The notes under the pieces were generated by a model, which was given only the letters and a program-made list of their open reading frames with translations, searched no databases and was not told the DNA's origin. A stretch of DNA of 64,000 nt, from positions 535,374-599,373 of the forward strand of contig NZ_WFLM01000003.1 of assembly GCF_009208775.1 (NCBI RefSeq). Direction: 5' to 3'. Positions 1-64,000 of the stretch are shown one piece after another. The translations under genes were made by a program, and so were the position numbers. Every line of letters begins with the position of its first letter. Within the stretch, counting starts at the first letter, position 1. This DNA is from Silvanigrella paludirubra. GTDB lineage: Bacteria > Bdellovibrionota_B > Oligoflexia > Silvanigrellales > Silvanigrellaceae.

Positions 1-990
1 AGTCGCGCCCAAGTGCTTTGAATGATATCGTGAATCTTGAGGTTTTGAAAGCATTTCAGACATTTTAGACATTTCTTCGGATAAGTTTTTAAAGGCTCCC
101 AAAAGACTCCATTTATCGGATTGCTCTAAATCATTTAAATTTAGAGATTCTAATTGTATTTTTATTTTTTCTAAATTTTCTGTGATATGTCGTATATGAA
201 CTTTTTGAGTACTAGTATGCGTTAGGTTTGGTTCTTTCCCTAATGTCTTAGATACGATGTTTCTTAATGACTTCACACTTACACTTGTGGGAAGGTTTTC
301 TAAAATTTTGTTACGTTGGTCACTAGGCACGGGTAACAAAGCTTTAAAATGCTCAAAGCCAAAATCGGTTCTTTGTTTAGAAGAAATATCAAATTCTTCC
401 GCAACTCGAATATATTGGTTTGCTGTCGTATAATTCATATTTAAATTTTCATCACAAAAAGCTTTCCAGCCAACTTTATTGCCTTCATAAAAGCGCTCTT
501 TTATTTCTCCAATTAATTTGCCTTTAAGAAAAAAAGCTTCTGTTTGTGCATTATCAATTCTATTTAAAAATGAAATATATTCATTTTTATCCCATTTATT
601 TCTTTCTAGACGGAGGCGCTCAAAATTGTATTGTATTTTAGTCACTGTGTAGGCTAGATCTTTTTTTTCTACAATGGGACTTGATGGCGTGTTAACGCTA
701 TCTAAAATGAGCATTTCATTTTCATTTTTTGTTACTTCAATTTCTGCATTTTGTGATTGCAATTCTACCTTAGGTAATTCTTGCGGAGAAGTTTTAATTG
801 AATGTAAATGAGATGAAATATTTTTTTCTTCATTTGCCGTATTTAAATTAGAATCTATTTTTTGGACTATTTCATTTTGTGATTCTGATGAATTTATTTT
901 TTGTATTTGCTTATTTTCTTCTGGCTGAATTTCTGGTTCCGTTCTTGAAAATAAACCCCTAAGAGCTTTTTTAGGTTTTTGAATATCCAT
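1..990 (-). CDS. pGP6-D-like plasmid partition partner, 3' end outside window
   Basis: An open frame starts at ATG 990 and stays open for 330 codons to the window edge, so the C-terminus is missing. The first 120 residues are polar and low-complexity. From about residue 130 comes a helical domain with the core GKLIGEIKERFYEG, then GWKAFCDENLNM and TTANQYIRVAEEF. I recognise this layout from the chlamydial plasmid protein pGP6-D, which is encoded next to the ParA homologue pGP5-D. The C-terminal part is rich in Leu, Ser and Glu and probably coiled. The gene lies 89 bp downstream of parA on the same strand and is likely co-transcribed. A second protein of this type lies at 36328-37098, also next to a parA. 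The role as ParB-like partner is inferred from context. Confidence 0.6.
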   Translation of the reverse strand, partial: MDIQKPKKALRGLFSRTEPEIQPEENKQIQKINSSESQNEIVQKIDSNLNTANEEKNISSHLHSIKTSPQELPKVELQSQNAEIEVTKNENEMLILDSVNTPSSPIVEKKDLAYTVTKIQYNFERLRLERNKWDKNEYISFLNRIDNAQTEAFFLKGKLIGEIKERFYEGNKVGWKAFCDENLNMNYTTANQYIRVAEEFDISSKQRTDFGFEHFKALLPVPSDQRNKILENLPTSVSVKSLRNIVSKTLGKEPNLTHTSTQKVHIRHITENLEKIKIQLESLNLNDLEQSDKWSLLGAFKNLSEEMSKMSEMLSKPQDSRYHSKHLGAT

Positions 991-1056
991 TAAACAATTT
1001 CCTCTCTATTTAAAATCAAAATGAAGTAATTTATTATTAAGCATTTATTTTTTCAG

Positions 1057-1078
1057 TTTGATGTGACGTCACATCAAA
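1057..1078. promoter_or_regulatory. 22-bp perfect palindrome, candidate parS or operator
   Basis: The half-site TTTGATGTGAC is followed directly by its exact reverse complement. It lies immediately after the parA stop codon and before the pGP6-like gene. No T-tract follows in the direction of transcription, so it does not look like a terminator. Position and symmetry suggest a binding site for the partition protein encoded beside it; this is inference. Confidence 0.5.
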
Positions 1079-1993
1079 TTATTCCACTTGCGCCTCAAAT
1101 TTATTTTCAGAAGTAACAATAGGGATATCCATTTTATTATTTTGTAAGCATATTTCTTTACTTAAAGATAAGTAATCTTCTGCACCTGTGCAGGAAGGAT
1201 CATAATTTAAAACAGATTTTCTTGCCTTCACCGCTTCAGCAAGTTTTACATTTTGACGAATACACGTTTTAAATACAGAATTTTTTAATAAATCTATGTT
1301 CATTACTTTATCAACAATTTCTCTAGATAGCTTTGTTCGTGAATCAAACATAGTAACAACAAGGCCTGAAATTTTTAACTTTGGATTTAATTCTTCTTTT
1401 ATCAAGCTTATTGTTTCTAATAATAAATTTAATCCATCAAATGCAAAAGGATGCGCTTGTAAAGCGATTTGAACTTCATTAGCCGCATTCAATGCATTTA
1501 CACTAAGTAAACCAAGGCTTGGAGGAGTATCTAAAATAATAAAATCGTAAAGAGGGTGAAGGGGGAGTAAAGCTTTTTTTAAGCGGTTTTCACGACCAAT
1601 TTCGCCCGCCATTCTGCTTTCAAACTCTGATAGTTCAATTGAAGCTGGTGCAATATGTAAATTTTCATATTGAGTTTCTAAAATAACATCTTCAAGATTT
1701 GTTTTTTTAGGTTCTACTAATAATTCAAAGACGCTTTTATCAATATCATTTATATCAATACCAAGACCTGTGGTTGCATTACATTGAGAGTCTAAATCAA
1801 CAACAAGCACTCTTTGACCTAATTTGGCAAGGCCAGCTGCGATATTTATTACTGTTGTTGTCTTGCCGCATCCCCCTTTTTGATTGCAAACAGAAATTAT
1901 TCTTACCGAATTGGGACGCTCATACATTTTTGTCATTGCTTTTGGTATATTTGATTTTGTAGCACCAATTCTTTTTACTTTTTTTTCTGTCAT
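1079..1993 (-). CDS. parA: ParA/Soj-type partition ATPase
   Basis: The 304-residue protein is a deviant-Walker ParA/MinD ATPase. It has KGGCGKTT at residues 39-46, the A' region VDLDSQCNATTGLG and the Walker B stretch IILDTPPSLGLLS. It lacks the long N-terminal helix-turn-helix of P1-type ParA, so it is a short Soj-like (type Ib) form. Such proteins segregate plasmids or chromosomes by ATP-dependent DNA binding, together with a centromere-binding partner; the next gene is the probable partner. I chose ATG 1993 because AGGAG lies 5-9 bases upstream; an in-frame TTG at 2011 would swallow that ribosome binding site. This is one of two parA genes in the window, and they are not close paralogues. 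Confidence 0.9.
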   Translation of the reverse strand: MTEKKVKRIGATKSNIPKAMTKMYERPNSVRIISVCNQKGGCGKTTTVINIAAGLAKLGQRVLVVDLDSQCNATTGLGIDINDIDKSVFELLVEPKKTNLEDVILETQYENLHIAPASIELSEFESRMAGEIGRENRLKKALLPLHPLYDFIILDTPPSLGLLSVNALNAANEVQIALQAHPFAFDGLNLLLETISLIKEELNPKLKISGLVVTMFDSRTKLSREIVDKVMNIDLLKNSVFKTCIRQNVKLAEAVKARKSVLNYDPSCTGAEDYLSLSKEICLQNNKMDIPIVTSENKFEAQVE

Positions 1994-2221
1994 TTTTTCT
2001 CCTAAAAGCAAGGTAAAATAAGATCTAGAGTTTATTGTTAATGGAAACGATTCTACATTATGCTTATCCTGTTATTGGTTTTGCTTCTTTTTAAAAAAGA
2101 AAACCTTTTTTATTATACCTTGCAAATAAACAGAATTGTCTTTCTGTGCTTGCTAAGTAACTAAGCAAAAAAGCGTCAAAATATTGACAGCACAAGTTTA
2201 GACTATTATTAAGGAACTATC

Positions 2222-2575
2222 ATGTTTTATCCCAAACTTTTTTCTATTTTAGGCTTTTTTGGAGTCGCATTAGGGGCATTCGGTGCTCATGGATTGAAAG
2301 ATAAAGTAACAATTGAAATGCTTGAAATTTGGAAGACAGCTACCCTTTATTTAATGATGCATGTAATTATTGGTATTTTATCCTCTTTTTTTACAATTAA
2401 AAAAAGATCACAATTTTGTTTTGCTTTTGGCGCTTTTGTATTTTCTTGTTCACTCTACTTACTCGTAATCTTAAATATGCCGATTTTAGGATCTATCACT
2501 CCAATTGGAGGAGTTTCTTTATTACTTGGTTGGATATTTCTTTTTTTAGATTTCAAAAAAAAATCTAATGTTTAA
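2222..2575 (+). CDS. DUF423 family membrane protein
   Basis: A 117-residue protein with four predicted transmembrane segments. The N-terminus GFFGVALGAFGAHGLKDK is the DUF423 (YgdD-like) signature, followed by a WKTATLYLMMH segment also typical of the family. The function of the family is unknown. AAGGA lies 7 bases before the ATG. A TTGACA hexamer at 2184-2189 is suitably placed for a -35 box, but the matching -10 would overlap the ribosome binding site, so the promoter is uncertain. The APC permease gene follows 34 bp downstream on the same strand. Confidence 0.85.
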   Translation: MFYPKLFSILGFFGVALGAFGAHGLKDKVTIEMLEIWKTATLYLMMHVIIGILSSFFTIKKRSQFCFAFGAFVFSCSLYLLVILNMPILGSITPIGGVSLLLGWIFLFLDFKKKSNV

Positions 2576-2609
2576 TAAAGAAACTAAGAATGAAATTTAA
2601 AGAGGTACC

Positions 2610-4619
2610 ATGATCTTCCGTAAAAATGATAAAGAATCTGGCTCAAAAAATAAGAATTATTCTCATAAGTTCGTAAAGAATTTATCCTTTCTTTTAACTA
2701 AATTATTTTATTTTAAAATGAAATCTGGTCCGCATGTCCAAGAAAAAACACACCACTGGTTTAGTGTTTTATGTCTTACAGGGGTAGATTATTTTTCCAC
2801 ACTTGCTTATCAACCCGGCATTGCTTTAATGGCGGTTGGTGCTTTAGCCCCCTTTTCTTCTTTACTCTTAGTACTAGTTACTTTATTTGGTGCCGTGCCC
2901 ACTTATCGTGAGGTTGCTAAAAGATCATTTACGGGGCAAGGCTCCATAGCAATGCTTGAAAATTTGTTAAGCGGCTGGAGTGGTAAGTTTTGTGTTCTTG
3001 GTTTGATATCTTTTGCTGTTACTGATTTTTTTATCACTATTACTTTATCTGCATCCGATGCCGCAGCTCACATGGTTGAAAATCCCTATATTAGTACTTA
3101 TGTGGGGCACTCAAATTTAGCAATATCTATAGTAATGGTTCTAGCTTTGGGAGCTGTATTTTATGTAGGTTTTAGAGAAGCCATTTTAGTCGCCATTTTA
3201 TGCACAATTCCATTCTTGTTACTTACATTAATTGTAATCATAAAGGCTTCTCTAGTCATAATGAATGAGCCTATTTTAATTTATCAATGGATTTCAGATC
3301 CTATTTTTAAAGTAGACTGGTTTGGACTCTTTATCATTTCAGCACTAGCTTTTCCAAAGCTGGCCTTAGGGTTGAGTGGATTTGAGACTGGCGTTTCCGT
3401 AATGCCACTTATTAAAAATGGGAAATCTGACTTACAAGAAAGTCATAATAAGACAAATATTCCCGTGGAGAGAATTAAAGGAACAAAAAATCTACTTTTA
3501 TTTTCTGCTTTAATTATGTCTGCCTACTTAATCACCTCAAGTATTGTTACGTCTATATTATTAAAGCAATCACAAGTTGCTGATGGGGGAGAAGCCTCAG
3601 GAAGAGCGCTTTCCTTTTTAGCCCATAAATATATTGGGAATGGATATGGAACTGTATATGATTTTTGTACAATCATTATTTTAGGTTTTGCAGGGTCTTC
3701 TGCTTTAGCTGGTCTATTAAATATTATTCCACGTTATTTACCACGTTTTGGTATGGCTCCTCAATGGGCTTCTTTCAGAAGACCTTTGGTAGTTATCATT
3801 ACCCTAATTAGTACAATTATTTTGGTGGTATTTAATGCAAATGTAAATGCACAAGCGGGAGCTTATGCTACAGGTGTTTTGGCTCTCATTTTATCTGCGG
3901 CAATTGCTGTAACCTTGTCTATTAAAAAAGAACTTAAAGTCAAATCTTCAAAAAAATTAAGATTCAAAATTATTTATTTCTTTTTAGTATCTATAGTGTT
4001 TACTTATACTTTAATTGATAATGTAAAAATCCGACCAGACGGATTAGTAATAGCTTTTATCTTTTTCATTGCCATATTATTAGCGAGTGCAATAAGCCGT
4101 TGGCGTCGTGCTTTTGAATTGAGAGTGGAGTCTCATAATATTATTGGTGTAGAGTCTGAAAAACTTTGGGAAGAAATCAAAAATAAAAAAGTAAATTTAG
4201 TTCCAATTTCATTTGGTGATAAAAAATGGTTTAAACACAAAGAAGATAAAATAAAGGAACATTACAAATGTGAAGCCCCTTTGGCGTTTTTAACCATTTC
4301 CCTTCGAGATGATCGCAGTGAATTTGAGACTCCTTTAGTTATCAAAGTATTAAGAATGTATAATGATGCAAATAATTATTTAATCGAAGTTTCTGGAGCT
4401 GTAGCTATTCCAAATACCGTTGCTTATATCAGTGAGCAGATAGATCCTATTGCAATATATTTAGGTCTTGCACGTAAAAACGCAATGGAGCAGGCTATTT
4501 TTTATGTTTTATTTGGTGAGGGAGAAATAGGAATTTTAACATATAAAGTACTTGTTCAGTATTGGGAATCTACTGAAGAAGACGATGTTCGTCCTGTCAT
4601 CTTTTTAATGTCAGAGTAA
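2610..4619 (+). CDS. APC-superfamily permease with C-terminal cytoplasmic domain
   Basis: A 669-residue transporter. Residues 50-500 hold about 12 hydrophobic segments, beginning with LTGVDYFSTLAYQPGIA and continuing with GQGSIAMLE and AVTDFFITITLSASDAAAH, the pattern of the APC permeases usually annotated as amino-acid transporters. The substrate cannot be read from sequence; the related KimA/YdaO branch moves potassium. Residues 510-669 form a soluble cytoplasmic extension. Two terminator-like hairpins follow, so the gene ends its transcription unit, which probably begins with the DUF423 gene. Confidence 0.8.
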   Translation: MIFRKNDKESGSKNKNYSHKFVKNLSFLLTKLFYFKMKSGPHVQEKTHHWFSVLCLTGVDYFSTLAYQPGIALMAVGALAPFSSLLLVLVTLFGAVPTYREVAKRSFTGQGSIAMLENLLSGWSGKFCVLGLISFAVTDFFITITLSASDAAAHMVENPYISTYVGHSNLAISIVMVLALGAVFYVGFREAILVAILCTIPFLLLTLIVIIKASLVIMNEPILIYQWISDPIFKVDWFGLFIISALAFPKLALGLSGFETGVSVMPLIKNGKSDLQESHNKTNIPVERIKGTKNLLLFSALIMSAYLITSSIVTSILLKQSQVADGGEASGRALSFLAHKYIGNGYGTVYDFCTIIILGFAGSSALAGLLNIIPRYLPRFGMAPQWASFRRPLVVIITLISTIILVVFNANVNAQAGAYATGVLALILSAAIAVTLSIKKELKVKSSKKLRFKIIYFFLVSIVFTYTLIDNVKIRPDGLVIAFIFFIAILLASAISRWRRAFELRVESHNIIGVESEKLWEEIKNKKVNLVPISFGDKKWFKHKEDKIKEHYKCEAPLAFLTISLRDDRSEFETPLVIKVLRMYNDANNYLIEVSGAVAIPNTVAYISEQIDPIAIYLGLARKNAMEQAIFYVLFGEGEIGILTYKVLVQYWESTEEDDVRPVIFLMSE

Positions 4620-4658
4620 TGTAAAATTAATATAAATTAAAAATACTTTAATTAAATA

Positions 4659-4692
4659 AACATCTCCTCTTTTTAAAGAGGAGGTGTTTTTA
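4659..4692 (+). terminator. Rho-independent terminator after the APC permease
   Basis: A 14-bp stem with one G-U pair (arms 4659-4672 and 4675-4688) is built on CTCCTCTTT and AAAGAGGAG and followed by TTTTT. It lies 40 bp after the permease stop codon. Confidence 0.85.
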
Positions 4693-4754
4693 TAAATATA
4701 TTTAAAAAAATATTTTAACTGAGTCTGTTTCTTAAAATTCGTTACTTTTGTTGT

Positions 4755-4796
4755 AAATATAGAATTAGAAAAATTTCTAATTCTATATTTTTATTT
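4755..4796. terminator. Second strong hairpin, possibly bidirectional terminator
   Basis: Arms 4755-4771 and 4774-4790 are perfect 17-bp inverted complements, A/T-rich with a minimal loop, and are followed by TTATTT. The hairpin insulates the permease gene from the long orphan gene that starts at 4910. Confidence 0.65.
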
Positions 4797-4909
4797 GGCA
4801 TAGATTTTGCTTTTACTTCAATATCGCGATTATTTTAATTGATACCAAAATTTTATATCACCAGGAATTAAATTTTTAAATTCATTAGATCTATGAGGAT
4901 TTTTTATTC

Positions 4910-7438
4910 ATGACTAATTTAAAAATTGAATCTAGGTTCAATGACTTTAAAGCAAAAAGACTCGAAAAAAAGAAGCAAAAAAAAATTTATAAAAATAAGA
5001 TTTCAAAAGCAGAAATTATAAAAGAAGTTATATTAGATCCTAGTGAACTTTATTATTATTATTCATCTTTTAAAGAATTATGTGTAGCATATTACTCTTC
5101 TATAGTTTTTTTGAATGAGAATGATGTTCGTTATTTAGAAAAAATTTATACAAATCGAAATCAAAGAGACAATTTAATAGCAATTGCTTTTAATATGAAA
5201 ACTGCTGATATACATGAAAAACTAATATCTAGTTTTGAAACTAACATTAAAGGCAATACAGATAACCATGGTTTTTTAGTAATTTGCGAGAATTCTTCTG
5301 CACCTATTTTTTCTCTTTCTTCTTATGAAAATTTTCTTAATAAATTAAGTAAATTTATTAATGAAAATGAATTAGAAAATTTCACTCAATTTTATATTAA
5401 GTTTCATGAAAAATTTAAGAAAATAGCGGAAAGCCGAAACATGGATGATAAATTTCGCTATCATAAATGTTTCACAAAGGCTGAGCTATTTAACATGTTA
5501 GCTGTAACTTTATTAGAGTTTTCTTCTGTTGCTCTAACAATTGCTTTTCCTCCTTATGCTGCTGTTACAGGAACAATTACAGCTTTTGCTATTATTTCTG
5601 CAATAAATGGAGGGAGAAGAGTATTAACTCCTTTTGCATCTAGAGCTTATTTTATAGTTAGAAAAGATGTTTATTATGGAAAGAGTTTTCAAAGTCCTAC
5701 AGAATTATATGAACCTTTAAATTCAAATAATGGATTAAGTCAAAATTCAAATGGTTTTCTTATTAATTCATTTTCTAAAAATAAATATGAAATTGAATTA
5801 AATAATCTAAATAAAATGAATAAAGTATTAAGCGAAATATCTAATGTGGCAACTCGTAATGGATTAGTTAATTTTAACTTATCGTCATTATTTCATTATT
5901 ATATTAATTTAGTAGAAAAATTTGATCATGATTTATCTCAAACTGACTTTAAAAAATCTATATTTCATAAAGGAGAACCTTATGAAAAAGAATTTCAGGA
6001 ATTAGAGAATATATATTATAAAACAATGAATTACTCAAGATACATGAAAGCTTTAAAAACTCCTTTATATGCTCAGTTGGGCTCAATAAGATTAAGTTTA
6101 CTAAAATCAATTCAGGTTCTATTTTCACCTGAATCTACATTTTCTGTGTTTTGTAATAATCATATAGTAAATTCGTCAAAATCAAATAAAGAATACTATA
6201 GAACCACTATAGAAAATAAAATCAAGAAAAAATACAAGTCAATTAATGGATTTGATAGATCAGTTTATACGGATCTTATTTTTTCAACAATTGTTTCTGG
6301 AAAATTGAGTCCAGATAAATCAAAAGAGTTTTTACAGGGATTGGATAACTTAGTAAATAAAAAAGACTACGGCCAAGAAATGAAAAACTGGTTTAAAGAT
6401 TTATCACATCCAACTTCATTAGGAAGAAAAGGCGTAGGTATTTTAGGAAATTTAGGTTGGATTTTTTATGGTACTTCCGAAACAGCTTCCAATCCTTTAA
6501 AACAATTTAATAGTGATTCTAAATATTATTTTCAAATTGGTGGTGCCATTTTATACAATTTAGTACTTGGTATTACTTATGTAGCAAATGATAGAAAACC
6601 TTCTAAAAAACTAGAATTTGTTACAGATATTATGAAATATACTATGTCTACTATTTATATGGGAGAATGTATAATTGGTCTAGTTAATTATATAGGAGTT
6701 TGGAGTGGAAAGTTAGTAAACACAACGCTTTCTAATTTTGCTGCTTCGCCATTTGGATTGATCGCAGATGTAGGTATTTCTTATGCCTCTCATAAAATTG
6801 ACCAACATGAAAAAAAAATGTGGAATAAAATTGTTGAAGATTATGTTGAATATAGAGAAACAGAAATGGAATTGAGAAATAAACCAGAATCTGAAACAAA
6901 TTTATTCAATGGTATATCCCCTAATGCACCAAGAAAATATTGGAGACCTGCATTTGATTTTTTTAAAAAACAAGATAAAAATGCAGTTAATTATATGAAA
7001 AATATTTCTAAAATTTATAGTGATAAACTTGGGAATATAAGTCAATTAGCAATTGAGGTAAATAAAGATATTATAAGCTTGGTAAAGAAAGTAGAAAAAT
7101 TTAATGAACAAAAAACGAATTATGTATTTAAAACAAGTTTTAAAGAAAAATACTTTAAAAAAGTTGATTATTCAGAAGATAAAATAATAGAAGATTATAC
7201 AAAATTATTTACAAAAATTATTGCATTATCTGGAGAAATTGAATCCTATGATTATTATTTAAACAATTTTGTAGATGGTTTTTTAACTGAAGTTGATTAT
7301 TCTTTACAACTTTATATGTCTCTATTGATAGATAATATTAAAGATCCAAAACTTCATGAACTTTCAAAGTTTGGAGAAATTGAAAAAATTGCGAATGTGG
7401 TTTTCGAACGAAAATTTTATGAGGTAACAGAACTTTAA
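4910..7438 (+). CDS. Unknown 842-residue protein with two hydrophobic regions
   Basis: I do not recognise this protein. The first 35 residues are very Lys-rich (KKKQKKIYKNK). A hydrophobic stretch at about 200-230 (LLEFSSVALTIAFPPYAA, then ITAFAIISAI) and a second at about 540-620, with Gly-rich turns (KGVGILGNLGWIFYG), could be membrane segments. The rest is polar, helical and rich in Lys, Asn, Tyr and Glu. There is no signal peptide and no motif of a known enzyme. It stands alone between a terminator and convergent genes. Its size, basic tail and internal hydrophobic hairpins would suit a membrane-inserting toxin or effector, but that is speculation. Confidence 0.7.
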   Translation: MTNLKIESRFNDFKAKRLEKKKQKKIYKNKISKAEIIKEVILDPSELYYYYSSFKELCVAYYSSIVFLNENDVRYLEKIYTNRNQRDNLIAIAFNMKTADIHEKLISSFETNIKGNTDNHGFLVICENSSAPIFSLSSYENFLNKLSKFINENELENFTQFYIKFHEKFKKIAESRNMDDKFRYHKCFTKAELFNMLAVTLLEFSSVALTIAFPPYAAVTGTITAFAIISAINGGRRVLTPFASRAYFIVRKDVYYGKSFQSPTELYEPLNSNNGLSQNSNGFLINSFSKNKYEIELNNLNKMNKVLSEISNVATRNGLVNFNLSSLFHYYINLVEKFDHDLSQTDFKKSIFHKGEPYEKEFQELENIYYKTMNYSRYMKALKTPLYAQLGSIRLSLLKSIQVLFSPESTFSVFCNNHIVNSSKSNKEYYRTTIENKIKKKYKSINGFDRSVYTDLIFSTIVSGKLSPDKSKEFLQGLDNLVNKKDYGQEMKNWFKDLSHPTSLGRKGVGILGNLGWIFYGTSETASNPLKQFNSDSKYYFQIGGAILYNLVLGITYVANDRKPSKKLEFVTDIMKYTMSTIYMGECIIGLVNYIGVWSGKLVNTTLSNFAASPFGLIADVGISYASHKIDQHEKKMWNKIVEDYVEYRETEMELRNKPESETNLFNGISPNAPRKYWRPAFDFFKKQDKNAVNYMKNISKIYSDKLGNISQLAIEVNKDIISLVKKVEKFNEQKTNYVFKTSFKEKYFKKVDYSEDKIIEDYTKLFTKIIALSGEIESYDYYLNNFVDGFLTEVDYSLQLYMSLLIDNIKDPKLHELSKFGEIEKIANVVFERKFYEVTEL

Positions 7439-7439
7439 A

Positions 7440-7889
7440 TTAATTATTCTCAAAAATATAAACTATTTTTAAGTTTATATTAGAGAAATTTTTAGTTGCT
7501 AATTCAATTTCTTGTTCAATCCATTTTTGTGGTACATTTTCAATAATTGGAATTGCTAAAGTCATGATTTGCTTAGAATTGCAATGATCTATTAGAGATA
7601 AAATGGTTTTTCTCATAGTATCCTGTTTTAATCTTTCTTGCCAATTATTTCTTATTGTCATGGCAATAATGTGATTTGTTCCAAACAAAGTATTAATAGG
7701 ATAATAATATGATTGATAAGGTTCGAAATGTTTTCTTAAACATGAACGAGCATATTCTCTATAATAGTCAGGCCATATTTTTTTAATTTTTTTTGTTAAC
7801 AAATCATGACTTAATCCAATACTGTTTATTGGATGCGCTAAAGCTTCAGGATAAAGATCAAAAATATTATCAACAAATTGAAATATCAT
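7440..7889 (-). CDS. Degenerate macro-domain-like protein
   Basis: A 149-residue protein whose layout follows macro domains of the DarG / ADP-ribose-1''-phosphatase type. ALAHPINSIGLSHDLLTKKI aligns with the usual VNPVNxxGVMGKGLAxxF loop, WPDYYREYARSC with the following FPxxYxxYxxxC, then IIAMTIRNNW and a late AIPIIENVPQKW where the family has AIPxLGxGxGGLxW. The glycines of both ligand-binding loops are largely lost, so it may not hydrolyse ADP-ribose. It ends one base from the convergent 842-residue gene and lies 11 bp downstream of a membrane-protein gene on the same strand. The family call rests on motif spacing only. Confidence 0.5.
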   Translation of the reverse strand: MIFQFVDNIFDLYPEALAHPINSIGLSHDLLTKKIKKIWPDYYREYARSCLRKHFEPYQSYYYPINTLFGTNHIIAMTIRNNWQERLKQDTMRKTILSLIDHCNSKQIMTLAIPIIENVPQKWIEQEIELATKNFSNINLKIVYIFENN

Positions 7890-7900
7890 ATGATTCCTTT

Positions 7901-8344
7901 TTAACTTTTGATCCTTACTGATATATAATTAATAATTAAAGATAGCAAGGAGGCGGCGCTTCCAAGCCAAAGTCCGTAACCAATTCTTATTTGATTTGTT
8001 GCAAGTGAAACAACTCCAAACATTTCTACAGGTAGGTTTTTAGCTATCATGGTTTGGTAACCTATTTTTGCCAATTCATAAAAATAAATTGCGCATACAA
8101 AAAGTGAAAGAAAAAGCATTGTGTATAAAAAAAACTTTCGAATTTTATTCGTTTTAAATAAAATATAAGAAATGGCAATTAATAGAAACGAAAATAAAAA
8201 TATAAAATATGCTGGTTTCCCTCCTATATCCATTCCTGTTTTGGAGCCTACACCGTAGGACATCCAGGGTAGTAACGGGCATGTAAGCGTAATTAATGAA
8301 AAAAGATTAATAAGATAAAACTTTAATTTGCTCGATTGATTCAT
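7901..8344 (-). CDS. Four-helix membrane protein, unknown
   Basis: A 147-residue protein with four hydrophobic segments of transmembrane length (about 12-30, 45-62, 70-90 and 120-142) and short polar loops. I find no family signature. It lies directly upstream of the macro-like gene on the minus strand and is probably co-transcribed with it. Confidence 0.6.
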   Translation of the reverse strand: MNQSSKLKFYLINLFSLITLTCPLLPWMSYGVGSKTGMDIGGKPAYFIFLFSFLLIAISYILFKTNKIRKFFLYTMLFLSLFVCAIYFYELAKIGYQTMIAKNLPVEMFGVVSLATNQIRIGYGLWLGSAASLLSLIINYISVRIKS

Positions 8345-8578
8345 TCCTGCAAGCCCCTTTTTGAAAATACCTAAAACGGTACCTTAGTCACGGAAAGTAT
8401 AGCTTTTTTTTTATATTAAAAAAAGTATAAAAATTATAAACTAGTTTGTTTTATTGAATTTATTTCTTTATTTCTTTTATTTTTTTATGAATTAATTTAG
8501 TATATCATGATTTATATGGGTTTTATTTGCTATTTTTTACCCAAAAATTATAATTTAATTTAGTGAGTTCATTGTATT

Positions 8579-9181
8579 ATGTACTATCTTTTTTTTATGA
8601 CGGTATTTTTATTGGCCTTCTCTCCAGGACCAAACGTAGTACTTATGATTAATAATGGTTTAAGATATCAATTAAAAGATGCTATTTTTGCAATTTTTGG
8701 TATTTTATCTGGGTTAATCATATTTGCCATTATTAGTTCATTCACAGTTCAAGGTGTCTTTAAATTTTCAGCTAGTTTTTATACATACTTAAAGGTTATT
8801 GGAGCCTTTTATCTTATTTATTTAGGAATTAAAAATATTTTTAGTAAAGATAAATATAAATTTGAAAATCTGCAATCCATTATAAGACCAAATAAATTTA
8901 AATTATATTATGAATCTTTAATTTGTTGCTTAACGAATCCAAAAGTTTTATTTTTATATATAGCTTTATTACCTAATTATATTATAAATGAAAAAAATAT
9001 TTTAATGCAAATTTTTACTTTATCTTTTATTCAAATTTCAGTAGTAGTTTTTTCAATGTTTACTTATTTGATGATAGCAAATAGGGCTTCAAAGTTTTTA
9101 TTAACTAAAATACATTATATCCGCTATATATCAGGAAGTGTAATGATATTATTAGCGTTATCTCTTTTGGCAACAATTTAG
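8579..9181 (+). CDS. LysE/RhtB family amino-acid exporter
   Basis: A 200-residue protein, the normal length for the family. SPGPN at residues 15-19 is the LysE/RhtB hallmark, followed by about six hydrophobic segments, FYLIYLGIKN at the second repeat and CLTNPKVLFLYIALLP in the middle, all typical. These inner-membrane proteins export amino acids or related small molecules; the substrate here is unknown. No good Shine-Dalgarno sequence precedes the ATG. The upstream 230 bp is A/T only, with no clear site. Confidence 0.85.
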   Translation: MYYLFFMTVFLLAFSPGPNVVLMINNGLRYQLKDAIFAIFGILSGLIIFAIISSFTVQGVFKFSASFYTYLKVIGAFYLIYLGIKNIFSKDKYKFENLQSIIRPNKFKLYYESLICCLTNPKVLFLYIALLPNYIINEKNILMQIFTLSFIQISVVVFSMFTYLMIANRASKFLLTKIHYIRYISGSVMILLALSLLATI

Positions 9182-9201
9182 TACAATTTAATTTATATAT
9201 T

Positions 9202-9846
9202 TTAGTCAAATGGAACTTTAGCTTTTTCATGAACTCGTTCTAGTACCAGAGTTAATTTTAAAATAAGATTATCAAAGTTATTCTTCGTATGACACCAATC
9301 AGATTGATTACAGTGTAATACAGAAAATCTATTATTAATTCTTTGATTTAAAATGTAAGAATAATTTTCAGGACGAATGAAATTATCAGTAGATCTTAAT
9401 GAGAATAAATAATTTTCAGATTCTTTTTGAAAGAGAGTTTTTTCCTCAAGAATATAGTGTCCAGCTCCATCGTTTTTCAAGTAATTTTTATTAGAATAAC
9501 TTGTATTTAAGAATTTTATATAAAATTGATCATCTGCATAAATAAAAGTTCCACAGCTGTCTAAATTTTTAGGTTCTATTGTAAAAATAGCATTTGCAAT
9601 ATGGGATTGATAAAAAGATTCTTTTAGGTAATTGCTATTATTAAATAGTGAATTTGTAGCAATGATAATTCCTGATCTATTTTCATTTGATTCTAATCGA
9701 TTTGTTGTAAAAATAAATTTATCACAATATTTTATAGGGTATCCTAAAATATTTAAAACTTGTTTATATGGATTATAAGTTGTATTTTCTTCAGCTATTA
9801 CTCTAAAAGATACAAATAAAATAATAATGATATAAATAAATTTCAT
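9202..9846 (-). CDS. Secreted or periplasmic protein, unknown
   Basis: A 214-residue protein with an N-terminal signal peptide (MKFIYIIIILFVSFRVIAEE, likely cleavage after RVIA). The mature part is polar and Asn-rich with four Cys, two of them close together (HCNQSDWCH), which suggests disulfides. No family is recognised. It converges on the LysE gene with a 20-bp gap. Confidence 0.6.
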   Translation of the reverse strand: MKFIYIIIILFVSFRVIAEENTTYNPYKQVLNILGYPIKYCDKFIFTTNRLESNENRSGIIIATNSLFNNSNYLKESFYQSHIANAIFTIEPKNLDSCGTFIYADDQFYIKFLNTSYSNKNYLKNDGAGHYILEEKTLFQKESENYLFSLRSTDNFIRPENYSYILNQRINNRFSVLHCNQSDWCHTKNNFDNLILKLTLVLERVHEKAKVPFD

Positions 9847-10361
9847 AATTAATTCCTTTATATAGATTTTTTAATTTGGATGTAAACTTAAATCAAGTTT
9901 AAACAATGTATTTTGTAAAGTCAATCGTTTTTATTTGTATTCAATTTAATTATCATTAATTTTATTTTAAAAAATATCAGACTAATTCATATAAATATTA
10001 TGTCTAATATGATTAAATATATTTTAAATTAGTTTCTTGCCAATGTCATGTAGAAGCCTATATGGCTTATCTTAGTTTATCCTTAATATTAATCTATGAA
10101 TTAAAAAAAATAAATAATTTAATTGGGAATCATAAAATTATAAATACTAATTAAGTAAAATATTTGAAATTGTTTTAAAAAATATAATTAATTATGATAA
10201 ATAATTATATTTTTTTATTTTTAATTTTGTAAAATTTATGAAATTTGACATTTGCTATGTCGATTTTTATTTGTATGATTACAATGATCTTAATCTTATT
10301 TTGACTAGAATCGAGAAAATAAGTTATATTAAATTTTTAAATAATATTTATATTATAAATC
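9847..10361. other. Gene-free A/T-rich stretch
   Basis: This 515-bp stretch separates divergent genes for two secreted proteins and should hold promoters for both. It is almost pure A/T. The only structure seen is a short inverted repeat, AAGCC/GGCTT, near 10051-10065. No clear -35/-10 pair or conserved RNA is visible. Confidence 0.4.
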
Positions 10362-10853
10362 ATGAAAGCAATAATTATGAGTAAAATGAAATTAATAAAA
10401 ACATATATGTTATTTATGAGTTCTTCTTTTTCTTTATATTCTTATGCTAATTGCCCAAGTATTTCAGAAATTGTATCTAAAGAAGATGGTACACATATTG
10501 CACGCACTAAAAATGGAAATTGGACTCAGTTTATAAATTATCAAGCTTATAATAATAAAAATGACAATATAAAATCTCTTGGCTTTCATTATGTATTTGG
10601 TCTAAAACAAATTGATGAAACAAATTATTTTAGTCAGATGGTTTGTATTTATCGTTTATTAAAAGAAAATAATCAATATATTGTTCTTTTATCACCAAAA
10701 AATAACAAGTATGAAATATCCTTCCCAATAGAATTTAAAAATTCAAATGAATGGAGAAAAATTCAACCTTCAAGAGCTGTATGTGTACCGAATCCTTTAC
10801 TAGACCAAAATATCAATATAATGAATCAGTGTGAATTTAAAGAAATTGAATAA
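10362..10853 (+). CDS. Small secreted protein, DUF3757-like
   Basis: A 163-residue precursor. Residues 1-29 form a signal peptide (from ATG 10362; internal Met codons at residues 7 and 10 are alternative starts and no ribosome binding site decides). The mature protein starts with NCPSISEIVSKEDGTHIA, has GNWTQFINYQAYN, a central CIYRL and ends CVPNPLLDQN...QCEF. This CP...W...C-x-Y...C...CxF layout resembles DUF3757, small exported proteins of unknown function known from intracellular gammaproteobacteria. The match is by pattern only. Confidence 0.55.
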   Translation: MKAIIMSKMKLIKTYMLFMSSSFSLYSYANCPSISEIVSKEDGTHIARTKNGNWTQFINYQAYNNKNDNIKSLGFHYVFGLKQIDETNYFSQMVCIYRLLKENNQYIVLLSPKNNKYEISFPIEFKNSNEWRKIQPSRAVCVPNPLLDQNINIMNQCEFKEIE

Positions 10854-10889
10854 CCATATTGAGAATATGAAATTAGAATTATTAATTCA

Positions 10890-11420
10890 TTAATCTATAT
10901 TTAATTTTCGAATTGTTTGATCTATGCCTAGATCGTTTTTATAAAGAGATGTTTCTTTTTTAGTTGTGCAATTTTCCATATTTAAATCACATTGCTGTTT
11001 TTTAATATTAAATTCCCCTTCATAAAAAGCTCCACTCTGATTACGAAATAAAAACCAATCATCCCATATGCTGTTAGCCTGGTGAATATATAAATATTCA
11101 ACGCCAAATTGTTCTATACATTTAGTCGAAATTTCTTTTAATTTTTTTTCATCATTAACAATAAAATAAAGTTGAGTAAATATTTTGTATTGTGAGTTCG
11201 CAAAAAAAACCTGCTTATATTCAGCCCATCTTCCTGTTAATTTATATTTACTTATTAAATTTTCCTTAAGCCATTTCCACTTGTAACATCCATTTGAACA
11301 AATAATGTTAGAAGTTGATTCGTAATCCTGTATATCGTGATGAATATATTCCATTGCTTTTACTTGAAATGGTAAAAAATAGAGGCTTGAAATTAATATT
11401 ATTAAAAGTAATTTTTTCAT
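10890..11420 (-). CDS. Small secreted protein, unknown
   Basis: A 176-residue precursor starting at ATG 11420, where MKKLLLIILISSLYFLPFQVKA forms a textbook signal peptide; a start seven codons earlier (11441) is possible but adds only polar residues. The mature protein has six Cys in pairs (CSNGCYKWKW near its N-terminus, CDLNMENC near its C-terminus). No family is recognised. It is convergent with the DUF3757-like gene. Confidence 0.6.
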   Translation of the reverse strand: MKKLLLIILISSLYFLPFQVKAMEYIHHDIQDYESTSNIICSNGCYKWKWLKENLISKYKLTGRWAEYKQVFFANSQYKIFTQLYFIVNDEKKLKEISTKCIEQFGVEYLYIHQANSIWDDWFLFRNQSGAFYEGEFNIKKQQCDLNMENCTTKKETSLYKNDLGIDQTIRKLNID

Positions 11421-11506
11421 GATATATCTATTTTTTCTCATTTATCTTAATTAAGAGATTAATTATAGTTTTGTTCATTGTATTTTATATCAATACTTCA
11501 ATTATT

Positions 11507-12793
11507 TTAGTAACATTTATTAAATATAAAATATAATGTTGGTTGGAATATTTCTTGCATATAATTATTCATGTTTGTTGTATTCATTGAATAAATTAAT
11601 GACATATTTTTTTCTGGAAAATATATCCATTTAGAAATAAACCCTAATGTTCCTCCTGAATGTGTATAAAATCTTGATTGCAGTTTAGAATCATATTTAG
11701 CACCCAAGCCTAATCCATACCCATTCATATTTTCATTATTAACTCCGTTTATTAATGGTTTTCCATTTGTAGTATCAACTAAAGAAACAAGTTCTTCATA
11801 TTGTTTTTTTGCAAGGAGTTTTGAATTACCATTTTTGTCTTGTTTTAATAAAGCGTGAAAATATTTATTTAAATCATTTACATTACTTGTAATTGAACCT
11901 GCTGAATTGCCCCAAGACATAGAATAATCTATAACTCCCACCCCATTTGTTAAATAAGGTGAAAATTGTGATTTTTCATCTCCAAAATAATAACCATCCA
12001 TAAGATTTTTTACTTCATATTTTGGTACATTTGTTTTAGGGAAAGTCTCAATATAATAAGTATGATTTAATTTTAAAGGTCTAATAATTCTTTCATTTAT
12101 TTCATGAGATACGGAATGATTTGTAACTTTTTCAATGATTTTTCCAAGTAAGACATAGTTTGTATTTGAGTATTTCCAATTACTCCCAGGATTAAACCAA
12201 AGTTCTTTATCTTTTAAATGATCTAATATTTCATCTGATGTTATCAATCGAAAAGGATTTTTTCCAACTTCTTTGTTTATTGTATCATCATCATTCGCAA
12301 AATCGATAATTCCACTTGTCATATTTAATAATTGTTTAATTTTTATTTTATTCCATTTTGGATATATATTTCCAAGAAAATCTTCGACTGTATTTTCAAT
12401 ACTTAATTTATTTTCAGCTTCTAACTGTAAAAATACAACGGAAAGAAAAGATTTTGAATTACTTCCAATTTGAAATAAACTTTGATTTGTCACTTGAAAT
12501 CCAAATTTACTTTGTAATCCCGAATTAATAATGAATTTTTTTCCGTTTTGATATTTATCACACTGAAAAAGTAATGGAATTCCTGTAACAAATGTAGATG
12601 AAGAGTTTTTTGCTATGTATATATCTAAAGTATTTTTGATGTCATCTAAATTTGATATTTCATTAGAATTGTAACTATTATTGTTTTTTTCATTAAAGAA
12701 ATCATAAAATTGATTTTGTATTTTATATTCGCTTGCATAAAAATTGTTTGTAAAAAATAATCCAAATAAACAAGATAAAACTTTGTATTTCAT
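11507..12793 (-). CDS. Beta-lactamase-fold serine hydrolase (class C/DD-peptidase type)
   Basis: A 428-residue secreted enzyme with a signal peptide at residues 1-20. The three active-site motifs of the class C beta-lactamase / D-Ala-D-Ala carboxypeptidase fold are present: S111-N-S-K114 within GSNSKSF, the YSN triad in WKYSNTNYVLLG, and HSGG near residue 378 in place of KTG. This family includes esterases and DD-peptidases as well as beta-lactamases, so antibiotic resistance should not be assumed. It stands alone; the ribosome binding site is weak. Confidence 0.85.
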   Translation of the reverse strand: MKYKVLSCLFGLFFTNNFYASEYKIQNQFYDFFNEKNNNSYNSNEISNLDDIKNTLDIYIAKNSSSTFVTGIPLLFQCDKYQNGKKFIINSGLQSKFGFQVTNQSLFQIGSNSKSFLSVVFLQLEAENKLSIENTVEDFLGNIYPKWNKIKIKQLLNMTSGIIDFANDDDTINKEVGKNPFRLITSDEILDHLKDKELWFNPGSNWKYSNTNYVLLGKIIEKVTNHSVSHEINERIIRPLKLNHTYYIETFPKTNVPKYEVKNLMDGYYFGDEKSQFSPYLTNGVGVIDYSMSWGNSAGSITSNVNDLNKYFHALLKQDKNGNSKLLAKKQYEELVSLVDTTNGKPLINGVNNENMNGYGLGLGAKYDSKLQSRFYTHSGGTLGFISKWIYFPEKNMSLIYSMNTTNMNNYMQEIFQPTLYFIFNKCY

Positions 12794-12881
12794 TTTTGTC
12801 CTTTCATTTAATAAAAATTTTATATGAAAAAAATAATTATTGTTATTAATATAGAAATATCTATTATTTTATTTATAAATA

Positions 12882-13640
12882 TTAAACGTTAATCCCACCG
12901 CTCACTTCTATACGTTGACCATTGATCCAGCTTCCAGCATCTGAGCAAAGAAAAGCAACAACGCCTCCAATATCTTGGGTTTCACCCACTCTACCAAGAG
13001 GCGAGAAAGAACTAAGTAAACCTTTAATTTGTGGATTATTACGTATAATTGCATTATTAAAATCAGTTTCAACAGGTCCTGGAGCCACCACATTTGCTCG
13101 TATTCCTTTAACACCATATTCTTTTGCGATATATTTAGTTAAAACTTCAATCGCTCCTTTCATTGATGCGTAAACTGAATAACCTGGATTTGAAAATCTT
13201 GTTGTACCTGAAGATAAATTAATTACTCTGCCACCGGAATTCATGAAGTTTAGAATATGTTGAGTTAGAAAGTAGACACTTTTAAAGTGAACATTCATAA
13301 ATTCATCAAAAATTTCTTCTGTTACTTTTTCCATTGGTACAGTTGCACCCATTCCTGCATTATTTACTAAGAAATCTATTTTTTCTTGGTTCCATTCGCT
13401 TTTAAGAAGATCTTTTAAAGATTCAATAAATGGATTGATAGATTTAAAATTGTTCATGTCTAGCTTCATTGTTCTGGCTTTAATTCCAAAAGATTCTGTT
13501 TCTTTAGCTACATGAAGTGCTTTTTCTTCTTGATCTCGATATGTAATGATTAAGTCTGTCTTTGCTTCCGCAAGACGTAGGGCTATCTCTCGACCGATTC
13601 CTCGGCTTGCTCCTGTAACAAGAGCAATTTTTTTAGTCAT
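12882..13640 (-). CDS. Short-chain dehydrogenase/reductase, FabG-like
   Basis: A 252-residue classical SDR. The nucleotide-binding motif T9-G-A-S-R-G-I-G16, NNAG at 93-96, Ser143/144 and the catalytic Y157-A-S-M-K161 are all intact, and the C-terminal GWINGQRIEVSGG-like end (here SWINGQRIEVSGG) is typical of FabG-type 3-oxoacyl reductases and sugar dehydrogenases. It probably uses NADP(H), but the substrate is unknown. AGGAG precedes the ATG by 8-9 bases. A second SDR is divergently encoded from 13870. Confidence 0.9.
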   Translation of the reverse strand: MTKKIALVTGASRGIGREIALRLAEAKTDLIITYRDQEEKALHVAKETESFGIKARTMKLDMNNFKSINPFIESLKDLLKSEWNQEKIDFLVNNAGMGATVPMEKVTEEIFDEFMNVHFKSVYFLTQHILNFMNSGGRVINLSSGTTRFSNPGYSVYASMKGAIEVLTKYIAKEYGVKGIRANVVAPGPVETDFNNAIIRNNPQIKGLLSSFSPLGRVGETQDIGGVVAFLCSDAGSWINGQRIEVSGGINV

Positions 13641-13869
13641 GATAATTGACTCCTAATTTAAAATAATTATTTTTTCACAATACAATAGAATGTTGTCATA
13701 TTCAATAAGATACTTACTTCAAAGCATTTGAAGTTTAAATAAATTTACGAGTTTGCCATTTTAACTTAATGTGATCCAACTATTTTACTTATGTTGTATA
13801 TCTCTATAAAATAAAATTAAATTTATCGTACATAATGGATTTTAATAAAATTGATGGAGAGCATTTAAA

Positions 13870-14673
13870 ATGAATGTAAATAAACTTGCATTTCAAAAAA
13901 AATATGGACCTTGGGCTATAGTTACAGGAGCCTCAGATGGCATTGGTCGAGCAATGGCAATTGAAATTGCTAATTTGGGGCTGAATTTAATCATTGTGGC
14001 ACGAAATCACGAACGTTTAGAAGCTTTGGGAAATGAAATACAAAAGGAATATAAAGTAACTGTTAAAGCAATAGCAATTGATCTTTCTATCATAAATTCC
14101 GTTAAAAACTTAAATTCGCAAATTGAAGAATATGAAATTGGATTGTTTGCTGCAATCGCTGGTTTTGGAACGTCAGGTTATTTTTTTAAAGCGAACATAA
14201 ATGATGAATTAAATATGATAGATGTGAATTGCCGAAGTGTTGTAGAACAAACTTATTATTTTGCGAATAAGTTTATTTCTCAAAAGAGAGGTGGAATTAT
14301 ATTAATGGGTTCATTAGTAGGCTTTCAAGGTGTTCCATTTGCTTCTAATTATTCAGCAACTAAATCTTTTATTCAAAATTTTGCAGAAGGGATCTATTTT
14401 GAATTAAAGCCATTTGGTGTCGATGTTCTTTGTTCAGCCCCTGGTCCTGTTCTTTCGGGTTTTGGAGCCCGTGCTAAAATGAAAATGGGGAACTCTTCTT
14501 CTCCTGAAGAGGTTGCTAAAGAAACAATTTTAGCATTAGGTGAGAAGCTTACAGTTCGTCCTGGATTTTTATCTAAATTTTTAGGTTGGTCTTTAATTAT
14601 TTTACCTAGATTACTTAGAATTTTAATAATGAGAATGATTATGAATAATATGATTCAATTAAACTCGAAGTAA
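13870..14673 (+). CDS. Short-chain dehydrogenase, membrane-associated type
   Basis: A 267-residue SDR with YGPWAIVTGASDGIG at the N-terminus, Ser148 and the catalytic Y161-S-A-T-K165. The usual NNAG is AIAG at 95-98. A hydrophobic C-terminal tail (WSLIILPRLLRILIMRM) could anchor it to the membrane, as in the SDR group related to hydroxysteroid and ketoacyl-CoA reductases. A GGAG ribosome binding site lies 12 bases upstream. It is transcribed divergently from the FabG-like gene over a 229-bp gap. Confidence 0.85.
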   Translation: MNVNKLAFQKKYGPWAIVTGASDGIGRAMAIEIANLGLNLIIVARNHERLEALGNEIQKEYKVTVKAIAIDLSIINSVKNLNSQIEEYEIGLFAAIAGFGTSGYFFKANINDELNMIDVNCRSVVEQTYYFANKFISQKRGGIILMGSLVGFQGVPFASNYSATKSFIQNFAEGIYFELKPFGVDVLCSAPGPVLSGFGARAKMKMGNSSSPEEVAKETILALGEKLTVRPGFLSKFLGWSLIILPRLLRILIMRMIMNNMIQLNSK

Positions 14674-15252
14674 TGATTCTATTCTTTTTTTTAAAAATAT
14701 CAAAGTTAAAAGTCTTAATAAATAATTTATATTAGTTGGCTTAAGATATTGTAATGAAATAAATTTAAAATATTGATCTATTTTTTTATTTTTTGTTTTT
14801 ATTTTACTTAAATAATTAAAAATAACTTAACATGATGTTTTTAAATAATTAATGCTTGTTTGTTATTTTTATATAACATAATATTTTATTATAAATAATT
14901 GTGGTTACAAAAAATTAAATACATAAAAATAATAAACTAGCTTTATTTTTTTATGTATTTAATTTTATCTAATAAAGTATATTCTAAAAAATGTGAAATT
15001 TAATCAAAAGAGTTTAAAGTTTTGTTAAAAACATCAGGTCCTAATTCTTCAGATAATGAAAAATTTGTCTATTAACTTTATTTTATCCAAGACAGCTATT
15101 AATATGTTTTCTCTTTTAATATTTCTGAAATAAAATATTTTAGGACAAGAAATCTTCGATCTAAAAAAAAGTGATTTTTCCATTGAGAAGGTGAAAATAA
15201 AAATTTATCATCGGTGTAAACTTTTTTTATTAAAATTTGAGGGTATATACCA
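14674..15252. other. Gene-free A/T-rich interval
   Basis: This 579-bp interval holds one striking structure, the long inverted repeat at 14911-14966 listed separately. The last 250 bp should contain the promoter of the metalloprotease gene; no consensus pair stands out. A short minus-strand frame across its end overlaps the protease start and is rejected as a shadow. Confidence 0.4.
14911..14966. terminator. 25-bp A/T-rich hairpin
   Basis: Arms 14911-14936 and 14942-14966 are near-perfect complements (built on ATTAAATACATAAA) around the loop CTAGC, with T-runs on both strands. It can act as a terminator in either direction; it lies 240 bp after the SDR gene. Confidence 0.5.
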
Positions 15253-17577
15253 ATGAAACTGAAACTGATTTTGGCGTTCTCCACAACTTATTTTAGCTTG
15301 GTATCTAGTTTAGTTGCATTTGCAGGAAATAATCAAAAAAGTGTACGTTGGACTTATAAAGAAGATAACAATAGTGACTTCGTACACATCATTGATGTGA
15401 TCAATCAAAAAACTGGTTTTGCCCTTTCAGTCTCCGATTTTTCGATGTTGGAAAGTCGTAAACTTGCAAAGTACAATTATCTCATGCTCACTCAATTACA
15501 AAATGGTTTACCAATTGAGGGGAACACTTTACGTATCTGGACGAATAACCAAGGAGAGCTTTTCCAGGTTGAAGCTCAAGTGAGCGATAAATCTTCTTCT
15601 GAGTTATCAAAACAAAGTCTCTCCATGAGTCCAGAGACCGTTCAAGCACTTCTTGCATCTGACACAACAATGGATTTAGTGCGAAAAGAAGTTTTTAACC
15701 ATCCTGATGATAAACAGATTCGAAATGTGCAGTGGAAAGATGTAATCGAAAAAGATAAGGTTCTCCGTATTGTTAAAGTTAAAGGAAAGCGCGGAACACA
15801 CCTTATTAAAATTGATCCTATTGGAAAGAAAGTTGTTGATCATCTTTATGAAGAGTTTCCAAACGCGGACAATGACATCAAGACGATAAGTATTCCTGTG
15901 CACATTTATCCAATTTATGAAGAAGTTGAGAAAACCAATGAACTGATGCCTCGTGTACCTGCCTATTTACGCAATCTAGTTAGCAAGATCCACAAAGCGG
16001 ATTCGGATCCTTACTCACCCCTTCGTAGTATGAAATACCTTTATTCCATGCTTGATCCATTTAAAGGATTAACCGCTGCTGGTCGCAAAGATGGTTTTTG
16101 GGCTCCCACATATGTTAAGAGACAAGGAAATGCAATTCTAAATTCATTACCATTGGTTGATAACAATTTTGCTTCTGGTTTTGTACTTGAGGGGAAATTT
16201 ACTTCAATCAACATTCATCCTGAAGCAATTAAGCAATTCAACGGGAAGTTATCTTTCAAACCGAAATTTTCAGGGCAGTTCCGTTTTGATTACCGTGACG
16301 ATGAAATGATTCCAACCGCTACTTACCACGGCAAACCATTTGCTTCACGCAAAGAAATTGAGCATGTCGACGCTGTTCGTCTTCCTGATAATAATGTTCT
16401 TGAGTACTTGAACAATGGTTTCGACAGCATCCAAGTTTACTGGGCTGTGGATCAATTATTTGAGACGCTACATAAAAGTGGGTTTAATGATCCAGAATTA
16501 TCTACAAGACCGTTCCATGCATTCTTATATGACCCCGATATTTCCATGAAAAATAATGCCTATTATACCGACGACACAATTAATTTTACAACTTATTCTC
16601 CCAATCAAGGTAACATGGCCCGTGATAATACCACGATTTGGCACGAACTTGGTCACGGTGTTATGGATCGTTTGATGGGAGATTTTATTAATTTAGCAGG
16701 TACCGGTGGACTTAGTGAAGGTATGGCGGATTTTGTTGCCCAAATGGTATTGCACGATGTTACGGGCGCAAGTTCATTCCCAGGTTTATCCGACATGCGT
16801 ATTATTAACCAAACAGGATTTTTCTTGACCAACGAAGTGCATGACGATGGCGAAGCGTTTGGTGGTACCATGTATGATATTTTAACATCTTCAGAAAAGA
16901 AATTTGGAATCTATAACGGACTTCAAATGATGACGGACTTAACTTTAGATGCGATGCGACTTAGTAGAAATCACCCAGCTCTCGGAGAAAAAGAATGGTT
17001 TGATCATATGCTATTTGCTGATGAACTTGGCAATGGTAATGTTCGTAAAAGTGGTGACCTTAGGCCGCTCATTCTTGCTGCGTTAGCAAAGCGTAATTTT
17101 AGTATGGATAGCAATTCTCACGCTGAATTTGTTTTCAAAGCGAATGGTAATGATGTGATTGCGGGGCAACCTGGTTCACGTTCTAAACCTATTCCTATTA
17201 CATTGAAACCTGGTGATACAAAAGCTTTCAATCTAACTGTTCAATTAAAAAATTCTGCATTCTACAAATTTAAATTTCCAGTGAAAGTAAGAGTTAGTTT
17301 AGACGGTGGGCCGATTCAGGGTGCAATACACTGGAAAGATGAAGAGCGTTCTCCTATTGTTTACACTCTGAAATCTGAGGCAGATATTGCAAAGATTCCT
17401 CTCGTAGCAACAGGAAAATGTGATGAGATTAATCGTGATGATGGAAGTTGTGTGGATTATGCATCGGTGCAGATTCTAAATGATGGACAAGATGTAACCA
17501 GCAAGCCACAGGCAAAGAAACGTTTTTATTTAAGGATGAAGCCATTAAAAACGAATAATATTGGATTTAATATGTAG
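15253..17577 (+). CDS. Secreted zinc metalloprotease, M36 (fungalysin)-like
   Basis: A 774-residue preproenzyme. Residues 1-24 are a signal peptide. Residues about 40-150 form an FTP/PepSY-like propeptide (QNGLPIEGNTLRIWTNNQG). The catalytic part has H464-E-L-G-H468, the third ligand E489 in GGLSEGMADF, and EVHDDGEAFGGTMYDI, which matches the M36 region HxxGExW. The C-terminal 150 residues look like a beta-rich domain. It would degrade proteins outside the cell. The gene is plainly less A/T-rich than everything around it (about 40 % GC by eye) and uses more GC-ending codons, suggesting acquisition or strong expression. A terminator hairpin follows. Confidence 0.85.
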   Translation: MKLKLILAFSTTYFSLVSSLVAFAGNNQKSVRWTYKEDNNSDFVHIIDVINQKTGFALSVSDFSMLESRKLAKYNYLMLTQLQNGLPIEGNTLRIWTNNQGELFQVEAQVSDKSSSELSKQSLSMSPETVQALLASDTTMDLVRKEVFNHPDDKQIRNVQWKDVIEKDKVLRIVKVKGKRGTHLIKIDPIGKKVVDHLYEEFPNADNDIKTISIPVHIYPIYEEVEKTNELMPRVPAYLRNLVSKIHKADSDPYSPLRSMKYLYSMLDPFKGLTAAGRKDGFWAPTYVKRQGNAILNSLPLVDNNFASGFVLEGKFTSINIHPEAIKQFNGKLSFKPKFSGQFRFDYRDDEMIPTATYHGKPFASRKEIEHVDAVRLPDNNVLEYLNNGFDSIQVYWAVDQLFETLHKSGFNDPELSTRPFHAFLYDPDISMKNNAYYTDDTINFTTYSPNQGNMARDNTTIWHELGHGVMDRLMGDFINLAGTGGLSEGMADFVAQMVLHDVTGASSFPGLSDMRIINQTGFFLTNEVHDDGEAFGGTMYDILTSSEKKFGIYNGLQMMTDLTLDAMRLSRNHPALGEKEWFDHMLFADELGNGNVRKSGDLRPLILAALAKRNFSMDSNSHAEFVFKANGNDVIAGQPGSRSKPIPITLKPGDTKAFNLTVQLKNSAFYKFKFPVKVRVSLDGGPIQGAIHWKDEERSPIVYTLKSEADIAKIPLVATGKCDEINRDDGSCVDYASVQILNDGQDVTSKPQAKKRFYLRMKPLKTNNIGFNM

Positions 17578-17623
17578 TCGTCTTCACTCAAAAGGAATCA
17601 CTTTAACCTCTCAAAATAAAGAT

Positions 17624-17672
17624 TAAAAAGCCACTAAATATAATCATATTTATATTTGGTGGCTTTTTAAAT
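17624..17672 (+). terminator. Terminator after the metalloprotease
   Basis: The stem AAAAAGCCAC / GTGGCTTTTT (one mismatch, extended by A/T pairs on the loop side) lies 45 bp after the stop codon and ends in a T-run. Confidence 0.8.
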
Positions 17673-17796
17673 ATGAAAAAAATATAAAATTTTTTTTTGA
17701 ACACTAATTTGACGCTACATTTGAGTTATTACATATTTTTTGTCAATGTTAATTTAGAAATAAAAGAAAAAATAAATAGATTTACAGGAGAATATA

Positions 17797-18273
17797 ATGC
17801 TGTTTATAAAGAGAAGTATAGCAAGTTCTATCTTTAGTGCTGTTACTTTAATTGGTGCGCAATTTGTTTTTAATACCCAAGCTCATGCATGGAGTCACTT
17901 TAATGGTGAATTTCAAGTTTGTAATAAAATGAATGGAGCATTTCAAGTTAAAAAAACTGGTTCTTATCAAATGAATACAAGAGATCATGATTCAGCAAAT
18001 CAAATCATAAATGCGCACTCTTGCGAAAATATAAAATTCTGGGCTCAATGGAAATCAAACAGTGATGATTATGATGATGCTATGGATTTTGATGTGATTC
18101 ATAATGGAGAAACGGTAGGACATTTTACAATAAAAGTTCTTGCCAGAGTTAATTTTGCAGGAAGACTTTATTATGGTTTAAGAAAGGGGCATTCGAATTT
18201 TGTTAAATTAATATCGGAGGGAGGGAGTAACGCTGTTGATATAAAAATAGGAAGAATCGAATTTGATGATTAA
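17797..18273 (+). CDS. Small secreted protein, unknown
   Basis: A 158-residue precursor with a signal peptide ending AHA (residues 1-32) and a strong AGGAG ribosome binding site 5-8 bases before the ATG. The mature part is about 126 residues with two Cys, rich in Asp, His and Asn, and predicted mostly beta. No family is recognised. It has its own unit between the protease terminator and a convergent hydrolase gene. Confidence 0.65.
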   Translation: MLFIKRSIASSIFSAVTLIGAQFVFNTQAHAWSHFNGEFQVCNKMNGAFQVKKTGSYQMNTRDHDSANQIINAHSCENIKFWAQWKSNSDDYDDAMDFDVIHNGETVGHFTIKVLARVNFAGRLYYGLRKGHSNFVKLISEGGSNAVDIKIGRIEFDD

Positions 18274-18390
18274 AATCATCATACAAATTCTTGAATATCA
18301 ATATTTTTATTTAATTGTTTCTTCAATTCTCTGCTATTCTTGTTCATAATGTAATATAAGAAGAAAAATACAACAATTTTTTAGAATGTT

Positions 18391-19041
18391 TCAAATACTC
18401 ATTTGATTTACTTTTTCAGCTATTCTATTACCAATGATAAAGCATGAATTGGAATCTAAATGTATACCATCTATTAAGCTCGATTGAATATAAAGCCCCG
18501 CATCTAGGAATTCACATTGCATTTCAATAGATAAATCGAAATATAATTTTGATAATTCTTTTGATTTTCTTATCGCATCAAAGTTAAATTCAGGGTGTAA
18601 ATTTTCAGTAATTGGTGGCGGGCAAATAATTAAAATTTTAGGTGCACATGCATTTTGCCCCCACACGGATTCTTTTATAAAAGCAACAATTTTTTGCAAA
18701 CCTTTTTTAATTTCAAAGGTAGCTCGATTAAATTGTTTTTTTGTATCATTGGTTCCAAGCCATAGAATAATTAAATTAATTGGATAATGAATTTCAAGGC
18801 TACATTCTAAAAGAGTAAATCCATTTCTAAATGGTCTACCCGGATTTATTTCATCTAAATCTGTAGTACGACCATTTGTTCCATCGTAAAATACTTCATA
18901 CTCAACACCTAGTTTCTCCTGCATAATGGTTGTCCAAAGTTCATTTTTGTTATGTCTTTTTACTAATTTTGTTTTGCTATTATAGCTTCCTGGTACAAAA
19001 CCCCAAACATTAGAATCGCCGTAGCATAATATTCTTTTCAT
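18391..19041 (-). CDS. SGNH/GDSL hydrolase (esterase-like)
   Basis: A 216-residue cytoplasmic SGNH hydrolase. Block I is CYGDSNVWG (nucleophile Ser10), block II DGTNGRTT, block III LGTNDTK and block V DGIHLD, supplying the Asp-His pair. This arrangement is that of the arylesterase/GDSL lipase group. There is no signal peptide. The substrate cannot be inferred. Confidence 0.9.
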   Translation of the reverse strand: MKRILCYGDSNVWGFVPGSYNSKTKLVKRHNKNELWTTIMQEKLGVEYEVFYDGTNGRTTDLDEINPGRPFRNGFTLLECSLEIHYPINLIILWLGTNDTKKQFNRATFEIKKGLQKIVAFIKESVWGQNACAPKILIICPPPITENLHPEFNFDAIRKSKELSKLYFDLSIEMQCEFLDAGLYIQSSLIDGIHLDSNSCFIIGNRIAEKVNQMSI

Positions 19042-19107
19042 TTTTTTCTCTTATATTGATTCATGAATGTTAATATTTAATTTTAATTTGTTCTATAAAT
19101 TATAAAT

Positions 19108-20094
19108 TCACCAAAAGGAAACTCTTTCATTCTCAGGAAGTGTCATTGGATCTCCTTTTTTACAAGAATAAGTGTCTTCGAAATCTTTTGAGAGCTTTAA
19201 AATATTATTTACTCTGAATTCGGGAGAAGAATGAGTATCGTTTTTAGCTCTTTTATCATTGTAAACTGGTAGAGAAACTTCACAATATAATTTGGCATAG
19301 TTTATGAAAAATTCTTTTTGAAGGGGAATATAGCTTTTGTATTTAACAAAAAATAAAACTTTATATGTTGAATTAAGTCCAATATAATCTGCTATATTTT
19401 CTCTTAAACTAGTTTCTCCTTGTCCTCCATATTTATTAAATAAATTTATCATTTTATTTTTATTTTTTTCATAAATTTCTTTTTCGCTATCATTTGTAAA
19501 TGAAAGAAAATTTTCTGTTTGTTCTTTAAATTCAATGGAATGAGCAATTTCATGTGCAACAATGAAACCTAAGGTACCCATCATGAATTGAAGAGATTGA
19601 AATTTGTTAAATTCATTAATATAAAGTCCTGATGGCAAAAGCGATAATTGATTTGAAAAAATTTTAAACTGGATAGAATCTTTAAATAAAGAGTTTCTCC
19701 ATATGTTTGCATCGTCTAATTTTTTCATATTTTCTAACATTGAAGATATTTTATTTTTTTTCAAAATGGATAAATTTTTAAGATAATGGGTAGAGCTTAA
19801 TTGATCTATCTTTTCAAATTGCCATTGCTCAAATATTTCTGGAAAAGTATTTTGTAATTTGATACTTCTAATTTTATAAATGGCCTTATCTTTTGTTTCT
19901 TGAGACATCCAAGAATTTTCTTTGATATTTTTAATTGTTCCTTTTTTGGCAATATCAAAAATAAACTGAGTTACTTTTTTATTAAATAATTGTTTATTTT
20001 CTTTAATAAAAAGATAATTAATATTTTGTTCGAAGTATTCGTAAATTTCTGAATAAGCTTCTTGTTCTAAATTGTAATTTCTACTTTTAGCCAA
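19108..20094 (-). pseudogene. N-terminally truncated M13 (neprilysin-type) metallopeptidase
   Basis: This 328-codon frame matches only the C-terminal half of M13 peptidases: LPSGLYINEF, H181-E-I-A-H185, the third-ligand motif RENIADYIGL, FRVNN and the terminal SCKKGDPMTLPENERVSFW. Full-length M13 enzymes are about 650-700 residues, so the N-terminal half is missing. The only start available is a TTG; the frame stays open upstream into the 265-bp MITE at 20136-20400, and no M13 N-terminal sequence is evident beyond it. The most likely reading is a gene decapitated by the insertion or by a deletion next to it. It may still yield an inactive fragment. Confidence 0.7.
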
Positions 20095-20135
20095 CTTTAC
20101 ATCACTAAATGTATTATAATAATTTATTATTATAT

Positions 20136-20400
20136 GGTACGCGGTAAGGATTACTACAGAAATGGGCCACGGAAAGAAATTGATACTTTAATAAACATTT
20201 TATGCCAAAACTCATCATGAATATTAGATTCTGTCATTTTGATTTTGGCATGAGTTATGGCACAAACTTTTCATTGATTTATCATGAAGCAATTTATCTA
20301 TTTTTCTACTGCCAAAAACCACCGTTTATGTCGGATTTGATTTGAAATAAATCTAATTAAACAAAGTGGCCCATTTCTGTAGTAATCCTTACCGTGTACC
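20136..20400. mobile_element. 265-bp MITE with 35-bp terminal inverted repeats
   Basis: Ends 20136-20170 and 20366-20400 are inverted complements over 35 bp with one mismatch; the repeats start GGTAC and end GGGCCAC. The element is flanked by TAT on both sides (20133-20135 and 20401-20403), a likely 3-bp target duplication. It codes for nothing. An internal partial inverted repeat (about 20203-20215 with 20255-20268, around CCAAAACTCAT) would fold. It is a non-autonomous element that needs a transposase encoded elsewhere; no family is assigned. Confidence 0.8.
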
Positions 20401-20524
20401 TATTATTTCTATTTCAAATCTGAATTATTTGCAATAAAAAAATGCGGTTAATCGACCGTAAAATTAATTTTTATGATTGAGCGTTTTTTAAAAAATATTG
20501 ATATCTGAGTAATATAATTTTAAA

Positions 20525-20971
20525 TTATTTCAAACAATCAACACTAATTTTATTAGATTCTATTATAGCTTTATTCTTTTTATCATCAAAAATAATTTTG
20601 AATATTATGCCTGGAACTATAAATAAACAATAACCAACTCCAGTTATAGTTCTATATGTGGATATATTTTCATTATAATCAACTTTTGGAATCATTTTTT
20701 TTCTAAGTTCATTTATTAAACATTTTTCGTTTTCATTTTGTGCAATTTTGCATTGAATGCTTTCGCCTGATAAATTATTAACAGAAGTATTTCCAGTATT
20801 TATATTATAATTGCTACCGTTTAGATTGGTTGAAGTTACTCCTGATAACACAAGTCCTTTTAATGCACATGATTCTTCATAAGTATAATTAATAGGAGTG
20901 GCGCAGCTTGTTAATAACAAAGTAATTATTATAAAAACCGATAATATCTTTATTTTAAAACTAATTTTCAT
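20525..20971 (-). CDS. Small lipoprotein, unknown
   Basis: A 148-residue precursor with a lipobox (LLLTSC, Cys at residue 22) after a hydrophobic leader. The mature part carries an Asn/Ser/Thr-rich segment (SNYNINTGNTSVNNLSG), two further Cys, and a hydrophobic stretch near 115-130. No known family is recognised. It lies on the far side of the MITE from the truncated peptidase. Confidence 0.6.
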   Translation of the reverse strand: MKISFKIKILSVFIIITLLLTSCATPINYTYEESCALKGLVLSGVTSTNLNGSNYNINTGNTSVNNLSGESIQCKIAQNENEKCLINELRKKMIPKVDYNENISTYRTITGVGYCLFIVPGIIFKIIFDDKKNKAIIESNKISVDCLK

Positions 20972-21130
20972 TATTTAACACCTTTCTTAACAATTTTAAA
21001 AAATTATAATTAAGTAATATAACATTTTTGAATTTATTAATATGCAATAATTTTGACGTATTATACACATAATCATTTAAAATTTTAATCTTATTTAATT
21101 TTAATTATTAAGAAATTTAATCAAGTAAAA

Positions 21131-21520
21131 TTATGAATTATTATCTTTAAATTTTTTTATAAGTTTATTTGCTAATATTTTGTCTTTTTCTTTTTTATAA
21201 TTATTAATATTCTTTATTTCATTTTTATGAAGAACTATATCATCGTCAATAATGCAATCAATTTGAAATTTTTCTTCTTGTTTATTATAAAATATAATAT
21301 CTATTCTTTTTAATTCCTCAAAAGTCATACCAACTTTTAAAGTATTACTAATCTCAATTGGGGTTACTTTTGATATTTTATTATGCTTGTCAAATTTTAT
21401 TCTATATTCTTTACCGTCAAATCTAACATTGTATTTTTTATTAGCTTCTACATTAAAATCCTTATCATATGAAGCATCTTTATAAAACCATCTATTATCT
21501 TTATTATGTAAATTTGACAT
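21131..21520 (-). CDS. Small soluble protein, unknown
   Basis: A 129-residue charged protein with no Cys-rich or membrane segment. An AAAGGAGG ribosome binding site lies ideally before ATG 21520, which supports a real gene. The N-terminal half (YNVRFDGKEYRIKFDKHNKI) looks beta-rich, and the C-terminus is a Lys-rich helix. Function unknown. Confidence 0.6.
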   Translation of the reverse strand: MSNLHNKDNRWFYKDASYDKDFNVEANKKYNVRFDGKEYRIKFDKHNKISKVTPIEISNTLKVGMTFEELKRIDIIFYNKQEEKFQIDCIIDDDIVLHKNEIKNINNYKKEKDKILANKLIKKFKDNNS

Positions 21521-21805
21521 AGATCCTCCTTTTTATCCGCAAAAATCAAATTATTATAAATTTTATATTCGTCATATTTTAAAAATAATTACATAATCAT
21601 TTAAATTCAATAATAAGTCAGCCTTGGTATACATTTTCGGGGATTCTTGCAAAAATCAGAGTTTTGAGAAGTGAAACTTGAAAGTAGGCTTAAGTATTTG
21701 ATTTTGTTTTTATAATTTGAGTTTAATTTTTTGACTGTGGGGTTATGATGATAAAATATTTTTAGTGGTATTTTTAAATGCCTAATAAATTAAAGGATAA
21801 TTTTA

Positions 21806-22159
21806 ATGTGTGATAAAAAATATTTTAATGGAAATAGAATGGTGATGGCAGCTCGCTATACTTATAATAATGATGTAACTACAATAGTTTATTTAGATAA
21901 GAGTGATTGTGAATATGAAAAAATTATTTATGATATGCAAAATCCATTTCAAGAAAAATGTAGAGTAATAATAAAGAAAGATGAATATGATCAAGTTTGT
22001 ATTTCAAATACAAACGAAACAAAAGCTAATTATATTAAGCAATGTCTACAAAAAAAATCTGGTGGTTCTATCACTAATCCTATCGGAACTCCTCTTAATA
22101 TTAGTTCTAGCGAGTATAGTAGGGCTATATGTTGTCATTATCCAAATTGTGGTCATTAG
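21806..22159 (+). CDS. Small Cys-rich protein, unknown
   Basis: A 117-residue protein with seven Cys, including a C-terminal CCHYPNCGH. It has no signal peptide, so the cysteines may bind metal rather than form disulfides. The ribosome binding site AAAGGA lies 10 bases before the ATG. No homologous family is recognised. Confidence 0.5.
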   Translation: MCDKKYFNGNRMVMAARYTYNNDVTTIVYLDKSDCEYEKIIYDMQNPFQEKCRVIIKKDEYDQVCISNTNETKANYIKQCLQKKSGGSITNPIGTPLNISSSEYSRAICCHYPNCGH

Positions 22160-22241
22160 TAGCAGTCAATTGACTGCAAAGAAAAATTTGATTTTTGGTT
22201 TCACATGAAATATTTTCAGAACTTACCGAGCTAGGCCGGAG

Positions 22242-22422
22242 ATCTAAAAATAAAATTTAGATTGAGAACAGGCCGAAGCTTTATGAATAGCTTTCCTCTG
22301 GCTCCAGAGGTAACACTACAATTTGGGCAACTCTATGCAGCTCCTTTGAGCTATTGTTTTTTTGCTAGAGCCAGTTTACTGGTAAAACTTTTTTCTGCTT
22401 AAGTTACTTTAGCAGAAAAAAG
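22242..22422. ncRNA. Cluster of six hairpins, candidate structured RNA
   Basis: Within 181 bp there are six short inverted repeats in series: 22242-22262 (ATCTAAA arms), 22275-22295 (GAAGCT), 22295-22310 (CCTCTGG, perfect 7 bp), 22339-22352 (AGCTC), 22371-22382 (CCAGT) and 22388-22422 (CTTTTTTCTGCT, perfect 12 bp). GC is visibly higher than in the flanks. I do not recognise tmRNA, 6S, RNase P or a known riboswitch. It could be an independent RNA or decayed mobile-element ends; the strand is undetermined. Confidence 0.35.
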
Positions 22423-22533
22423 CTACCTGTTAAAATAAATTTAAAAATATTCTTAAATTATTGAAAAATATTTTTGAGAATGAGAAAAGCTTTTATAAGG
22501 TTAATAATACGCTTAAAAAGAAAGTAATTAATA

Positions 22534-22677
22534 ATGGATAAACAAAAATCGAACAAGCAAAGATTGGAAGAAGAAATTAAAAAAGGAACTTTAAAAAAAC
22601 CGGATTTTCTTTGGTTTAATTTGATATTAATTTTATTTTGCATTTCTTATGCAATTTATAAATCTTTTTTTAATTAA
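22534..22677 (+). CDS. 47-residue single-span membrane protein
   Basis: A short frame from ATG 22534: a charged N-terminus (MDKQKSNKQRLEEEIKKG) followed by one hydrophobic helix (FLWFNLILILFCISYAI) and a short Lys-containing end, the layout of a bitopic small membrane protein. The ribosome binding site is weak (AAAGAAAG, 11 bases upstream). It is more plausible than the hydrophobic frame on the opposite strand, which is its mirror image. Confidence 0.45.
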   Translation: MDKQKSNKQRLEEEIKKGTLKKPDFLWFNLILILFCISYAIYKSFFN

Positions 22678-23813
22678 TAATTTCAATTTTTTTTGTTACT
22701 AAGATCTAACACTATCAAAGTTTTTGGGCAAAATAATTTCAAAGATATTAATTAATGTCTTTACTGCGTTCTTCTTCCGCTTACACAGTATCGTTTTTGC
22801 AAACTACTTGAAAGACCCTACTGGAACTTTTCTGATAAATATCCAAAAAATTGAACACATTTTTGAAAAACTTCGCCTATAGCAATGTTATAAAATTTTT
22901 CTAAGCTTAGTGCTATAGTGCTATTTCATGATCTGACGTTGGATTGTCAAAAACAATTTTTGCAAAAGACATATGTAAAATACAAATACTTAAAAAATGT
23001 TAATTAACTATGTTGCCGTATAAAATTACAGGAACCAGCACCACATGATAAAGTAATTATTTTAGATATTTATAAAATTTATTTGAATTTAAATTTGATT
23101 TGTTTGCCTCCTCAAGCTAAATTTTTGTTTTTATCTGTGCAGTTTAGTTGTGATAGTGTTTAAAGTTGGTACCAGAATACCAGCTTTTTTTATTATTAAG
23201 TTCAATTTGCCTTTTATGGGGTACCAAGCAGCTGAAACGGAAAAAATGTTGATTGAATCAAACACTATGCAAAATTCTTGCTTAGTGCTTATTGAGATCA
23301 ATTTAGATTCTCCCCAAGGCTTTAAGCCCTAAGAGGCAGAGAGTGCTTCCGAAACTTATCAGTCACACTTAAGCTTTTAACTTTACTCAATCTTCTTTTT
23401 TCTTAATAATTTTTATTTTCAAAACACTAAGCCTAAAAACCTTGTTTTTCTTTTTTGTAAAATTTTCTTAATTTATTTAAATTGTTATACAATCTACCCT
23501 CTTCTGCACAAACAGGCTAAAGAGGCTACAGTAATGGCTATCAAGGAATCAAAATAGGTTGAGAAATGCAATATACATCTTTTAAAAGCGAAAGAAGTAA
23601 AAAGCTAATGAGAAAAATATTGTTATAGTAATGTTATTTAGATAATATTTATATATATTTTTAATAATTATTATTTTATATAAAATTTTAAATTAAATTT
23701 TATATACAAGCTTTTATTTTAATGATATTAAGATTTTGTTTATTAAAACAAATAGTTGATACAATTGAAACCGTTTTTTTTTGTGGTGTTTTTCATTTTA
23801 AAAAGGATTTTTT
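22678..23813. other. 1.1-kb gene-poor stretch with possible gene remnants
   Basis: No convincing gene is visible. On the minus strand, 22756-22880 reads as about 40 codons broken by a single TAG (NIAIGEVFQK ... GYLSEKF ... QKRYCVSGRR), which looks like a decayed coding fragment that I cannot name. An 8-bp inverted repeat CTATAGCA/TGCTATAG lies near 22873-22918. A terminator-like hairpin is at 23162-23194. A 60-codon plus frame at 23150 overlaps that hairpin and is not accepted. The final 60 bp should hold the promoter of the next operon. Confidence 0.4.
23162..23194 (+). terminator. Orphan terminator-like hairpin
   Basis: Stem AAAGTTGGTA / TACCAGCTTT (one G-U pair) with a 6-base loop, followed by a T-run. 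No annotated gene precedes it within 480 bp, so it may end an unrecognised RNA or a lost gene. Confidence 0.5.
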
Positions 23814-24545
23814 ATGAATAAATTGATTGTGTTATCTTCTTTTTTGGTGTTTTCAGCTTACGCCCATGCGCAAGGCGCAGTAACGCGCGGTACTCCTGTG
23901 TGTGGAACGGCTGAATTTTGTTTAGTTGATTTTTATGTAGACGACGTTATAGCTGGTTCTATTGAAATTTATGAAGAGAATTTTAATGACCAAAACAACA
24001 CTTCGATACAAAAAGGCGTTACTTACTTTTTAGGTGACAACACACCTCATGTTTCTTATGCAGCCTGCTTATCTAATGAAATGTGTAAAATTGTGCATGA
24101 CGAAAAAGTAGCTCTTTATGTTTATGAAAATGACCGTTTCCCAAGCAACGGAAGAAGCAAACGTAATTATTTAGAGATGTTTAGAAAACTTGCCGAAGTT
24201 GCGGCAAGAACAAAGTCAGGCCGTGCCGCTATTAAATACGCTAAAGAATATGGAGAAAAAAATAAAGGGGTTGTTGCAGATATCCTAAGAAATGCACCAA
24301 TTGAAATGCATCAAAACTCAGTGTTAGATAAAACGATTGCTGAACAAATTGATAGACAAAATGCAAAAATAGAGGCACAGAAAGCGAAAGAAGAACAAGA
24401 GAGAAGAAAAGGTCTATTAGATGGGACAGCACCGCGTAATTACGTAAAAGGTAGAGACACAATTGATTGGGTATCAAAAAACTACGGTAATGGTGGTAAG
24501 ATAGTCTCAGGTAAAGGCAAATCACACGGCAATTGGGCACGCTAA
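23814..24545 (+). CDS. Secreted protein, unknown, first of a pair
   Basis: A 243-residue precursor with a signal peptide ending AHA (residues 1-19). Four Cys lie in the N-terminal half (CGTAEFC and CLSNEMC). Residues about 165-205 form a Glu/Lys-rich helix, and the C-terminus is Gly-rich (NYGNGGKIVSGKGKSHGNW). AAGGA lies upstream of the ATG. The next gene, 28 bp downstream, also encodes an exported protein, so the two probably form an operon. Composition is less A/T-biased than in the neighbouring desert. Function unknown. Confidence 0.65.
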   Translation: MNKLIVLSSFLVFSAYAHAQGAVTRGTPVCGTAEFCLVDFYVDDVIAGSIEIYEENFNDQNNTSIQKGVTYFLGDNTPHVSYAACLSNEMCKIVHDEKVALYVYENDRFPSNGRSKRNYLEMFRKLAEVAARTKSGRAAIKYAKEYGEKNKGVVADILRNAPIEMHQNSVLDKTIAEQIDRQNAKIEAQKAKEEQERRKGLLDGTAPRNYVKGRDTIDWVSKNYGNGGKIVSGKGKSHGNWAR

Positions 24546-24573
24546 ATTTAAATAGTTTATAGAAAGTTACACG

Positions 24574-25335
24574 ATGAAAAAAATAATTTTAACAGCGCTT
24601 GTTTCTATATCTTCTTTTGTTTCTCTTGACGCTTACGCCTGCCGTAAATGCACTATACAACAAGAAAATCGAGCTGAACAACTAAGGAATGAAGCTTATT
24701 GGAGAGAGCAACAGTATCAAGCTGAGCTAAGAGCAAAAAATCAAGCAATAAGAGATCGCAACGCTTTGATTGATCTTAGAAATAAAAATAGTGAAGCTAT
24801 ACTATATTTTAACTATAGTGATACAGTTATTAAATACCCTGCTTTAACTTATGAGCGTTGGACAATCATTCAATATGCAGCTAGAGAAATTGCAAAAAAA
24901 GATTTACCAATTGATATCCCTGCAATGGTTCGTGAAGGTCTTAATGCAGATGGTTCAGGATGGGTTGGGGAACCTACAGTAAAAGAAGTAAATGAAAGAG
25001 AAATTAAAAAACTTGGTCAAACGCTTTTTATGGAATTCTATAATCTTAGAAATGCAGATATGACTAGAGATATGGCAAGTATTTATTTTGCAGTGGTAAA
25101 AACAGCGAGAGCTTACGCGGCAGCGGCAACAAATGCTTATAAAGATTTCTTCATTGATGAGTTTTTAGAAAGAGCAATGAGTTCAAACGCTCAATACTTC
25201 AGAACAGACACAGCGGAAGGGCGTGACGCGCAATATACAAAAGATTACCGTAGTACGCACGTAAGCGTTACACCAAGCTATTCTAGCAGAAGATATCAAC
25301 CACATTCATCAGGATATATTGAAATTCTCCCTTAA
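24574..25335 (+). CDS. Secreted protein, unknown, second of a pair
   Basis: A 253-residue precursor. A signal peptide (residues 1-22, ending DAYA) precedes CRKC, then a charged helix (residues 30-75, likely coiled coil) and a largely helical domain ending in a Ser/Tyr-rich tail. No family is recognised. The stop codon is 25 bp from the 3' end of a group II intron on the other strand, so the intron has taken the place where a terminator would be expected. Confidence 0.65.
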   Translation: MKKIILTALVSISSFVSLDAYACRKCTIQQENRAEQLRNEAYWREQQYQAELRAKNQAIRDRNALIDLRNKNSEAILYFNYSDTVIKYPALTYERWTIIQYAAREIAKKDLPIDIPAMVREGLNADGSGWVGEPTVKEVNEREIKKLGQTLFMEFYNLRNADMTRDMASIYFAVVKTARAYAAAATNAYKDFFIDEFLERAMSSNAQYFRTDTAEGRDAQYTKDYRSTHVSVTPSYSSRRYQPHSSGYIEILP

Positions 25336-25396
25336 ATTTAAAGCGGTCGAGCTAACTGGGTGAGTAAACCAGGGGAATTTCACCCCTAGTTTCTCT

Positions 25397-25432
25397 CAGA
25401 ACCGTACGTGAATCTCTCGATTCATACGGCTC
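25397..25432 (-). ncRNA. Group II intron domain V
   Basis: On the minus strand the sequence begins GAGCCGTATGAATCGAGAGA and closes with ACGTACGGTTCTG. It is a hairpin with the catalytic triad AGC-like GAGCC start, a GAGA-type tetraloop and the conserved asymmetric internal bulge. This is the catalytic core of the ribozyme. Confidence 0.85.
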
Positions 25433-25450
25433 CTATTGTTCAGTCATTAA

Positions 25451-26692
25451 TTAAATTCCTTTAGCGTTTTTCCAATGCTCAAATAATATAGAATTTTGCT
25501 TTTGCATTCTTCTAATTAAATCTCTTGCTCTGGAATAACTTCGATTTAATTTCTTAAATTTTCTTCTTGCCCATCTTACGAGAGCAAAATTAACTGCACG
25601 AGAAATAGTATGAATTGCTAAAGAACCATAAAATTTACAGTAATAGTTAAGCCATCCACGTAACACTGGATTAATTGAACAAGCAATCTCTTCAATTTTT
25701 GCATGACTTAATAAATGGATTTTCCAATTACGTATCCGCCCTTGGATTATCTTTCTTACCTTGTCACCAATTGCAGGAGTAAAAGAAGTCATTATGTTTC
25801 CATATTTTGTTTTCACCATTCTTGGACGAAAAGTATACCCTAGAAAATCAAAAGCCGTTACTTTATAAGTTCCATTTCTTTGATTATCTTTACAGTATAT
25901 TATTTTCGTTTTAGTTGGATGTAAATCTAGAAAACATTCTGATAGCCGTTTCCTTACTGCGGAAAGAATTATATTAGCTTGGTTTTCTGATATGCAGTGA
26001 ATTACGAGGTCATCTGCGTATCTTGCAAATAGAACTCCTGGAAAATGAATTTCCATCCATTTATCAAAAGCATAATGCATGAATAAATTAGAGATCAATG
26101 GACTAATTACTCCACCCTGAGGCGTGCCTTTAGTTCTTTCTATTCTCAATCCATCAATATCTTCCAATGGGCTTTTTAACCATCTTTCGATATAAAGCAG
26201 TATCCATTTGCAATCCGTGTGTTTCTTTAAAGCTTTCATGAGCAATTCATGATTCATATTATCAAAGAAACCCTTAATATCCAGATCTATAACCCAATCA
26301 AATTTCCAGCATCTTTCACGAGTTTTACCGACTGCATCTAATGCTGATTTATTTGGTCGATAGCCATAGGAATCAGGATGAAAAATAGCCTCAATTTGTG
26401 GTTCAAGCATTCTCTTCAGAGTAGTTTGGGCAATTCTATCAGCAACTGTAGGGATTCCTAAAGTGCGTTTCCCTCCATCTTTCTTTGGTATTTCTACTTT
26501 TCGAACAGATGGCGGAAAGTAACTTCCCGACGACATACGATTCCAAAGCTTGTACAAATTGTCTTTGAGATTTGCTTCAAAGTCTTCTATAGATTGTTTA
26601 TCAATACCATGTGCTCCATGATTTTCTTTTACACTTTTCCATGCCTCCCATACAGTTGATTTAGAAACTTCAAATGACTTTGTAGTTGTCAT
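25451..26692 (-). CDS. ltrA: Group II intron reverse transcriptase/maturase
   Basis: A 413-residue LtrA-type protein. RT blocks are clear: IPKKDGGKRTLGIPTVADRI, GYRPNKSALDA, VIDLDIKGFFDNMNHELL, KGTPQGGVISPLISNL and the catalytic FARYADDLVIH. The maturase (GIIM) region GWLNYYCKFYG follows. The protein ends soon after, without an HNH endonuclease domain, so retrohoming would rely on nicked or single-stranded targets as in En-minus introns. I start it at ATG 26692, where GGGAGGAG lies just upstream; a longer frame to 26755 is intron RNA. It promotes splicing and reverse transcription of the surrounding intron. Confidence 0.95.
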   Translation of the reverse strand: MTTTKSFEVSKSTVWEAWKSVKENHGAHGIDKQSIEDFEANLKDNLYKLWNRMSSGSYFPPSVRKVEIPKKDGGKRTLGIPTVADRIAQTTLKRMLEPQIEAIFHPDSYGYRPNKSALDAVGKTRERCWKFDWVIDLDIKGFFDNMNHELLMKALKKHTDCKWILLYIERWLKSPLEDIDGLRIERTKGTPQGGVISPLISNLFMHYAFDKWMEIHFPGVLFARYADDLVIHCISENQANIILSAVRKRLSECFLDLHPTKTKIIYCKDNQRNGTYKVTAFDFLGYTFRPRMVKTKYGNIMTSFTPAIGDKVRKIIQGRIRNWKIHLLSHAKIEEIACSINPVLRGWLNYYCKFYGSLAIHTISRAVNFALVRWARRKFKKLNRSYSRARDLIRRMQKQNSILFEHWKNAKGI

Positions 26693-27247
26693 TAACTCCT
26701 CCCATTTCTGGTTGATTAAAGTAACCACTAAAACAACACAGCCCCTTCGCTCCACAAATGTTACTTTGCTTCTTAACTATTACGAGCTGTTCCGCCCCTG
26801 TGCTAAACATCTGTATTTAAGCCTTGTGGTGCTTCCACTTGAACTTCTACATTTACATTTTAACGACAGGTTCCCACGTTCCGTGCAGAAGCCTGAATCA
26901 AGTTCACGCCATCTCTGTGCCGGATGCCGCTTAAACAATAAACAGGTAACCTTTAAGCTTATCCCAAAGAACCGCTAGTCCTTGGTTTTGACATCATTTT
27001 ACGCTAACGACACCTCATCAATGGTTCATTTACATTCGTCTCCTTGATTCTTACCTGACACATTTACTGTGCCTTTTCTCTAACGCTCACTAAAATAACT
27101 CTTTATTATTGCAGCTTAGAGTGGTTTGAAGTCTTCTCCTGCAAGACGACTTCGAGAGGCCAACTCTCATCTTTCGCACAGCATTGCTGTAATTACCTTT
27201 CGGTATTCACCACATTCGTGGCACACTAACGGCGCGCATTCCTAGGA

Positions 27248-27612
27248 GGCCCTCTAAGCCGATAGCTTCGTTTTGACGCCATTTGAAGTCAGAAAATAAC
27301 TTTTTTCCCTTTAAAAAAGGGAATTTAACTTGCAAAAAATTTGGTTACACTTGTTTTAACTTTTAAGAAAAAAATGTTCGCATTTTTTTAACAGATTGAG
27401 AATTTAAAGGTATTTTTAAAAATAATTGAATCCAAAGTGTGCAATTTTATCTCAAAATCAAATTAAAAGTTCGTACTCTGCCCGTTGTGCGAACTTTTTT
27501 GCTGCTTTTCTCATAACCAATTTTTTTAAAATTTAATCCTTTATAAAAATGGATAACTATTAAAAAAACGGGGTCAAATGGCGTCTGGCCACAGCCATCG
27601 GCTTAGAGTGCC
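27248..27612. repeat. 365-bp element with 39-bp imperfect terminal inverted repeats
   Basis: Segments 27248-27286 and 27574-27612 are inverted copies matching at 31 of 39 positions, including two perfect 12-base blocks (TCAAATGGCGTC and ATCGGCTTAGAG). Each copy can itself fold. The interior is non-coding and contains two terminator-like hairpins: one around 27307-27329 (CCCTTT/AAAGGG) and one at 27465-27500. The group II intron is inserted 10 bp outside the left copy. It could be a MITE or a pair of REP-like units; no family is recognised. Confidence 0.55.
27465..27500 (+). terminator. Rho-independent terminator hairpin
   Basis: Arms AAAAGTTCGTAC and GTGCGAACTTTT (12 bp, one G-U pair) are followed by a T-run. 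The hairpin lies inside the 365-bp repeat element, with no gene directly upstream on the plus strand. Confidence 0.65.
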
Positions 27613-27631
27613 ATAAAGGGGGCTTTTTTAA

Positions 27632-27961
27632 TTAGCTTGCTTTTTTACTTCTGATATCAATTTCAAGAGTAGGATCATATTCTTTTAATTGTTCGTTAAT
27701 TAAAATTTTAGCAAACGGAGCTAGAGAGTATCCCATTGCAATAGCAATGCGGTTTGCATAATCAAGACCAACTTTTTCACGTCCCGTTTCTACAGCACTA
27801 ATAAATTGTTTTTTACTTCCAATTTTATCGGCAAGTTCTTGTTGAGTCATTCCATCGGCTTCACGAAGGGTCCGTACATACTCCCCGAATGTAACGCCAT
27901 CAATAAACTCTCTAATCGAATCACCGCCCTTATTTGTCATATGTTTAACTTTAGTAGTCAT
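27632..27961 (-). CDS. higA: HigA-type antitoxin with XRE helix-turn-helix
   Basis: A 109-residue protein with a central XRE helix-turn-helix (TQQELADKIGSKKQFISAVE), the HigA/antitoxin architecture. It should bind and neutralise the toxin encoded just upstream and repress their shared promoter. The start is ATG 27961, which overlaps the last 11 bases of the toxin gene and gives translational coupling; the frame continues upstream to 28072 only as a shadow of the toxin gene. An upstream inverted repeat (28245-28290) is the likely operator. Confidence 0.9.
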   Translation of the reverse strand: MTTKVKHMTNKGGDSIREFIDGVTFGEYVRTLREADGMTQQELADKIGSKKQFISAVETGREKVGLDYANRIAIAMGYSLAPFAKILINEQLKEYDPTLEIDIRSKKAS

Positions 27962-28226
27962 GTGGTGTGAGCTCCTGCATTTCAATAATTTCCATTTTAC
28001 CATTAATAATAATGTAAATCCCTCTCCATTTACCGCCAAGCTTAATAGCTCGTTGGCCTTTTCTATCGCCAATCAATTCATGATCTCTCCAGATGTGTTC
28101 TTTTTGAATGGCTTCAATTCCTTTGCTTGTAACAGACTCCATCCAGGTAAAGTATTTTAACTTAACAATGTTATCTGCTTTTTTAATTTGCTTTGAAAAC
28201 GTTTTCGATTCCCTGACTTCTGTCAT
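27951..28226 (-). CDS. higB: HigB/RelE-family toxin
   Basis: A 91-residue RelE/ParE-superfamily protein. The C-terminal half RKGQRAIKLGGKWRGIYIIINGKMEIIEMQELTPHDY has the beta-strand pattern and basic active-site residues of HigB-type mRNA interferases. It acts by cleaving mRNA on the ribosome until neutralised by HigA. The toxin-first order is characteristic of higBA modules. A strong AAGGAGGG ribosome binding site precedes the ATG. It probably serves plasmid maintenance. Confidence 0.85.
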   Translation of the reverse strand: MTEVRESKTFSKQIKKADNIVKLKYFTWMESVTSKGIEAIQKEHIWRDHELIGDRKGQRAIKLGGKWRGIYIIINGKMEIIEMQELTPHDY

Positions 28227-28244
28227 TCAGCCCTCCTTGCTAAA

Positions 28245-28290
28245 GTAAAGGTAAAACATTTACCTCAAAAAGTCAAGGTTTTACCTTTAC
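28245..28290 (-). promoter_or_regulatory. Inverted repeat operator upstream of higBA
   Basis: Perfect 13-bp arms GTAAAGGTAAAAC (28245-28257) and its reverse complement (28278-28290) are separated by 20 bp. A nested GGTAAA-N3-TTTACC overlaps the left arm. On the minus strand a TTGACT -35-like hexamer lies between the arms. This is the arrangement expected for autorepression by the HigBA complex. Confidence 0.7.
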
Positions 28291-28511
28291 AAATCCTGAC
28301 GATATAATTGCAAGAAACCCCATATTAATAGTCATTTACACATTTAAATAAATACCCATTTTCACACATCATAATGAGGGTTATCATAACTGTATATTTT
28401 TGATTGTTTTTATAGCTGTTTTTAAGCCAAAATTTTCTGGTCTTATAAGATAAATTTTTTTATGCTTTGCTTTCTGTGAACCTAGTTAAAAAATAAGAAA
28501 GGATTTATGTG

Positions 28512-28757
28512 ATGTCTTCAAATGATTTTAAAATAGGCGATGTAGTTGAGTTAAAAAGTGGATCTGAGCCTATGACTGTAGTTGGTATTGGTATAAGCGA
28601 ATTTAATGATAATAAGACTTTTGTTCATTGCAATTGGTTTAACAAAGTTTCAGACTTTCCAGAAAATATTTCTTTTGCGTCGAATGGGAATTACAGTTCA
28701 CATCAAATTGGATCTACTTCATTTCCTCCAGAAGCACTAAAAAAGGTTAATAGATAA
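28512..28757 (+). CDS. YodC-like DUF2158 protein
   Basis: An 81-residue protein. FKIGDVVELKSGSEPMTVVGI followed by VHCNWFN is the DUF2158 (YodC) signature: a small beta-barrel domain of unknown function common on plasmids and phages. I start at ATG 28512 with AAAGGA about 10 bases upstream; the GTG one codon before is possible. The C-terminal half is longer than in E. coli YodC. Confidence 0.75.
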   Translation: MSSNDFKIGDVVELKSGSEPMTVVGIGISEFNDNKTFVHCNWFNKVSDFPENISFASNGNYSSHQIGSTSFPPEALKKVNR

Positions 28758-28910
28758 TTTTTGTATAAATGGATACTCATCTATAGACTGTTAAACTATT
28801 TTTTTAGTCAAATTCAACATGAGCTGACAAATTTCATAATTGGTTTGATTCACTCTAAAATATCTTTTAAAATAATTTCTTGTAGTTAAGACTTTTGAAA
28901 GGAGTATACC

Positions 28911-29003
28911 TTGGAAGAAAAAGCAGAAATTAAAGAAATATTAGACCAAATTAAAAATTATACCTTTAATATTTATGAAATATATGCTTTGGACCCCATT
29001 TAA
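28911..29003 (+). pseudogene. Tiny ORF interrupted by the IS3-family element
   Basis: A GAAAGGAG ribosome binding site precedes a TTG start and a frame LEEKAEIKEILDQIKNY that runs into the IS end and stops at 29003. Joining 28911-28988 to the sequence right of the IS (about 30258-30289) restores a frame ending in YDQLLAKDML and a stop, giving a peptide of about 38 residues. This is a plausible small gene split by the insertion; its function is unknown. Confidence 0.4.
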
Positions 29004-29015
29004 GTTGACACATGA

Positions 29016-29858
29016 TTAATGTGAATTTTGATACTGTATTGGGCTCATCATTGCAAGTCCGGAATGTGGTGCGTGATGATTATAATCATAAAACCATTCC
29101 TCTAAATGCTCTAAAACCCAATCAGCAGAATAACAATCATTGACATAAACATAATCTCTTTTAAACGTACCAACAAATGCTTCTGCCATTCCATTACTTG
29201 ATGGACTATAAGCAGCGGTGTAACAAGGTTTTAATCCTAAATTTCTTGCTAAATTTTGTACGGATTTATCTCGATAAATTGAGCCTCTATCTGAAAGCCA
29301 TTCTATTTGTCTTTGTGTCTTTAAATTATTAAATCTTTTTTCTACTGAATGAATCATTAAATCTTGAATATTTTTACCTAATAAGGGTTCTTTTGATGCT
29401 ACATAGCTAATTGCTTCTCTATCTCGACAATCTAAAGAGAATGCTACATATACTTTTTCATCATTAAAACACCTTATTTCAAAACCATACGAACACCAAC
29501 GAGTGTTTGAATGTAAAGTTATTATTTTACCAGTTCCAGTATGCTCTTTTCGTTGAACTTCCGTTTTAGGCAAGAGCAATCCGTTATTTTTCATTATTCT
29601 ATATATTCTTTTTTTATTAACTTTCCCATGATTCTCTTGAATAACGTTATTAACCATTGCTGTTACCCTTTTGTAACCATACGTTGGTCTATTTTCTAAT
29701 ATATTCTTTATTATTGATAATAAAAAAGTATCTTCCTTTTTTACATAATTCTTCATGCAGACGACCTTAGTTTTATTTTTATAAATTGATTGTCTTGATA
29801 TCTTTAAATTTTTACTAACTCTTAATATTTTATATTTACCTAAATTTAGGATTTCTTT
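29016..29858 (-). CDS. IS3-family transposase OrfB (DDE integrase core)
   Basis: From ATG 29756 the frame encodes 246 residues, but the same frame stays open upstream to the orfA overlap (about 29858), adding LRVSKNLKISRQSIY, the helix-turn-helix-like start found in IS2 OrfB. It is therefore made as an OrfAB fusion. Catalytic residues are present: Asp in FSLDCRDREA, Asp in WLSDRGSIY and Glu in SNGMAEAFVGTFKRDYV. RWCSYGFEIRC and GYKRV match IS2. The Asn usual after the second Asp is Arg here. Confidence 0.85.
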   Translation of the reverse strand, partial: KEILNLGKYKILRVSKNLKISRQSIYKNKTKVVCMKNYVKKEDTFLLSIIKNILENRPTYGYKRVTAMVNNVIQENHGKVNKKRIYRIMKNNGLLLPKTEVQRKEHTGTGKIITLHSNTRWCSYGFEIRCFNDEKVYVAFSLDCRDREAISYVASKEPLLGKNIQDLMIHSVEKRFNNLKTQRQIEWLSDRGSIYRDKSVQNLARNLGLKPCYTAAYSPSSNGMAEAFVGTFKRDYVYVNDCYSADWVLEHLEEWFYDYNHHAPHSGLAMMSPIQYQNSH

Positions 29859-30211
29859 TGCTGTTTCAACAGTTCTTTCTTTTGGATGTTTTTTTTCATT
29901 ATATCAATTGCATCTGTTAGAATTGAATTATCTATTGTTAAGTTTGAAACAGCTTTTTCTAAATGTTTATTACGTTTTTTAAGGTTCTCATTTTCTGCAA
30001 GTATTTCTTCTATATTTGTTGGACTAGTAGATTGATTTTCATCTTTATCACTCATGCAGAGACTCCTTTTCCAGCTATATAAAGTCACTGGATGAATCTG
30101 ATGTTTACGCGATAATACGGATAAACTCAAGCCAGAGTTAAAGTGTTCCTCTAATATTTCTCTTTTTTCATGATATCCAAATCTTTTCTTTACTGCTTTT
30201 AATTTATCCAT
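29846..30211 (-). CDS. IS3-family transposase OrfA
   Basis: A 121-residue helix-turn-helix protein (GLSLSVLSRKHQIHPVTLYSWKR) followed by a leucine-zipper coiled coil (EILAENENLKKRNKHLEKAV), the OrfA design. An A-AAA-G slippery sequence (CAAAAG on the minus strand, 29855-29860) near the 3' end would allow -1 frameshifting into orfB to make the full transposase. Confidence 0.85.
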   Translation of the reverse strand: MDKLKAVKKRFGYHEKREILEEHFNSGLSLSVLSRKHQIHPVTLYSWKRSLCMSDKDENQSTSPTNIEEILAENENLKKRNKHLEKAVSNLTIDNSILTDAIDIMKKNIQKKELLKQQKKS

Positions 30212-30402
30212 TGACTACACTTTCGGTTGTGAAAAGTGTCAACTTCAAATGGGGGTTACGATCAATTATTAGCAAAGGATATGCTTTAAAAAAATCATGT
30301 TTTTTAAAACGGAATAAAAATAATATTAATTTGATTTAATCATTTTGAGATGATAGTAATTATAAATTCAAATTTAAACCTGCAAGCTAATGTCAGGGTT
30401 AT

Positions 30403-31500
30403 TTAAGATAAAATAATACTTGCCCTTATTCTATCAATTAATTTTTCTTTCAGCTTTTCATAGTCTTCCCATACAACAAAATTAATTTGACTTATATCAA
30501 AATGTAAAAATCTCTTTTCAAAGATATCCTTTCTCACAGTATAAATAACGTCTTTGCCAAGACCATATGCATAACCAGCTTCAAAATAAGATCCATCCGT
30601 TTTATATTTCATAAATTCTTCTGTATAATTCGTTCCATCTATATCAGGTGTAAAATCGGCGATAACAAATCTAGACTCACGAATTTCATTGAAGATTCTA
30701 AAAGTAATATTGTCGTTATGAAACTGTGAAACAGTTGAAGCAATAAGATCATGGTTCACAGCATTACAAGCCTGATTTACAGCTTCGATATACTGATTTT
30801 GATTACTACAAAATTTCATTGCAATAAATACTTTATTTGATTTATTAAATTTAATTTCTTCTTCTATAAGTTGATACGCTTCAATAGTCAAAGATATTTC
30901 ATGATTATCGTTTAAGAATTTATTTATTAATGAACTATTGTTATTCCATCTTTCAACATTATTCATATAACTATCTCGGAAGGAAATAAAATCAATATTA
31001 TTTAAAATAATAAAAGATTTCTTAATTAAATAATCTAATATTATTAAATACTCTTTAACAGATGTTAACTTACATAAATACAAATCACATAATTCAACTT
31101 TAAAAAAATCGAAGGCACCTATTTTGGAATCATCAATTTTTTTGTTAAATATTTTCAAAATATCTATATATTTTTTTGATTGAATAACATTTAAATTTTT
31201 AACTTCTTCTAAACTTTGGCAACTAATATTTTCATTTAAATCAGGAAAATTATTTTTATTCTCATTGTTTAAAAACCAATATGTAATTTTCTTATTTATT
31301 TTATTTTTCACGTTATAATATACCATATTTGCCTTAAATTGAGGTAAATTTTGATAGTATTGTGGAATTGCTAATGGACCTCCCATAAGAACATATTCAC
31401 CACAAATCATACATCCTTGGACTCTAATGCCCTGATGAGTTGTTAAAGTTATTTCTTGAATATCATTAGAATTATTATTGCATATCTTACAACTATTCAT
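30403..31500 (-). CDS. Zinc-ribbon protein with C-terminal deoxyribosyltransferase/TIR-like domain
   Basis: A 365-residue protein. The N-terminus has two Cys pairs (CKIC at residues 4-7, CMIC at 30-33) forming a zinc ribbon. A helical middle follows. Residues about 222-360 resemble the nucleoside 2-deoxyribosyltransferase-like Rossmann domain: KVFIAMKFCSN, ESRFVIADFTPD, GSYFEAGYAYGLGKDVIYT and HFDISQINFVVWEDY; the E in FEAGYA is the nucleophile position. Relatives of this fold, including TIR-like domains, cleave nucleotides or NAD in bacterial conflict systems, so an abortive-infection effector sensing through its middle region is plausible but inferred. Confidence 0.65.
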   Translation of the reverse strand: MNSCKICNNNSNDIQEITLTTHQGIRVQGCMICGEYVLMGGPLAIPQYYQNLPQFKANMVYYNVKNKINKKITYWFLNNENKNNFPDLNENISCQSLEEVKNLNVIQSKKYIDILKIFNKKIDDSKIGAFDFFKVELCDLYLCKLTSVKEYLIILDYLIKKSFIILNNIDFISFRDSYMNNVERWNNNSSLINKFLNDNHEISLTIEAYQLIEEEIKFNKSNKVFIAMKFCSNQNQYIEAVNQACNAVNHDLIASTVSQFHNDNITFRIFNEIRESRFVIADFTPDIDGTNYTEEFMKYKTDGSYFEAGYAYGLGKDVIYTVRKDIFEKRFLHFDISQINFVVWEDYEKLKEKLIDRIRASIILS

Positions 31501-31912
31501 AATTATTATCCTTGATATATTATATAACTAAAAATTAATAAAAAACCCATTTCAAAATATGAACTAATTACATGAAGATTCTATTAAAAAAATTATCCTG
31601 CCAATTTTTAGCTCTCTCCTCAAAGTATGCTTCTTTTTTTCAAACTGGAATTTGATTTGAAAAAAGGGTGAAAGCAAAAAAATGCAATTTATTGTTTCCA
31701 TGCATCGTAACAAAATTTTAAAGGCTATGCCGGATAGGGAGGATAAGGGAACTTATCCTGCCAATAGGTAAAGGGTAATATCTAGGAGTATCTTTTGGAA
31801 GTTTTTTCTCAGTTCATAATACTTATTTTATACATGCTTCGCTCTTTGCATATTTTATACCTTTGATTCTAATTTTGAATTAGAATACAACATTGAATGA
31901 GGGGTTTTAGTA
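31501..31912. other. Intergenic region with palindrome and repeated motif
   Basis: This 412-bp interval lies between divergent genes. It contains AGGATAAG-N4-CTTATCCT at 31740-31759. TTATCCTGCCAAT occurs twice (near 31598 and 31753), once as part of that palindrome. Related palindromes recur at 33613, 35070 and 35111. Promoters for both flanking genes should be here, but no consensus pair stands out. Confidence 0.5.
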
Positions 31913-33019
31913 ATGATAAACGTTAAAGAACTTATACCTATTCGCTTTGTTGGTAATGCATATGATAAACACAGATTACCTGTGGAGTCTTTATCTGATT
32001 TGATTGCTTTAGCTGAAGCCATCAAAATTTCTGCAAAAGAGAAATATAAGGAAAAGCATCCAGAAAGGTTAAGGATGCCAAATAACTTTAAAGAAAAATT
32101 TAGATTATTTATTGATGAAATTCAGGAAGGAAGCGCTGTTCCTATAATGAAGTTGCAGTACGAAGATGAGTTAGATAATGATTTTGTCACGTCGCATGAA
32201 GAAGCAACTAATGAAATTAAAAATATTCTTCGACAAGCCGCAAGTTCTCAAGAAACAGGAATTCAAACCTGGCTACCTGAAGGAGCATTTAAACATCTTT
32301 TCAAATTTGGAAAAGGTATAAGTAAGGATTGTCATATAGAGATTAATGATAATTCAAATATTATTAAAGTAGATTTTAATACTCGTGAATATCTTTTCAA
32401 ACAAAATTTAAATAAAATTCAAACAAGGAGAAGCACTTTAATTTTTAATGGAGAGTTATTTAAAGTTGACTTTAGTACTTTTACTTGCTGTATCGAGTTA
32501 GATGATGGAACACTTAAAAGTTTTTCATTTTCAGAAAATATTTCTGAACTTATTCGTTCTAGCTTAAGAAAAGATGTTAGAATATTAGTAAATGGGCAAG
32601 TTGATAAACATAATGATCTAATTGGTCAAGGCTCAATTTTAATTATTGATCATTTTGATAACAACCAATTTATTGGTATGAATAAAGCAATTGATAAACT
32701 TAAAGAACTTCAGGATGGTTGGTATTGGGAGGGATTAGGAAAAGCTTTGAATCCTAACGTTATTAAATTAATATTGGATTTTTGTCAAAAATGTATTGAT
32801 AAAGGGCTACCACCACCATTTATATTTCCTGGTATTGATAAGAATGAAGTTTACTTAGAATGGCCTACTCTTGAAGGCTTAATTACAGTTTCTTTTTTTG
32901 GTGAATCTAAAGAAGCAAATCTCTATGGATCCATTGAAGAAATTGATTTCAATATTCAAGATGATGAAAAAGTAGATTATGTAATTAACAATATTGCTGA
33001 AAAATTTATAATACATTGA
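31913..33019 (+). CDS. Unknown 368-residue protein, first gene of a pair
   Basis: No named family is recognised. The N-terminal region (ELIPIRFVGNAYDKHRLPVE, then LSDLIALAEAIKISAKEKY and IDEIQEGSAVPIM) and the C-terminal region (LQDGWYWEGLGKALNP then GLPPPFIFPGI) look like two conserved domains around a variable beta-rich middle. There is no signal peptide or membrane segment. GAGGGG precedes the ATG. The next gene starts 16 bp downstream, so they form an operon. The setting among toxin-antitoxin, IS and other orphan genes suggests a maintenance or conflict role, which is inference. Confidence 0.65.
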   Translation: MINVKELIPIRFVGNAYDKHRLPVESLSDLIALAEAIKISAKEKYKEKHPERLRMPNNFKEKFRLFIDEIQEGSAVPIMKLQYEDELDNDFVTSHEEATNEIKNILRQAASSQETGIQTWLPEGAFKHLFKFGKGISKDCHIEINDNSNIIKVDFNTREYLFKQNLNKIQTRRSTLIFNGELFKVDFSTFTCCIELDDGTLKSFSFSENISELIRSSLRKDVRILVNGQVDKHNDLIGQGSILIIDHFDNNQFIGMNKAIDKLKELQDGWYWEGLGKALNPNVIKLILDFCQKCIDKGLPPPFIFPGIDKNEVYLEWPTLEGLITVSFFGESKEANLYGSIEEIDFNIQDDEKVDYVINNIAEKFIIH

Positions 33020-33035
33020 AAGGATTTTTCATCTA

Positions 33036-33437
33036 ATGGATGCCAATGAAGAAACCTTGATTTCTGATCCAAATGAAATTTTGTATCGTCAAATTCATCC
33101 TAATCATTATTCATATGGTCAAATTGCTTCAATTTGTTTTTGTCCAAATTCACAAGATAATAACAAACTTTCAGTTAGACAAAGCAAGCATGTTTCATCG
33201 AAAGAGGCTTTTGAAATTCACAAGAATATTTTAAACTTAAAAACAGTTGGTACTTGGGGATTATCTGTTGAAGAAGTTTCAAGAGAAGCACTTAAGGTTA
33301 TTGATGATTCTGATCATGTGTCGAATAAAGGACATGCTTATATAAATTTTAATTCTCTAACTAAAAATGAAAGTAAAAAAATAGCTCAAAAACTTGTTAA
33401 ATATGCAATGAATAGAGGAAATTTATACGAAGAATAA
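33036..33437 (+). CDS. Unknown 133-residue protein, second gene of a pair
   Basis: A soluble protein with the N-terminal ILYRQIHPNHYSYGQIASICFCPN, then KLSVRQSKHVSSKEAFEIHK, TVGTWGLSVEEV and GHAYINFNSL. This His-, Ser- and Gly-containing pattern looks like a conserved small enzyme-like or binding domain, but I cannot name it. AAAGGA precedes the ATG. It follows the 368-residue gene and is likely its functional partner. Confidence 0.65.
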   Translation: MDANEETLISDPNEILYRQIHPNHYSYGQIASICFCPNSQDNNKLSVRQSKHVSSKEAFEIHKNILNLKTVGTWGLSVEEVSREALKVIDDSDHVSNKGHAYINFNSLTKNESKKIAQKLVKYAMNRGNLYEE

Positions 33438-33761
33438 ATTATTATTTATTTTGTAATTATATATTATATTTAATGAATAAATTTTAAATAATAACCTTTC
33501 TTAAAATTCGTCATGCCTCTAAAAATCGCATTTTTAAAGCAAATTCTTAAATATTGTAAATCTTGCTCTATTCATTTTGTACCTAGTTACAATACTAAAA
33601 CTTCAAGAAAAGCCGGATAAGTGAACTTATCCGGAAAAACGAGGGGGGGAAGAGATCGCAAACAAAGAGAATTTGAGTTTGTAAATTGTTTGACTGTGCT
33701 CCCTTCCCTAGGATTTCTTTAGTTTCTACAGGTAAATATTTCAACATTGAATTTAACTTAG
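33438..33761. other. Intergenic region with perfect 22-bp palindrome
   Basis: This interval lies between two convergent genes. At 33613-33634 is CCGGATAAGT-GA-ACTTATCCGG, perfect in both 10-bp arms. It lacks an adjacent T-run, and GAGGGGGG follows. It is one of several GGATAAG palindromes in 31.7-35.1 kb. Confidence 0.5.
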
Positions 33762-34967
33762 TTAATAACTGATTAAATTTGGAATTTCTTTTTTAATAAA
33801 AGAATGCATTTTATTCTCCTTGATCATCGTATCAATTAATAAAGAATCTGTAACTCCAAGGATTGTAGCTGCTGTTTGTACTATATTATTACTACTTAAT
33901 CCCATTATTGTTGGAACAAAAGTTCTTAACATTTTTGTTACTGGATTTTTGTAGATAGAGGCTAATTTACTACTTATTGAATTTATTTCAGCTCTAATGT
34001 CATTTATATCATTGTTTGTCTTTGCTGTAGAAAGCCTATTTATAATGTCAGTATATTTGTTAGATTTTTTAAGTGCAATAAGCTTTTTTATATCTATATA
34101 TTTTATTGTGCTGAAATCGGGTAAATTTGCCAAATTAACAATTGCATTTGAAAAATTAGAGTTTGATGTAGGTATGCTATTTAATAATAGAATATTCTGG
34201 TATTTTTTATTTATTAAATCTACGTGATATTCGTTATATTCAGAAATTGCATTAAAGTATTTTCGATAACAGATTGATGAGTTTATGCTTGAAATATCTG
34301 ATATTGCTCTTTGAATGATTTGATGCGCTTCATGTTCTGAATTTACTAACATATTAAGATTTGATGAAAATTCTATTTCTCCATTCCCTATATTATCTAT
34401 ATTTATATATAATGAATGTAGATTAATTTTTTTGTTTAAATTTTTAATAATGCATAATTTCAGAATTTCTAGGTCTTTCTTTATATCATCTATACAGTAG
34501 TTTATTTGATTTTTTATATGTATAAAATTAGGGTTAGTATTGTCTAATCCTTTGATAGAATTGATAATAAAATTTCCATGTTTTTTGAAGAAAGTGGAAT
34601 TAAAATTTTGAATAATTTTTAATCTAATTTTTTCTTCTATCCATTTTTCTCTATTATGAGGTCTTATAAAAATGAATTTAAATTTATGCTTGCAACCGCT
34701 TTTATTTTTAATAAATACTGAACTAGCTTCCGGAAGAGCTACTGAAAACGGATCGAAATGAATCTCTAAATGATTTTGTAAAATTAATCTCCTAAAACCT
34801 TTAATTTTAAATAGATCTATCATTTCAATAATATCTGAGAAACCACCTGAAGAAAAATAATAAGTTTTATTTGATAAGAAAATGTCTTTAATTAAAGACG
34901 ATTTATCCAGATAAACATCATTATTTCTTATTATATGTGACTTTGATATAAAATTTTCAGTATTCAA
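33762..34967 (-). CDS. Unknown 401-residue protein
   Basis: No family is recognised. The protein is soluble, very rich in Ile, Asn and Lys, with a basic segment KFIFIRPHNREKWIEEKIRL near residue 105, a likely helical middle, and a Ser/Thr-rich hydrophobic C-terminal part (MLRTFVPTIMGLSSNNIVQ, then TILGVTDSLLIDTMI). No ribosome binding site is clear. It is flanked on both sides by GGATAAG palindromes and sits just before the replicon parA. Confidence 0.55.
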   Translation of the reverse strand: MNTENFISKSHIIRNNDVYLDKSSLIKDIFLSNKTYYFSSGGFSDIIEMIDLFKIKGFRRLILQNHLEIHFDPFSVALPEASSVFIKNKSGCKHKFKFIFIRPHNREKWIEEKIRLKIIQNFNSTFFKKHGNFIINSIKGLDNTNPNFIHIKNQINYCIDDIKKDLEILKLCIIKNLNKKINLHSLYINIDNIGNGEIEFSSNLNMLVNSEHEAHQIIQRAISDISSINSSICYRKYFNAISEYNEYHVDLINKKYQNILLLNSIPTSNSNFSNAIVNLANLPDFSTIKYIDIKKLIALKKSNKYTDIINRLSTAKTNNDINDIRAEINSISSKLASIYKNPVTKMLRTFVPTIMGLSSNNIVQTAATILGVTDSLLIDTMIKENKMHSFIKKEIPNLISY

Positions 34968-35069
34968 TGTTCACCACTAAGTTTTAAATGTTTAAGTTTA
35001 ATATTACTTTTATTGAATATAACAAAAAGAAGAATTGAAATCATCATTTTTAGAGATTTGAGCTTTGGA

Positions 35070-35130
35070 AGGATAATAGAGCTTATCCTGACTACTGAAA
35101 GCAAAGAGGGTCGGATAAGTAACGTATCAG
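35070..35130. repeat. Two further GGATAAG-type palindromes
   Basis: AGGATAA-N6-TTATCCT occupies 35070-35089, and an imperfect relative containing CGGATAAGTAACGTATCAGG starts at 35112. Together with 31740-31759 and 33613-33634 they form a dispersed family in the stretch just before the partition genes. Confidence 0.5.
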
Positions 35131-35263
35131 GAAAAATATTGTTACTTTTTTCTTTCCTTGTTGATTTGTTTAAAATTTGGGCATTGTTACTTTTGACTTT
35201 AAATTTTTTTGACTAAATCGTGAGCGTTGAAATTTTTGCATTGCTTTTAAATTTTGTGAAAGT

Positions 35264-35287
35264 TAGACTGCTTTGCAGAAGCAGTCT
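35264..35287 (+). promoter_or_regulatory. Hairpin in the parA leader
   Basis: AGACTGCTT and AAGCAGTCT form a perfect 9-bp stem around TGCAG, 42 bp before the parA start. No T-run follows. It could be an operator for the ParA N-terminal helix-turn-helix or a leader structure. The GCAGTC core recurs in the palindromes around the HicB-like gene. Confidence 0.4.
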
Positions 35288-35329
35288 GTGTTAACGAAAC
35301 ATTTGTTAGCAGAGCAAAGGAGGATAAGG

Positions 35330-36310
35330 ATGTCTTTTGAGCAAGTAGATCAAAATAGGTATTGTATTACATCAATTGATTTTGCAGATTTATTAAGTAT
35401 TACAAGACAATCTGTTCAAACTATGCTCCAAAAATATGACCCTGAACGCTCAGCTTCAATTTCCCCCAAAAACCGCAAGCCAATTCTAGTCTATCCTTCT
35501 ATTTCAAGAAAAATTTTAATGGATAGAGGTTATAAATATCAGAAAAAGGCAATTGCTTTTCAATTATTAAAAGGTGGGGTTGGAAAAACAAGCCTAGCCA
35601 AAAACTTTGGTATCAGAGCTGCTGGATATGGTTATAAGGTTTTATTTATTGATATTGATCATCAATCAAATTTAACTTCATCTCTAGGTGTTTACTCTCA
35701 GCAATATTTAACTTTAATTGATTGGTTAGATAATAAAGTTTCGGATTTAAAAGAATTAATAGTTCCTGTATCAGAAAATATTTCCATAATACCTAGTTCT
35801 ATAAGAAATGCAGATTTGGCGGAGCAAATTCAAAGAAGGCAAAGAAATATAGCAAACTTATTTTCTGTTCCCTTTTCTGAGCTTAAAAAAAACTATGATT
35901 TAATTATTTGCGACTGTCCTCCTGCTATTGGACCGCATGTAGCGGCAATATATTTTGCTGTAGATACTGTTGTTGCTCCAGTAGTTCCAGATGAGTTTAG
36001 TGATGAAGGTCTTCAGGAAATGTTTTCTATTTGGAAACGTTTAGGTGCTGAATATTCAAAAAATATAAATATAAAAATTTTAATTAATAAGCATGATACT
36101 AGAGTTAAATCTTCTTGTGAAAAAGTTTTATCTTTGATGAGTCATTATAAGGACTTTATGTATCCCTTGTATGTTAGAAATTCTTCTGATTTTTTAACCG
36201 CGTCAAATCAAAAAAAGAGTCTTTGGGAACTTGGTAAATCAGCAGGAACTGCTTCAGAAGATGTTGACATGATAGTAAGATATGAGCTTGGTTTGGGTTT
36301 TAAAGAATAA
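35330..36310 (+). CDS. parA: ParA partition ATPase with N-terminal helix-turn-helix
   Basis: A 326-residue ParA. Residues 12-70 form a DNA-binding module (ITSIDFADLLSITRQSVQTM), then Walker A KGGVGKTS at 81-88, IDIDHQSNLTSSLG and DLIICDCPPAIGPHVAA. The N-terminal DNA-binding part makes it type Ia-like, able to autoregulate, in contrast to the short ParA at 1079-1993. The start at ATG 35330 is set by AAAGGAGG 6 bases upstream; a frame to 35273 runs through the leader hairpin. It is the first gene of a three-gene unit with a pGP6-D-like partner. Confidence 0.9.
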   Translation: MSFEQVDQNRYCITSIDFADLLSITRQSVQTMLQKYDPERSASISPKNRKPILVYPSISRKILMDRGYKYQKKAIAFQLLKGGVGKTSLAKNFGIRAAGYGYKVLFIDIDHQSNLTSSLGVYSQQYLTLIDWLDNKVSDLKELIVPVSENISIIPSSIRNADLAEQIQRRQRNIANLFSVPFSELKKNYDLIICDCPPAIGPHVAAIYFAVDTVVAPVVPDEFSDEGLQEMFSIWKRLGAEYSKNINIKILINKHDTRVKSSCEKVLSLMSHYKDFMYPLYVRNSSDFLTASNQKKSLWELGKSAGTASEDVDMIVRYELGLGFKE

Positions 36311-36327
36311 ATTGAGAGAGATAAATT

Positions 36328-37098
36328 ATGGCATCTCTATTGGATCTTGAAAAAAATGCAAAGCAAAAAGGTTTTTCACCAACTCAAAGAAATATTAAAG
36401 AAGTTGGTGCAAGTGAAGTTATACAAAGTTATTTAGTAGGTTATTCTTCTGAAGGAGCACTTAAAAAAAGTGTAGATAGCTTAGATGGTTTTTGTTCGTA
36501 TTGGGAAGAGCAAGCTAAAATCAGAGATAACTTATCTAATGCTGTTGATTATCTAAATCAAGTAAATATTATTTTTAATTCATATAAAACAATAAGAAAA
36601 AATTTAGATGGAACTATAGCTTATCTTATAGGCGATTGGTTATTTAGTTGTAGAACTCGTTTTTTTCCAAACGATGATAGAAAAACTAGAGGTTTGTGGT
36701 CTACTTTTTTAAAAGATAATTTATGTAATGGTTTTGAGAAATCAACAGCATATGAATTCATGGCAATTGCAGAAAAATTAAAGCAATATAGGTTAAGTAA
36801 ATTGCCAATTCATACTTTGAAAGCATTATTACGCGCTCACAATAGTGGTGTAGACATTAAATCAATTGATGTAGCTTTAATTTCTGCTAAAGATATTTTA
36901 GCATTAAGGGAAAATACCAAGGATTCTTTTAAAATATTCAAAAGTAATATGGTTAAACTAAGGAATGAAATAGATTCTATGACAGAAAAATTTATGAGAT
37001 TAGAGAAAACTGATACTGATAAAAATGAAGTTATAAAGCTTAAAAATAGTATTGAAAAACTTCAAAGAATACTGAGTTCATTCCACACAGTGGAATGA
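36328..37098 (+). CDS. pGP6-D-like partition partner
   Basis: A 256-residue protein. The central domain reads IAYLIGDWLFSCRTRFFPND, then LWSTFLKDNLCNGFEKSTAYEFMAIAEKL and LPIHTLKALLRAHNSG, which follows the layout of the chlamydial plasmid protein pGP6-D (LLGEKIYNAR..., SSAYNALAYYE, IPYKSAYILAARKG). The C-terminus is a coiled coil. It starts 17 bp after parA. The last codons lie inside the first of two near-identical palindromes (37077-37099 and 37159-37183), which may be its binding sites. ParB-like function is inferred from position. Confidence 0.65.
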   Translation: MASLLDLEKNAKQKGFSPTQRNIKEVGASEVIQSYLVGYSSEGALKKSVDSLDGFCSYWEEQAKIRDNLSNAVDYLNQVNIIFNSYKTIRKNLDGTIAYLIGDWLFSCRTRFFPNDDRKTRGLWSTFLKDNLCNGFEKSTAYEFMAIAEKLKQYRLSKLPIHTLKALLRAHNSGVDIKSIDVALISAKDILALRENTKDSFKIFKSNMVKLRNEIDSMTEKFMRLEKTDTDKNEVIKLKNSIEKLQRILSSFHTVE

Positions 37099-37183
37099 AA
37101 AGAGGTTAAGAATTTGTTTAATTTAGAGGAATTTACATTTGCTATAAGAAAGAAAAAGTTTCATTCCACGACGTGGAATGAAA
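37077..37183. promoter_or_regulatory. Twin palindromes, candidate centromere (parS)
   Basis: Two copies of TTCATTCCAC-N3-GTGGAATGAA: 37077-37099 (spacer ACA, perfect 10-bp arms) and 37159-37183 (spacer GAC, perfect 11-bp arms). They lie 59 bp apart, across the end of the pGP6-like gene and the start of the next. Neither has a T-run. A repeated perfect palindrome inside a par operon is the usual form of a centromere or operator. I noticed no third copy in the window. Confidence 0.65.
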
Positions 37184-37197
37184 TTTCGGAGTTTTCT

Positions 37198-37875
37198 ATG
37201 GATCAAGAATATATTAAAAAAATTATACTAACCTATCCCGAAGCAAATGGACTACCTGAAAATATAATACAAAATATTGCTAAAATCGCAGTTCTTCAAA
37301 ATAAAGTTGATAAACCAGCTTGGATATTAAAGATGGTTTATGATGCGAAAAAAAAGTTTGAGCAATCATTAGCAGCAAAGAAATTAAAAATAGAATCAAA
37401 AGTTCAAGAAAATAAAAGTTCTATTAAAAGAGAAAATCTGAAAGAGGATAAAGTTTTATTTTTTAAAAAAGATGAATTGGAGCATCATTTACCTTATATT
37501 AAAAACCTAAGAGGATATTATCCTAAACTTTCAAATGTAACTTGGTTTTACATTCTTGAGAATTATGCTCAATGGCCATTAATTGTTATGTCTATATTTC
37601 CCGAAAGAGATCGCCTCTTTCCACAATGGACTGTTCAATGTGCAGCAACATTAAGTGATATTGGATTAAAGAAAATATTAGAATTAAATCTTCATAAAAA
37701 TGCGGATGAGCTTTATAGATATTTAAAAGAAAATGGAAATTTTAAAGATCATCATATTCATCGGAGTAAGTATATTTCATTTGTAAAAAAATTTGATTTT
37801 TCTAAAAAGAAAAAAGAAAATAATACTTCAAATTCAGAAACTTTGGGAGTTAAAGAAATAATTAAGAGTTTATAA
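37198..37875 (+). CDS. Unknown protein in the partition operon
   Basis: A 225-residue protein from ATG 37198, with CGGAG 7 bases upstream; a TTG start at 37114 with AGAGG upstream is also possible and would place the second palindrome inside the gene. The first 60 residues (KKIILTYPEANGLPENIIQN, KPAWILKMVYDAK) resemble a helical domain found in replication-associated proteins. A Lys/Glu-rich linker leads to a second domain with WFYILENYAQWPLIVMSIFPE. No enzyme motif is seen. The position between par and the replication gene suggests a role in replication control. Confidence 0.6.
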   Translation: MDQEYIKKIILTYPEANGLPENIIQNIAKIAVLQNKVDKPAWILKMVYDAKKKFEQSLAAKKLKIESKVQENKSSIKRENLKEDKVLFFKKDELEHHLPYIKNLRGYYPKLSNVTWFYILENYAQWPLIVMSIFPERDRLFPQWTVQCAATLSDIGLKKILELNLHKNADELYRYLKENGNFKDHHIHRSKYISFVKKFDFSKKKKENNTSNSETLGVKEIIKSL

Positions 37876-37896
37876 AAAAAGAAGGCCCAGTACACA

Positions 37897-37998
37897 TTAG
37901 ATGCAACTGAACCGATCCTCAAAAACCAAACAATCAACCTAATTTGAGGATAGCTATGTTGCATCAATAAATCAATAGGATTTTTAGATGCAACTGAA
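37897..37998. repeat. Repeat array before the replication gene, candidate origin
   Basis: TTAGATGCAACTGAA occurs twice exactly (37897-37911 and 37984-37998). Its core is found inverted as GTTGCATC at 37958-37965. Between them is a 9-bp inverted repeat ATCCTCAAA / TTTGAGGAT (37915-37923 and 37943-37951). Such iteron-like repeats within 130 bp of a replication gene are typical of a plasmid origin or of the control region of the Rep gene. Confidence 0.5.
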
Positions 37999-38123
37999 TT
38001 TTTTTCGGAATACCAGTCAAATTTTATTCATTTATGAAGTAATATTGACTTATGTAATTAATAAGACATCTTTTTCTTTATTATTCAATCAATTAAAAAC
38101 TAAAATAACTAAGGGGGCTGTTA

Positions 38124-40172
38124 ATGGAGCAGCTCACTAGTTATTTACATCAAGCAATATGTTTAAAGCCTAAAAAAGAAGGCGGACGATACATATTTAA
38201 AAAATGGGTGAAAGTTAAAAATGGGAATAAAATACCAGTTAATTGCAAAAAATCCGCTAGCCCTGACCTACAATCAACTTATTTTGTGAATCCGGACAAA
38301 ACTGAAGTATTAAGATACATTCGATTGGATATTGATTTTAATAAAAGTCGTGATGAATTTAAAAGTCCAGATAATAAGCTAGATTGGCATTTAATCCAAG
38401 AGCGTTTAAAGCAATATCCTAAACTATTTGAAGCAATTGAATACGTAATAAAAAGCACATCAGGAACTGGTTTTCATATACTTTTTGGATTAGCGCCATT
38501 ACCACTAGACGAACGTACAAATGGAGCTCAAATAAGCGCAAGACAATTGCAATACAATCTAATTCAAATTTTTAATGAGATTGGAATAGGAGCAGATCCA
38601 GCCGCATTAGGATTAAAGCAAGATTTTTGCACATATAATAAGAAAAAAAGCCTTGTTTATCATAATGAAATATTAACAAAAAGAGTAGAAAAAGAGGCAA
38701 AAAAACCAAACTATTTAAAAATAGATGGCGCTGAAGTTTCAAATAAAAAAGAACCATTTATAACTAATTTATTAAAACATACTGAAAATATAGTAGAAGA
38801 ATTAGAGATTAATTATAGATTATATAAAGATATTAGAGTCGAAAAATCTTTTTCAAAATTATTTTTATACTTAATGGGTCTTTATAATCCAAAACAATTT
38901 GATAATAAATCATTTTTAATCGGAGAGAAAAAACTCATTGATTTAAATTTACCGTATGTTTCAGCATATAGTATGATTGAGTTAAAAAAAGAAGAAATAG
39001 TTAAATTGATGGATATTAATATCAGAACCGCTAATATTTATTTTAAAATGGATCGTTTTCATTCTTTATTTCATTTTGAAGAGACGATAGACAATACAAT
39101 AAGGATAGGCTGTAGGCAGTCTAAAATCGTTTTGAAGCAAATAGATAGAGCTCAAAAGGTACTAGCAGCTAACACTTCTCAAAATAGAATTAAATTAAAA
39201 ATAATTGAACCATTTAAGGTACAAGATGGAGAAAGAAATTTAGCAATTGTAAATTGGGCTATTGGGTACAAATGGAATGGATATTCTGAAATCCAGACAT
39301 TAAATAAAATAAGTTTACGTGTTAAGTTAATCCCAAATTTTGAAACTTCAAAGTCGTGCAAAGAAAATCAGTTAAAATGTACAGTTCATTCTATATTTTC
39401 TAATAGAAAAGAATTGTTTGGAATAGGAAAAATAATTTTACCATCTTGGATGGAAGACGATAAATTGTTCCTTAAACGAGCAGCAATTAAAATTTCAAGG
39501 CAAGATAAACTTAGTTTTAGATTAAATATCGAGCAAAGTAACATTATAGTAACAAAAGCTTGCTTTATTTTGAGGCCATTAACTTCTAGTAGGAGTGAAA
39601 CTCCGTGGGGTTTTTCTTGCGGAGCTGTACAGAGCTTTCCACTAAGCATTACAAACAAAGAAAAAATGAGTATTTCTTTTAAAAAGGTTCAAAATTTTTC
39701 TCCAAGTGAATTAAATTTCCAGGGTCCAACAGGGACTTTGCTTTCCTTTCCTATAAAACAAACAAATGTAAAAATAAATGCAGTCACTTTTAATCAACGC
39801 ATTGGATTTTTTTATGAGGGAAAAATGCTGCTTTGTTTGGTTAAAAATAGGCATTATAAGTTAAAAAATGTTTTGCCAAAGCTTAAAGATCTTTTAGGTA
39901 AAACAGCTCATTTAAATTTTATTTCGGTGATACATATGAGGAAAAATACTAAAGCTTATCAAATTCTAGCTTCTCAACTTTACAGCAAAAACATAAATCC
40001 AATAAATTCAAGTCAGATTTGCGGTTATAAATCTTCTAAAGCTGAAAATTTGAACTCTTATTTTATAAAAAGAGCGAAATATCTTGGGGTATCACTTGAG
40101 GAATATTTGAGAGGAACGCAGCAGCCAATTCACAAAACAGAATTTGAAGAAGAAAATAAAATTCCATTTTAA
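38124..40172 (+). CDS. Primase-polymerase-type plasmid replication protein
   Basis: A 682-residue protein whose N-terminal domain looks like an archaeo-eukaryotic primase (AEP/PrimPol): the metal-binding D69-I-D71 in YIRLDIDF, the SGTGFH motif at 113-118 and GIGADPAALGLKQDFCTYN at 154-172, which aligns with the GADxxxxDxxRxxRxPGxxN region of RepB'-like primases (the third acidic position and Arg are altered). The remaining 500 residues are not recognised and show no clear helicase Walker motif. A strong AAGGGGG ribosome binding site precedes the ATG. It is the best candidate replication initiator, with repeats just upstream. Confidence 0.65.
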   Translation: MEQLTSYLHQAICLKPKKEGGRYIFKKWVKVKNGNKIPVNCKKSASPDLQSTYFVNPDKTEVLRYIRLDIDFNKSRDEFKSPDNKLDWHLIQERLKQYPKLFEAIEYVIKSTSGTGFHILFGLAPLPLDERTNGAQISARQLQYNLIQIFNEIGIGADPAALGLKQDFCTYNKKKSLVYHNEILTKRVEKEAKKPNYLKIDGAEVSNKKEPFITNLLKHTENIVEELEINYRLYKDIRVEKSFSKLFLYLMGLYNPKQFDNKSFLIGEKKLIDLNLPYVSAYSMIELKKEEIVKLMDINIRTANIYFKMDRFHSLFHFEETIDNTIRIGCRQSKIVLKQIDRAQKVLAANTSQNRIKLKIIEPFKVQDGERNLAIVNWAIGYKWNGYSEIQTLNKISLRVKLIPNFETSKSCKENQLKCTVHSIFSNRKELFGIGKIILPSWMEDDKLFLKRAAIKISRQDKLSFRLNIEQSNIIVTKACFILRPLTSSRSETPWGFSCGAVQSFPLSITNKEKMSISFKKVQNFSPSELNFQGPTGTLLSFPIKQTNVKINAVTFNQRIGFFYEGKMLLCLVKNRHYKLKNVLPKLKDLLGKTAHLNFISVIHMRKNTKAYQILASQLYSKNINPINSSQICGYKSSKAENLNSYFIKRAKYLGVSLEEYLRGTQQPIHKTEFEEENKIPF

Positions 40173-40174
40173 AT

Positions 40175-40202
40175 TTTTAATTTCTATCTATAGAAATTAA
40201 AA
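40175..40202. terminator. Perfect palindrome after the replication gene
   Basis: Two 13-bp arms (TTTTAATTTCTAT and its complement) around CT, starting 3 bp after the stop codon. It may terminate transcription or be an operator; no extended T-run follows. Confidence 0.45.
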
Positions 40203-40271
40203 TACTTTCTATAAACTTTTTTAGTATAATCAACATATTCATGTTATTAAAGGAATATTCTTATAAATCTC

Positions 40272-40342
40272 TTTCGGAGAAAGTTGCAATCCTCCGAAAG
40301 ATTCGATATTTTTATTTCGGAGGATATGCAAACTTTCCGAAA
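40272..40342. promoter_or_regulatory. Nested inverted repeats upstream of the winged-helix gene
   Basis: A 28-bp segment starting TTTCGGAG (40272-40299) and its imperfect inverted copy (40315-40342) face each other; the inner parts CCTCCGAAA and TTTCGGAGG are perfect 9-bp arms. TTTCGGA occurs four times counting both strands. This lies 13 bp before the preferred start at 40355 and is a probable operator or structured leader. Confidence 0.55.
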
Positions 40343-40354
40343 AAGGTATTTATA

Positions 40355-41020
40355 ATGGACTCTAAATTTGAAAAATTTATTCGATTAACTGAATCATCAA
40401 ATGATCATGAAGCATTATCTGCTTTGAGATATGCTCAAAACCTTTGCATAAAAAACGGAGTAAATTTTTCAGATTTTATAATCAATAGTAAAGATTCAAG
40501 AGATAATAATAAAGAAGCACAGTTTTTAAAAAGACAAATATTAAGCCTTTCGTATGAACTTGAAAAATTAGAAGATAAAATAGAATTTATTACATTAGAA
40601 AATCAGAAATTAAAGAAGAGAATTCAGAATGCTAAGGGAGCAAAAAATTTAAAAGAAAAATATAAAAAACTAAAGGAAGATTTAGAATTTATTGAGGAAG
40701 AAAATGAACTTATAACTAAAGTTTCTGAGATTTATGAAGAAGTATATGATTGTGAGCCTTCAGAAAAAGATAAGATTTTAAATAATTTAGTAAGAAGTTT
40801 TATAGTAAATAAAAGGATTAAGCTAAGTGAAAGTGAGTGGAAATCAACGAATGAACTTTATGAAAATTTTTTAGATTCATGTCATGATGTTAGGGTTATG
40901 TCAGTTAAGAAATTTTCTCAAATTTTAAGTAACACTCTTGGAATTAAATCAGTCAAAGGTGGTAAGAGAAAAGATTTAATGGGTTTTAAGGTAGAATTCA
41001 AACCTTATGGATATTTTTAA
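40355..41020 (+). CDS. Coiled-coil protein with D5-type winged-helix C-terminus
   Basis: A 221-residue protein from ATG 40355; a longer frame to 40241 would run through the inverted repeats and is not preferred. Residues 1-40 (ESSNDHEALSALRYAQNLC) resemble the DUF2786-type N-terminal motif. A long coiled coil follows (residues about 60-125). The C-terminal 80 residues (WKSTNELYENFLDSC, VKKFSQILSNTLGIKSVKGG, MGFKVEF) follow the winged-helix pattern attached to phage and plasmid D5-like primase-helicases. It may act as a DNA-binding accessory of the primase encoded just upstream. Confidence 0.6.
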   Translation: MDSKFEKFIRLTESSNDHEALSALRYAQNLCIKNGVNFSDFIINSKDSRDNNKEAQFLKRQILSLSYELEKLEDKIEFITLENQKLKKRIQNAKGAKNLKEKYKKLKEDLEFIEEENELITKVSEIYEEVYDCEPSEKDKILNNLVRSFIVNKRIKLSESEWKSTNELYENFLDSCHDVRVMSVKKFSQILSNTLGIKSVKGGKRKDLMGFKVEFKPYGYF

Positions 41021-41176
41021 TTGATTTATGAACTAGTAAACAAGTTCGTTCTTTTTTTAGGTAATACTAGAAGTCATATTATTTAAAATTCGAGCTTAAA
41101 TTGCCTAAAAACGGTTTTTGATTAAAAAGATTGAAAATTAAGGAAAACTTATGCTTCTTTAGAATTCATTAGAATA

Positions 41177-41220
41177 TTTCAAAAAAACTAGCAGTCTATA
41201 GACTGCTAGTTTTTTTGAAA
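41177..41220. terminator. 44-bp perfect palindrome at the 3' end of the HicB-like gene
   Basis: The half TTTCAAAAAAACTAGCAGTC plus TA is followed by its exact complement. The centre GCAGTCTATAGACTGC (41191-41206) recurs upstream of the same gene at 41648-41663. With A/T tracts on both sides it would make an efficient bidirectional terminator. It encodes the last residues and stop of the gene. Confidence 0.75.
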
Positions 41221-41621
41221 GAAATTTCACATTCATATCCGAAAGATTCCATTATTTCACAAAATTTTGTGATAGTCGGATCTTTTTTGCGTTCTTCGTA
41301 TTGTGAATAAGAGGATCGAACAACATCAAGTCTTGAAGCAACTTTTGATTGTGAGATTTTTTCATTTCTTCTTAAGGCTTTAAAGATGAATGAAGAAAAG
41401 ATTTTATGTTCTAAAAATTTTAGATTGAATGTTTTGTCTTCATTTATTTTAATCTGATATGGTTTTTCTTTTTCATCATGAGTATTGATGATTGCATCAA
41501 TATCTTTTATTAAATTATCAAAAAGTTCGTTTTGAGTTTTTCCAATTTGAATAATACCTAGTTCAGACATACTTCCAAGCCAGTTTCCATTTGACTCTCT
41601 ATACTTCCCTGTAAGATTCAT
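41196..41621 (-). CDS. HicB-like antitoxin/regulator with helix-turn-helix
   Basis: A 141-residue protein. Residues 1-65 match the HicB N-terminal partial RNase-H-like fold (GNWLGSMSELGIIQIGKTQNELFDNLIKDID), and residues 80-130 are an XRE-type helix-turn-helix (ISQSKVASRLDVVRSSYSQYE). HicB normally neutralises HicA, a small mRNA interferase encoded upstream, but no HicA frame is visible beside it, so it is an orphan. The palindrome GCAGTCTATAGACTGC lies 27 bp before the start (41648-41663) and again at the 3' end, pointing to autoregulation. Confidence 0.75.
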   Translation of the reverse strand: MNLTGKYRESNGNWLGSMSELGIIQIGKTQNELFDNLIKDIDAIINTHDEKEKPYQIKINEDKTFNLKFLEHKIFSSFIFKALRRNEKISQSKVASRLDVVRSSYSQYEERKKDPTITKFCEIMESFGYECEISFKKTSSL

Positions 41622-41647
41622 AATTCATCTCCAAAAGATAAAATATA

Positions 41648-41663
41648 GCAGTCTATAGACTGC
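41648..41663. promoter_or_regulatory. 16-bp palindrome operator
   Basis: GCAGTCTATAGACTGC is a perfect palindrome 27 bp upstream of the HicB-like start codon and identical to the centre of the 44-bp palindrome at the gene's 3' end. It probably binds the encoded helix-turn-helix protein. Confidence 0.65.
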
Positions 41664-41905
41664 ATGTCACGTTAATATCATACATCTTTAAATTTCTTTT
41701 ATGATTGTTTGAATTGATAAAAATCAAATTTTTATATTTATATTTTTGTTTCTTTAGTCGCATTAATTTTTGTAACATTTATCTACTATTTTAAAAAATT
41801 AATAATTTTAAACTTGAAAAAAAATAAATTATTTAATAATATAAAATCGTTCTATAGAAAGTAATTAAAATGTGAATATTTCTTTATTTAAGCGAGGAAT
41901 GAGCT

Positions 41906-42403
41906 GTGGCATTAAAGTTAAGAGCAAATGAAGAATTGAAAATTAAAGTTGATTTCCATTGGTCGTCATATCTTGTACCTGGTTTATGGGCATTTGCAAT
42001 TACCATTGGATTTATTAGCCATGTTATTTCTGGTGGTTCTAATCTAGTAATGATATTAATTATTGGTTGGGGTCCACTCATTTATAAATTATTGGCTAAT
42101 CGCTGTAAGGATTATTCCGTAACAAATCAAAGATTATATGTAGAAGAGGGAATTATTGCTAAAAAAAAGAAAGATATACCTCTCCAGAAAATTAATGACC
42201 TAGAGGTTTCTCAAGGAATTATCCAAAGAATGCTTGGATCTGGAAATATTCTAGTTTTAACTGGAAATGATAAGCCAACAAAACTTACAAATATAGATAA
42301 TCCTGAAGTATTTAAAAATAAGATTAGTGAAATAACTGGTCAAATTTCTCATAAAGCAACTTCATCCCACCCATCTTTATTAAATCTTGACGCGCAAAAT
42401 TAA
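41906..42403 (+). CDS. Membrane protein with bacterial PH domain (DUF304/bPH2)
   Basis: A 165-residue protein starting at GTG with GAGGA upstream. Two transmembrane segments (residues 25-65) precede a bPH2 domain: KDYSVTNQRLYVEEGIIAKKKKDIPLQKINDLEVSQGIIQRMLGSGNI is the classic pattern. The family is membrane-associated and of uncertain role. A short AAAGAGG/CCTCTTT hairpin (42456-42476) separates it from the next gene. Confidence 0.85.
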   Translation: MALKLRANEELKIKVDFHWSSYLVPGLWAFAITIGFISHVISGGSNLVMILIIGWGPLIYKLLANRCKDYSVTNQRLYVEEGIIAKKKKDIPLQKINDLEVSQGIIQRMLGSGNILVLTGNDKPTKLTNIDNPEVFKNKISEITGQISHKATSSHPSLLNLDAQN

Positions 42404-42518
42404 AAAATAAACATCTTTATTTGTAGAAGATTACATACTGATTTCTCAATCTTGTAAAGAGGTCTTTCTCCTCTTTAATATTACTTTATTATTATTTACC
42501 AAATTAAAGGTATATAAA

Positions 42519-43685
42519 ATGTCTTTAAATCATTATAGAAGTTATTTAACTACGATGTTAATATCTTTCATTGAGTGGTTTGATTTTCTTATTTTTGTTT
42601 ATGTATTTATTCAACTTTTTAATAATAGTGAAATTGTAATATTTCAGAAGTTTGGAATATTAATAAGTTTTTTTGCTAGACCGTTAGGAGCATATATATT
42701 TGGTAGAGTATCTTTAAAAAAGGGACGTATAGTTTCTTTATTAAATACAATTTATTTAATGTCAGTTGCTTCTTTTCTTTTAATAATAGCAGTCTTCGTA
42801 AAAGATAATCTTTTTTTCTGTGTATTAATTACTATAATTGCAAGATTTATACAAGGTATAGCATTGGGCGGTGAATTTACAAATTCTGTGTTATATATTT
42901 TTGAAATTGCTAAATATAAATCTACAGCAATAGCTATAGCTGGTTTAGGGGCTGGACTGGGTATGACACTTGCAACTTATGCACCCAATTTATTAAGTAG
43001 AATAAAATTTATTGAAAATAAAATCATTTTTTCTTATAGTATCTCTATCTTTATTTCCATTATAGTAATATTTTTTAGAAAAAACATGATAGAACCGATA
43101 AAATATTCAAATGATATATCAAATAAAATTAGTAATAATAATATTATGCTAACTCTCAGTGTTTTTAAATATGTATTTCCATATGTGTTTATTATTTATT
43201 ATACACTTTTAATATTTCCTGAATATATTCAGAAAAAGTATAATGTTAGCCCAGAGATATCAGAAATTTGTTTAACCTATTTTAGCTTTTTTACAACAAT
43301 AGTTCCAATTTTATTTGGTATATTAAGTGACAAAATTGGTGTCGAAAAAGTTTTAAGATGGACAAATATTTCAATAATTTTATTTATTCCGTTGTATCAT
43401 TTTGTTAACAACTATTTTGTACAGATAAATATTTTATCAATTTTGGTATCATCTTATTGGGCTACATCTTTAACAAAACTTTTTTCAAAATCAAATATAA
43501 ATCAACTATATATGTCTTTTCCTGTTATTTATAATTTATTAGTAGCAATTATATCAACACAAATAATTACGTTTTTTAATATTAGATTGGAACATGATTT
43601 TGTGTTTTCTTTTTTTCTGATACTGATATTTGTATTAAGTATAAATGATAATTTTAGATTTAATAAAAATATGGTTAAAAATTAA
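42519..43685 (+). CDS. MFS transporter, metabolite:H+ symporter (ProP-like)
   Basis: A 388-residue transporter with about 12 hydrophobic segments. FIEWFDFLIFVY at the N-terminus, RPLGAYIFGR and RFIQGIALGGEF are the signature of the metabolite:H+ symporter branch of the major facilitator family (ProP, ShiA, KgtP). It is shorter than most members, mainly in loops. The substrate is unknown. It is convergent with a hotdog-fold gene, overlapping it by 11 bp. Confidence 0.8.
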   Translation: MSLNHYRSYLTTMLISFIEWFDFLIFVYVFIQLFNNSEIVIFQKFGILISFFARPLGAYIFGRVSLKKGRIVSLLNTIYLMSVASFLLIIAVFVKDNLFFCVLITIIARFIQGIALGGEFTNSVLYIFEIAKYKSTAIAIAGLGAGLGMTLATYAPNLLSRIKFIENKIIFSYSISIFISIIVIFFRKNMIEPIKYSNDISNKISNNNIMLTLSVFKYVFPYVFIIYYTLLIFPEYIQKKYNVSPEISEICLTYFSFFTTIVPILFGILSDKIGVEKVLRWTNISIILFIPLYHFVNNYFVQINILSILVSSYWATSLTKLFSKSNINQLYMSFPVIYNLLVAIISTQIITFFNIRLEHDFVFSFFLILIFVLSINDNFRFNKNMVKN

Positions 43686-44124
43686 TCAATTCGTTTTTTA
43701 AGAGAAAAATAGATTTTGATTCAACACATAATATATCATCATTATTTTTGACCTCACCAATAAGAGAAATTGTATTATTATTTATTTTTTTATTCTCACG
43801 AGTTTCAAAAATGTATGTTTCATTTAGAATTAATGGATTATAATACTTAATAGTATTTGTTAGTGTTATGCCAATTTTGTCATAATTAGTCATTATAAAC
43901 CATCCCATAAGGCCATCTAATAATGAGAATGATATGCCACCAAATGCGAAATTAGGAATTCCCATATGTTTTTTTTCAATTTTATATTTCAATATAAATT
44001 TTCCATCTATTATTTTCGGTTCAGCATTTAGTCCATATGGATTATTAAGAGAAGAAAAATAACTCTTATAATTATGCTTATTCTCCCAAGTTTCAATTGT
44101 TTTTCTTAAATTGTCAATATTCAT
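43675..44124 (-). CDS. Hotdog-fold thioesterase-like protein
   Basis: A 149-residue protein. IPNFAFGGISFSLLDGLMGW corresponds to the HGG-type helix of PaaI/YigI thioesterases, with Asp in LLDGL at the catalytic position, followed by TLTNTIKYYNPLI and the typical final strands. It would hydrolyse an acyl-CoA thioester. Its start overlaps the stop of the upstream repressor gene by 11 bp, so the two are translationally coupled. Confidence 0.75.
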   Translation of the reverse strand: MNIDNLRKTIETWENKHNYKSYFSSLNNPYGLNAEPKIIDGKFILKYKIEKKHMGIPNFAFGGISFSLLDGLMGWFIMTNYDKIGITLTNTIKYYNPLILNETYIFETRENKKINNNTISLIGEVKNNDDILCVESKSIFLLKNELINF

Positions 44125-44794
44125 GCTTCTGCTTTCTAATTATACACATAATTGGAGAAATAAATTCAAATTCTGCATTAAAAATAAAAGATTCGTCATC
44201 TGAGTGCTCAATATTTGAAACAGATAAATTAATTTTTTGAATATCAATATCATTAATTATATTTTTAATTATTTTTATTTTTAGAGTATTACATTTTTTG
44301 ATTTTAACTATACATGGTTCTCCTATAAGATTATCTGGTATTTTCTCTAATATAGGCCATCCGATACAATAGTCTCCTGGAAAAATTATAGGTTCCATAT
44401 CTTTTTTAAAAGTTCTTGCAACTAAGGAGTTAGGATAACATTCTTTTGTTATTTCTTCTAATTCGCCAATAAATTTATTAAACTTAATAATATGATCACT
44501 TTGATTTTCATTGTTTTTAATTTGTAATATTTTACTTTCATTGAAATTATTAATAAAATATGGATATTTACCATTACCAGTTAATAACCAATTTTCAGTA
44601 ACAAATAAATTTTCTTTTAAGTATATATTTATAATTTTTAAAATATAATTTTGACTTATATTTCTTTCATTATATTCAAGTTTTTTTTGTGTAATTTCTG
44701 GAAAGTTATATTTTTCTTCCAAATATTTTCTTGATCTTTTTATTAAATTTCTTAGATATTTAACTCTATCTCCGAAATTTTCCAATTTTTTCAT
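44114..44794 (-). CDS. S24/LexA-like repressor with altered catalytic Ser
   Basis: A 226-residue protein. Residues 1-70 look like an N-terminal DNA-binding domain of the XRE/CI type (FGDRVKYLRNLIKRSRKYLEEKY, ENWLLTGNGKYPYF), and the C-terminal half resembles the peptidase S24 domain around MEPIIFPGDYCIGWP. In active S24 proteins this reads S-M-E-P; here the Ser is Asp (KDM), so self-cleavage is unlikely. It may therefore use the domain for dimerisation or ligand sensing. It is followed, overlapping, by the hotdog gene and preceded by an autoinducer-domain-like gene. Confidence 0.6.
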   Translation of the reverse strand: MKKLENFGDRVKYLRNLIKRSRKYLEEKYNFPEITQKKLEYNERNISQNYILKIINIYLKENLFVTENWLLTGNGKYPYFINNFNESKILQIKNNENQSDHIIKFNKFIGELEEITKECYPNSLVARTFKKDMEPIIFPGDYCIGWPILEKIPDNLIGEPCIVKIKKCNTLKIKIIKNIINDIDIQKINLSVSNIEHSDDESFIFNAEFEFISPIMCIIRKQKHEY

Positions 44795-44818
44795 TTTATT
44801 TCTTTCATGAGATAATTC

Positions 44819-45343
44819 TCAATTTTCTTCTATATGATAAATACTGTCAATATATTTTTTAGATGATTTTATTAAATTTTGTCTAAGTTCATTAAAATAA
44901 AAATTTTTTCTAATATAAGTATCTGTAAAATCAAAATCTAATATGTATGTATGATAGTATATTGAAATACTGATTTTTTCATTTAAAGCAAAATACTCCA
45001 TTCCTCCATTTTTCATTCCAAATCTAGCTCTATTCTCTCTCATTTTTTCTCCATTTCTTGAAATTCCATGGATTTCTTCATAGCATGCAATCTCATGAGA
45101 ACTTTTTTTTATCATATTTGATTCAAATACATCAACAGTATCTATTTGAATCCAATTTTTTTTAATATAATCATTAATAAAGCTTGTATTTGTAGAAAAT
45201 GCAATGTTTGATTTTGTATTTATATTGCAAATAGCGTAACTAATATTATTAAATCCGTAAGAAAAATTATCATGCAATAATTTAAGAATATCATTTTTTT
45301 CTTCTTTGAAGTTTAAATCTTTTATAAGATGAATTTTATTCAT
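44819..45343 (-). CDS. Autoinducer-binding-domain-like protein without HTH
   Basis: A 174-residue protein. The pattern ISYAICNINTKSNIAFSTN, YIKKNWIQIDTVDVFE and FGMKNGG is reminiscent of the N-terminal ligand domain of LuxR regulators (YxxxxWxxxDPV). There is no DNA-binding helix-turn-helix. It lies 24 bp upstream of the S24-like repressor on the same strand and may supply the sensing half of a split regulator. The similarity is weak and only by eye. Confidence 0.4.
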   Translation of the reverse strand: MNKIHLIKDLNFKEEKNDILKLLHDNFSYGFNNISYAICNINTKSNIAFSTNTSFINDYIKKNWIQIDTVDVFESNMIKKSSHEIACYEEIHGISRNGEKMRENRARFGMKNGGMEYFALNEKISISIYYHTYILDFDFTDTYIRKNFYFNELRQNLIKSSKKYIDSIYHIEEN

Positions 45344-45467
45344 AAAACTCCTTTTTATATTAATATCAATAATTAATTCATATCATTCGTGTTTTTTTAG
45401 ATCAACCATCTATTATTTTTTAATAAAACATTAAAATTTTAAATATATATCAAACAATATAAAATGT

Positions 45468-45498
45468 TATATTGTATCTAAAAAAAAGATACAATATA
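45468..45498. promoter_or_regulatory. Inverted repeat upstream of a strong promoter
   Basis: Perfect 12-bp arms TATATTGTATCT and AGATACAATATA around an A-run (arms 45468-45479 and 45487-45498). The right arm abuts a TTGACA -35 box, an ideal place for an operator controlling the LRR lipoprotein genes or the divergent regulator genes. Confidence 0.6.
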
Positions 45499-45499
45499 G

Positions 45500-45528
45500 T
45501 TGACAGTATCTTTTTTTTAGATTATAAA
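45500..45528 (+). promoter_or_regulatory. Near-consensus sigma-70 promoter
   Basis: TTGACA (45500-45505), a 17-bp spacer and TATAAA (45523-45528). Transcription would start near 45535 and give a leader of about 320 nt before the first LRR lipoprotein gene. Confidence 0.7.
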
Positions 45529-45855
45529 TTTTTTATAAATAAATTTTCTCAAGAATTGTAGGAGAAAAAAATTAGTAAAGTTTTAGATATTTAATTAATA
45601 ATTTATAGAAAAATATTAATTAATTTTGTCATTTGATAATTTCAGCGCCCTGAGTTCGTGGGAAAGGGTTAGCCTATAAGTTGAATTATAATAGAGTGAT
45701 TAATTGAAATTACTCTTCAATTTAAATTATTAAATAAAGTATTAATGCAAAAATAATTTATTTAATAATTTAAATATGAATTATAAACTTAAAATATGAT
45801 ATGAAATTTCTGTATAATTTAATTATGTGTTTCTAAAATACATGAAAGGATAAAA
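45529..45855 (+). other. Long untranslated leader of the LRR lipoprotein genes
   Basis: The leader is A/T-rich except for a GC-richer block at about 45644-45680 (GCGCCCTGAGTTC, GGGAAAGGGTTAGCC), where CCCT and AGGG can pair. I do not recognise a known riboswitch. No frame longer than a few codons with a ribosome binding site is seen. Confidence 0.4.
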
Positions 45856-47496
45856 ATGTCTTTATATTTGCAAGATGTCTTTAGAGTTTCTTTATTAAGT
45901 ATTGTTTTTATTATATCAAGCTGCGGTAAAAAAGGTAGTTCAAATACAAATGATTCCACAAACGAAAGCACAAATACGACTGTTCTTCCTCAAGTCATAT
46001 TACCAAATGAAGATACCCTAACATTATATAAAAAAAATGGCAGCGAGAATACTTTTTATAAATCAACAAATCTAGGTGGGCTTGGAGTTGAAACTACTGA
46101 AGACAAACTTGATTTATATTCAGGAATACCTGTTCAAGTGAATTCTAATTATGATACAAATGTTACGATAGATATAATTGATAAATCAGATCAAGAATGT
46201 AAAAATATATTTTCATATTCAAAGTATAGTCCTCAAATCAATATAAATCTTCCAAATTTTATAAAACCTTTAACATGCAATTTAAGCATAAATTTAAATG
46301 CAAAGAGTATTAAAACTGGAGTAGTTGAGAATCCGTCGATTAGTAAAATTAAAGTTCGGTTTAATCTTACAATGAAAGCTTACATGTATAGTAATGACAA
46401 GAATTATTTGAAATTTTCAGGTCAGCAATATCCTGACGATTCAAAATTTCGTGAAATAGTAAGTCAGATTAAGTCAACTAGAAAAGTTTCAATAACAAAT
46501 TTAAGTTTAGATAATTTTAATTTCTTAGAAGGTGCAAAAGATTATATCCAGACGTTTGAAATTAGCAATTCTAGTATTGGTGATTACAATCTTTTTAAAG
46601 AATTCAAAATTTTAAAAGATGTATCTTTAAATAAGCTGAATATCAATGATTCAAGTGCAAAAAAAATACTAGGGATGTTACCGAAGCTTGATAGGTTATC
46701 AATTCGAGATAATTTGTTAACTAGTTTAAGAACTATAATTGATACAAAGCCTGATTTGATTTCTCTTGATGTATCTGCTAATCCGATACAAAATTTATCA
46801 GAAATTAAAGCTCTAGCTAAATTAAATACAGTTATATTGCGAAATATGAATCTAACAACGCTGCTTCCATTAAATAATGTAACACAAATAAAGGATCTTG
46901 ATATTTCTGAAAATCCACTAAGAAGATTTACGGATGTGGATACTGGATATTTATCTAGTTTAATAAATTTGGAAGCTTTAAATGTTTCCGTCGACCGAGA
47001 TAATCCAAATTCTACTCCAATTACCGATAAAGTTTTGAGCGACTATTTTAGATCTTTTGTTTTAGATAGTAAAACACAAAAACTTAAAAAGTTCATAGCA
47101 AGAAATAAATGGGAGAAAAAATATAAGGATTGTAATATGATAAATGATTTTGAAAGAAATATTGGCTCAATTGATTATTTAGAAAATATTGAATATTTAG
47201 ATTTACATGGAAATGGTTGTGTAGACTCATTAGGATTTTATTCTGGTTTAACTTCTCTTCCTTTTATGAACTATCGCAAAATAAAGTATTTGAATATTTC
47301 AGACGCTCCAGTGAGAGATTTTAATCGTGTTATTGATTGGCGAGATAATAATATTACTTTTGTATTTAATGAAACACCTTGGAATTATGATGCAGGGGTG
47401 TTCATGACAAAAGAATCTTGTTTATCAACGTTCCCTACAGGAAATAAAAATCGTCTTCAATGTGAAGGTCTAGATCCAAATTTCAAAAAAAATTAA
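45856..47496 (+). CDS. Leucine-rich-repeat lipoprotein A
   Basis: A 546-residue lipoprotein precursor with a lipobox IISSC (Cys near residue 23) followed by a Ser/Thr/Asn linker. Residues 50-190 form a domain shared with the next gene (GGLG...YSGIPVQV, C-x-N-IFSYSKY). Residues about 195-480 carry leucine-rich repeats (LDRLSIRDNLLTSL, LISLDVSANPIQNLSEI, IKDLDISENPLRRF). Residue Asn/Asp placement fits a bacterial LRR solenoid. As an outer-membrane or surface lipoprotein it could bind other proteins. AAAGGA precedes the ATG. It is paralogous to the gene at 47580. Confidence 0.8.
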   Translation: MSLYLQDVFRVSLLSIVFIISSCGKKGSSNTNDSTNESTNTTVLPQVILPNEDTLTLYKKNGSENTFYKSTNLGGLGVETTEDKLDLYSGIPVQVNSNYDTNVTIDIIDKSDQECKNIFSYSKYSPQININLPNFIKPLTCNLSINLNAKSIKTGVVENPSISKIKVRFNLTMKAYMYSNDKNYLKFSGQQYPDDSKFREIVSQIKSTRKVSITNLSLDNFNFLEGAKDYIQTFEISNSSIGDYNLFKEFKILKDVSLNKLNINDSSAKKILGMLPKLDRLSIRDNLLTSLRTIIDTKPDLISLDVSANPIQNLSEIKALAKLNTVILRNMNLTTLLPLNNVTQIKDLDISENPLRRFTDVDTGYLSSLINLEALNVSVDRDNPNSTPITDKVLSDYFRSFVLDSKTQKLKKFIARNKWEKKYKDCNMINDFERNIGSIDYLENIEYLDLHGNGCVDSLGFYSGLTSLPFMNYRKIKYLNISDAPVRDFNRVIDWRDNNITFVFNETPWNYDAGVFMTKESCLSTFPTGNKNRLQCEGLDPNFKKN

Positions 47497-47579
47497 AAGC
47501 ATGATTAATAAATAAAATCCAACATTTAAAATTAAATATTTTTTTTTCACATATTTTAGTTCTTTTCTAAGGAGGAAAA

Positions 47580-50018
47580 ATGATAAAGAATTATTATTTA
47601 TTTATTTTAGTTTTAGTTACAACAAAATTTCTTTTTGGCTGTGGAATTGAACCAAAAAATGATACAAATTCAAAAGATATAACGGTCTTAAAAACTCCGA
47701 AACTCAATATGTCTGCTTCAATACCGCTGGATCCCATTTATTCTTCTCCAACTCAAATAAAGCTTAATAAAAGTATTAATGTAAATACAGAATCTAAATC
47801 AGAAGTGATCTATAACGAAAGAGGAAATCTTTTTACAGCGACTAAAAATGGAGGGCTCGGTGCTGATTTTGATGACGAAAATAAATTAGCTCCATATTCA
47901 GGAATTCCTATTAAAATAGAAAAAAATGAAATTACAGGAGACCCAACTATTGAAATTTCTGCATCAGGTGTTGTTGGCTCTGCAAATGACGAAGCTTGTC
48001 CAAATTTATTTAACTATAATAAAGCAGAAAATGTTATTTCAATTAATACAAAAAACATTACTGCATTAACTATTTGTAAAGTGACTATTAATGCAAGCTC
48101 TGCTGAAGATAATAAAGTTTATACAGCATCAACAAGTTTTGAAATTGTTTTAAATTTAACTTTTGCAGGATATTATAGGTTAAATGATAAAGGCGCTTTA
48201 TATATTAAGAAATATTCAGGTATTAAAAGCTCTGATTTAGATGACTCTATTTTACGTATTTCCCAATATTTAAAAGATAAATCTAATCAAGATTTAAATT
48301 TAAATTATAACCCTGATTTAATCCCATTAGACGAGAAATTTACAACTTTCGATGCGATTACTGCTGTACAGTCTCTGACTTCACTTTATTTAGCAAATAC
48401 GAATTTAAATAATTTAAATGCAATAATAAATCTACCTAATTTAGTATTACTTGATATATCTGGAACTAAGGTTGACCCTAAAGATTTAAGACTTTTAGCA
48501 AAATTGCCTAACTTAAAAAAGTTATCTGTTCGTGATATGGATATTAAGGATATTTCTATTATAACAAAATACCTTCCAAATCTTGAAGAACTAGATATTT
48601 CTGAAAATACTAAAATTGAGAATTTAGATAATATCAAAAATCTTAAAAATTTAAGAATATTAAAAGCAAAAAGCATTGCTCTTAAGACTTTAAAGCAGTT
48701 AGAAAATCTTACACAAATTTCAGGTTTAGATATTTCAGGAAATGATTTTTCAAAAATTAAAAATGAAGAATCCAATATTTTAATAAATCTTTATAAATTA
48801 ACATCATTAAATATATCAAACTCTAAATTTCCTGATGAAGTCTTAAATAATTATTTTAATTCATTATCTGCAAGTCGTTTGATTTCTTTTATAGATAGAA
48901 ATAAATTTAATAGAAATACAATCGGAGATTGTAATTATAATAATTTTAGTTTAGTTAAGAATATTAAATATTTAATTAATTTAGAATATTTAGATTTAAG
49001 TGGAAATAGTTGTCAGATAGCAAATGATAATTATCAAGGTTTAACTTCGCTAGATTCATTTAAAAAAATGAGTCTTTTAAAAACATTAAACATTTCGAAT
49101 ACTGCCGTTTCAAATCTTGATGGAATAAAAAATTTAAACATTAATAACCTAATTTTAAATGAACCAGACGATAATGGTTTTTATAAACCTGAAAATGCAA
49201 TTATGGTTACAAAAAATCGTTGTAAGGAAGTTCTCGGACAAAGCCAAAAAGCGTGCAATTATCTTTTTGATGGATCGGAAAAATCAATTGAATTTAAAAC
49301 TCCAGGCGCACAATTTTGGACTGTTCCAGCTAACGTAACATCAGTCAAAATTGTAGGATGTTCTGGAGCAAATGGGGGAGCTGGCGGAGGCGGTGGTGGA
49401 GCCGCTGGGGCAATATTTGGTGGATCATGGGGTGGTAGCTCATGGGGAGGCAATGGAGGAAATGCAGGAGCTGTAAACGATGCAGGAGCTGTAGGAGGTG
49501 GTTCAGGGCAAGCAGGAAGACTTTGTTATGATCAAAACAATGAAACAGTTTGTGTTCCAACAGATAGGAACCATTTAGATTCTTGGCAACATGGCGGTTC
49601 AGGTGGATCTGGAGGTCTTGGAGTCATAACAAGCTTTGGAAATCAAAATTTTTCAAATCCATCACAATATATTTTGCGAGATCCAAATTTATCTTGTGTA
49701 GGTGGTGTTAGTGGTTCAGGTGGTCCTGGTGGGACAAACTCTCATATATCAGGTTTAATTGGTGGTCCTGGTGGCGCAGGAGCGACCCCTGCTTACTCGT
49801 ATGGATGGTCATCTAAAATTGAAACATACACGGTGCAGGTAACACCAGGTCAAACAATTCAAATTAATGTCGGTGCAGGAGGTTCTGGCGGCGGCGGCGG
49901 TGCAGGCGGATCAAAGCAAAATGGAGGTTATTATCGTGGCTCCCATGTTGGAAGTCCTGGTTCTGGTGGAAGTTCTGGCTCGGATGGATTTATAAAAATC
50001 TTTTACGAATCATTATAA
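47580..50018 (+). CDS. Leucine-rich-repeat lipoprotein B with Gly-rich C-terminal domain
   Basis: An 812-residue lipoprotein precursor (lipobox LFGC, Cys near residue 21; AAGGAGG ribosome binding site). Residues about 70-200 repeat the domain of the preceding gene (NGGLGADFDDENKLAPYSGI). LRR units span about 225-540 (LTSLYLANTNLNNLNAI, LVLLDISGTKV, LEELDISENTKIENL). From about 575 a second domain begins with FKTPGAQFWTVPANVTSVKI and continues as a Gly-rich region to VTPGQTIQINVGAGGSGGG, the pattern of the glycine-rich surface and phage-tail domain. This extension is absent from the paralogue, suggesting fusion after duplication. It is probably a surface adhesin; that is inferred. Confidence 0.8.
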   Translation: MIKNYYLFILVLVTTKFLFGCGIEPKNDTNSKDITVLKTPKLNMSASIPLDPIYSSPTQIKLNKSINVNTESKSEVIYNERGNLFTATKNGGLGADFDDENKLAPYSGIPIKIEKNEITGDPTIEISASGVVGSANDEACPNLFNYNKAENVISINTKNITALTICKVTINASSAEDNKVYTASTSFEIVLNLTFAGYYRLNDKGALYIKKYSGIKSSDLDDSILRISQYLKDKSNQDLNLNYNPDLIPLDEKFTTFDAITAVQSLTSLYLANTNLNNLNAIINLPNLVLLDISGTKVDPKDLRLLAKLPNLKKLSVRDMDIKDISIITKYLPNLEELDISENTKIENLDNIKNLKNLRILKAKSIALKTLKQLENLTQISGLDISGNDFSKIKNEESNILINLYKLTSLNISNSKFPDEVLNNYFNSLSASRLISFIDRNKFNRNTIGDCNYNNFSLVKNIKYLINLEYLDLSGNSCQIANDNYQGLTSLDSFKKMSLLKTLNISNTAVSNLDGIKNLNINNLILNEPDDNGFYKPENAIMVTKNRCKEVLGQSQKACNYLFDGSEKSIEFKTPGAQFWTVPANVTSVKIVGCSGANGGAGGGGGGAAGAIFGGSWGGSSWGGNGGNAGAVNDAGAVGGGSGQAGRLCYDQNNETVCVPTDRNHLDSWQHGGSGGSGGLGVITSFGNQNFSNPSQYILRDPNLSCVGGVSGSGGPGGTNSHISGLIGGPGGAGATPAYSYGWSSKIETYTVQVTPGQTIQINVGAGGSGGGGGAGGSKQNGGYYRGSHVGSPGSGGSSGSDGFIKIFYESL

Positions 50019-50054
50019 TAAAACCACACAAAATATAAAACAAAAACAAAAAAT

Positions 50055-50094
50055 AAAATGATTATAGAATATAAGTTTATTTTATAATCATTTT
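50055..50094 (+). terminator. Terminator after LRR lipoprotein B
   Basis: Arms AAAATGATTATA (50055-50066) and its complement (50083-50094) form a perfect 12-bp stem, and T-rich sequence follows. Confidence 0.7.
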
Positions 50095-50130
50095 TATATT
50101 CAAATATTACAGCATAATAAGGTATTTAAA

Positions 50131-50571
50131 ATGAGATTAAAACTTAAAAAAATGATGGCGTTAACAGTATTATCCTTAAGTACATTTGCAAACTCATCGG
50201 CATTCAGTAATGAATATAACAGCGAAAATATAATATTATCAAAAATATCTTCAGAATTAGCCTTTTTAAGGAAAGAAACAGAAGAAAACAACAAATCCAA
50301 AATACTTATGGAAAGAAATAATAATGATAATATAAGAGATATCAAATTAAAATTAAATTCCATGATTACCATTTTAAATGAGATGTTAGTAAATCAAACG
50401 CAAGCTTTGGAGTTGCAAAAAATTAAAATGCAAACTGGCGGATTCGATAAGGATAATTTTAAAGAAAATGTCAAAGATAAAACAATCGAAAAATCAAATG
50501 AAAACAATAAAATAAATGCAAAAACTATAAAAATAGAGAAGGAAAACGAAGATCTGATTTTAATAAATTAA
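50131..50571 (+). CDS. Small secreted coiled-coil protein
   Basis: A 146-residue precursor with a signal peptide (residues 1-26, ending in AFS) and a helical, charged mature part (ILSKISSELAFLRKETEENN, then LKLNSMITILNEMLVNQTQ) with a Lys-rich tail. It resembles in layout the small RAQPRD-type proteins found in conjugation loci, but the motif is not evident. It has its own terminator at 50611-50635 and precedes the secretion operon. Function unknown. Confidence 0.55.
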   Translation: MRLKLKKMMALTVLSLSTFANSSAFSNEYNSENIILSKISSELAFLRKETEENNKSKILMERNNNDNIRDIKLKLNSMITILNEMLVNQTQALELQKIKMQTGGFDKDNFKENVKDKTIEKSNENNKINAKTIKIEKENEDLILIN

Positions 50572-50610
50572 AATCCATAAAAAAATATGAAACAAAAATA
50601 ATCATCAAAT

Positions 50611-50635
50611 CGGCAATTATATTGCCGTTTTTTTT
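50611..50635 (+). terminator. Rho-independent terminator
   Basis: CGGCAAT-TAT-ATTGCCG followed by eight T. It separates the coiled-coil gene from the type IV secretion operon. Confidence 0.9.
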
Positions 50636-50676
50636 ATAACAATATGAACCATTTTGGTGAAGGAAAGTTATGAGTC

Positions 50677-50922
50677 ATGAAGCAAAAAAAAGCAATAAAT
50701 GTAAATGAAATTAGAAAAAGAATAAATTTAAGTTTTTCATTAAAGGATACGGATGAATATAAAGTTATTTTGATATCACAATATCAAATGAAAATTAATA
50801 AAAAACAAACTCTTACAGGAGCAAGTCTTTTAAAATATCTAATTATAAAAGGACTAAATGAAATAAATAAAGAATTCGGAGAAGTGGATTTAGTTTTAAA
50901 AAAAGAAGGAGTTATGAAATGA
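50677..50922 (+). CDS. Small basic protein at the head of the secretion operon
   Basis: An 81-residue soluble protein with INVNEIRKRINLSFSLKDTD followed by LTGASLLKYLIIKGLNEINKEF. The strand-helix-helix pattern suggests a ribbon-helix-helix (Arc/MetJ-like) DNA-binding protein, which would suit an operon regulator, but it is not a confident match. Its stop overlaps the next start (ATGA), showing translational coupling. Confidence 0.55.
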   Translation: MKQKKAINVNEIRKRINLSFSLKDTDEYKVILISQYQMKINKKQTLTGASLLKYLIIKGLNEINKEFGEVDLVLKKEGVMK

Positions 50923-51668
50923 AAGTAAATTTTAAAATTACATTGTTATTATTATCTTTATTAAGTTTTGTAAATAATGCTTATGCTGAATGGTCGTATG
51001 CAGGAAAATTTTTAGCAACAACCGCTGCTGGCTGTGCTGTGGGTGGTGCTGGCTCTTATTTTTATGCAAATGGTGCAGGATATGACACACAACCTCGTGC
51101 GATTGTAACCTGGATGGGTGCGGCAACGGGATGCTTAACTGGGGCTTTGTTTAGCTATTTATTCTACGATGATGATAGCAAAACACTTGCACAAGTAAAC
51201 GAACAATTAACAGCAACAAATAATCGATTGCAACTAGAATTACAAAAAAGTGCAAACAATTCAAGTTTTGGTGTTCCCTTGCCAAGCGTTAAATTACCAG
51301 ATTTAAATTCAACATTAAATTCTTTTAAAATTGCTAAAATGGAATCTATTTATGAAATGGATGTGAAAACAAATCCTACAATTGCAGATTGTTCAGGAGA
51401 TTATTATTCCATTTGGCTTGATAGTAACGGCTATGCCCATTCAGCAAAAAAAGATGAAAGGCCACGGAATTTGTGGATACCAGTTTCACCAAACCTTGCC
51501 ATGTCATCATGGCAGTTTATTTATTCTTCAACGGGATGTTTTAAACCACATCCGTCATATGATTACTTTGAAAAAATTGTTCCAGGTTTAGCAAGAATGC
51601 TAGAAAATCAAATTGTAATTACAGCAAAAAATAATCCTCAAATTATAAAAGTTGGTGAAAGTAAGTAA
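50919..51668 (+). CDS. Secreted protein with glycine-zipper region, secretion operon
   Basis: A 249-residue precursor. A signal peptide ending AYA (residues 1-23) is followed by a Gly/Ala-rich hydrophobic pair (TTAAGCAVGGAGSYF and WMGAATGCLTGALFSYLF), a coiled coil (residues 88-110) and a C-terminal domain with three Cys. The glycine-zipper segments suggest membrane insertion, perhaps as an outer-membrane or VirB7-like component. It is translationally coupled to the gene before it. No exact family is recognised. Confidence 0.55.
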   Translation: MKVNFKITLLLLSLLSFVNNAYAEWSYAGKFLATTAAGCAVGGAGSYFYANGAGYDTQPRAIVTWMGAATGCLTGALFSYLFYDDDSKTLAQVNEQLTATNNRLQLELQKSANNSSFGVPLPSVKLPDLNSTLNSFKIAKMESIYEMDVKTNPTIADCSGDYYSIWLDSNGYAHSAKKDERPRNLWIPVSPNLAMSSWQFIYSSTGCFKPHPSYDYFEKIVPGLARMLENQIVITAKNNPQIIKVGESK

Positions 51669-51692
51669 CAATTTTATAAAGGAAAATAATCT

Positions 51693-52028
51693 ATGAAGAA
51701 AATAAATAAAATAATTATTACATTACTATTTATATTTTATCCTCAATTTTCTCATGCAGAAGGTCTTGGAGATATTACAGATAAAATAAAAGAACTAGCA
51801 GAAGATATTTTTGGAATGACGGATTCCGTAAGGGTTTTAGGATTGGCAATTCTTGTTTTTAGTATTGTAATTTGGGCATTAATCCCTCAAGTCAGAAAAA
51901 AATTATCAGATCATTGGGGGACAGTTGGAATTATATTCGTTCTGTGGGTTGTTATGATGTACTTTGGAGAGAATATAAAAACTGCATTAAATGATTCATT
52001 TGCCTTTCAAAAATTAATCAAGAAATAA
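51693..52028 (+). CDS. VirB2-like pilin candidate
   Basis: A 111-residue precursor with a signal peptide (residues 1-22, ending SHA) and two transmembrane helices (VLGLAILVFSIVIWALI and VGIIFVLWVVMMYFG) separated by a short basic loop, the size and topology of VirB2/TrbC pilins. It sits directly before the VirB3-VirB4 gene, the position of virB2 in Ti-type operons. The pilin role rests on topology and position. Confidence 0.6.
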   Translation: MKKINKIIITLLFIFYPQFSHAEGLGDITDKIKELAEDIFGMTDSVRVLGLAILVFSIVIWALIPQVRKKLSDHWGTVGIIFVLWVVMMYFGENIKTALNDSFAFQKLIKK

Positions 52029-52038
52029 GGATTAAAAT

Positions 52039-54777
52039 ATGGAGCACATGAGAGTAACAAGCTGGGAATTTAATCAACCCAATAAGTTTTTTTTTATGAA
52101 CGAAAAATCAATTTTAGTTGGTTTTATTTCATTACTTATTGGAATGTCTTTTTCTGACAGTATTTCAAATTTCTTTTTTAGTGATAGTACAATTAGAGTA
52201 ATAACTCCTTTTATATTTGGGTTTGTAGGATATAAAATGATGGAGTATTTTCTGAATGGAAAATATCCCTCACAAAGGATAGAGAGTATAAAAGGAACAA
52301 TAATTAGATATAAAGGAATCAATAAAATATGGTTAAATGATGAAAAGTTAGCAAATTATAAATTTTCTGGTGATATCAATTCCTTTTTTGATATTGAAGG
52401 CAACGAAATTTTTGGCTTTGAAATCACGTTATCACATGATAATTCATTAAAAACATTTCAAAACATCGTTGAAACGATTTTAAAAGATTTAAAACCACTG
52501 GATCAAATTCAATTTATACGTGTCAGCAAAGATTTAAACAAAGAAAGTCTTTTTGAAAAAAATCCAATTTTAAAAGAAAAAAAAGTAAAACAACAAAATT
52601 TTTATATTTTCTTTTCAATTTCAGATACAACTTTAAAATTAAAAGAAAGTATTAGTAATAAGGTAATTTTAGGAAGGAGGTTAACCCGATCCGAAATCTC
52701 AAATCTAGCAGAATATATATTTGCACCAAGAAGAAAACCTTCGGGAAAAGATTTACCTTTTTATTTAATGTCGATGTTTTTTAATGATAAATATTTAGAA
52801 ACAAGTTCGGATAATTTTGTTACAGCTTCTTCAAGTTTAGCAGCTTTACCAAAGCATTATGTTACAGAACAATTTAAAAATTTTTTAGATCCCATAAAAC
52901 AATTAGATAGTATCATATCTGTTAAATTTACGAAAAACATGAACGTGATGCAATCGTTTAAAGATACGCTCAATATCTTTAAATTTGAAAATCTTGATTT
53001 TAGAAAAAAATCAAATCAAAAAAAATTGGAAGCTTACGAACAACAAAAAATAGACGCATCTGAAGGGAAACAAACAAAATTATTTATGCATTTTTCTATA
53101 GTCGTTACTGGAAATAATAATGACGTTGAGAACGGTCTTCTAGAATTGGAAAATAATGCAGATGAAAGCGAGGTAAATTTTCGTCCTGTATTTGCAAGGG
53201 AAACTCATTTCTTAAAAGAAGTTTTGCTTTCTATCCTTCCAGGCAGTCGTAAAAATAATAGATTTAAAGAGCTTAAAGTAAACTCAACAGAAGAGGCATT
53301 TTTATATATCCCAAGCCCAACATTAGCAAATGATCTAACAGATGATAGAGCATTTCCGATGCGAACAATTGATAATGCTCTTTGGTTATTTCCTTATTAT
53401 AAACCTAAAACAACTTTAATTTGTGGTTTGCCTGGGTTTGGGAAATCCTTACTTGCCTCCTTATTCTTTTATGCAAATATTAAATCGTATCAAAATGGAT
53501 ACCCTGCTGCTGGCTTTGTTTTAGATCTTGGCGACTCATTTCTTTTTCTTGAAGATCAACTTGCTGATTTTATTTTGCAACTTAATTACGATAATAGTGT
53601 TGGTAAATATAAGCCTCTTGAAATTCATCCACTTGAACTATTTAAGCCTTTTGGAGACAGAATAAAATATGCCCAAAGGTTTTTGTGCAATATTATGGGA
53701 TTTGATCCAAGTGATAAAACACAAAGTTTTGCTACTGATGGGGAAGTTGTTAGTAAAAGTTTAGAAGAATTTTATCAGAATAATTTATCTAATCTCACAG
53801 ATTTTAAAAAAATATTGGTAGAAAAATTAGAAGTATTTTTTGCGAATTCAGTGCAAAAGCAAATAAAAATGTCGAATTGGGAAGAGTTTATAGCAAGACT
53901 AAATGTCTTTTGTAAAGGAGGTTTAAATGGTGAAGTTTTTGAACCAGAACATCCCAAATACAATGCGGATGATATAAAAAATGTTCGCTTTTTTTATGCA
54001 AGTAAAAACACCCAAACTAAAGATGATGTTTCTTTAATTTCTGCTTTTGCTTCTCTAGTGATTTCATTTGCCGATCTCATGGAAGAAAAATTTAAATCTG
54101 GCGGTGAAAATGATGCTTCAAACTTTTTTTATTGTGTGGATGAAATGCAGTGGTGGTCGGAATATATGCCTCACACTTGGTTTCGTGAAAGAGCAAATCA
54201 AAATAGAAAATTTGGGGCTTCTCTTTGGCTTATTACACAAAACCTTGAAAATTTAATTGTCCCACGTGCGGAACTGGAAAAGAAAACAATTTCAAGTCCG
54301 TACGCTTTGCTTGAAGCTGTTCAAAGATTCTTTTTTTATACACTCCCACAAAACAATGAAGTGGTTAAAATATTGGCAAAAGAATCCTTAAATGAAAAAG
54401 GAATTGCTTTAAAAGGGGGGCGTGTTGAAAAAATGCATCAAATCGCCAATCGTATTTCTGAAATAAAAAATATTATTTCAATCAAGCGTGATTCGCCAAT
54501 TAAATTAGATCGAATTGTTGGCTACTGTGACGAAGAACTAAATTTAATGCCTGTATGTGTAGATATAGATAAAGAACAACTCTGGGCATTTACAACCCAT
54601 GATGGGGCAAGGTCTATCCGTAAAAAAGCTTTGAAGTATTGCAGATTAACCTATACAGAAACATGTAAATTACTTGCAAAATGGCCTGGTCAAATTCCAG
54701 AAAATCAAGTTTCTAAACAATATGAAAATGACATTCTAAAAACTGCATTTGATTTAAAAGAAATTAGTCTTCAATAA
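52039..54777 (+). CDS. virB4: VirB3-VirB4 fusion ATPase of the type IV secretion system
   Basis: A 912-residue protein. The first 80 residues contain two closely spaced transmembrane helices (SILVGFISLLIGMSF and VITPFIFGFVGYKMM), as in VirB3/TraL. The rest is a VirB4/TraC ATPase with Walker A G463-L-P-G-F-G-K-S470 and Walker B CVDE (residues 699-702) followed by MQWWSEY, and the ITQNLENL region. VirB4 drives pilus assembly and substrate transfer at the inner membrane. Fusions of VirB3 to VirB4 are known in other systems. It starts 10 bp after the pilin gene. Confidence 0.9.
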   Translation: MEHMRVTSWEFNQPNKFFFMNEKSILVGFISLLIGMSFSDSISNFFFSDSTIRVITPFIFGFVGYKMMEYFLNGKYPSQRIESIKGTIIRYKGINKIWLNDEKLANYKFSGDINSFFDIEGNEIFGFEITLSHDNSLKTFQNIVETILKDLKPLDQIQFIRVSKDLNKESLFEKNPILKEKKVKQQNFYIFFSISDTTLKLKESISNKVILGRRLTRSEISNLAEYIFAPRRKPSGKDLPFYLMSMFFNDKYLETSSDNFVTASSSLAALPKHYVTEQFKNFLDPIKQLDSIISVKFTKNMNVMQSFKDTLNIFKFENLDFRKKSNQKKLEAYEQQKIDASEGKQTKLFMHFSIVVTGNNNDVENGLLELENNADESEVNFRPVFARETHFLKEVLLSILPGSRKNNRFKELKVNSTEEAFLYIPSPTLANDLTDDRAFPMRTIDNALWLFPYYKPKTTLICGLPGFGKSLLASLFFYANIKSYQNGYPAAGFVLDLGDSFLFLEDQLADFILQLNYDNSVGKYKPLEIHPLELFKPFGDRIKYAQRFLCNIMGFDPSDKTQSFATDGEVVSKSLEEFYQNNLSNLTDFKKILVEKLEVFFANSVQKQIKMSNWEEFIARLNVFCKGGLNGEVFEPEHPKYNADDIKNVRFFYASKNTQTKDDVSLISAFASLVISFADLMEEKFKSGGENDASNFFYCVDEMQWWSEYMPHTWFRERANQNRKFGASLWLITQNLENLIVPRAELEKKTISSPYALLEAVQRFFFYTLPQNNEVVKILAKESLNEKGIALKGGRVEKMHQIANRISEIKNIISIKRDSPIKLDRIVGYCDEELNLMPVCVDIDKEQLWAFTTHDGARSIRKKALKYCRLTYTETCKLLAKWPGQIPENQVSKQYENDILKTAFDLKEISLQ

Positions 54778-55740
54778 ATGAAGGGTTATGATATGAAATT
54801 AGATTCAGATTATATAATTAAAATAGAAGAAGATAGACAAAATAAGATTCAAAAAAAAAATAGAAGAAGGGTACTCATAGTTACTTTTTTAGTTTCTTCT
54901 TTTATCATGCAAAAATATTTGTTTGCTGTAAACCCTGCGGATACAAGTCTTCTTGCTTCAATTGAAGCAAAAGCAACCGCAATTGTTACTTATGCAAAAA
55001 ATATGCTTGATCTATATAACAAACAAATAGAAGCCGTAAATAATGTATTCAGAGCTGCGGATAAAACAAAACAATTCATGGAAATGATGATTTCTCCTGA
55101 AAAAAATATTTTTTACAAACAAGCAAAACAGCTCTCAGGATATATAAAAACATTTACACATAATAATGATGATCCATTTAAAATTAGACTTAAGAAATTT
55201 GATTTAGAAGCTCAAATACTTGTACAAAAATATGAAGAACTTTCTTATCAATATGACGTAACAGAAAGAGCTTGGAAAAGAGCAGCAAAACCTTTGCTAG
55301 ATAAAGATAAAATGAAGGAAATTAATAGAAATCCATCAAATAGTGCTTATATTTATGCAGCTAATCAAAATGTAAAAGATATGTACTATAGAACAAAAGG
55401 AATGGCTTATGAGCAGGAAATCCAAGAAATTGAAAATCAAATACTTTTAGATCGAATGACAGACAAATTTCCGATTGATAAATCGCCAGAAGAAGTTTTT
55501 TACGAATCAACAAAACATATGTCTATTAAAATTCAATTAGATCAATTAAAAATGATGAAAGAAATTCACTCAACTTTGGTTGCTATGTTGCAAGTTCAAT
55601 CAGGAAATTCAGTTCCAAATACCTCTTTTCCAAAACTTTCAGATTTCAAAAAGGCATATGAAAGAGCTTCCACTGGTTTGCCTTTGGATGACGATAAAAA
55701 GCCAAATGCTTCTTCTGTCTCATCAAATAATGGGAGATAA
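54778..55740 (+). CDS. VirB5-like secretion protein
   Basis: The frame starts right at the virB4 stop (ATG 54778), but ATG 54793 with GAAGGG upstream is an equally good start. One hydrophobic N-terminal segment (VLIVTFLVSSFIMQKYLFA) acts as signal or anchor, and the remainder is almost wholly helical (VTYAKNMLDLYNKQIEAVNN), as in VirB5/TraC minor pilins. Position after virB4 supports this. The C-terminal 25 residues are Ser/Asn-rich and disordered. Confidence 0.65.
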   Translation: MKGYDMKLDSDYIIKIEEDRQNKIQKKNRRRVLIVTFLVSSFIMQKYLFAVNPADTSLLASIEAKATAIVTYAKNMLDLYNKQIEAVNNVFRAADKTKQFMEMMISPEKNIFYKQAKQLSGYIKTFTHNNDDPFKIRLKKFDLEAQILVQKYEELSYQYDVTERAWKRAAKPLLDKDKMKEINRNPSNSAYIYAANQNVKDMYYRTKGMAYEQEIQEIENQILLDRMTDKFPIDKSPEEVFYESTKHMSIKIQLDQLKMMKEIHSTLVAMLQVQSGNSVPNTSFPKLSDFKKAYERASTGLPLDDDKKPNASSVSSNNGR

Positions 55741-55745
55741 AATAA

Positions 55746-56834
55746 ATGATTCTAGATGATATGTTTGAAACATCAACCTATCTTTGTTTGATAGGAGTAG
55801 CGCTTTATATTTCATATAAATATTTATATGGATTTTATAAAAGAGATGCCTTTATTGATATTATTAAATATTTTGGTGCTTTTACAGTTGGATATTTAAT
55901 CTTAAAGTCATTAATAAATATAAATCATACCATCTCTATTGAACAAGATACTGTGCAAGTGCAAGAGGGGATTTATCGAGTTGGTGCTTGGATTTTTCAT
56001 ATCGAATCTATTGCAAAAGCAGCAGAAAGTCTAACTCATGTGATTTCTAATTCCGCTGTAGGCTCTGCTACAGCCAGCGCTTCCATTTTACTTTCTGCAA
56101 TGATGTTCCATTCTCGAATGCTCATGGGAGGATGGAGAAGTCACAACGAAGTTGTGGAAGCTTTTTTTATTTCGCTTGTTACGTTTTTTTGTCTTTCCTA
56201 TTTTGATGTTTTTTTTAATACAATGACATCTTTATTAGATGAGTTTTCAAACATATTTTTTGGCGATGATCTCTACGCAAGATATGCGGAAACAATGGCG
56301 CCAATGAACATGTTATTAGTACAATGCAAAACAACAATATTAGAAGCTAGCGTTTGGGATTTTACAAAACTTATTTCATCGGTTGTTGCTGGTTTTTATA
56401 TTATTATTTTATTTATATTTTCTTGCGTAAATTTTATCTTATTTTCGATTCAATATTTGTGTTTAATGGGAATTCCTTTAGTTACCATCATTTTTACATT
56501 TATGTCGGGAATAGATCCATTTAGACCTATTAGAATAACTGGGGCAGTTGTATTACTTACGTTTTTATCAAAATTACAGATTTTTTTCCTTGCATCCATG
56601 TCAAGATGGACAATCCATGATTATTCAGGATCAATAACAGAAATGAACAATGATATTGTTGATGGTGCTGGCTTTGTTGGAGATAATTTTTTTCTGCTAT
56701 TAAAACTCGTTGGTGGTTTAGCTTTTTTTATCTTAATAATTGCTTTAGTTTCCTGGAAAATGTTTGACTTTATTTTAAACGTTATTGGTGTAAATCAGTT
56801 CGCACAATTAAAAAGTGTTATGAGAAAAGGATAA
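55746..56834 (+). CDS. VirB6/TrbL-like polytopic membrane protein
   Basis: A 362-residue protein with about seven to eight hydrophobic segments, a conserved-looking Gly/Ala region (SAVGSATASASILLSAMMF) and aromatic-rich cytoplasmic turns. The layout and the position between VirB5- and VirB8-like genes fit VirB6, the inner-membrane channel component. Families at this position are poorly conserved, so the call relies on topology and order. Confidence 0.65.
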   Translation: MILDDMFETSTYLCLIGVALYISYKYLYGFYKRDAFIDIIKYFGAFTVGYLILKSLININHTISIEQDTVQVQEGIYRVGAWIFHIESIAKAAESLTHVISNSAVGSATASASILLSAMMFHSRMLMGGWRSHNEVVEAFFISLVTFFCLSYFDVFFNTMTSLLDEFSNIFFGDDLYARYAETMAPMNMLLVQCKTTILEASVWDFTKLISSVVAGFYIIILFIFSCVNFILFSIQYLCLMGIPLVTIIFTFMSGIDPFRPIRITGAVVLLTFLSKLQIFFLASMSRWTIHDYSGSITEMNNDIVDGAGFVGDNFFLLLKLVGGLAFFILIIALVSWKMFDFILNVIGVNQFAQLKSVMRKG

Positions 56835-56840
56835 ATAAAT

Positions 56841-57470
56841 ATGCACTTGGATCATTTAGCTTATTTAGTTCAAAAAAGAATGTGGTTATTTTTTATTCCC
56901 TATGTCTTTATTTCACCAATATTTTATTATTATTTATTTAAAGCTCCTTCTACTCCTCCCGAAAAAATTATGCCGATTGCTTTTGTGGATGCAAATGGAA
57001 ACACTAGAAAGTTATATTGTGGAAAGGATGATGCAAACGATATTAATATGCTTGCTCTTTCTGAGAAAACAGGGAAAGAAATGTTGAACGTATTATTTTC
57101 TTTTCCTGCAAATAAAAAAGAAACAGCGGCACGAATTGCAACCTACTCTAAATATTTTTCTCAAGAAAGAGATTCATCTATTCAGAATTTTTTAAAGTCG
57201 CAAGCTGAAAAAACTTTATCCCTTGCAGATTCAGGAGCGAGTGCAACTTTTAATATAACCTATATTTCAGGTGGCTATGATCCTAAAAATAAAAACTATG
57301 TTGTGGTTTCTGATTTAACTCAAAAATTGGTTCGAAATGGAATAGAAACAACAAAGAAATTCTCGGTAGATATTTATTTAAAAATGACAGCAAAAGATAG
57401 AAAAGAAAGTGAAGGTATTATTTTAGAAATCACATCTGTTAAATTAAGGAACATTAAAAATGAAAGTTAA
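56841..57470 (+). CDS. VirB8/TraE-like secretion protein
   Basis: A 209-residue bitopic protein: a short cytoplasmic N-terminus, one transmembrane helix (MWLFFIPYVFISPIFYYYLF) and a periplasmic domain with helices then strands (YVVVSDLTQKLVRNG, KKFSVDIYLKMTAKDR), the nuclear-transport-factor-2-like layout of VirB8/TraE. It follows the VirB6-like gene by 6 bp and overlaps the next by 11 bp. Confidence 0.7.
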   Translation: MHLDHLAYLVQKRMWLFFIPYVFISPIFYYYLFKAPSTPPEKIMPIAFVDANGNTRKLYCGKDDANDINMLALSEKTGKEMLNVLFSFPANKKETAARIATYSKYFSQERDSSIQNFLKSQAEKTLSLADSGASATFNITYISGGYDPKNKNYVVVSDLTQKLVRNGIETTKKFSVDIYLKMTAKDRKESEGIILEITSVKLRNIKNES

Positions 57471-58341
57471 TATCGTTAATTTAAATCTAATTAAATATTT
57501 TATAATTTTAGTTACAACTTCCTTTTTCATTACTCAACAATCTTTTTCAGAATCACCAGAGGAAATAGAAGGAGTTCTTATTCCTAATAAAGGTTTTAAT
57601 TCCGTTATTCCTTTTGCAACAATGTATCTATCCAAAAAACAACCTCCAGTTATTAAAATAACAGTTGCGCAACCTACTTTGTTATTATTCCCTTTCCAGG
57701 TTTCAAATTGTTGGGGGAATAATAATGCTCTTTCAATTTCTGATGCAAATATTGTCAAAGATTCAACTGGGAAACCAACTAATTTTTCACAAGTCATTTT
57801 AAATGTAAAAGGTGAAGCAATAACAGATGGAAGCGCACCTGATCAAACAGCAATGATCTGTAAAAGTGTTGATAATAATGCATATCCTCTTGGTGTCGAA
57901 TTTGTTGAAGATAACCCATATTCAATCGTAAAGTTTCTCAAAAAACAAGAAAATTATGCTCTTTCACTAGATCAATTTGGATTTGAAAAAGGGTTTTCTG
58001 ATAAAGATAATAGTTCTTATTTCAAAAAAGATAAGAAGAATAAAAATCAGAAAGAAGAAAAACCTGAAGCAATACAAAATAAAATAATTGAAAAAAAGAT
58101 GGAAATAAATGAAGTTAGCCCAAGTTTTGTTAATAAGAATTTAGATAAAAAAAATATTCCATCTTCTTTTAAAGAGAAGAATTCTGAATCAATAAAATCT
58201 AGTTTAGAAAAAATGGGAATTTATTCAGATAATAAAATCCAAAACGATAATGTTACAAAAAGTGATAAAGAAAATAAAATGGAGTCCTTACTAAAAGCTG
58301 CGGGTATCATTGCTGAAAATAAAGGGAAGACAAATGAATAA
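57460..58341 (+). CDS. VirB9/TraK-like outer-membrane complex protein
   Basis: A 293-residue precursor with a signal peptide (residues about 5-30). The mature N-terminal region is beta-rich (PVIKITVAQPTLLLFPFQVS, SQVILNVKGEA), resembling the N-terminal domain of VirB9/TraK. The last 120 residues are a Lys/Asn/Glu-rich linker with no C-terminal VirB9 beta-sandwich visible, so the protein may be reduced or the tail may thread the complex. It is translationally coupled to both neighbours. Confidence 0.6.
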   Translation: MKVNIVNLNLIKYFIILVTTSFFITQQSFSESPEEIEGVLIPNKGFNSVIPFATMYLSKKQPPVIKITVAQPTLLLFPFQVSNCWGNNNALSISDANIVKDSTGKPTNFSQVILNVKGEAITDGSAPDQTAMICKSVDNNAYPLGVEFVEDNPYSIVKFLKKQENYALSLDQFGFEKGFSDKDNSSYFKKDKKNKNQKEEKPEAIQNKIIEKKMEINEVSPSFVNKNLDKKNIPSSFKEKNSESIKSSLEKMGIYSDNKIQNDNVTKSDKENKMESLLKAAGIIAENKGKTNE

Positions 58342-59434
58342 AAGAGTAAAAAATTATTTAATTTATGGTGGAGTTGGGCTTCTTGCTTTTGTGATAATTA
58401 AATCTCTTTCATCTTCAAAAAAAAGCTCTGATGTTTTAAATAAAGAACTAGATGGGCTGTCTTTCACTGAGCATTTAAGAGCAAATTCACATGACGTAAA
58501 TAAAAATACAGAACAACCTACGATGTCTGATACCGTAGTTGAAAGTAAAAATATAGATAAAGAAAAAAATCCAAAATTAGATAGTTGGTCAATGACCAAG
58601 CTTGTAGCATCAGGTAAAGTACCAGAAGAAATTGCAAGTAATATTACAGCAGTAAATGACAATGCTTTATTTGATGCAAATAAACCACCAACAGTTAAAC
58701 ATGCTGATATTAAAACATTCAGAAATTCAGACTCACAACAGCAAGAAAAAATTTATGAACAACCTAAAGCATCTGAATTACCCAAAACAAAATTTGCTCG
58801 TCAGTCTAAATTAAGCGGTCCAGTGACAACCCTTACAGGCATGGCGCAAACTACAGATAGAGGAGCCATGTTTAAAGCAGGAACTCGTGTGCTTGCTATT
58901 TTACCTGATAAGTTAACTATTACTTCAGGAGAATCTGTTTATACAAGTCTAACCGCTCTTGGTTCTGCGGATCAAAAAGTTCCAAACAATTTAACTTTTG
59001 TGGGAAAAGCAAAATTAAATAAATCCGAAAGACGAGTTGAAATTGCAATAGAAAATTGTGTGAACACAAAAGATTCGTCTCCACCAATGCCTTGCGTGGC
59101 TGTTGTGAAGGACATTTTAGGAGATAATGGACTTACTGGGAAAATTTACGATCCTTCGAACTGGCAACTTATTATAGCTTCTGTTGGGGCTTATATTAAT
59201 ACCTCTGTACTTTCTCAGCTAACAACTTCAGCAACACAGAATGGTCAAACAGTCGATCAAACTACATCAAATCAAATCAGACAAAGTATTGCTGGAACGG
59301 TTACGGCTGTTGCAAATCGTCTGATATCAAATTTGGATAAATCAGGCACGGAAATTGTTCTTGCGCAAGGAGCAATTGTTCAAATATTTTTCACTGAAAC
59401 AACTCAAACATGGAATGATCAAAATAACACATGA
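58334..59434 (+). CDS. virB10: VirB10/TraB-like scaffold protein
   Basis: A 366-residue protein starting at ATG 58334 with AGGGAAG upstream, overlapping the previous stop by 8 bp. One N-terminal transmembrane helix (NYLIYGGVGLLAFVIIKSL), a long polar linker, then the TrbI/VirB10 beta domain from about residue 180 (FKAGTRVLAILPDKLTI, LNKSERRVEIAIENCV, GLTGKIYDPSNWQ, SGTEIVLAQGAIVQIFFTE). VirB10 spans both membranes and senses energy from the inner-membrane ATPases. Confidence 0.85.
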   Translation: MNKRVKNYLIYGGVGLLAFVIIKSLSSSKKSSDVLNKELDGLSFTEHLRANSHDVNKNTEQPTMSDTVVESKNIDKEKNPKLDSWSMTKLVASGKVPEEIASNITAVNDNALFDANKPPTVKHADIKTFRNSDSQQQEKIYEQPKASELPKTKFARQSKLSGPVTTLTGMAQTTDRGAMFKAGTRVLAILPDKLTITSGESVYTSLTALGSADQKVPNNLTFVGKAKLNKSERRVEIAIENCVNTKDSSPPMPCVAVVKDILGDNGLTGKIYDPSNWQLIIASVGAYINTSVLSQLTTSATQNGQTVDQTTSNQIRQSIAGTVTAVANRLISNLDKSGTEIVLAQGAIVQIFFTETTQTWNDQNNT

Positions 59435-60186
59435 TAAAAAAATATATTATTATATTTATGATTGCGTTTCATTTTCATTTTAAAATTCAAGCGAAAATTG
59501 TTTTAACATCTCCAGCAGCAGGAGCATTAATTAAAGATTTTAATGGTGCTGATGTGCAAGGAATTTTAATTGATACAAGGCAAAGTAAACAAGTTTATTC
59601 TGCGATGGACGGAAAAGTTATCTATGCTGGTGAATTTTCTAAAATCCAACAAAATATGATCGTTATTCAATCAGAAACATATAAAATATATACAATTTAT
59701 CGCAATGTAAATCATTTTAAAATTAAGGAGGGAATGATTGTTAAATCTGGACACAACTTAGGCACTTCAAATAAGTATTTATTATTTGAAGTGAGAACGT
59801 TTGATGGCAAGGCTCAAGATCCTAATGATTATTTAACTATAAATAGTCACCATCAAAAGAAAAAAAAGATAAAAACGGATTTCTATCCAAAATTTGTGGA
59901 TTTTATGAAGCGCAATGGTTTTTTTCATCACGAAATTCCGACAATGTTTTGTATTGCTTCCTGGGAATCTTCGTTCAATCGGAATGCGGTAAATATTAAT
60001 AAAAATCGGACACAAGATACAGGTTTATTTCAAATCAATGATATTTGGTTAAAAAAATGCGACATGTCCAGAAAAGATTTATTTGATGCAACAAATAACG
60101 CTAGATGTGCAAAAGTTGTTTTAAGAAATCAAGGTTTTCGTGCATGGGTTACATATAATAAATATTCAAGATTTTGTAGTATCTAA
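59431..60186 (+). CDS. VirB1-like murein enzyme: degenerate M23 domain plus c-type-lysozyme-like domain
   Basis: A 251-residue secreted protein with a signal peptide (residues 1-21). Residues 45-137 have the beta-fold layout of LytM/M23 endopeptidases (YSAMDGKVIYAGEF, YTIYRNVNHFKIKEGMIVKSG, YLLFEVRTFDGKAQDPNDYL), but the zinc-binding HxH/GxH residues are missing. Residues 150-251 look like a c-type lysozyme: C174, E179 (CIASWESSFN), D196 (QDTGLFQIN) exactly 17 residues after Glu as in hen lysozyme, C210, C226 (RCAKVV), and WVTYNKYSRFC. It would open peptidoglycan for the secretion apparatus. Its start overlaps the virB10 stop (ATGA). Confidence 0.75.
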   Translation: MIKKYIIIFMIAFHFHFKIQAKIVLTSPAAGALIKDFNGADVQGILIDTRQSKQVYSAMDGKVIYAGEFSKIQQNMIVIQSETYKIYTIYRNVNHFKIKEGMIVKSGHNLGTSNKYLLFEVRTFDGKAQDPNDYLTINSHHQKKKKIKTDFYPKFVDFMKRNGFFHHEIPTMFCIASWESSFNRNAVNINKNRTQDTGLFQINDIWLKKCDMSRKDLFDATNNARCAKVVLRNQGFRAWVTYNKYSRFCSI

Positions 60187-60370
60187 AATATTTTCAATTT
60201 TAAATAACAAAAAAATATTTAAAAATAAAAGAATTATATTATATTAATTTGTTAAAATTATGTATATTTAATAACATTATAATAGTAAAATATTTGACAA
60301 AAAAATTAAAATTAAATTTGAAAAGTATTTTATTTCAATATATTATTTAATTGAAAAATAAGGAGATTTT
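60187..60370. other. A/T-rich gap after the secretion operon
   Basis: A gap of 184 bp, almost pure A/T. No good terminator hairpin is visible; a promoter for the next gene would be expected, but none stands out beyond TTGACA at 60294-60299 with no clear -10. Confidence 0.35.
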
Positions 60371-60967
60371 ATGAATAGAGATAAAGCTAAAATGTCTTCA
60401 GAGAATCTAATCCGCTTTGACAAACCAATGAGCTTATATGAAAAAATATCGGATAGGCCATGTAAAAAATGCAAAGAAAAGTTTTTTATTAAAAATGTAT
60501 TTAGTAAATTTTGTCAGCCTTGTCTTGTTAAAGAAAAAAAAGAGAAATTAGATGCTATAAATATAAATAAACAAGTTTCTCTTAAAACTTGTTTAAAATG
60601 TAAAAAAAGATTTATGATGGGAAAAATATTTTCAAATTTTTGTGAAACTTGTGATATTCAATGCGCTAATCAAAAACCTGTTATAATTAAAAAAAAATCA
60701 TTTAGTACTATGAATGAATATAAAAATAAAGCAAATACGGGCGTGAGATGGGGGTGTGAATTTGTATATTGTAAAAACAAAGGCAATGAATTTAATCCTG
60801 TTTTACTTATGGGTGGTCAATTTTATATCATTGAAAAAAATGGACAGCTTAATTGTTTAGGAAATCGCATACCATCTGGATATTATACTATCAAAAAATA
60901 TGATTACAAAGACAAAATTTCAGATCCTCAAAAGTTAGCTCTTGAAAATATTCTTAACAGATTTTAA
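60371..60967 (+). CDS. Protein with two CxxC zinc ribbons
   Basis: A 198-residue soluble protein with an AAGGAG ribosome binding site. Two similar zinc-ribbon units: CKKC...FCQPC at about residues 33-55 and CLKC...FCETC at about 78-100, related in sequence (internal duplication). The C-terminal 80 residues form a separate domain (GVRWGCEFVYCKNKGNEF, GNRIPSGYYTIKKYDY). Function unknown; likely nucleic-acid or protein binding. Confidence 0.65.
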   Translation: MNRDKAKMSSENLIRFDKPMSLYEKISDRPCKKCKEKFFIKNVFSKFCQPCLVKEKKEKLDAININKQVSLKTCLKCKKRFMMGKIFSNFCETCDIQCANQKPVIIKKKSFSTMNEYKNKANTGVRWGCEFVYCKNKGNEFNPVLLMGGQFYIIEKNGQLNCLGNRIPSGYYTIKKYDYKDKISDPQKLALENILNRF

Positions 60968-61051
60968 TTTCATCAAAAATTAAATAAAAGGAGGTTTTAT
61001 AGGAAATAAAGATATAATATTTTTGTGCAAATTTTTTAAAATTTTAAATTA

Positions 61052-61369
61052 ATGAGGTTATTTATGCAAAATACAGCACAGTCTGGGATTGAATTAAGCA
61101 ATAAGAATAAAAAGAATTTTAGTGAGTTATTTTCATTTTTTATGTCAGGGATAGCTTCTTCATTTTTTTCCACTATCAGAATGATAAACTATTATTTGAT
61201 TATTACAGGTACTGTAACTCATATTGTTATTTATTTGATTCAGAAATTCCATTTCAGCAACGAAATTATTATTGATTTCTCAAAAATTGGTCCTAATCAA
61301 GTAACTTTTTTACTCATCAATTTTTTCATGATTTTTATTACAAAAGTTTATGATAAGGTTTTTGGATAA
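61052..61369 (+). CDS. Small membrane protein, unknown
   Basis: A 105-residue protein with two to three hydrophobic segments (about residues 28-65 and 82-98). MQNTAQSG five codons in may be the true start. No family is recognised. It belongs to a run of small genes after the secretion operon. Confidence 0.5.
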   Translation: MRLFMQNTAQSGIELSNKNKKNFSELFSFFMSGIASSFFSTIRMINYYLIITGTVTHIVIYLIQKFHFSNEIIIDFSKIGPNQVTFLLINFFMIFITKVYDKVFG

Positions 61370-61420
61370 TTTAGTTAAATTAAATATGTTTATAAAATTA
61401 AAATAAATAAAGGGTTAAAG

Positions 61421-61636
61421 ATGACTACTTCAAATTTTTTTGATTCATGTGTTTCTTTGATAGAAAAAGAATTATTATTAGAGTCTTCGAATGAAAAGGA
61501 AAAAATTATAGATAAATTTATAAATAACAGCGATTTTCAAAAAGAAGTTTTAAAAAAATGTAACCTACCTTATCAGCCGAATACGATGACACATGCGGTA
61601 TTAGCTTCCTTTATTTGTAAATATGCTTCTCATTGA
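61421..61636 (+). CDS. 71-residue soluble protein, unknown
   Basis: A short helical acidic protein (SCVSLIEKELLLESSNEKEK then FQKEVLKKCNLPYQPNTM). AAAGGG lies before the ATG. Possibly a small regulator or chaperone; no family is recognised. Confidence 0.5.
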   Translation: MTTSNFFDSCVSLIEKELLLESSNEKEKIIDKFINNSDFQKEVLKKCNLPYQPNTMTHAVLASFICKYASH

Positions 61637-61682
61637 TTTTTGTTAATAAAGTTTTTATTAAAAATACCACATCTTTCTTATG

Positions 61683-61709
61683 AACACATTTTTTAGATTA
61701 AAATGTGTT
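61683..61709. terminator. 10-bp hairpin between small genes
   Basis: AACACATTTT and AAAATGTGTT around a 7-base loop. T-run support is weak, so termination is uncertain. Confidence 0.4.
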
Positions 61710-61724
61710 TAAAAACTATCAATA

Positions 61725-62048
61725 ATGGAAAAAAAAATGAATACAAATTTAGAAAAATCGAATAATAAACTTAAAATAATTTTTGATGTAATAGATAGAC
61801 TACAAAATGATTTTGAAGAATTTATAAGGCCAATATTTCATATATCATTAGAAATATTAGAAGTTTTATTATATATATTTATAGGAGTTTCTTCTCTGTG
61901 TATTTTTTATATAGTAGTAAATCATTATAATAACCCAAATTTCTTGCCAAAATTAGATATTATTGCATTGATAAATTCAATGCCAAAACTATTATTATGT
62001 TTTTTCATTTCATTACTACTTACTAAATATCTAAGAAAACGTTTTTAA
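61725..62048 (+). CDS. Small two-span membrane protein, unknown
   Basis: A 107-residue protein (or 103 from the Met at residue 5): a charged N-terminal helix (LKIIFDVIDRLQNDFEEFIR), then two transmembrane helices (ILEVLLYIFIGVSSLCIFYI and SMPKLLLCFFISLLLTKY). It resembles in layout the membrane protein at 61052-61369. Followed by a strong terminator. Confidence 0.5.
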   Translation: MEKKMNTNLEKSNNKLKIIFDVIDRLQNDFEEFIRPIFHISLEILEVLLYIFIGVSSLCIFYIVVNHYNNPNFLPKLDIIALINSMPKLLLCFFISLLLTKYLRKRF

Positions 62049-62068
62049 ATATTGCTATAAATAATAAT

Positions 62069-62107
62069 AAAAAACTCCTTTGATATTTATTAAAGGAGTT
62101 TTTTATA
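62069..62107 (+). terminator. Strong Rho-independent terminator
   Basis: AAAAAACTCCTTT (62069-62081) and AAAGGAGTTTTTT (62092-62104) form a perfect 13-bp stem running into a T-tract, 20 bp after the membrane-protein gene. Confidence 0.9.
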
Positions 62108-62150
62108 TTTAAGGTTCTTTTCATGCCTATTCTTAACATGAGGATAAAAA

Positions 62151-62933
62151 ATGGATATTTTTATTTCAATACTTTTGTTTACTATAGTAACTTATATTTT
62201 TTATGAAATTTATAAAAGTAAAAAAAATGATTTAAAACCAAAAGAGAGTGATAAAGAAAATTTAAAAACTGATGATTCTATTAGTATCAATAGATTCAAT
62301 AATAATCAAATAGAAAAAAGAGAAGTATCTAAAAGTCCGAGTACAGATATAAACAAAAATATATCAGATAATATTGTAAATATTTCTTTAAAGAAAGAAA
62401 AAAAAGATTTTAACCCTTATCATCATCGAAAAAAAATTGAAGAAGCAAATACAAACATAAAGCACTTAAGGAAAATGTTCTTTGAAGATGGGAAAAGCCC
62501 TGCTTATATTATGTATCAGTTAAAAAAAATTGAGGGATTAATATTTGAAGAAATGGTTCTTTCATGTCTTAGTGAAGCTGGTTTTAGGGTTTGGCGAAGC
62601 CCATCTCATACAAATGATGGTGGATTAGACGGCATGGTATTTATTAATGATGTTAAAGTATTATTGCAATCAAAATGTTGGAAAGGTTATATTAATAATC
62701 AAAATGTGGAAGAGTTTTCAAATCTTATTTTAAAAAAAAGCGCTCAGTTTGGATATTTTATTCATACTGGTAAAACTGGTCCTATGAGTTATTCTAAACT
62801 TAATAATAATGCATATTTTATATCTGGCGAAAAAGTTCTTCATTTAATCCTTCAACCTAAAAAAAGCGATTTTAATGGAAAAACTTTTTTAGTGCCTCAA
62901 TTAAAAGAACTTCTTTTAAGCAAAAATCATTAA
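62151..62933 (+). CDS. Membrane-anchored Mrr-like restriction endonuclease
   Basis: A 260-residue protein. An N-terminal transmembrane helix (residues 3-20) and a polar linker lead to a PD-(D/E)xK domain of the Mrr/restriction-endonuclease type: LIFEEMVLSCLSEAGFRVWR, D160 in NDGGLDGMVF, and Q173-S-K175 in VLLQSKCW, followed by VEEFSNLI. Catalytic residues are intact. Mrr-like nucleases cut modified or foreign DNA; a membrane-tethered form next to a DNA-transfer apparatus might process entering DNA, which is inference. Confidence 0.75.
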   Translation: MDIFISILLFTIVTYIFYEIYKSKKNDLKPKESDKENLKTDDSISINRFNNNQIEKREVSKSPSTDINKNISDNIVNISLKKEKKDFNPYHHRKKIEEANTNIKHLRKMFFEDGKSPAYIMYQLKKIEGLIFEEMVLSCLSEAGFRVWRSPSHTNDGGLDGMVFINDVKVLLQSKCWKGYINNQNVEEFSNLILKKSAQFGYFIHTGKTGPMSYSKLNNNAYFISGEKVLHLILQPKKSDFNGKTFLVPQLKELLLSKNH

Positions 62934-63007
62934 TAATCTATTTTTTAATTAAGGGTCATTAATTATGTGATAGCTTCAATTAAATTCAGCTATTATGTCT
63001 AATACGC

Positions 63008-63036
63008 TTGACATTATCGGAACTTAAGAACATTAT
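63008..63036 (+). promoter_or_regulatory. Possible sigma-70 promoter
   Basis: TTGACA (63008-63013), a 17-bp spacer and CATTAT (63031-63036; TATATT lies three bases further on), upstream of the small secreted protein gene. Confidence 0.45.
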
Positions 63037-63124
63037 ATTTTTTCTTGATAGGTAAATGTAAAAACAAAACAGAGTATATATTTTAATTCTCTGTAGAAAA
63101 TAATTTATTATGAAAGGATTTCAC

Positions 63125-63538
63125 ATGAAATTATTCTCCCTAATTTTAGGAATTTCTTTAACTCCATTTATGGCAATGGCTTCAAATAAGACACCTAAAA
63201 TAGTTTGGAGCGTACAAATTATAGATTTAGAAACAGGGAAAGAAAATAAATTAGATATAGATACTAAAGCAGGAAAATTTGATAAGCAATTAGGAAAAGA
63301 TGGATTTGTTTGTAATTATACCGCTCCTATAAATCAAAATTCCAGTAAAGCAATTGCAATGAAGAGAATAATATCATGCTCTAAAGAAGGTGATAAATAC
63401 ACACATTCATCAGCTTCGATTTGTGCTGCCGTTAATGGTGTTACCCCTGCAAATTCAGCAGCAAATATAATTATTTCAGATGAAAAAGAATCAAAAGGTT
63501 TCTCGCTTTCTATGGTTTGTCATTTAGAAAATGAATAA
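63125..63538 (+). CDS. Small secreted protein, unknown
   Basis: A 137-residue precursor starting at ATG 63125 with AAAGGA 7 bases upstream; a start five codons earlier would place that site inside the gene. A signal peptide ends AMAS (residues 1-20). The mature part contains four Cys and a beta-rich pattern (VWSVQIIDLETGKENKLDID). Family unknown. Confidence 0.65.
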   Translation: MKLFSLILGISLTPFMAMASNKTPKIVWSVQIIDLETGKENKLDIDTKAGKFDKQLGKDGFVCNYTAPINQNSSKAIAMKRIISCSKEGDKYTHSSASICAAVNGVTPANSAANIIISDEKESKGFSLSMVCHLENE

Positions 63539-63586
63539 CATTTTTTATTTTATATTAAAAATTTCTTTATTTTATAAATAATTATT

Positions 63587-63772
63587 ATGAATTTTTTGAT
63601 AAAATTTATAAATAAACTCTCCTTTTCTTTATTACTTTTTATGTTTTTATTTTTTTCTCCAGAAACAAAAATAGCTTCTAGTTTATCTATATCTTTAAAG
63701 GTTATATTATACACATTAATATTTATATCCTTTTTTCTAATAACCATTTCTTTAAAGTCCTTTTCAAAATAA
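63587..63772 (+). CDS. Possible 61-residue membrane protein
   Basis: The frame encodes two hydrophobic helices (LSFSLLLFMFLFFSP and VILYTLIFISFFLITI). No ribosome binding site is seen, and an equally long Lys-rich frame overlaps on the other strand, so this may be chance in A/T-rich DNA. Confidence 0.25.
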   Translation: MNFLIKFINKLSFSLLLFMFLFFSPETKIASSLSISLKVILYTLIFISFFLITISLKSFSK

Positions 63773-64000
63773 AAAAGTTAAGAAAATAATTGCTTCTTTT
63801 TTCATAGAACAAAAGAAGTGAACGGATTCCCAAAATTTACCGTTCTAGATTTAGGATAATTAGTTTCAAATAAGCCGTTTAAATTTTTGCTGTAGTTTTT
63901 TTTCAATATTAGGGTTTTAGGGGGTATAAATTTAAAGTTATTGTTGAGAAATAAGGATATTGAAAAAATAAAAATAATGCGCCATTCGCTGTTAATAATA
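63773..64000. other. Window end without genes
   Basis: An inverted repeat CTTCTTTT / AAAAGAAG (about 63791-63818) could terminate transcription from the left. Nothing else is recognised. Confidence 0.35.

Follow-up and report, generated by a model that had tools for sequence, protein, structure and literature searches.

A probable mating-pair-formation operon of a conjugative plasmid-like element in Silvanigrella paludirubra

The window analysed here, a stretch of 64,000 nucleotides from S. paludirubra (contig NZ_WFLM01000003.1, positions 535,374 to 599,373), contains a run of genes in the order of a type IV secretion system (T4SS), which raises the question of what such an apparatus serves. 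A preliminary description, made from the sequence alone, had proposed a compact secretion operon with several barely recognisable members, either an effector-secreting system or part of a larger conjugation locus. The evidence assembled here favours conjugation. With a probability of about 0.86, the operon forms the mating-pair-formation (MPF) half of an element of Silvanigrellales, plasmid-like and conjugative, that either integrated into the chromosome or was placed there by scaffolding.

Compactness and poor recognisability were both confirmed. Ten intact ORFs occupy positions 50677-60186 on the plus strand, neighbours either overlapping or lying tens of bases apart, and are arranged, from the 81-aa ORF to the VirB1-like enzyme, in the order of Table 1. 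For eight of the ten proteins, no T4SS structural model in Pfam or NCBIfam matched at E<=1, a threshold at which the HMMER filters discard most matches above 0.1. Comparison of the operon proteins by hhalign with single F sequences (TraU, TraW, TraH, TraN, TraF) likewise gave no match. The lack of Pfam and NCBIfam matches could suit a set of envelope genes unrelated to a T4SS whose order happens to suggest one, as could the E value of only 0.28 that a profile of seven VirB4s yields on the operon VirB4, compared with 5e-143 on the VirB4 of plasmid C1, which was left out of the profile. That non-T4SS reading is nearly excluded, given a profile-profile match of VirB4, the TrbI match of VirB10, the fold of VirB8, the VirB1-like enzyme and a gene order conserved in four loci.

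Table 1. Features of the window and the evidence on which they were assigned (positions are those of the window).
Feature	Position	Strand	Evidence
IS3-like element, left boundary of unit	28983..30265	-	Long exact repeats with right copy
Transposase-like ORFs in left IS	29016-29756, 29846-30211		Family by eye
Plasmid-type ParA	35273..36310	+	Pfam AAA_31 1.3e-32; 41% to pGTC16762-1 protein
Two genes syntenic with plasmid genes beside ParA gene, ParB-like by position only	36328..37875	+	29%, 31% to pGTC16762-1
Putative plasmid replication protein, 682 aa, by position only	38124..40172	+	59% to pGTC16762-1 protein; no Pfam match
LRR lipoprotein-like protein 1	45856..47496	+	73% to pGTC16762-1; LRR_4 2e-4, below cut-off
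LRR protein 2, Gly-rich C-terminus	47580..50018	+	78% to pGTC16762-1; LRR_4 3.3e-15
81-aa cytosolic ORF, operon gene 1	50677..50922	+	54% to pGTC16762-1; without meaningful family
249-aa exported protein, glycine-zipper-like stretch, conserved	50919..51668	+	In 4/4 loci, 42-48%; Gly-zipper matches weak
Pilin-like (VirB2 position), 111 aa	51693..52028	+	Signal-like N-terminus and two hydrophobic segments
VirB4 ATPase, 912 aa, N-terminal hydrophobic segment	52039..54777	+	hhalign against VirB4 set; motifs
VirB5-like by position	54778..55740	+	18-31% to homologues in other loci
VirB6-like multi-spanning membrane protein	55746..56834	+	Five hydrophobic segments
VirB8	56841..57470	+	Predicted NTF2-like fold
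VirB9-like by position, non-conserved C-terminal tail	57460..58341	+	Similarity to homologues
VirB10	58310..59434	+	Pfam TrbI 6.8e-7, 29.8 bits (curated cut-off 35)
VirB1-like: M23 peptidase and lysozyme/SLT domain	59431..60186	+	Pfam M23 1.1e-12, Lys 2.7e-12, SLT 1.1e-6
Two small ORFs; plasmid homologues between VirB1 and T4CP	61421-61636, 61725-62048	+	66%, 74% to pGTC16762-1

The VirB4 assignment derives from profile-profile comparison. Against a set of eight VirB4s, hhalign returned a probability of 96.8 (E 2e-10), compared with 37.7 for a VirB11 set and 55 for F TraC. Matches to single VirB4 sequences were weak (Frigidibacter 64, Bradyrhizobium 45, R388 33, the other five 0.3-11). A Walker A motif lies at residues 463-469 and a DE box at 696. 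No Pfam VirB4 model matches the protein, and the TraC model reaches it at E 0.044; the probable conjugative MPF is divergent enough to escape every Pfam VirB4 model. Searches for VirB4 found no match in 50,697 phage records or in IMG/VR, a genome contig database queried with the single protein gave no result, and the PDB searched with the VirB4 profile returned 0 matches. A VirB3-VirB4 fusion, as previously suggested, is plausible on topology grounds, since a hydrophobic stretch lies at the N-terminus where that of VirB3 would be. However, hhalign found no similarity of this region to VirB3 (probability 0.3), and Walker A sits where it does in unfused VirB4s (438-464; TrbE 495, F TraC 486), unlike in three fused ones (541-552).

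The remaining members vary in how firmly they can be named. Modelled by AF2 with a pLDDT of 65.6, the VirB8 candidate was compared by VIA-align, which re-examines Foldseek's own list: ranks 1-14 are all VirB8, TraM, DotI, IcmL or TrwG (Z 9.8-11.3), a phage protein takes rank 15, followed by unrelated NTF2-like proteins (Z 8-9). In Foldseek itself plastid ARC6/PARC6 domains filled all of the first eight places, and one of nine matches at E<=0.001 was VirB8-like. The fold of the model supports the VirB8 identity, and VirB8 is common to other MPF classes too. The VirB1-like protein matches B1 with an hhalign probability of 82.7. In VirB10, the ATG at 58334 may be the true start. The identities of the pilin, VirB5, VirB6 and VirB9 rest on position, together with size and topology; the best hhalign match of the pilin is B2, at an insignificant probability of 4.5, and the VirB5-, VirB6- and VirB9-like proteins found no hhalign profile support. 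The disordered tail ascribed to VirB9 is indeed not conserved, as similarity to homologues of varying length spans 164-171 of 293 residues, but disorder as such found no support, the AF2 model (pLDDT 35.9) being too poor for use.

The preliminary description placed neither VirD4 nor a relaxase in the window. This statement, correct for the window itself, is misleading for the locus. Searching the same contig outside the window recovered a UvrD-like helicase, a MOBF relaxase and a TrwB-type coupling protein (T4CP) at contig positions 603191-614386, and a putative RHH gene and an oriT-like core complete a set located 4-16 kb past the window end. The relaxase starts 5 kb and the T4CP 13 kb beyond it. 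The T4CP (612101-614386) matches PF10412 at 2.6e-47. The relaxase, of 2,482 aa, matches PF08751 at 3e-77, carries Tyr pairs near its N-terminus and HxH at 252, and holds AAA_30 helicase and DNAG_N plus Toprim domains in the same chain. None of the MPF, T4CP and relaxase ORFs is disrupted, and both Walker and relaxase/primase motifs are present. The RHH gene is weakly assigned (RHH_1 E 0.1 here; RHH_5 0.027 on plasmid pGTC16762-1). At contig position 615043, the 13-base core TGGCGTAGTGTGTG adjoins seven of the twelve TGACGTCA copies of the 680-kb contig, and in pGTC16762-1 and in plasmid C1 it also stands beside putative RHH genes. Across 56 genomes the core occurs in six places, five of them on TrwC-bearing contigs, the exception being contig C85 of G052, a genome without detected TrwC; a reversed control gave 0. 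Its conservation near relaxase genes makes it a candidate oriT. A profile of four VirB11s found nothing below E 5 in the 65-kb element, whereas the VirB11 of plasmid C1, outside the profile, scores 3.5e-38. A T4CP and a relaxase therefore do accompany the operon, but a standard MPF type does not, as the MPF proteins are divergent and VirB11 was not found.

Plasmid pGTC16762-1 (AP029160.1) of Pigmentibacter ruber carries the same set. By blastp, nine of the ten operon proteins match its proteins in the same order, the pilin being linked through a Spirobacillus cienkowskii homologue (direct alignment 24%). VirB4 is 47% and the relaxase 42-43% identical. Both elements share a gene order in which the LRR genes are followed by the MPF operon and then by T4CP, relaxase and UvrD, and both have related par and rep-like genes. 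They differ in that pGTC16762-1 is a free 140-kb plasmid with the whole run on one strand and with its putative RHH gene and oriT core apart from the T4CP, whereas the T4CP-relaxase block of S. paludirubra is inverted relative to it. A weak VirB11-profile match occurs on the plasmid at 90245-90904 (E 0.0068; 6e-4 with the C1 VirB11 in the profile). Its transfer genes are annotated as hypothetical proteins, apart from the UvrD-like one (AAA family ATPase), and it is typed non-mobilizable despite a complete-looking transfer set. Conjugation in this clade, which includes human-sample isolates, is therefore probably undercounted.

Two direct IS copies flank the S. paludirubra unit, which lies in a chromosomal contig, spans about 65 kb and carries par and rep-like genes. 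The rep-like protein matches only two Pigmentibacter plasmid records, and the first of the two genes at the ParB position has no Pfam match. The right IS copy lies outside the window (contig positions 630727-631358) and contains a 96-N gap, so that integration could be a scaffold artefact; either a plasmid has integrated here or the scaffold was joined through the IS. For site-specific integration, no att-like repeat or tRNA copy was seen at the flanks, which show only the IS copies and short AT-rich matches. By eye, the IS has no clear target-site duplication. An immobilised or decaying remnant, from a plasmid that entered the chromosome through IS recombination and has lost transfer, would agree with the direct IS copies, with the distance between two flank genes (93 kb here, 4-10 kb in G002, G003, G005 and G006, four of five genomes tested, and about 39 kb in G007), and with the inverted block on a contig bearing 14 tRNA/tmRNA genes, on account of which the unit may be immobile here. 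Yet the transfer ORFs are intact, the par and rep-like genes are kept, and the N gap permits a free plasmid joined in the scaffold only, which leaves this alternative rather unlikely.

If the conjugative reading is correct, VirB4, VirB8 and VirB10, presumably with the VirB6-like, VirB9-like and 249-aa proteins, would form the envelope channel and the VirB2-like protein a pilus, while the M23-lysozyme protein would open the wall. The putative RHH protein may bind palindromes adjoining oriT, where the MOBF protein would nick, at a presumed nic position, and unwind the DNA, and the coupling protein would pass it to the channel. Conjugative primases generally prime the complementary strand in the recipient, and the DnaG-type primase fused here probably does so too. 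One protein would thereby join nicking, unwinding and priming. We infer both transfer itself and the role of the VirB5-like protein. MOBQ relaxases with primase and MOBF relaxases with helicase are described in PMC12857230, and conjugation proteins of several domains that include DnaG-like Toprim primases in PMC5512222. Within the reach of the sequence and literature searches made here, the MOBF relaxase-helicase-DnaG-primase fusion is new.

Effector secretion towards eukaryotic hosts or other bacteria finds no support in this genome. Two LRR proteins accompany the operon, relatives have been found in a human patient and in Daphnia, and the Daphnia pathogen S. cienkowskii has a copy without detected DNA-transfer genes; with relaxase, T4CP and oriT-like core all on the same unit, such a function in S. 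paludirubra is nonetheless highly improbable. For S. cienkowskii, whose channel lacks detected transfer genes, it is possible. The chromosomal operon there keeps eight genes in order, the first coding for the 249-aa protein and the last for VirB10 (G004, QOVW01000021.1, and G007; VirB4 47-48%), but has no VirB1. Neither genome, both 96% complete, matches PF10412, PF02534, PF08751 or PF03432 (the MOBP/Q type), that is, a coupling protein or a tested relaxase family, and the oriT core was found in neither. The channel is apparently under purifying selection, with the pilin gene changing fastest. By term search, T4SSs are unmentioned in the main text of two S. cienkowskii genome papers (PMC12321486, PMC6284087). 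A table line of the review PMC7308576 lists plasmid-encoded T4SSs for Silvanigrella aquatica and 3.94 Mb for S. paludirubra.

Among known systems, R388 Trw (MPF_T, MOBF) shares the order B2-B4-B5-B6-B8-B9-B10 and an accessory-T4CP-relaxase module. The putative RHH gene, T4CP and relaxase here are ordered like their R388 counterparts trwA, trwB and trwC. R388 differs in having VirB11 and a separate VirB3, and its sequences are almost unrecognisable against this operon. Bartonella Trw, in which trwJ corresponds to VirB5, offers a second comparison. The S. cienkowskii channel is a candidate domesticated system resembling it by analogy. According to PMC2883598, Bartonella Trw is a conjugation-derived T4SS without coupling protein and has multiple trwJ copies; in S. 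cienkowskii the VirB5-like gene is duplicated in G004 but not in G007, and the pilin gene is not multiplied. More tentatively, the Silvanigrellales loci may represent an undescribed VirB11-free MPF lineage, missed by standard VirB4 models and equipped with the MOBF relaxase-helicase-DnaG-primase, whose S. cienkowskii channel, domesticated on the chromosome after loss of DNA-transfer genes, would now serve as a pilus or delivery apparatus directed at the host. S. cienkowskii would then offer an example, open to testing, of conjugation machinery put to other use in a pathogen, an independent parallel to Bartonella Trw.

Judged from its sequence, the operon is ordinary in kind: a mating-pair formation (MPF) module for conjugation, with transfer genes close by. 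What appears unusual is its divergence, the lack of VirB11 and a putative relaxase-helicase-primase chain. The preliminary description had found no VirD4 or relaxase and had given part of a larger conjugation locus as one of two readings. The absence holds within the window, but a coupling protein (T4CP) and a TrwC relaxase are encoded on the same contig just past its end, which bears out the larger locus. The order putative RHH gene, T4CP, relaxase is that of the accessory-T4CP-relaxase counterparts in R388. VirB11, which the description had also missed, was not found anywhere in the 65-kb element. An HMM built from four VirB11s gave nothing below E 5 there and, as a control, recovered at 3.5e-38 the VirB11, absent from the profile, of C1, a second plasmid-like contig of the same genome.

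Features of the plasmid-like element (contig C4) and neighbouring or related loci
Feature	Location	Strand	Evidence or remark
Group II intron-type reverse transcriptase ORF	window 25451-26755		left of IS boundary; 30% to annotated ltrA of pGTC16762-1
LRR proteins (two)	window 45856-50018		upstream of operon
MPF operon, ten intact ORFs filling the interval	window 50677-60186	+	
Mrr-type restriction endonuclease gene	window 62151-62933		between MPF operon and T4CP-relaxase block
UvrD-like helicase	C4:603191-604603	-	
2,482-aa protein	C4:604627-612075	-	TrwC relaxase 3e-77, AAA_30 helicase 3.2e-42, DNAG_N 3.2e-31, Toprim
TrwB-type coupling protein	C4:612101-614386	-	PF10412 2.6e-47
Putative RHH gene, 123 aa	C4:614383-614754	-	weak RHH-like match
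ORFs with large-clostridial-toxin-type domains (pore-forming; glycosyltransferase)	G004:C80 (L011) 147-3767 and 5003-6811		Spirobacillus cienkowskii, beside T4SS

Family assignments within the operon are of uneven strength. A Pfam and NCBIfam search of the ten ORFs returned TrbI for VirB10 (6.8e-7, under the cut-off), M23 (1.1e-12) and lysozyme (2.7e-12) for the last gene, a TraC match at 0.044 for VirB4, and no other informative match; homologues from the plasmid (seven) and from S. cienkowskii (three) matched no better. Profiles from four loci (the element, the Pigmentibacter ruber plasmid pGTC16762-1 and two S. cienkowskii genomes) were set against small reference collections from R388, IncX3/X4, Campylobacter, Bradyrhizobium, Frigidibacter, pAKD4 and F plasmids, plus the C1 VirB4. 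VirB4 matched its own set (probability 96.8, E 2e-10; F TraC 55, VirB11 38) and the last gene matched VirB1 (82.7). B2, B6 and B10 ranked their own family first, yet at only 4.5, 0.6 and 1.4, and B5, B8 and B9 found no reference above 1. Single VirB4 reference sequences scored between 0.3 and 64. For the VirB8 candidate, an AF2 model built on two sequences (pLDDT 65.6) retrieved solely VirB8-family proteins at VIA-align ranks 1-14 (Z 9.8-11.3), while Foldseek ranked plastid ARC6-type domains first.

Evidence on the VirB3-VirB4 fusion proposed earlier points both ways. The 912-aa VirB4 has an N-terminal hydrophobic stretch where the membrane hairpin of VirB3 would sit, and the 10 bases between the pilin and VirB4 genes are too few for a separate virB3. 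However, Walker A lies at 463-469 across four VirB4 homologues, as in four unfused VirB4s (438-464; pAKD4 TrbE 495, F TraC 486) rather than three fusions (541-552), and a search of residues 1-115 found no similarity to VirB3. A fusion with a shortened VirB4 N-terminus is possible.

The S. paludirubra assembly (G000) comprises 3.93 Mb in 30 contigs, and the window corresponds to C4:535374-599373. Homologues of the element's par, rep-like, LRR, MPF and transfer genes occur on pGTC16762-1, where LRR, MPF, T4CP, relaxase and UvrD genes form a single run, whereas the T4CP-relaxase-UvrD block of the element is inverted. The LRR proteins share 73-78% with the plasmid's, against 31-54% for T4SS proteins (blastp) and 24% for the pilin. 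In every one of the seven genomes searched, another protein has the same Gly-rich C-terminus as the second LRR protein. MOB-suite types pGTC16762-1 as non-mobilizable despite its T4CP, MOBF relaxase and MPF genes, which are annotated as hypothetical proteins. Contig C4 carries 14 tRNA/tmRNA genes. A permease gene and a topoisomerase gene are 93 kb apart here, against 4-10 kb in four relatives (G002, G003, G005, G006); in G007 (S. cienkowskii) the distance is about 39 kb and the arrangement is turned. The 65-kb unit is bounded by a 1,283-bp IS3-like element and a direct, near-identical copy containing a 96-N gap. Together, these features point to an integrated plasmid, or to a plasmid linked to the chromosome in the scaffold only.

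Upstream of the putative RHH gene, seven TGACGTCA palindromes lie within 195 bp, of 12 in the whole 680-kb contig; when the region was shuffled 20,000 times by mononucleotide, 24 shuffles produced one palindrome and no shuffle produced more. Beyond them lies TGGCGTAGTGTGTG. It shares bases with the right arm of an inverted repeat, GCCAC/GTGGC, which pGTC16762-1 has and C1 lacks. The 13-base core of TGGCGTAGTGTGTG also adjoins the putative RHH genes of both plasmids, accompanied by eight TGATTCA (of 54 on the plasmid) on pGTC16762-1 and two TTACGTAA on C1, and in each case the core lies on the opposite strand from the RHH gene. Of 56 genomes scanned, four contain the 14-mer, at six places in total, and five of these places are on TrwC-bearing contigs; its reversed pattern has no occurrence in the 56. 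The conserved core is taken as a candidate oriT core.

C1 (43,952 bp; L014, L015, L016) carries a second conjugation system, with recognisable VirB2, VirB4, B9, B10, VirB11, VirB1, T4CP and MOBF relaxase, a weaker VirB3 (0.013) and an oriT-like core of the element's type. Its ends are repeated, and it is probably a circle of about 44 kb. In G005, a relative whose genome has no element-type VirB4 or TrwC, a 37.7-kb contig (C9; L098, L099) bears par-like genes, a T4CP with 32% identity to that of the element, and several genes resembling other genes of the element.

The distribution of this system is narrow. Counting the source genome, 3 of 56 relatives have this VirB4 (by profile, the same three of 58 in the phylum). 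It also occurs in one of 72,556 plasmid records, in no phage record and in one named genome contig, QOVW01000021.1 of S. cienkowskii, which is taken to be G004:C80. At least 5,000 plasmid records match the relaxase; among the 5,000 compared, pGTC16762-1 alone covers 80% of the query, and the other 29 matches listed reach at most 34%. The primase half matched 249 records, none above 80% coverage (P. ruber 78%); the other 24 listed are either dnaG genes or lack annotation, and none carries the name relaxase. Among phages, 218 records matched the relaxase query, none above 80%.

Of greatest interest is the channel-only copy in S. cienkowskii. Both genomes (G004, G007) retain the operon from the 249-aa gene through VirB10, with no match to PF10412, PF02534, PF08751 or PF03432 and no oriT core. 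G007 is a single contig of 2,806,830 bp; the published genome description gives a 2.81-Mbp circle, its authors thinking plasmids unlikely. All eight genes are intact in both; a comparison of the two genomes gives a dN/dS of 0.24 across 8,376 joined bases and 0.07-0.55 per gene, most having few changes. The reading proposed is possible domestication of the channel; the main alternative is decay too recent to be visible. Between the two toxin-type ORFs of G004 lie ORFs that look transposase-like by eye, and no toxin-type ORF was seen at the corresponding place in G007. Within the operon, dN peaks in the pilin gene, at 0.058 against 0.002-0.011 for the other genes. G004 has two VirB5-like copies and G007 one. 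For one G004 copy the stretch compared ends where the ORF ends, and the TAG counted there is accordingly read as the stop codon of that copy. A possibly domesticated channel has a counterpart in Bartonella Trw, which lacks its coupling protein and carries trwL and trwJ in multiple copies (PMC2883598): the two systems are alike in the absent coupling protein and in the multiplied VirB5-like (G004) or trwJ genes.

Follow-up and report, generated by a model that had tools for sequence, protein, structure and literature searches.

We asked which cell-wall enzyme serves the type IV secretion system (T4SS) encoded in the window, by which we mean the whole stretch of 64,000 nucleotides of Silvanigrella paludirubra DNA analysed here. 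VirB1-type enzymes make local peptidoglycan openings for machine assembly, as stated in a 2025 review (PMC12857230). The gene in the VirB1 position of this operon (59431-60186, plus strand) is one complete open reading frame with an ATG start, and its product of 251 amino acids combines a dead LytM/M23 domain with a c-type lysozyme domain, an assignment that we make with very high confidence. The gene belongs to the following block:

51693..52028, plus strand: small membrane protein in the pilin/VirB2 position (by position; syntenic homologue in the Pigmentibacter ruber plasmid, 24% identity; no family match).
52039..54777, plus strand: VirB4-position ATPase, 912 amino acids (Walker A motif; 47% identity in the P. 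ruber plasmid, 48% in the Spirobacillus cienkowskii T4SS).
54778..55740, plus strand: VirB5-position protein (position, syntenic homologues).
55746..56834, plus strand: VirB6-position polytopic membrane protein (position, syntenic homologues).
56841..57470, plus strand: VirB8-position protein with one N-terminal transmembrane segment (position, syntenic homologues).
57460..58341, plus strand: VirB9-position secreted protein (position, syntenic homologues).
58310..59434, plus strand: VirB10/TrbI-like protein (PF03743 TrbI, 6.8e-7, below the cut-off).
59431..60186, plus strand: dead-M23/c-type lysozyme fusion gene, putative VirB1-position muramidase (open reading frame, Pfam, full-length relatives).

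In sequence comparisons with known T4SS families, the machine genes gave no match besides the relaxase, the coupling protein and the sub-threshold TrbI match, and the VirB10-like proteins of P. ruber and S. cienkowskii likewise match TrbI below the cut-off. The VirB4-position ATPase has a weak TraC-type match (0.044), and no significant match was obtained for VirB4, VirB8 and VirB9 against PDB profiles or the Trb system of the same genome. The VirB4, VirB5, VirB6, VirB8 and VirB9 labels therefore rest on gene order, size and synteny. The contig carries, just downstream of the window, genes for a coupling protein of the TrwB type and for a TrwC relaxase. This gene content marks the element as conjugative, and the machine is a divergent conjugative T4SS. 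The preliminary description of this DNA had called the fusion gene the last of the operon. For the T4SS block in the window this holds, as the gene overlaps the stop of the VirB10/TrbI-like gene by 4 bases and is followed by an AT-rich gap of 184 bases; in the P. ruber plasmid it does not, the same-strand run going on into coupling protein and relaxase genes.

The fusion protein is laid out as follows:

59431..59493, plus strand: probable Sec signal peptide, residues 1-21, without a lipobox (hydrophobic N-terminus ending ...KIQA-KI, read from the sequence).
59497..59844, plus strand: degenerate M23/LytM domain, about residues 23-138 (Pfam, AF2, Foldseek).
59554..59568, plus strand: position of the HxxxD zinc motif, here V42-Q-G-I-L46 (M23 alignment).
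59698..59706, plus strand: position of the catalytic YxH motif, here Y90-R-N92 (M23 alignment).
59776..59784, plus strand: position of the HxH zinc motif, here Y116-L-L118 (M23 alignment).
59884..60183, plus strand: c-type lysozyme (GH22-like) domain, about residues 152-251 (PF00062, PDB sequence search, AF2, Foldseek).
59950..59952, plus strand: C174, equivalent of Cys30, predicted partner C249 (hen lysozyme alignment).
59965..59967, plus strand: E179, equivalent of the catalytic Glu35 of hen lysozyme (PDB and hen alignments; invariant in homologues).
60016..60018, plus strand: D196, equivalent of Asp52 of hen lysozyme (alignments; Asp in all close homologues, His in G011).
60058..60060, plus strand: C210, equivalent of Cys76, predicted partner C226 (hen lysozyme alignment).
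60106..60108, plus strand: C226, equivalent of Cys94 (hen lysozyme alignment).
60175..60177, plus strand: C249, equivalent of Cys115 (hen lysozyme alignment).

Past the signal peptide, no other hydrophobic stretch was seen on reading the sequence, and Pfam gave no CHAP match. The preliminary description had proposed a survey of related plasmids for the same fusion, and it does recur: plasmid pGTC16762-1 of P. ruber, from a human isolate in Japan (PMC11385108), shares both the gene content and the gene order, with a fusion of 45% identity. Among 58 genomes of the phylum, the full fusion is found in two, the window's own (433.6 bits) and a congeneric metagenome-assembled genome (MAG; 398 bits); the third-best score, 125 bits, comes from the lysozyme half alone. 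In the MAG (L014:2495-3241, minus strand; G001:C182 = JAIXXU010000036.1), an operon for a non-flagellar type III secretion system (T3SS) ends with the fusion, which follows SctV, SctT, SctJ, SctN and a TPR protein. S. cienkowskii has the machine operon on its chromosome as well, but that copy lacks the fusion gene, and a T4SS of this type can therefore do without the enzyme; relaxase and coupling protein genes are absent from the 17 kb read there (L051, G007:C1:1781000-1798000). PF00062 matches occurred in 11 of 383 related genomes, and the contig scan for relatives, which used a single peptide pattern, is a weak survey. Two long frames (L010, L013) considered as further fusions were rejected as stand-alone lipoprotein-like lysozymes, and a phage origin of the fusion was dropped after no match was found in 50,697 phage records and two weak partial ones in IMG/VR.

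The C-terminal half matches PF00062 (Lys) at residues 162-246 with an E-value of 2.7e-12 and 47.5 bits against a cut-off of 27 bits, and it matches the SLT profile more weakly, with 1.1e-6 and 28.6 bits against that profile's own cut-off of 21.3. A PDB sequence search listed 60 matches, all lysozymes, with shrimp lysozyme at the top (5.4e-11, residues 154-244). AlphaFold (AF2) modelled this half with a pLDDT of 84-98 across most of the domain, and lysozyme C accounted for all 50 best Foldseek matches listed; silkworm lysozyme superposes with an rmsd of 1.4 Å and a target-normalised TM of 0.76, the upper value among the Foldseek matches listed. These results agree with the preliminary description, which had read the C-terminal half as c-type lysozyme-like rather than SLT and had assigned the catalytic pair to E179 and D196, residues that align with the Glu and Asp of lysozyme C. 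The residues it named also sit where it placed them (C174, E179, D196 in DTGLFQIN, W206, C210, C226-A-K and W239...C249), and neither this layout nor the profile matches are a product of chance.

The whole fusion protein contains only four cysteines. Aligned with the textbook sequence of hen lysozyme, they keep exactly two of the four complete disulfide pairs (30-115 and 76-94). The protein thus shares with animal c-type lysozymes (GH22, PF00062) the fold, the Glu and Asp, two disulfide pairs and the AW...Y/W segment, and differs from them in lacking Cys6-Cys127 and Cys64-Cys80, in being bacterial and in its fusion to LytM. Because animal members have four conserved disulfides and two pairs are lost here, we term the domain GH22-like.

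The N-terminal half matches Pfam M23 at residues 43-130 (E-value 1.1e-12, 48.4 bits). Compared with 34 viral M23 domains and two M23 proteins from the same genome, the domain has other residues at every zinc-ligand position and in place of the catalytic His, with a shortened loop ahead of HxH. Both sister fusions, that of the P. ruber plasmid and that of the T3SS operon, have lost HxxxD and HxH, and the T3SS fusion retains the His of YxH. An AlphaFold model of the whole protein built from six sequences was poor in this half, which an alignment of 36 sequences resolved (pLDDT 91); active viral M23 domains make up most of that alignment, which biases the model toward a LytM fold, whereas the Pfam M23 match is independent of it. 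The nearest solved structures in Foldseek were DipM (2.1e-8) and EnvC (5.7e-7), the LytM domain of PrgK (8S0U) was also listed, and NCBIfam gave weak matches to ActS and NlpD. The earlier reading of this half as LytM/M23 without zinc ligands therefore stands, and the domain is predicted to be unable to bind zinc and not to be a peptidase.

We consider it probable that the protein is a periplasmic wall-opening enzyme of the conjugative T4SS, in which a c-type lysozyme does the cutting and a non-peptidase LytM half places or restrains it. The protein would be exported by Sec to the periplasm and fold with two disulfides, C174-C249 and C210-C226. Its lysozyme domain would then cleave the MurNAc-GlcNAc bond, with E179 as the acid and D196 as the second carboxylate, leaving a local gap in the wall through which the machine could be assembled. 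In the manner of DipM, EnvC and the PrgK LytM domain, the LytM half would probably bind peptidoglycan or a machine subunit and thereby position and restrain the lysozyme domain. We infer the VirB1 role from gene position and domains, and likewise infer the enzymatic activity, a hydrolase rather than a transglycosylase chemistry, and the function of the LytM half.

For that last function, the closest analogue by logic is PrgK of the Enterococcus faecalis plasmid pCF10 (DELTA class), a VirB1-type protein of a conjugative T4SS that also carries a zinc-less LytM domain ahead of a muramidase. Its degenerate LytM and CHAP domains reduce muramidase activity in cis (PMC11323569). PrgK differs in being membrane-anchored and Gram-positive, in having CHAP as a third domain, and in a muramidase that resembles the phage tail lysozyme gp13 and not lysozyme c (PMC11323569); with 251 amino acids and two domains, the protein studied here departs from the DELTA-class layout of membrane anchor, LytM, muramidase and CHAP. 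DipM, EnvC, NlpD and ActS share the LytM fold without zinc ligands but act in trans on amidases or transglycosylases, whereas in the fusion the LytM half and the enzyme share one chain. A LytM half without a metal site that is also much less conserved than its partner is as expected for a binding or regulatory domain. Together with the PrgK precedent, these traits lead us to favour slightly, by analogy, a self-restraining or docking role.

Alternatively, the LytM half could be a mere peptidoglycan-binding anchor without effect on the lysozyme half. Its low conservation would fit such an anchor: the two T4SS fusions are 34% identical in the LytM half against 61% in the lysozyme half, and the T4SS and T3SS fusions 20% against 46%. 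The LytM domain of PrgK, too, may bind peptidoglycan (PMC11323569). We nevertheless hold a mere anchor to be somewhat unlikely, as the same combination regulates activity in PrgK and the closest fold neighbours, DipM and EnvC, work by protein contact (PMC11323569 for DipM).

The preliminary description had also stated that no standard VirB1 is known to have this pair of domains. PrgK, with its degenerate LytM, muramidase and CHAP domains, is a precedent, and so is phi29 gp13, a tail enzyme that joins lysozyme-like and LytM domains on one chain in reversed order and with a phage-type lysozyme fold (PMC11323569). What does set the present protein apart is a lysozyme-c domain in place of an SLT domain or a phage-type muramidase. 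VirB1/TrbN and other GAMMA-class proteins are likewise Sec-exported wall enzymes encoded inside T4SS operons, and differ in being SLT/GH23 enzymes. The excerpted text of the 2025 review places all known Gram-negative VirB1 homologues in one class, for which it names neither a LytM nor a lysozyme-c domain (PMC12857230), and our literature search of open-licence papers found no description of a dead-LytM/lysozyme-c fusion. Each domain is known individually; what differs here is the soluble two-domain protein in a Gram-negative bacterium, its use of lysozyme c rather than an SLT or phage-type muramidase, and the occurrence of one fusion in both a T4SS and a T3SS. An enzyme that joins lysozyme c to a dead LytM domain of its own and is shared with a T3SS operon would be a second Gram-negative solution to the VirB1 task, and its likeness to the Gram-positive PrgK would represent convergence. 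The protein would also offer a small, soluble two-domain system for studying in-cis control of a wall enzyme by a degenerate LytM domain, and with it the small group of lysozyme-c-like proteins in bacteria gains members associated with T4SS and T3SS.

The distribution suggests that one wall-opening module is used by two unrelated secretion machines, the T4SS and the T3SS. We propose, tentatively and at somewhat less than even probability, that one ancestral dead-LytM/lysozyme-c fusion became an exchangeable module that moved between conjugative T4SS and T3SS, with the LytM half as adaptor or brake. If this is true, close bacterial kin of animal lysozyme c would be employed in machine assembly, and natural inhibitors of c-type lysozymes (Ivy, MliC) present in recipients might act on the fusion. 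Instead, the fusions of the two systems could have originated independently. The tree of lysozyme halves leaves room for this, since it backs a single fusion clade weakly (67/87), loses that clade once a single long row is omitted, and has an alternative that is not rejected (p-AU 0.23); the lysozyme halves are thus compatible with one origin without proving it. Against independent origins, the three LytM halves form one group (99/97, the T3SS one being flagged for its long branch), and domain order, length and linker are common to all three proteins. We therefore consider two separate fusion events unlikely.

The lysozyme halves also bear on whether the cutting domain is of the c-type at all, the alternative being a lytic transglycosylase of family GH23, akin to IagB, EtgA and VirB1, whose resemblance to lysozyme c is confined to the surroundings of the active site. 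EtgA, IagB and IpgF of T3SS are machine-specific wall enzymes with Glu and Asp spaced as in lysozyme; EtgA, whose active site has features in common with lysozyme, opens the wall for a T3SS and is stimulated by the inner rod protein EscI (PMC5073101). They differ from the fusion in being single-domain proteins with a GH23-like C-terminal part, other cysteines and no LytM half. In favour of a GH23 assignment, the SLT_3 profile (5.1e-10) scores above its cut-off as SLT does, and the best NCBIfam match of the lysozyme half is IagB, though far below its cut-off; as the SLT profile lies above its own cut-off, transglycosylase chemistry could still apply. The E-(17)-D spacing, which the preliminary description had taken as a mark of the c-type layout, is likewise present in GH23 enzymes of the IagB type (for example L036, VESGFNPSARNVNRNGSED). 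Being common to GH22 and GH23, the spacing by itself is no proof of a c-type enzyme, and we dropped it as such. A control with the same spacing, an IagB-like enzyme from a Burkholderia plasmid, found EtgA as its best match (1.8e-20) and animal lysozyme over only about 35 residues. The cysteines are the diagnostic part, and those of the fusion pair as in lysozyme c, IagB/EtgA-type enzymes having a different pair; the AYNA/AYNAG-type (AYNxG-type) motif of those enzymes is absent, with AWVTYNK in its place. PF00062 outscores SLT, the fold sides with lysozyme c, and in the tree the bacterial lysozyme domains join animal lysozyme C, separate from IagB/EtgA (100/100). We thus judge a GH23 enzyme to be very unlikely.

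That the fusion is operon cargo, namely a lysozyme effector that is secreted or translocated to act on bacteria or a host, and not an assembly enzyme, appears highly improbable: c-type lysozymes are antibacterial elsewhere, the Bdellovibrio lysozyme DslA attacks the prey wall (PMC7511926), and no Ivy or MliC inhibitor is recognisable in the family, leaving no detected restraint on the lysozyme, but the N-terminus is of the Sec type, the gene is tightly coupled to the VirB10-like gene, no immunity-like gene was noticed beside it on inspection, and the same protein ends a T3SS structural operon, the expected place for assembly enzymes of the IagB/EtgA type.

Lysozyme-c proteins without a LytM half also occur in the surveyed genomes. 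Apart from the MAG, the seven genomes of the genus, including that of the window, all have a stand-alone lysozyme of about 160 amino acids, and this c-type-lysozyme-like protein is chromosomal and genus-wide (L017:6301-6774, L004, L006, L007, L008, L018). Lipoprotein-like lysozyme-c proteins were seen in other Bdellovibrionota and in a Myxococcales MAG (L015:5680-6378, L016:3869-4594, L025:9848-10519), and the animal lysozymes fall among them in the tree, with weak support (83/67).

The surroundings of the T4SS operon yielded further observations. A plasmid-type ParA gene lies at 35273-36310, with other replication- and partition-like genes up to 41020, ahead of the conjugation block, and an open reading frame at 25451-26755 reads as a group II intron-type reverse transcriptase. 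The element may be a plasmid or may be integrated in the 680-kb contig C4, which has an integrase at C4:624277; neither the window nor L157 yielded a tRNA. At the start of the T4SS operon, 50919-51668 encodes a secreted protein of 249 amino acids that is conserved at 46% in the same place in P. ruber and S. cienkowskii. Upstream of the T4SS, two LRR lipoprotein genes (45856-50018; L035:133-4189 in the P. ruber plasmid), the second with a C-terminal glycine-rich domain, are 74-78% identical between the window and the P. ruber plasmid. The element is thereby a mosaic, this surface-lipoprotein pair being far more conserved than the T4SS proteins (24-47%). Besides the T4SS of the window, the same genome has a Trb-like one, encoded on a 44-kb contig (L069, G000:C1), with an ordinary SLT enzyme (ESSGN...YNTG) on the opposite strand.
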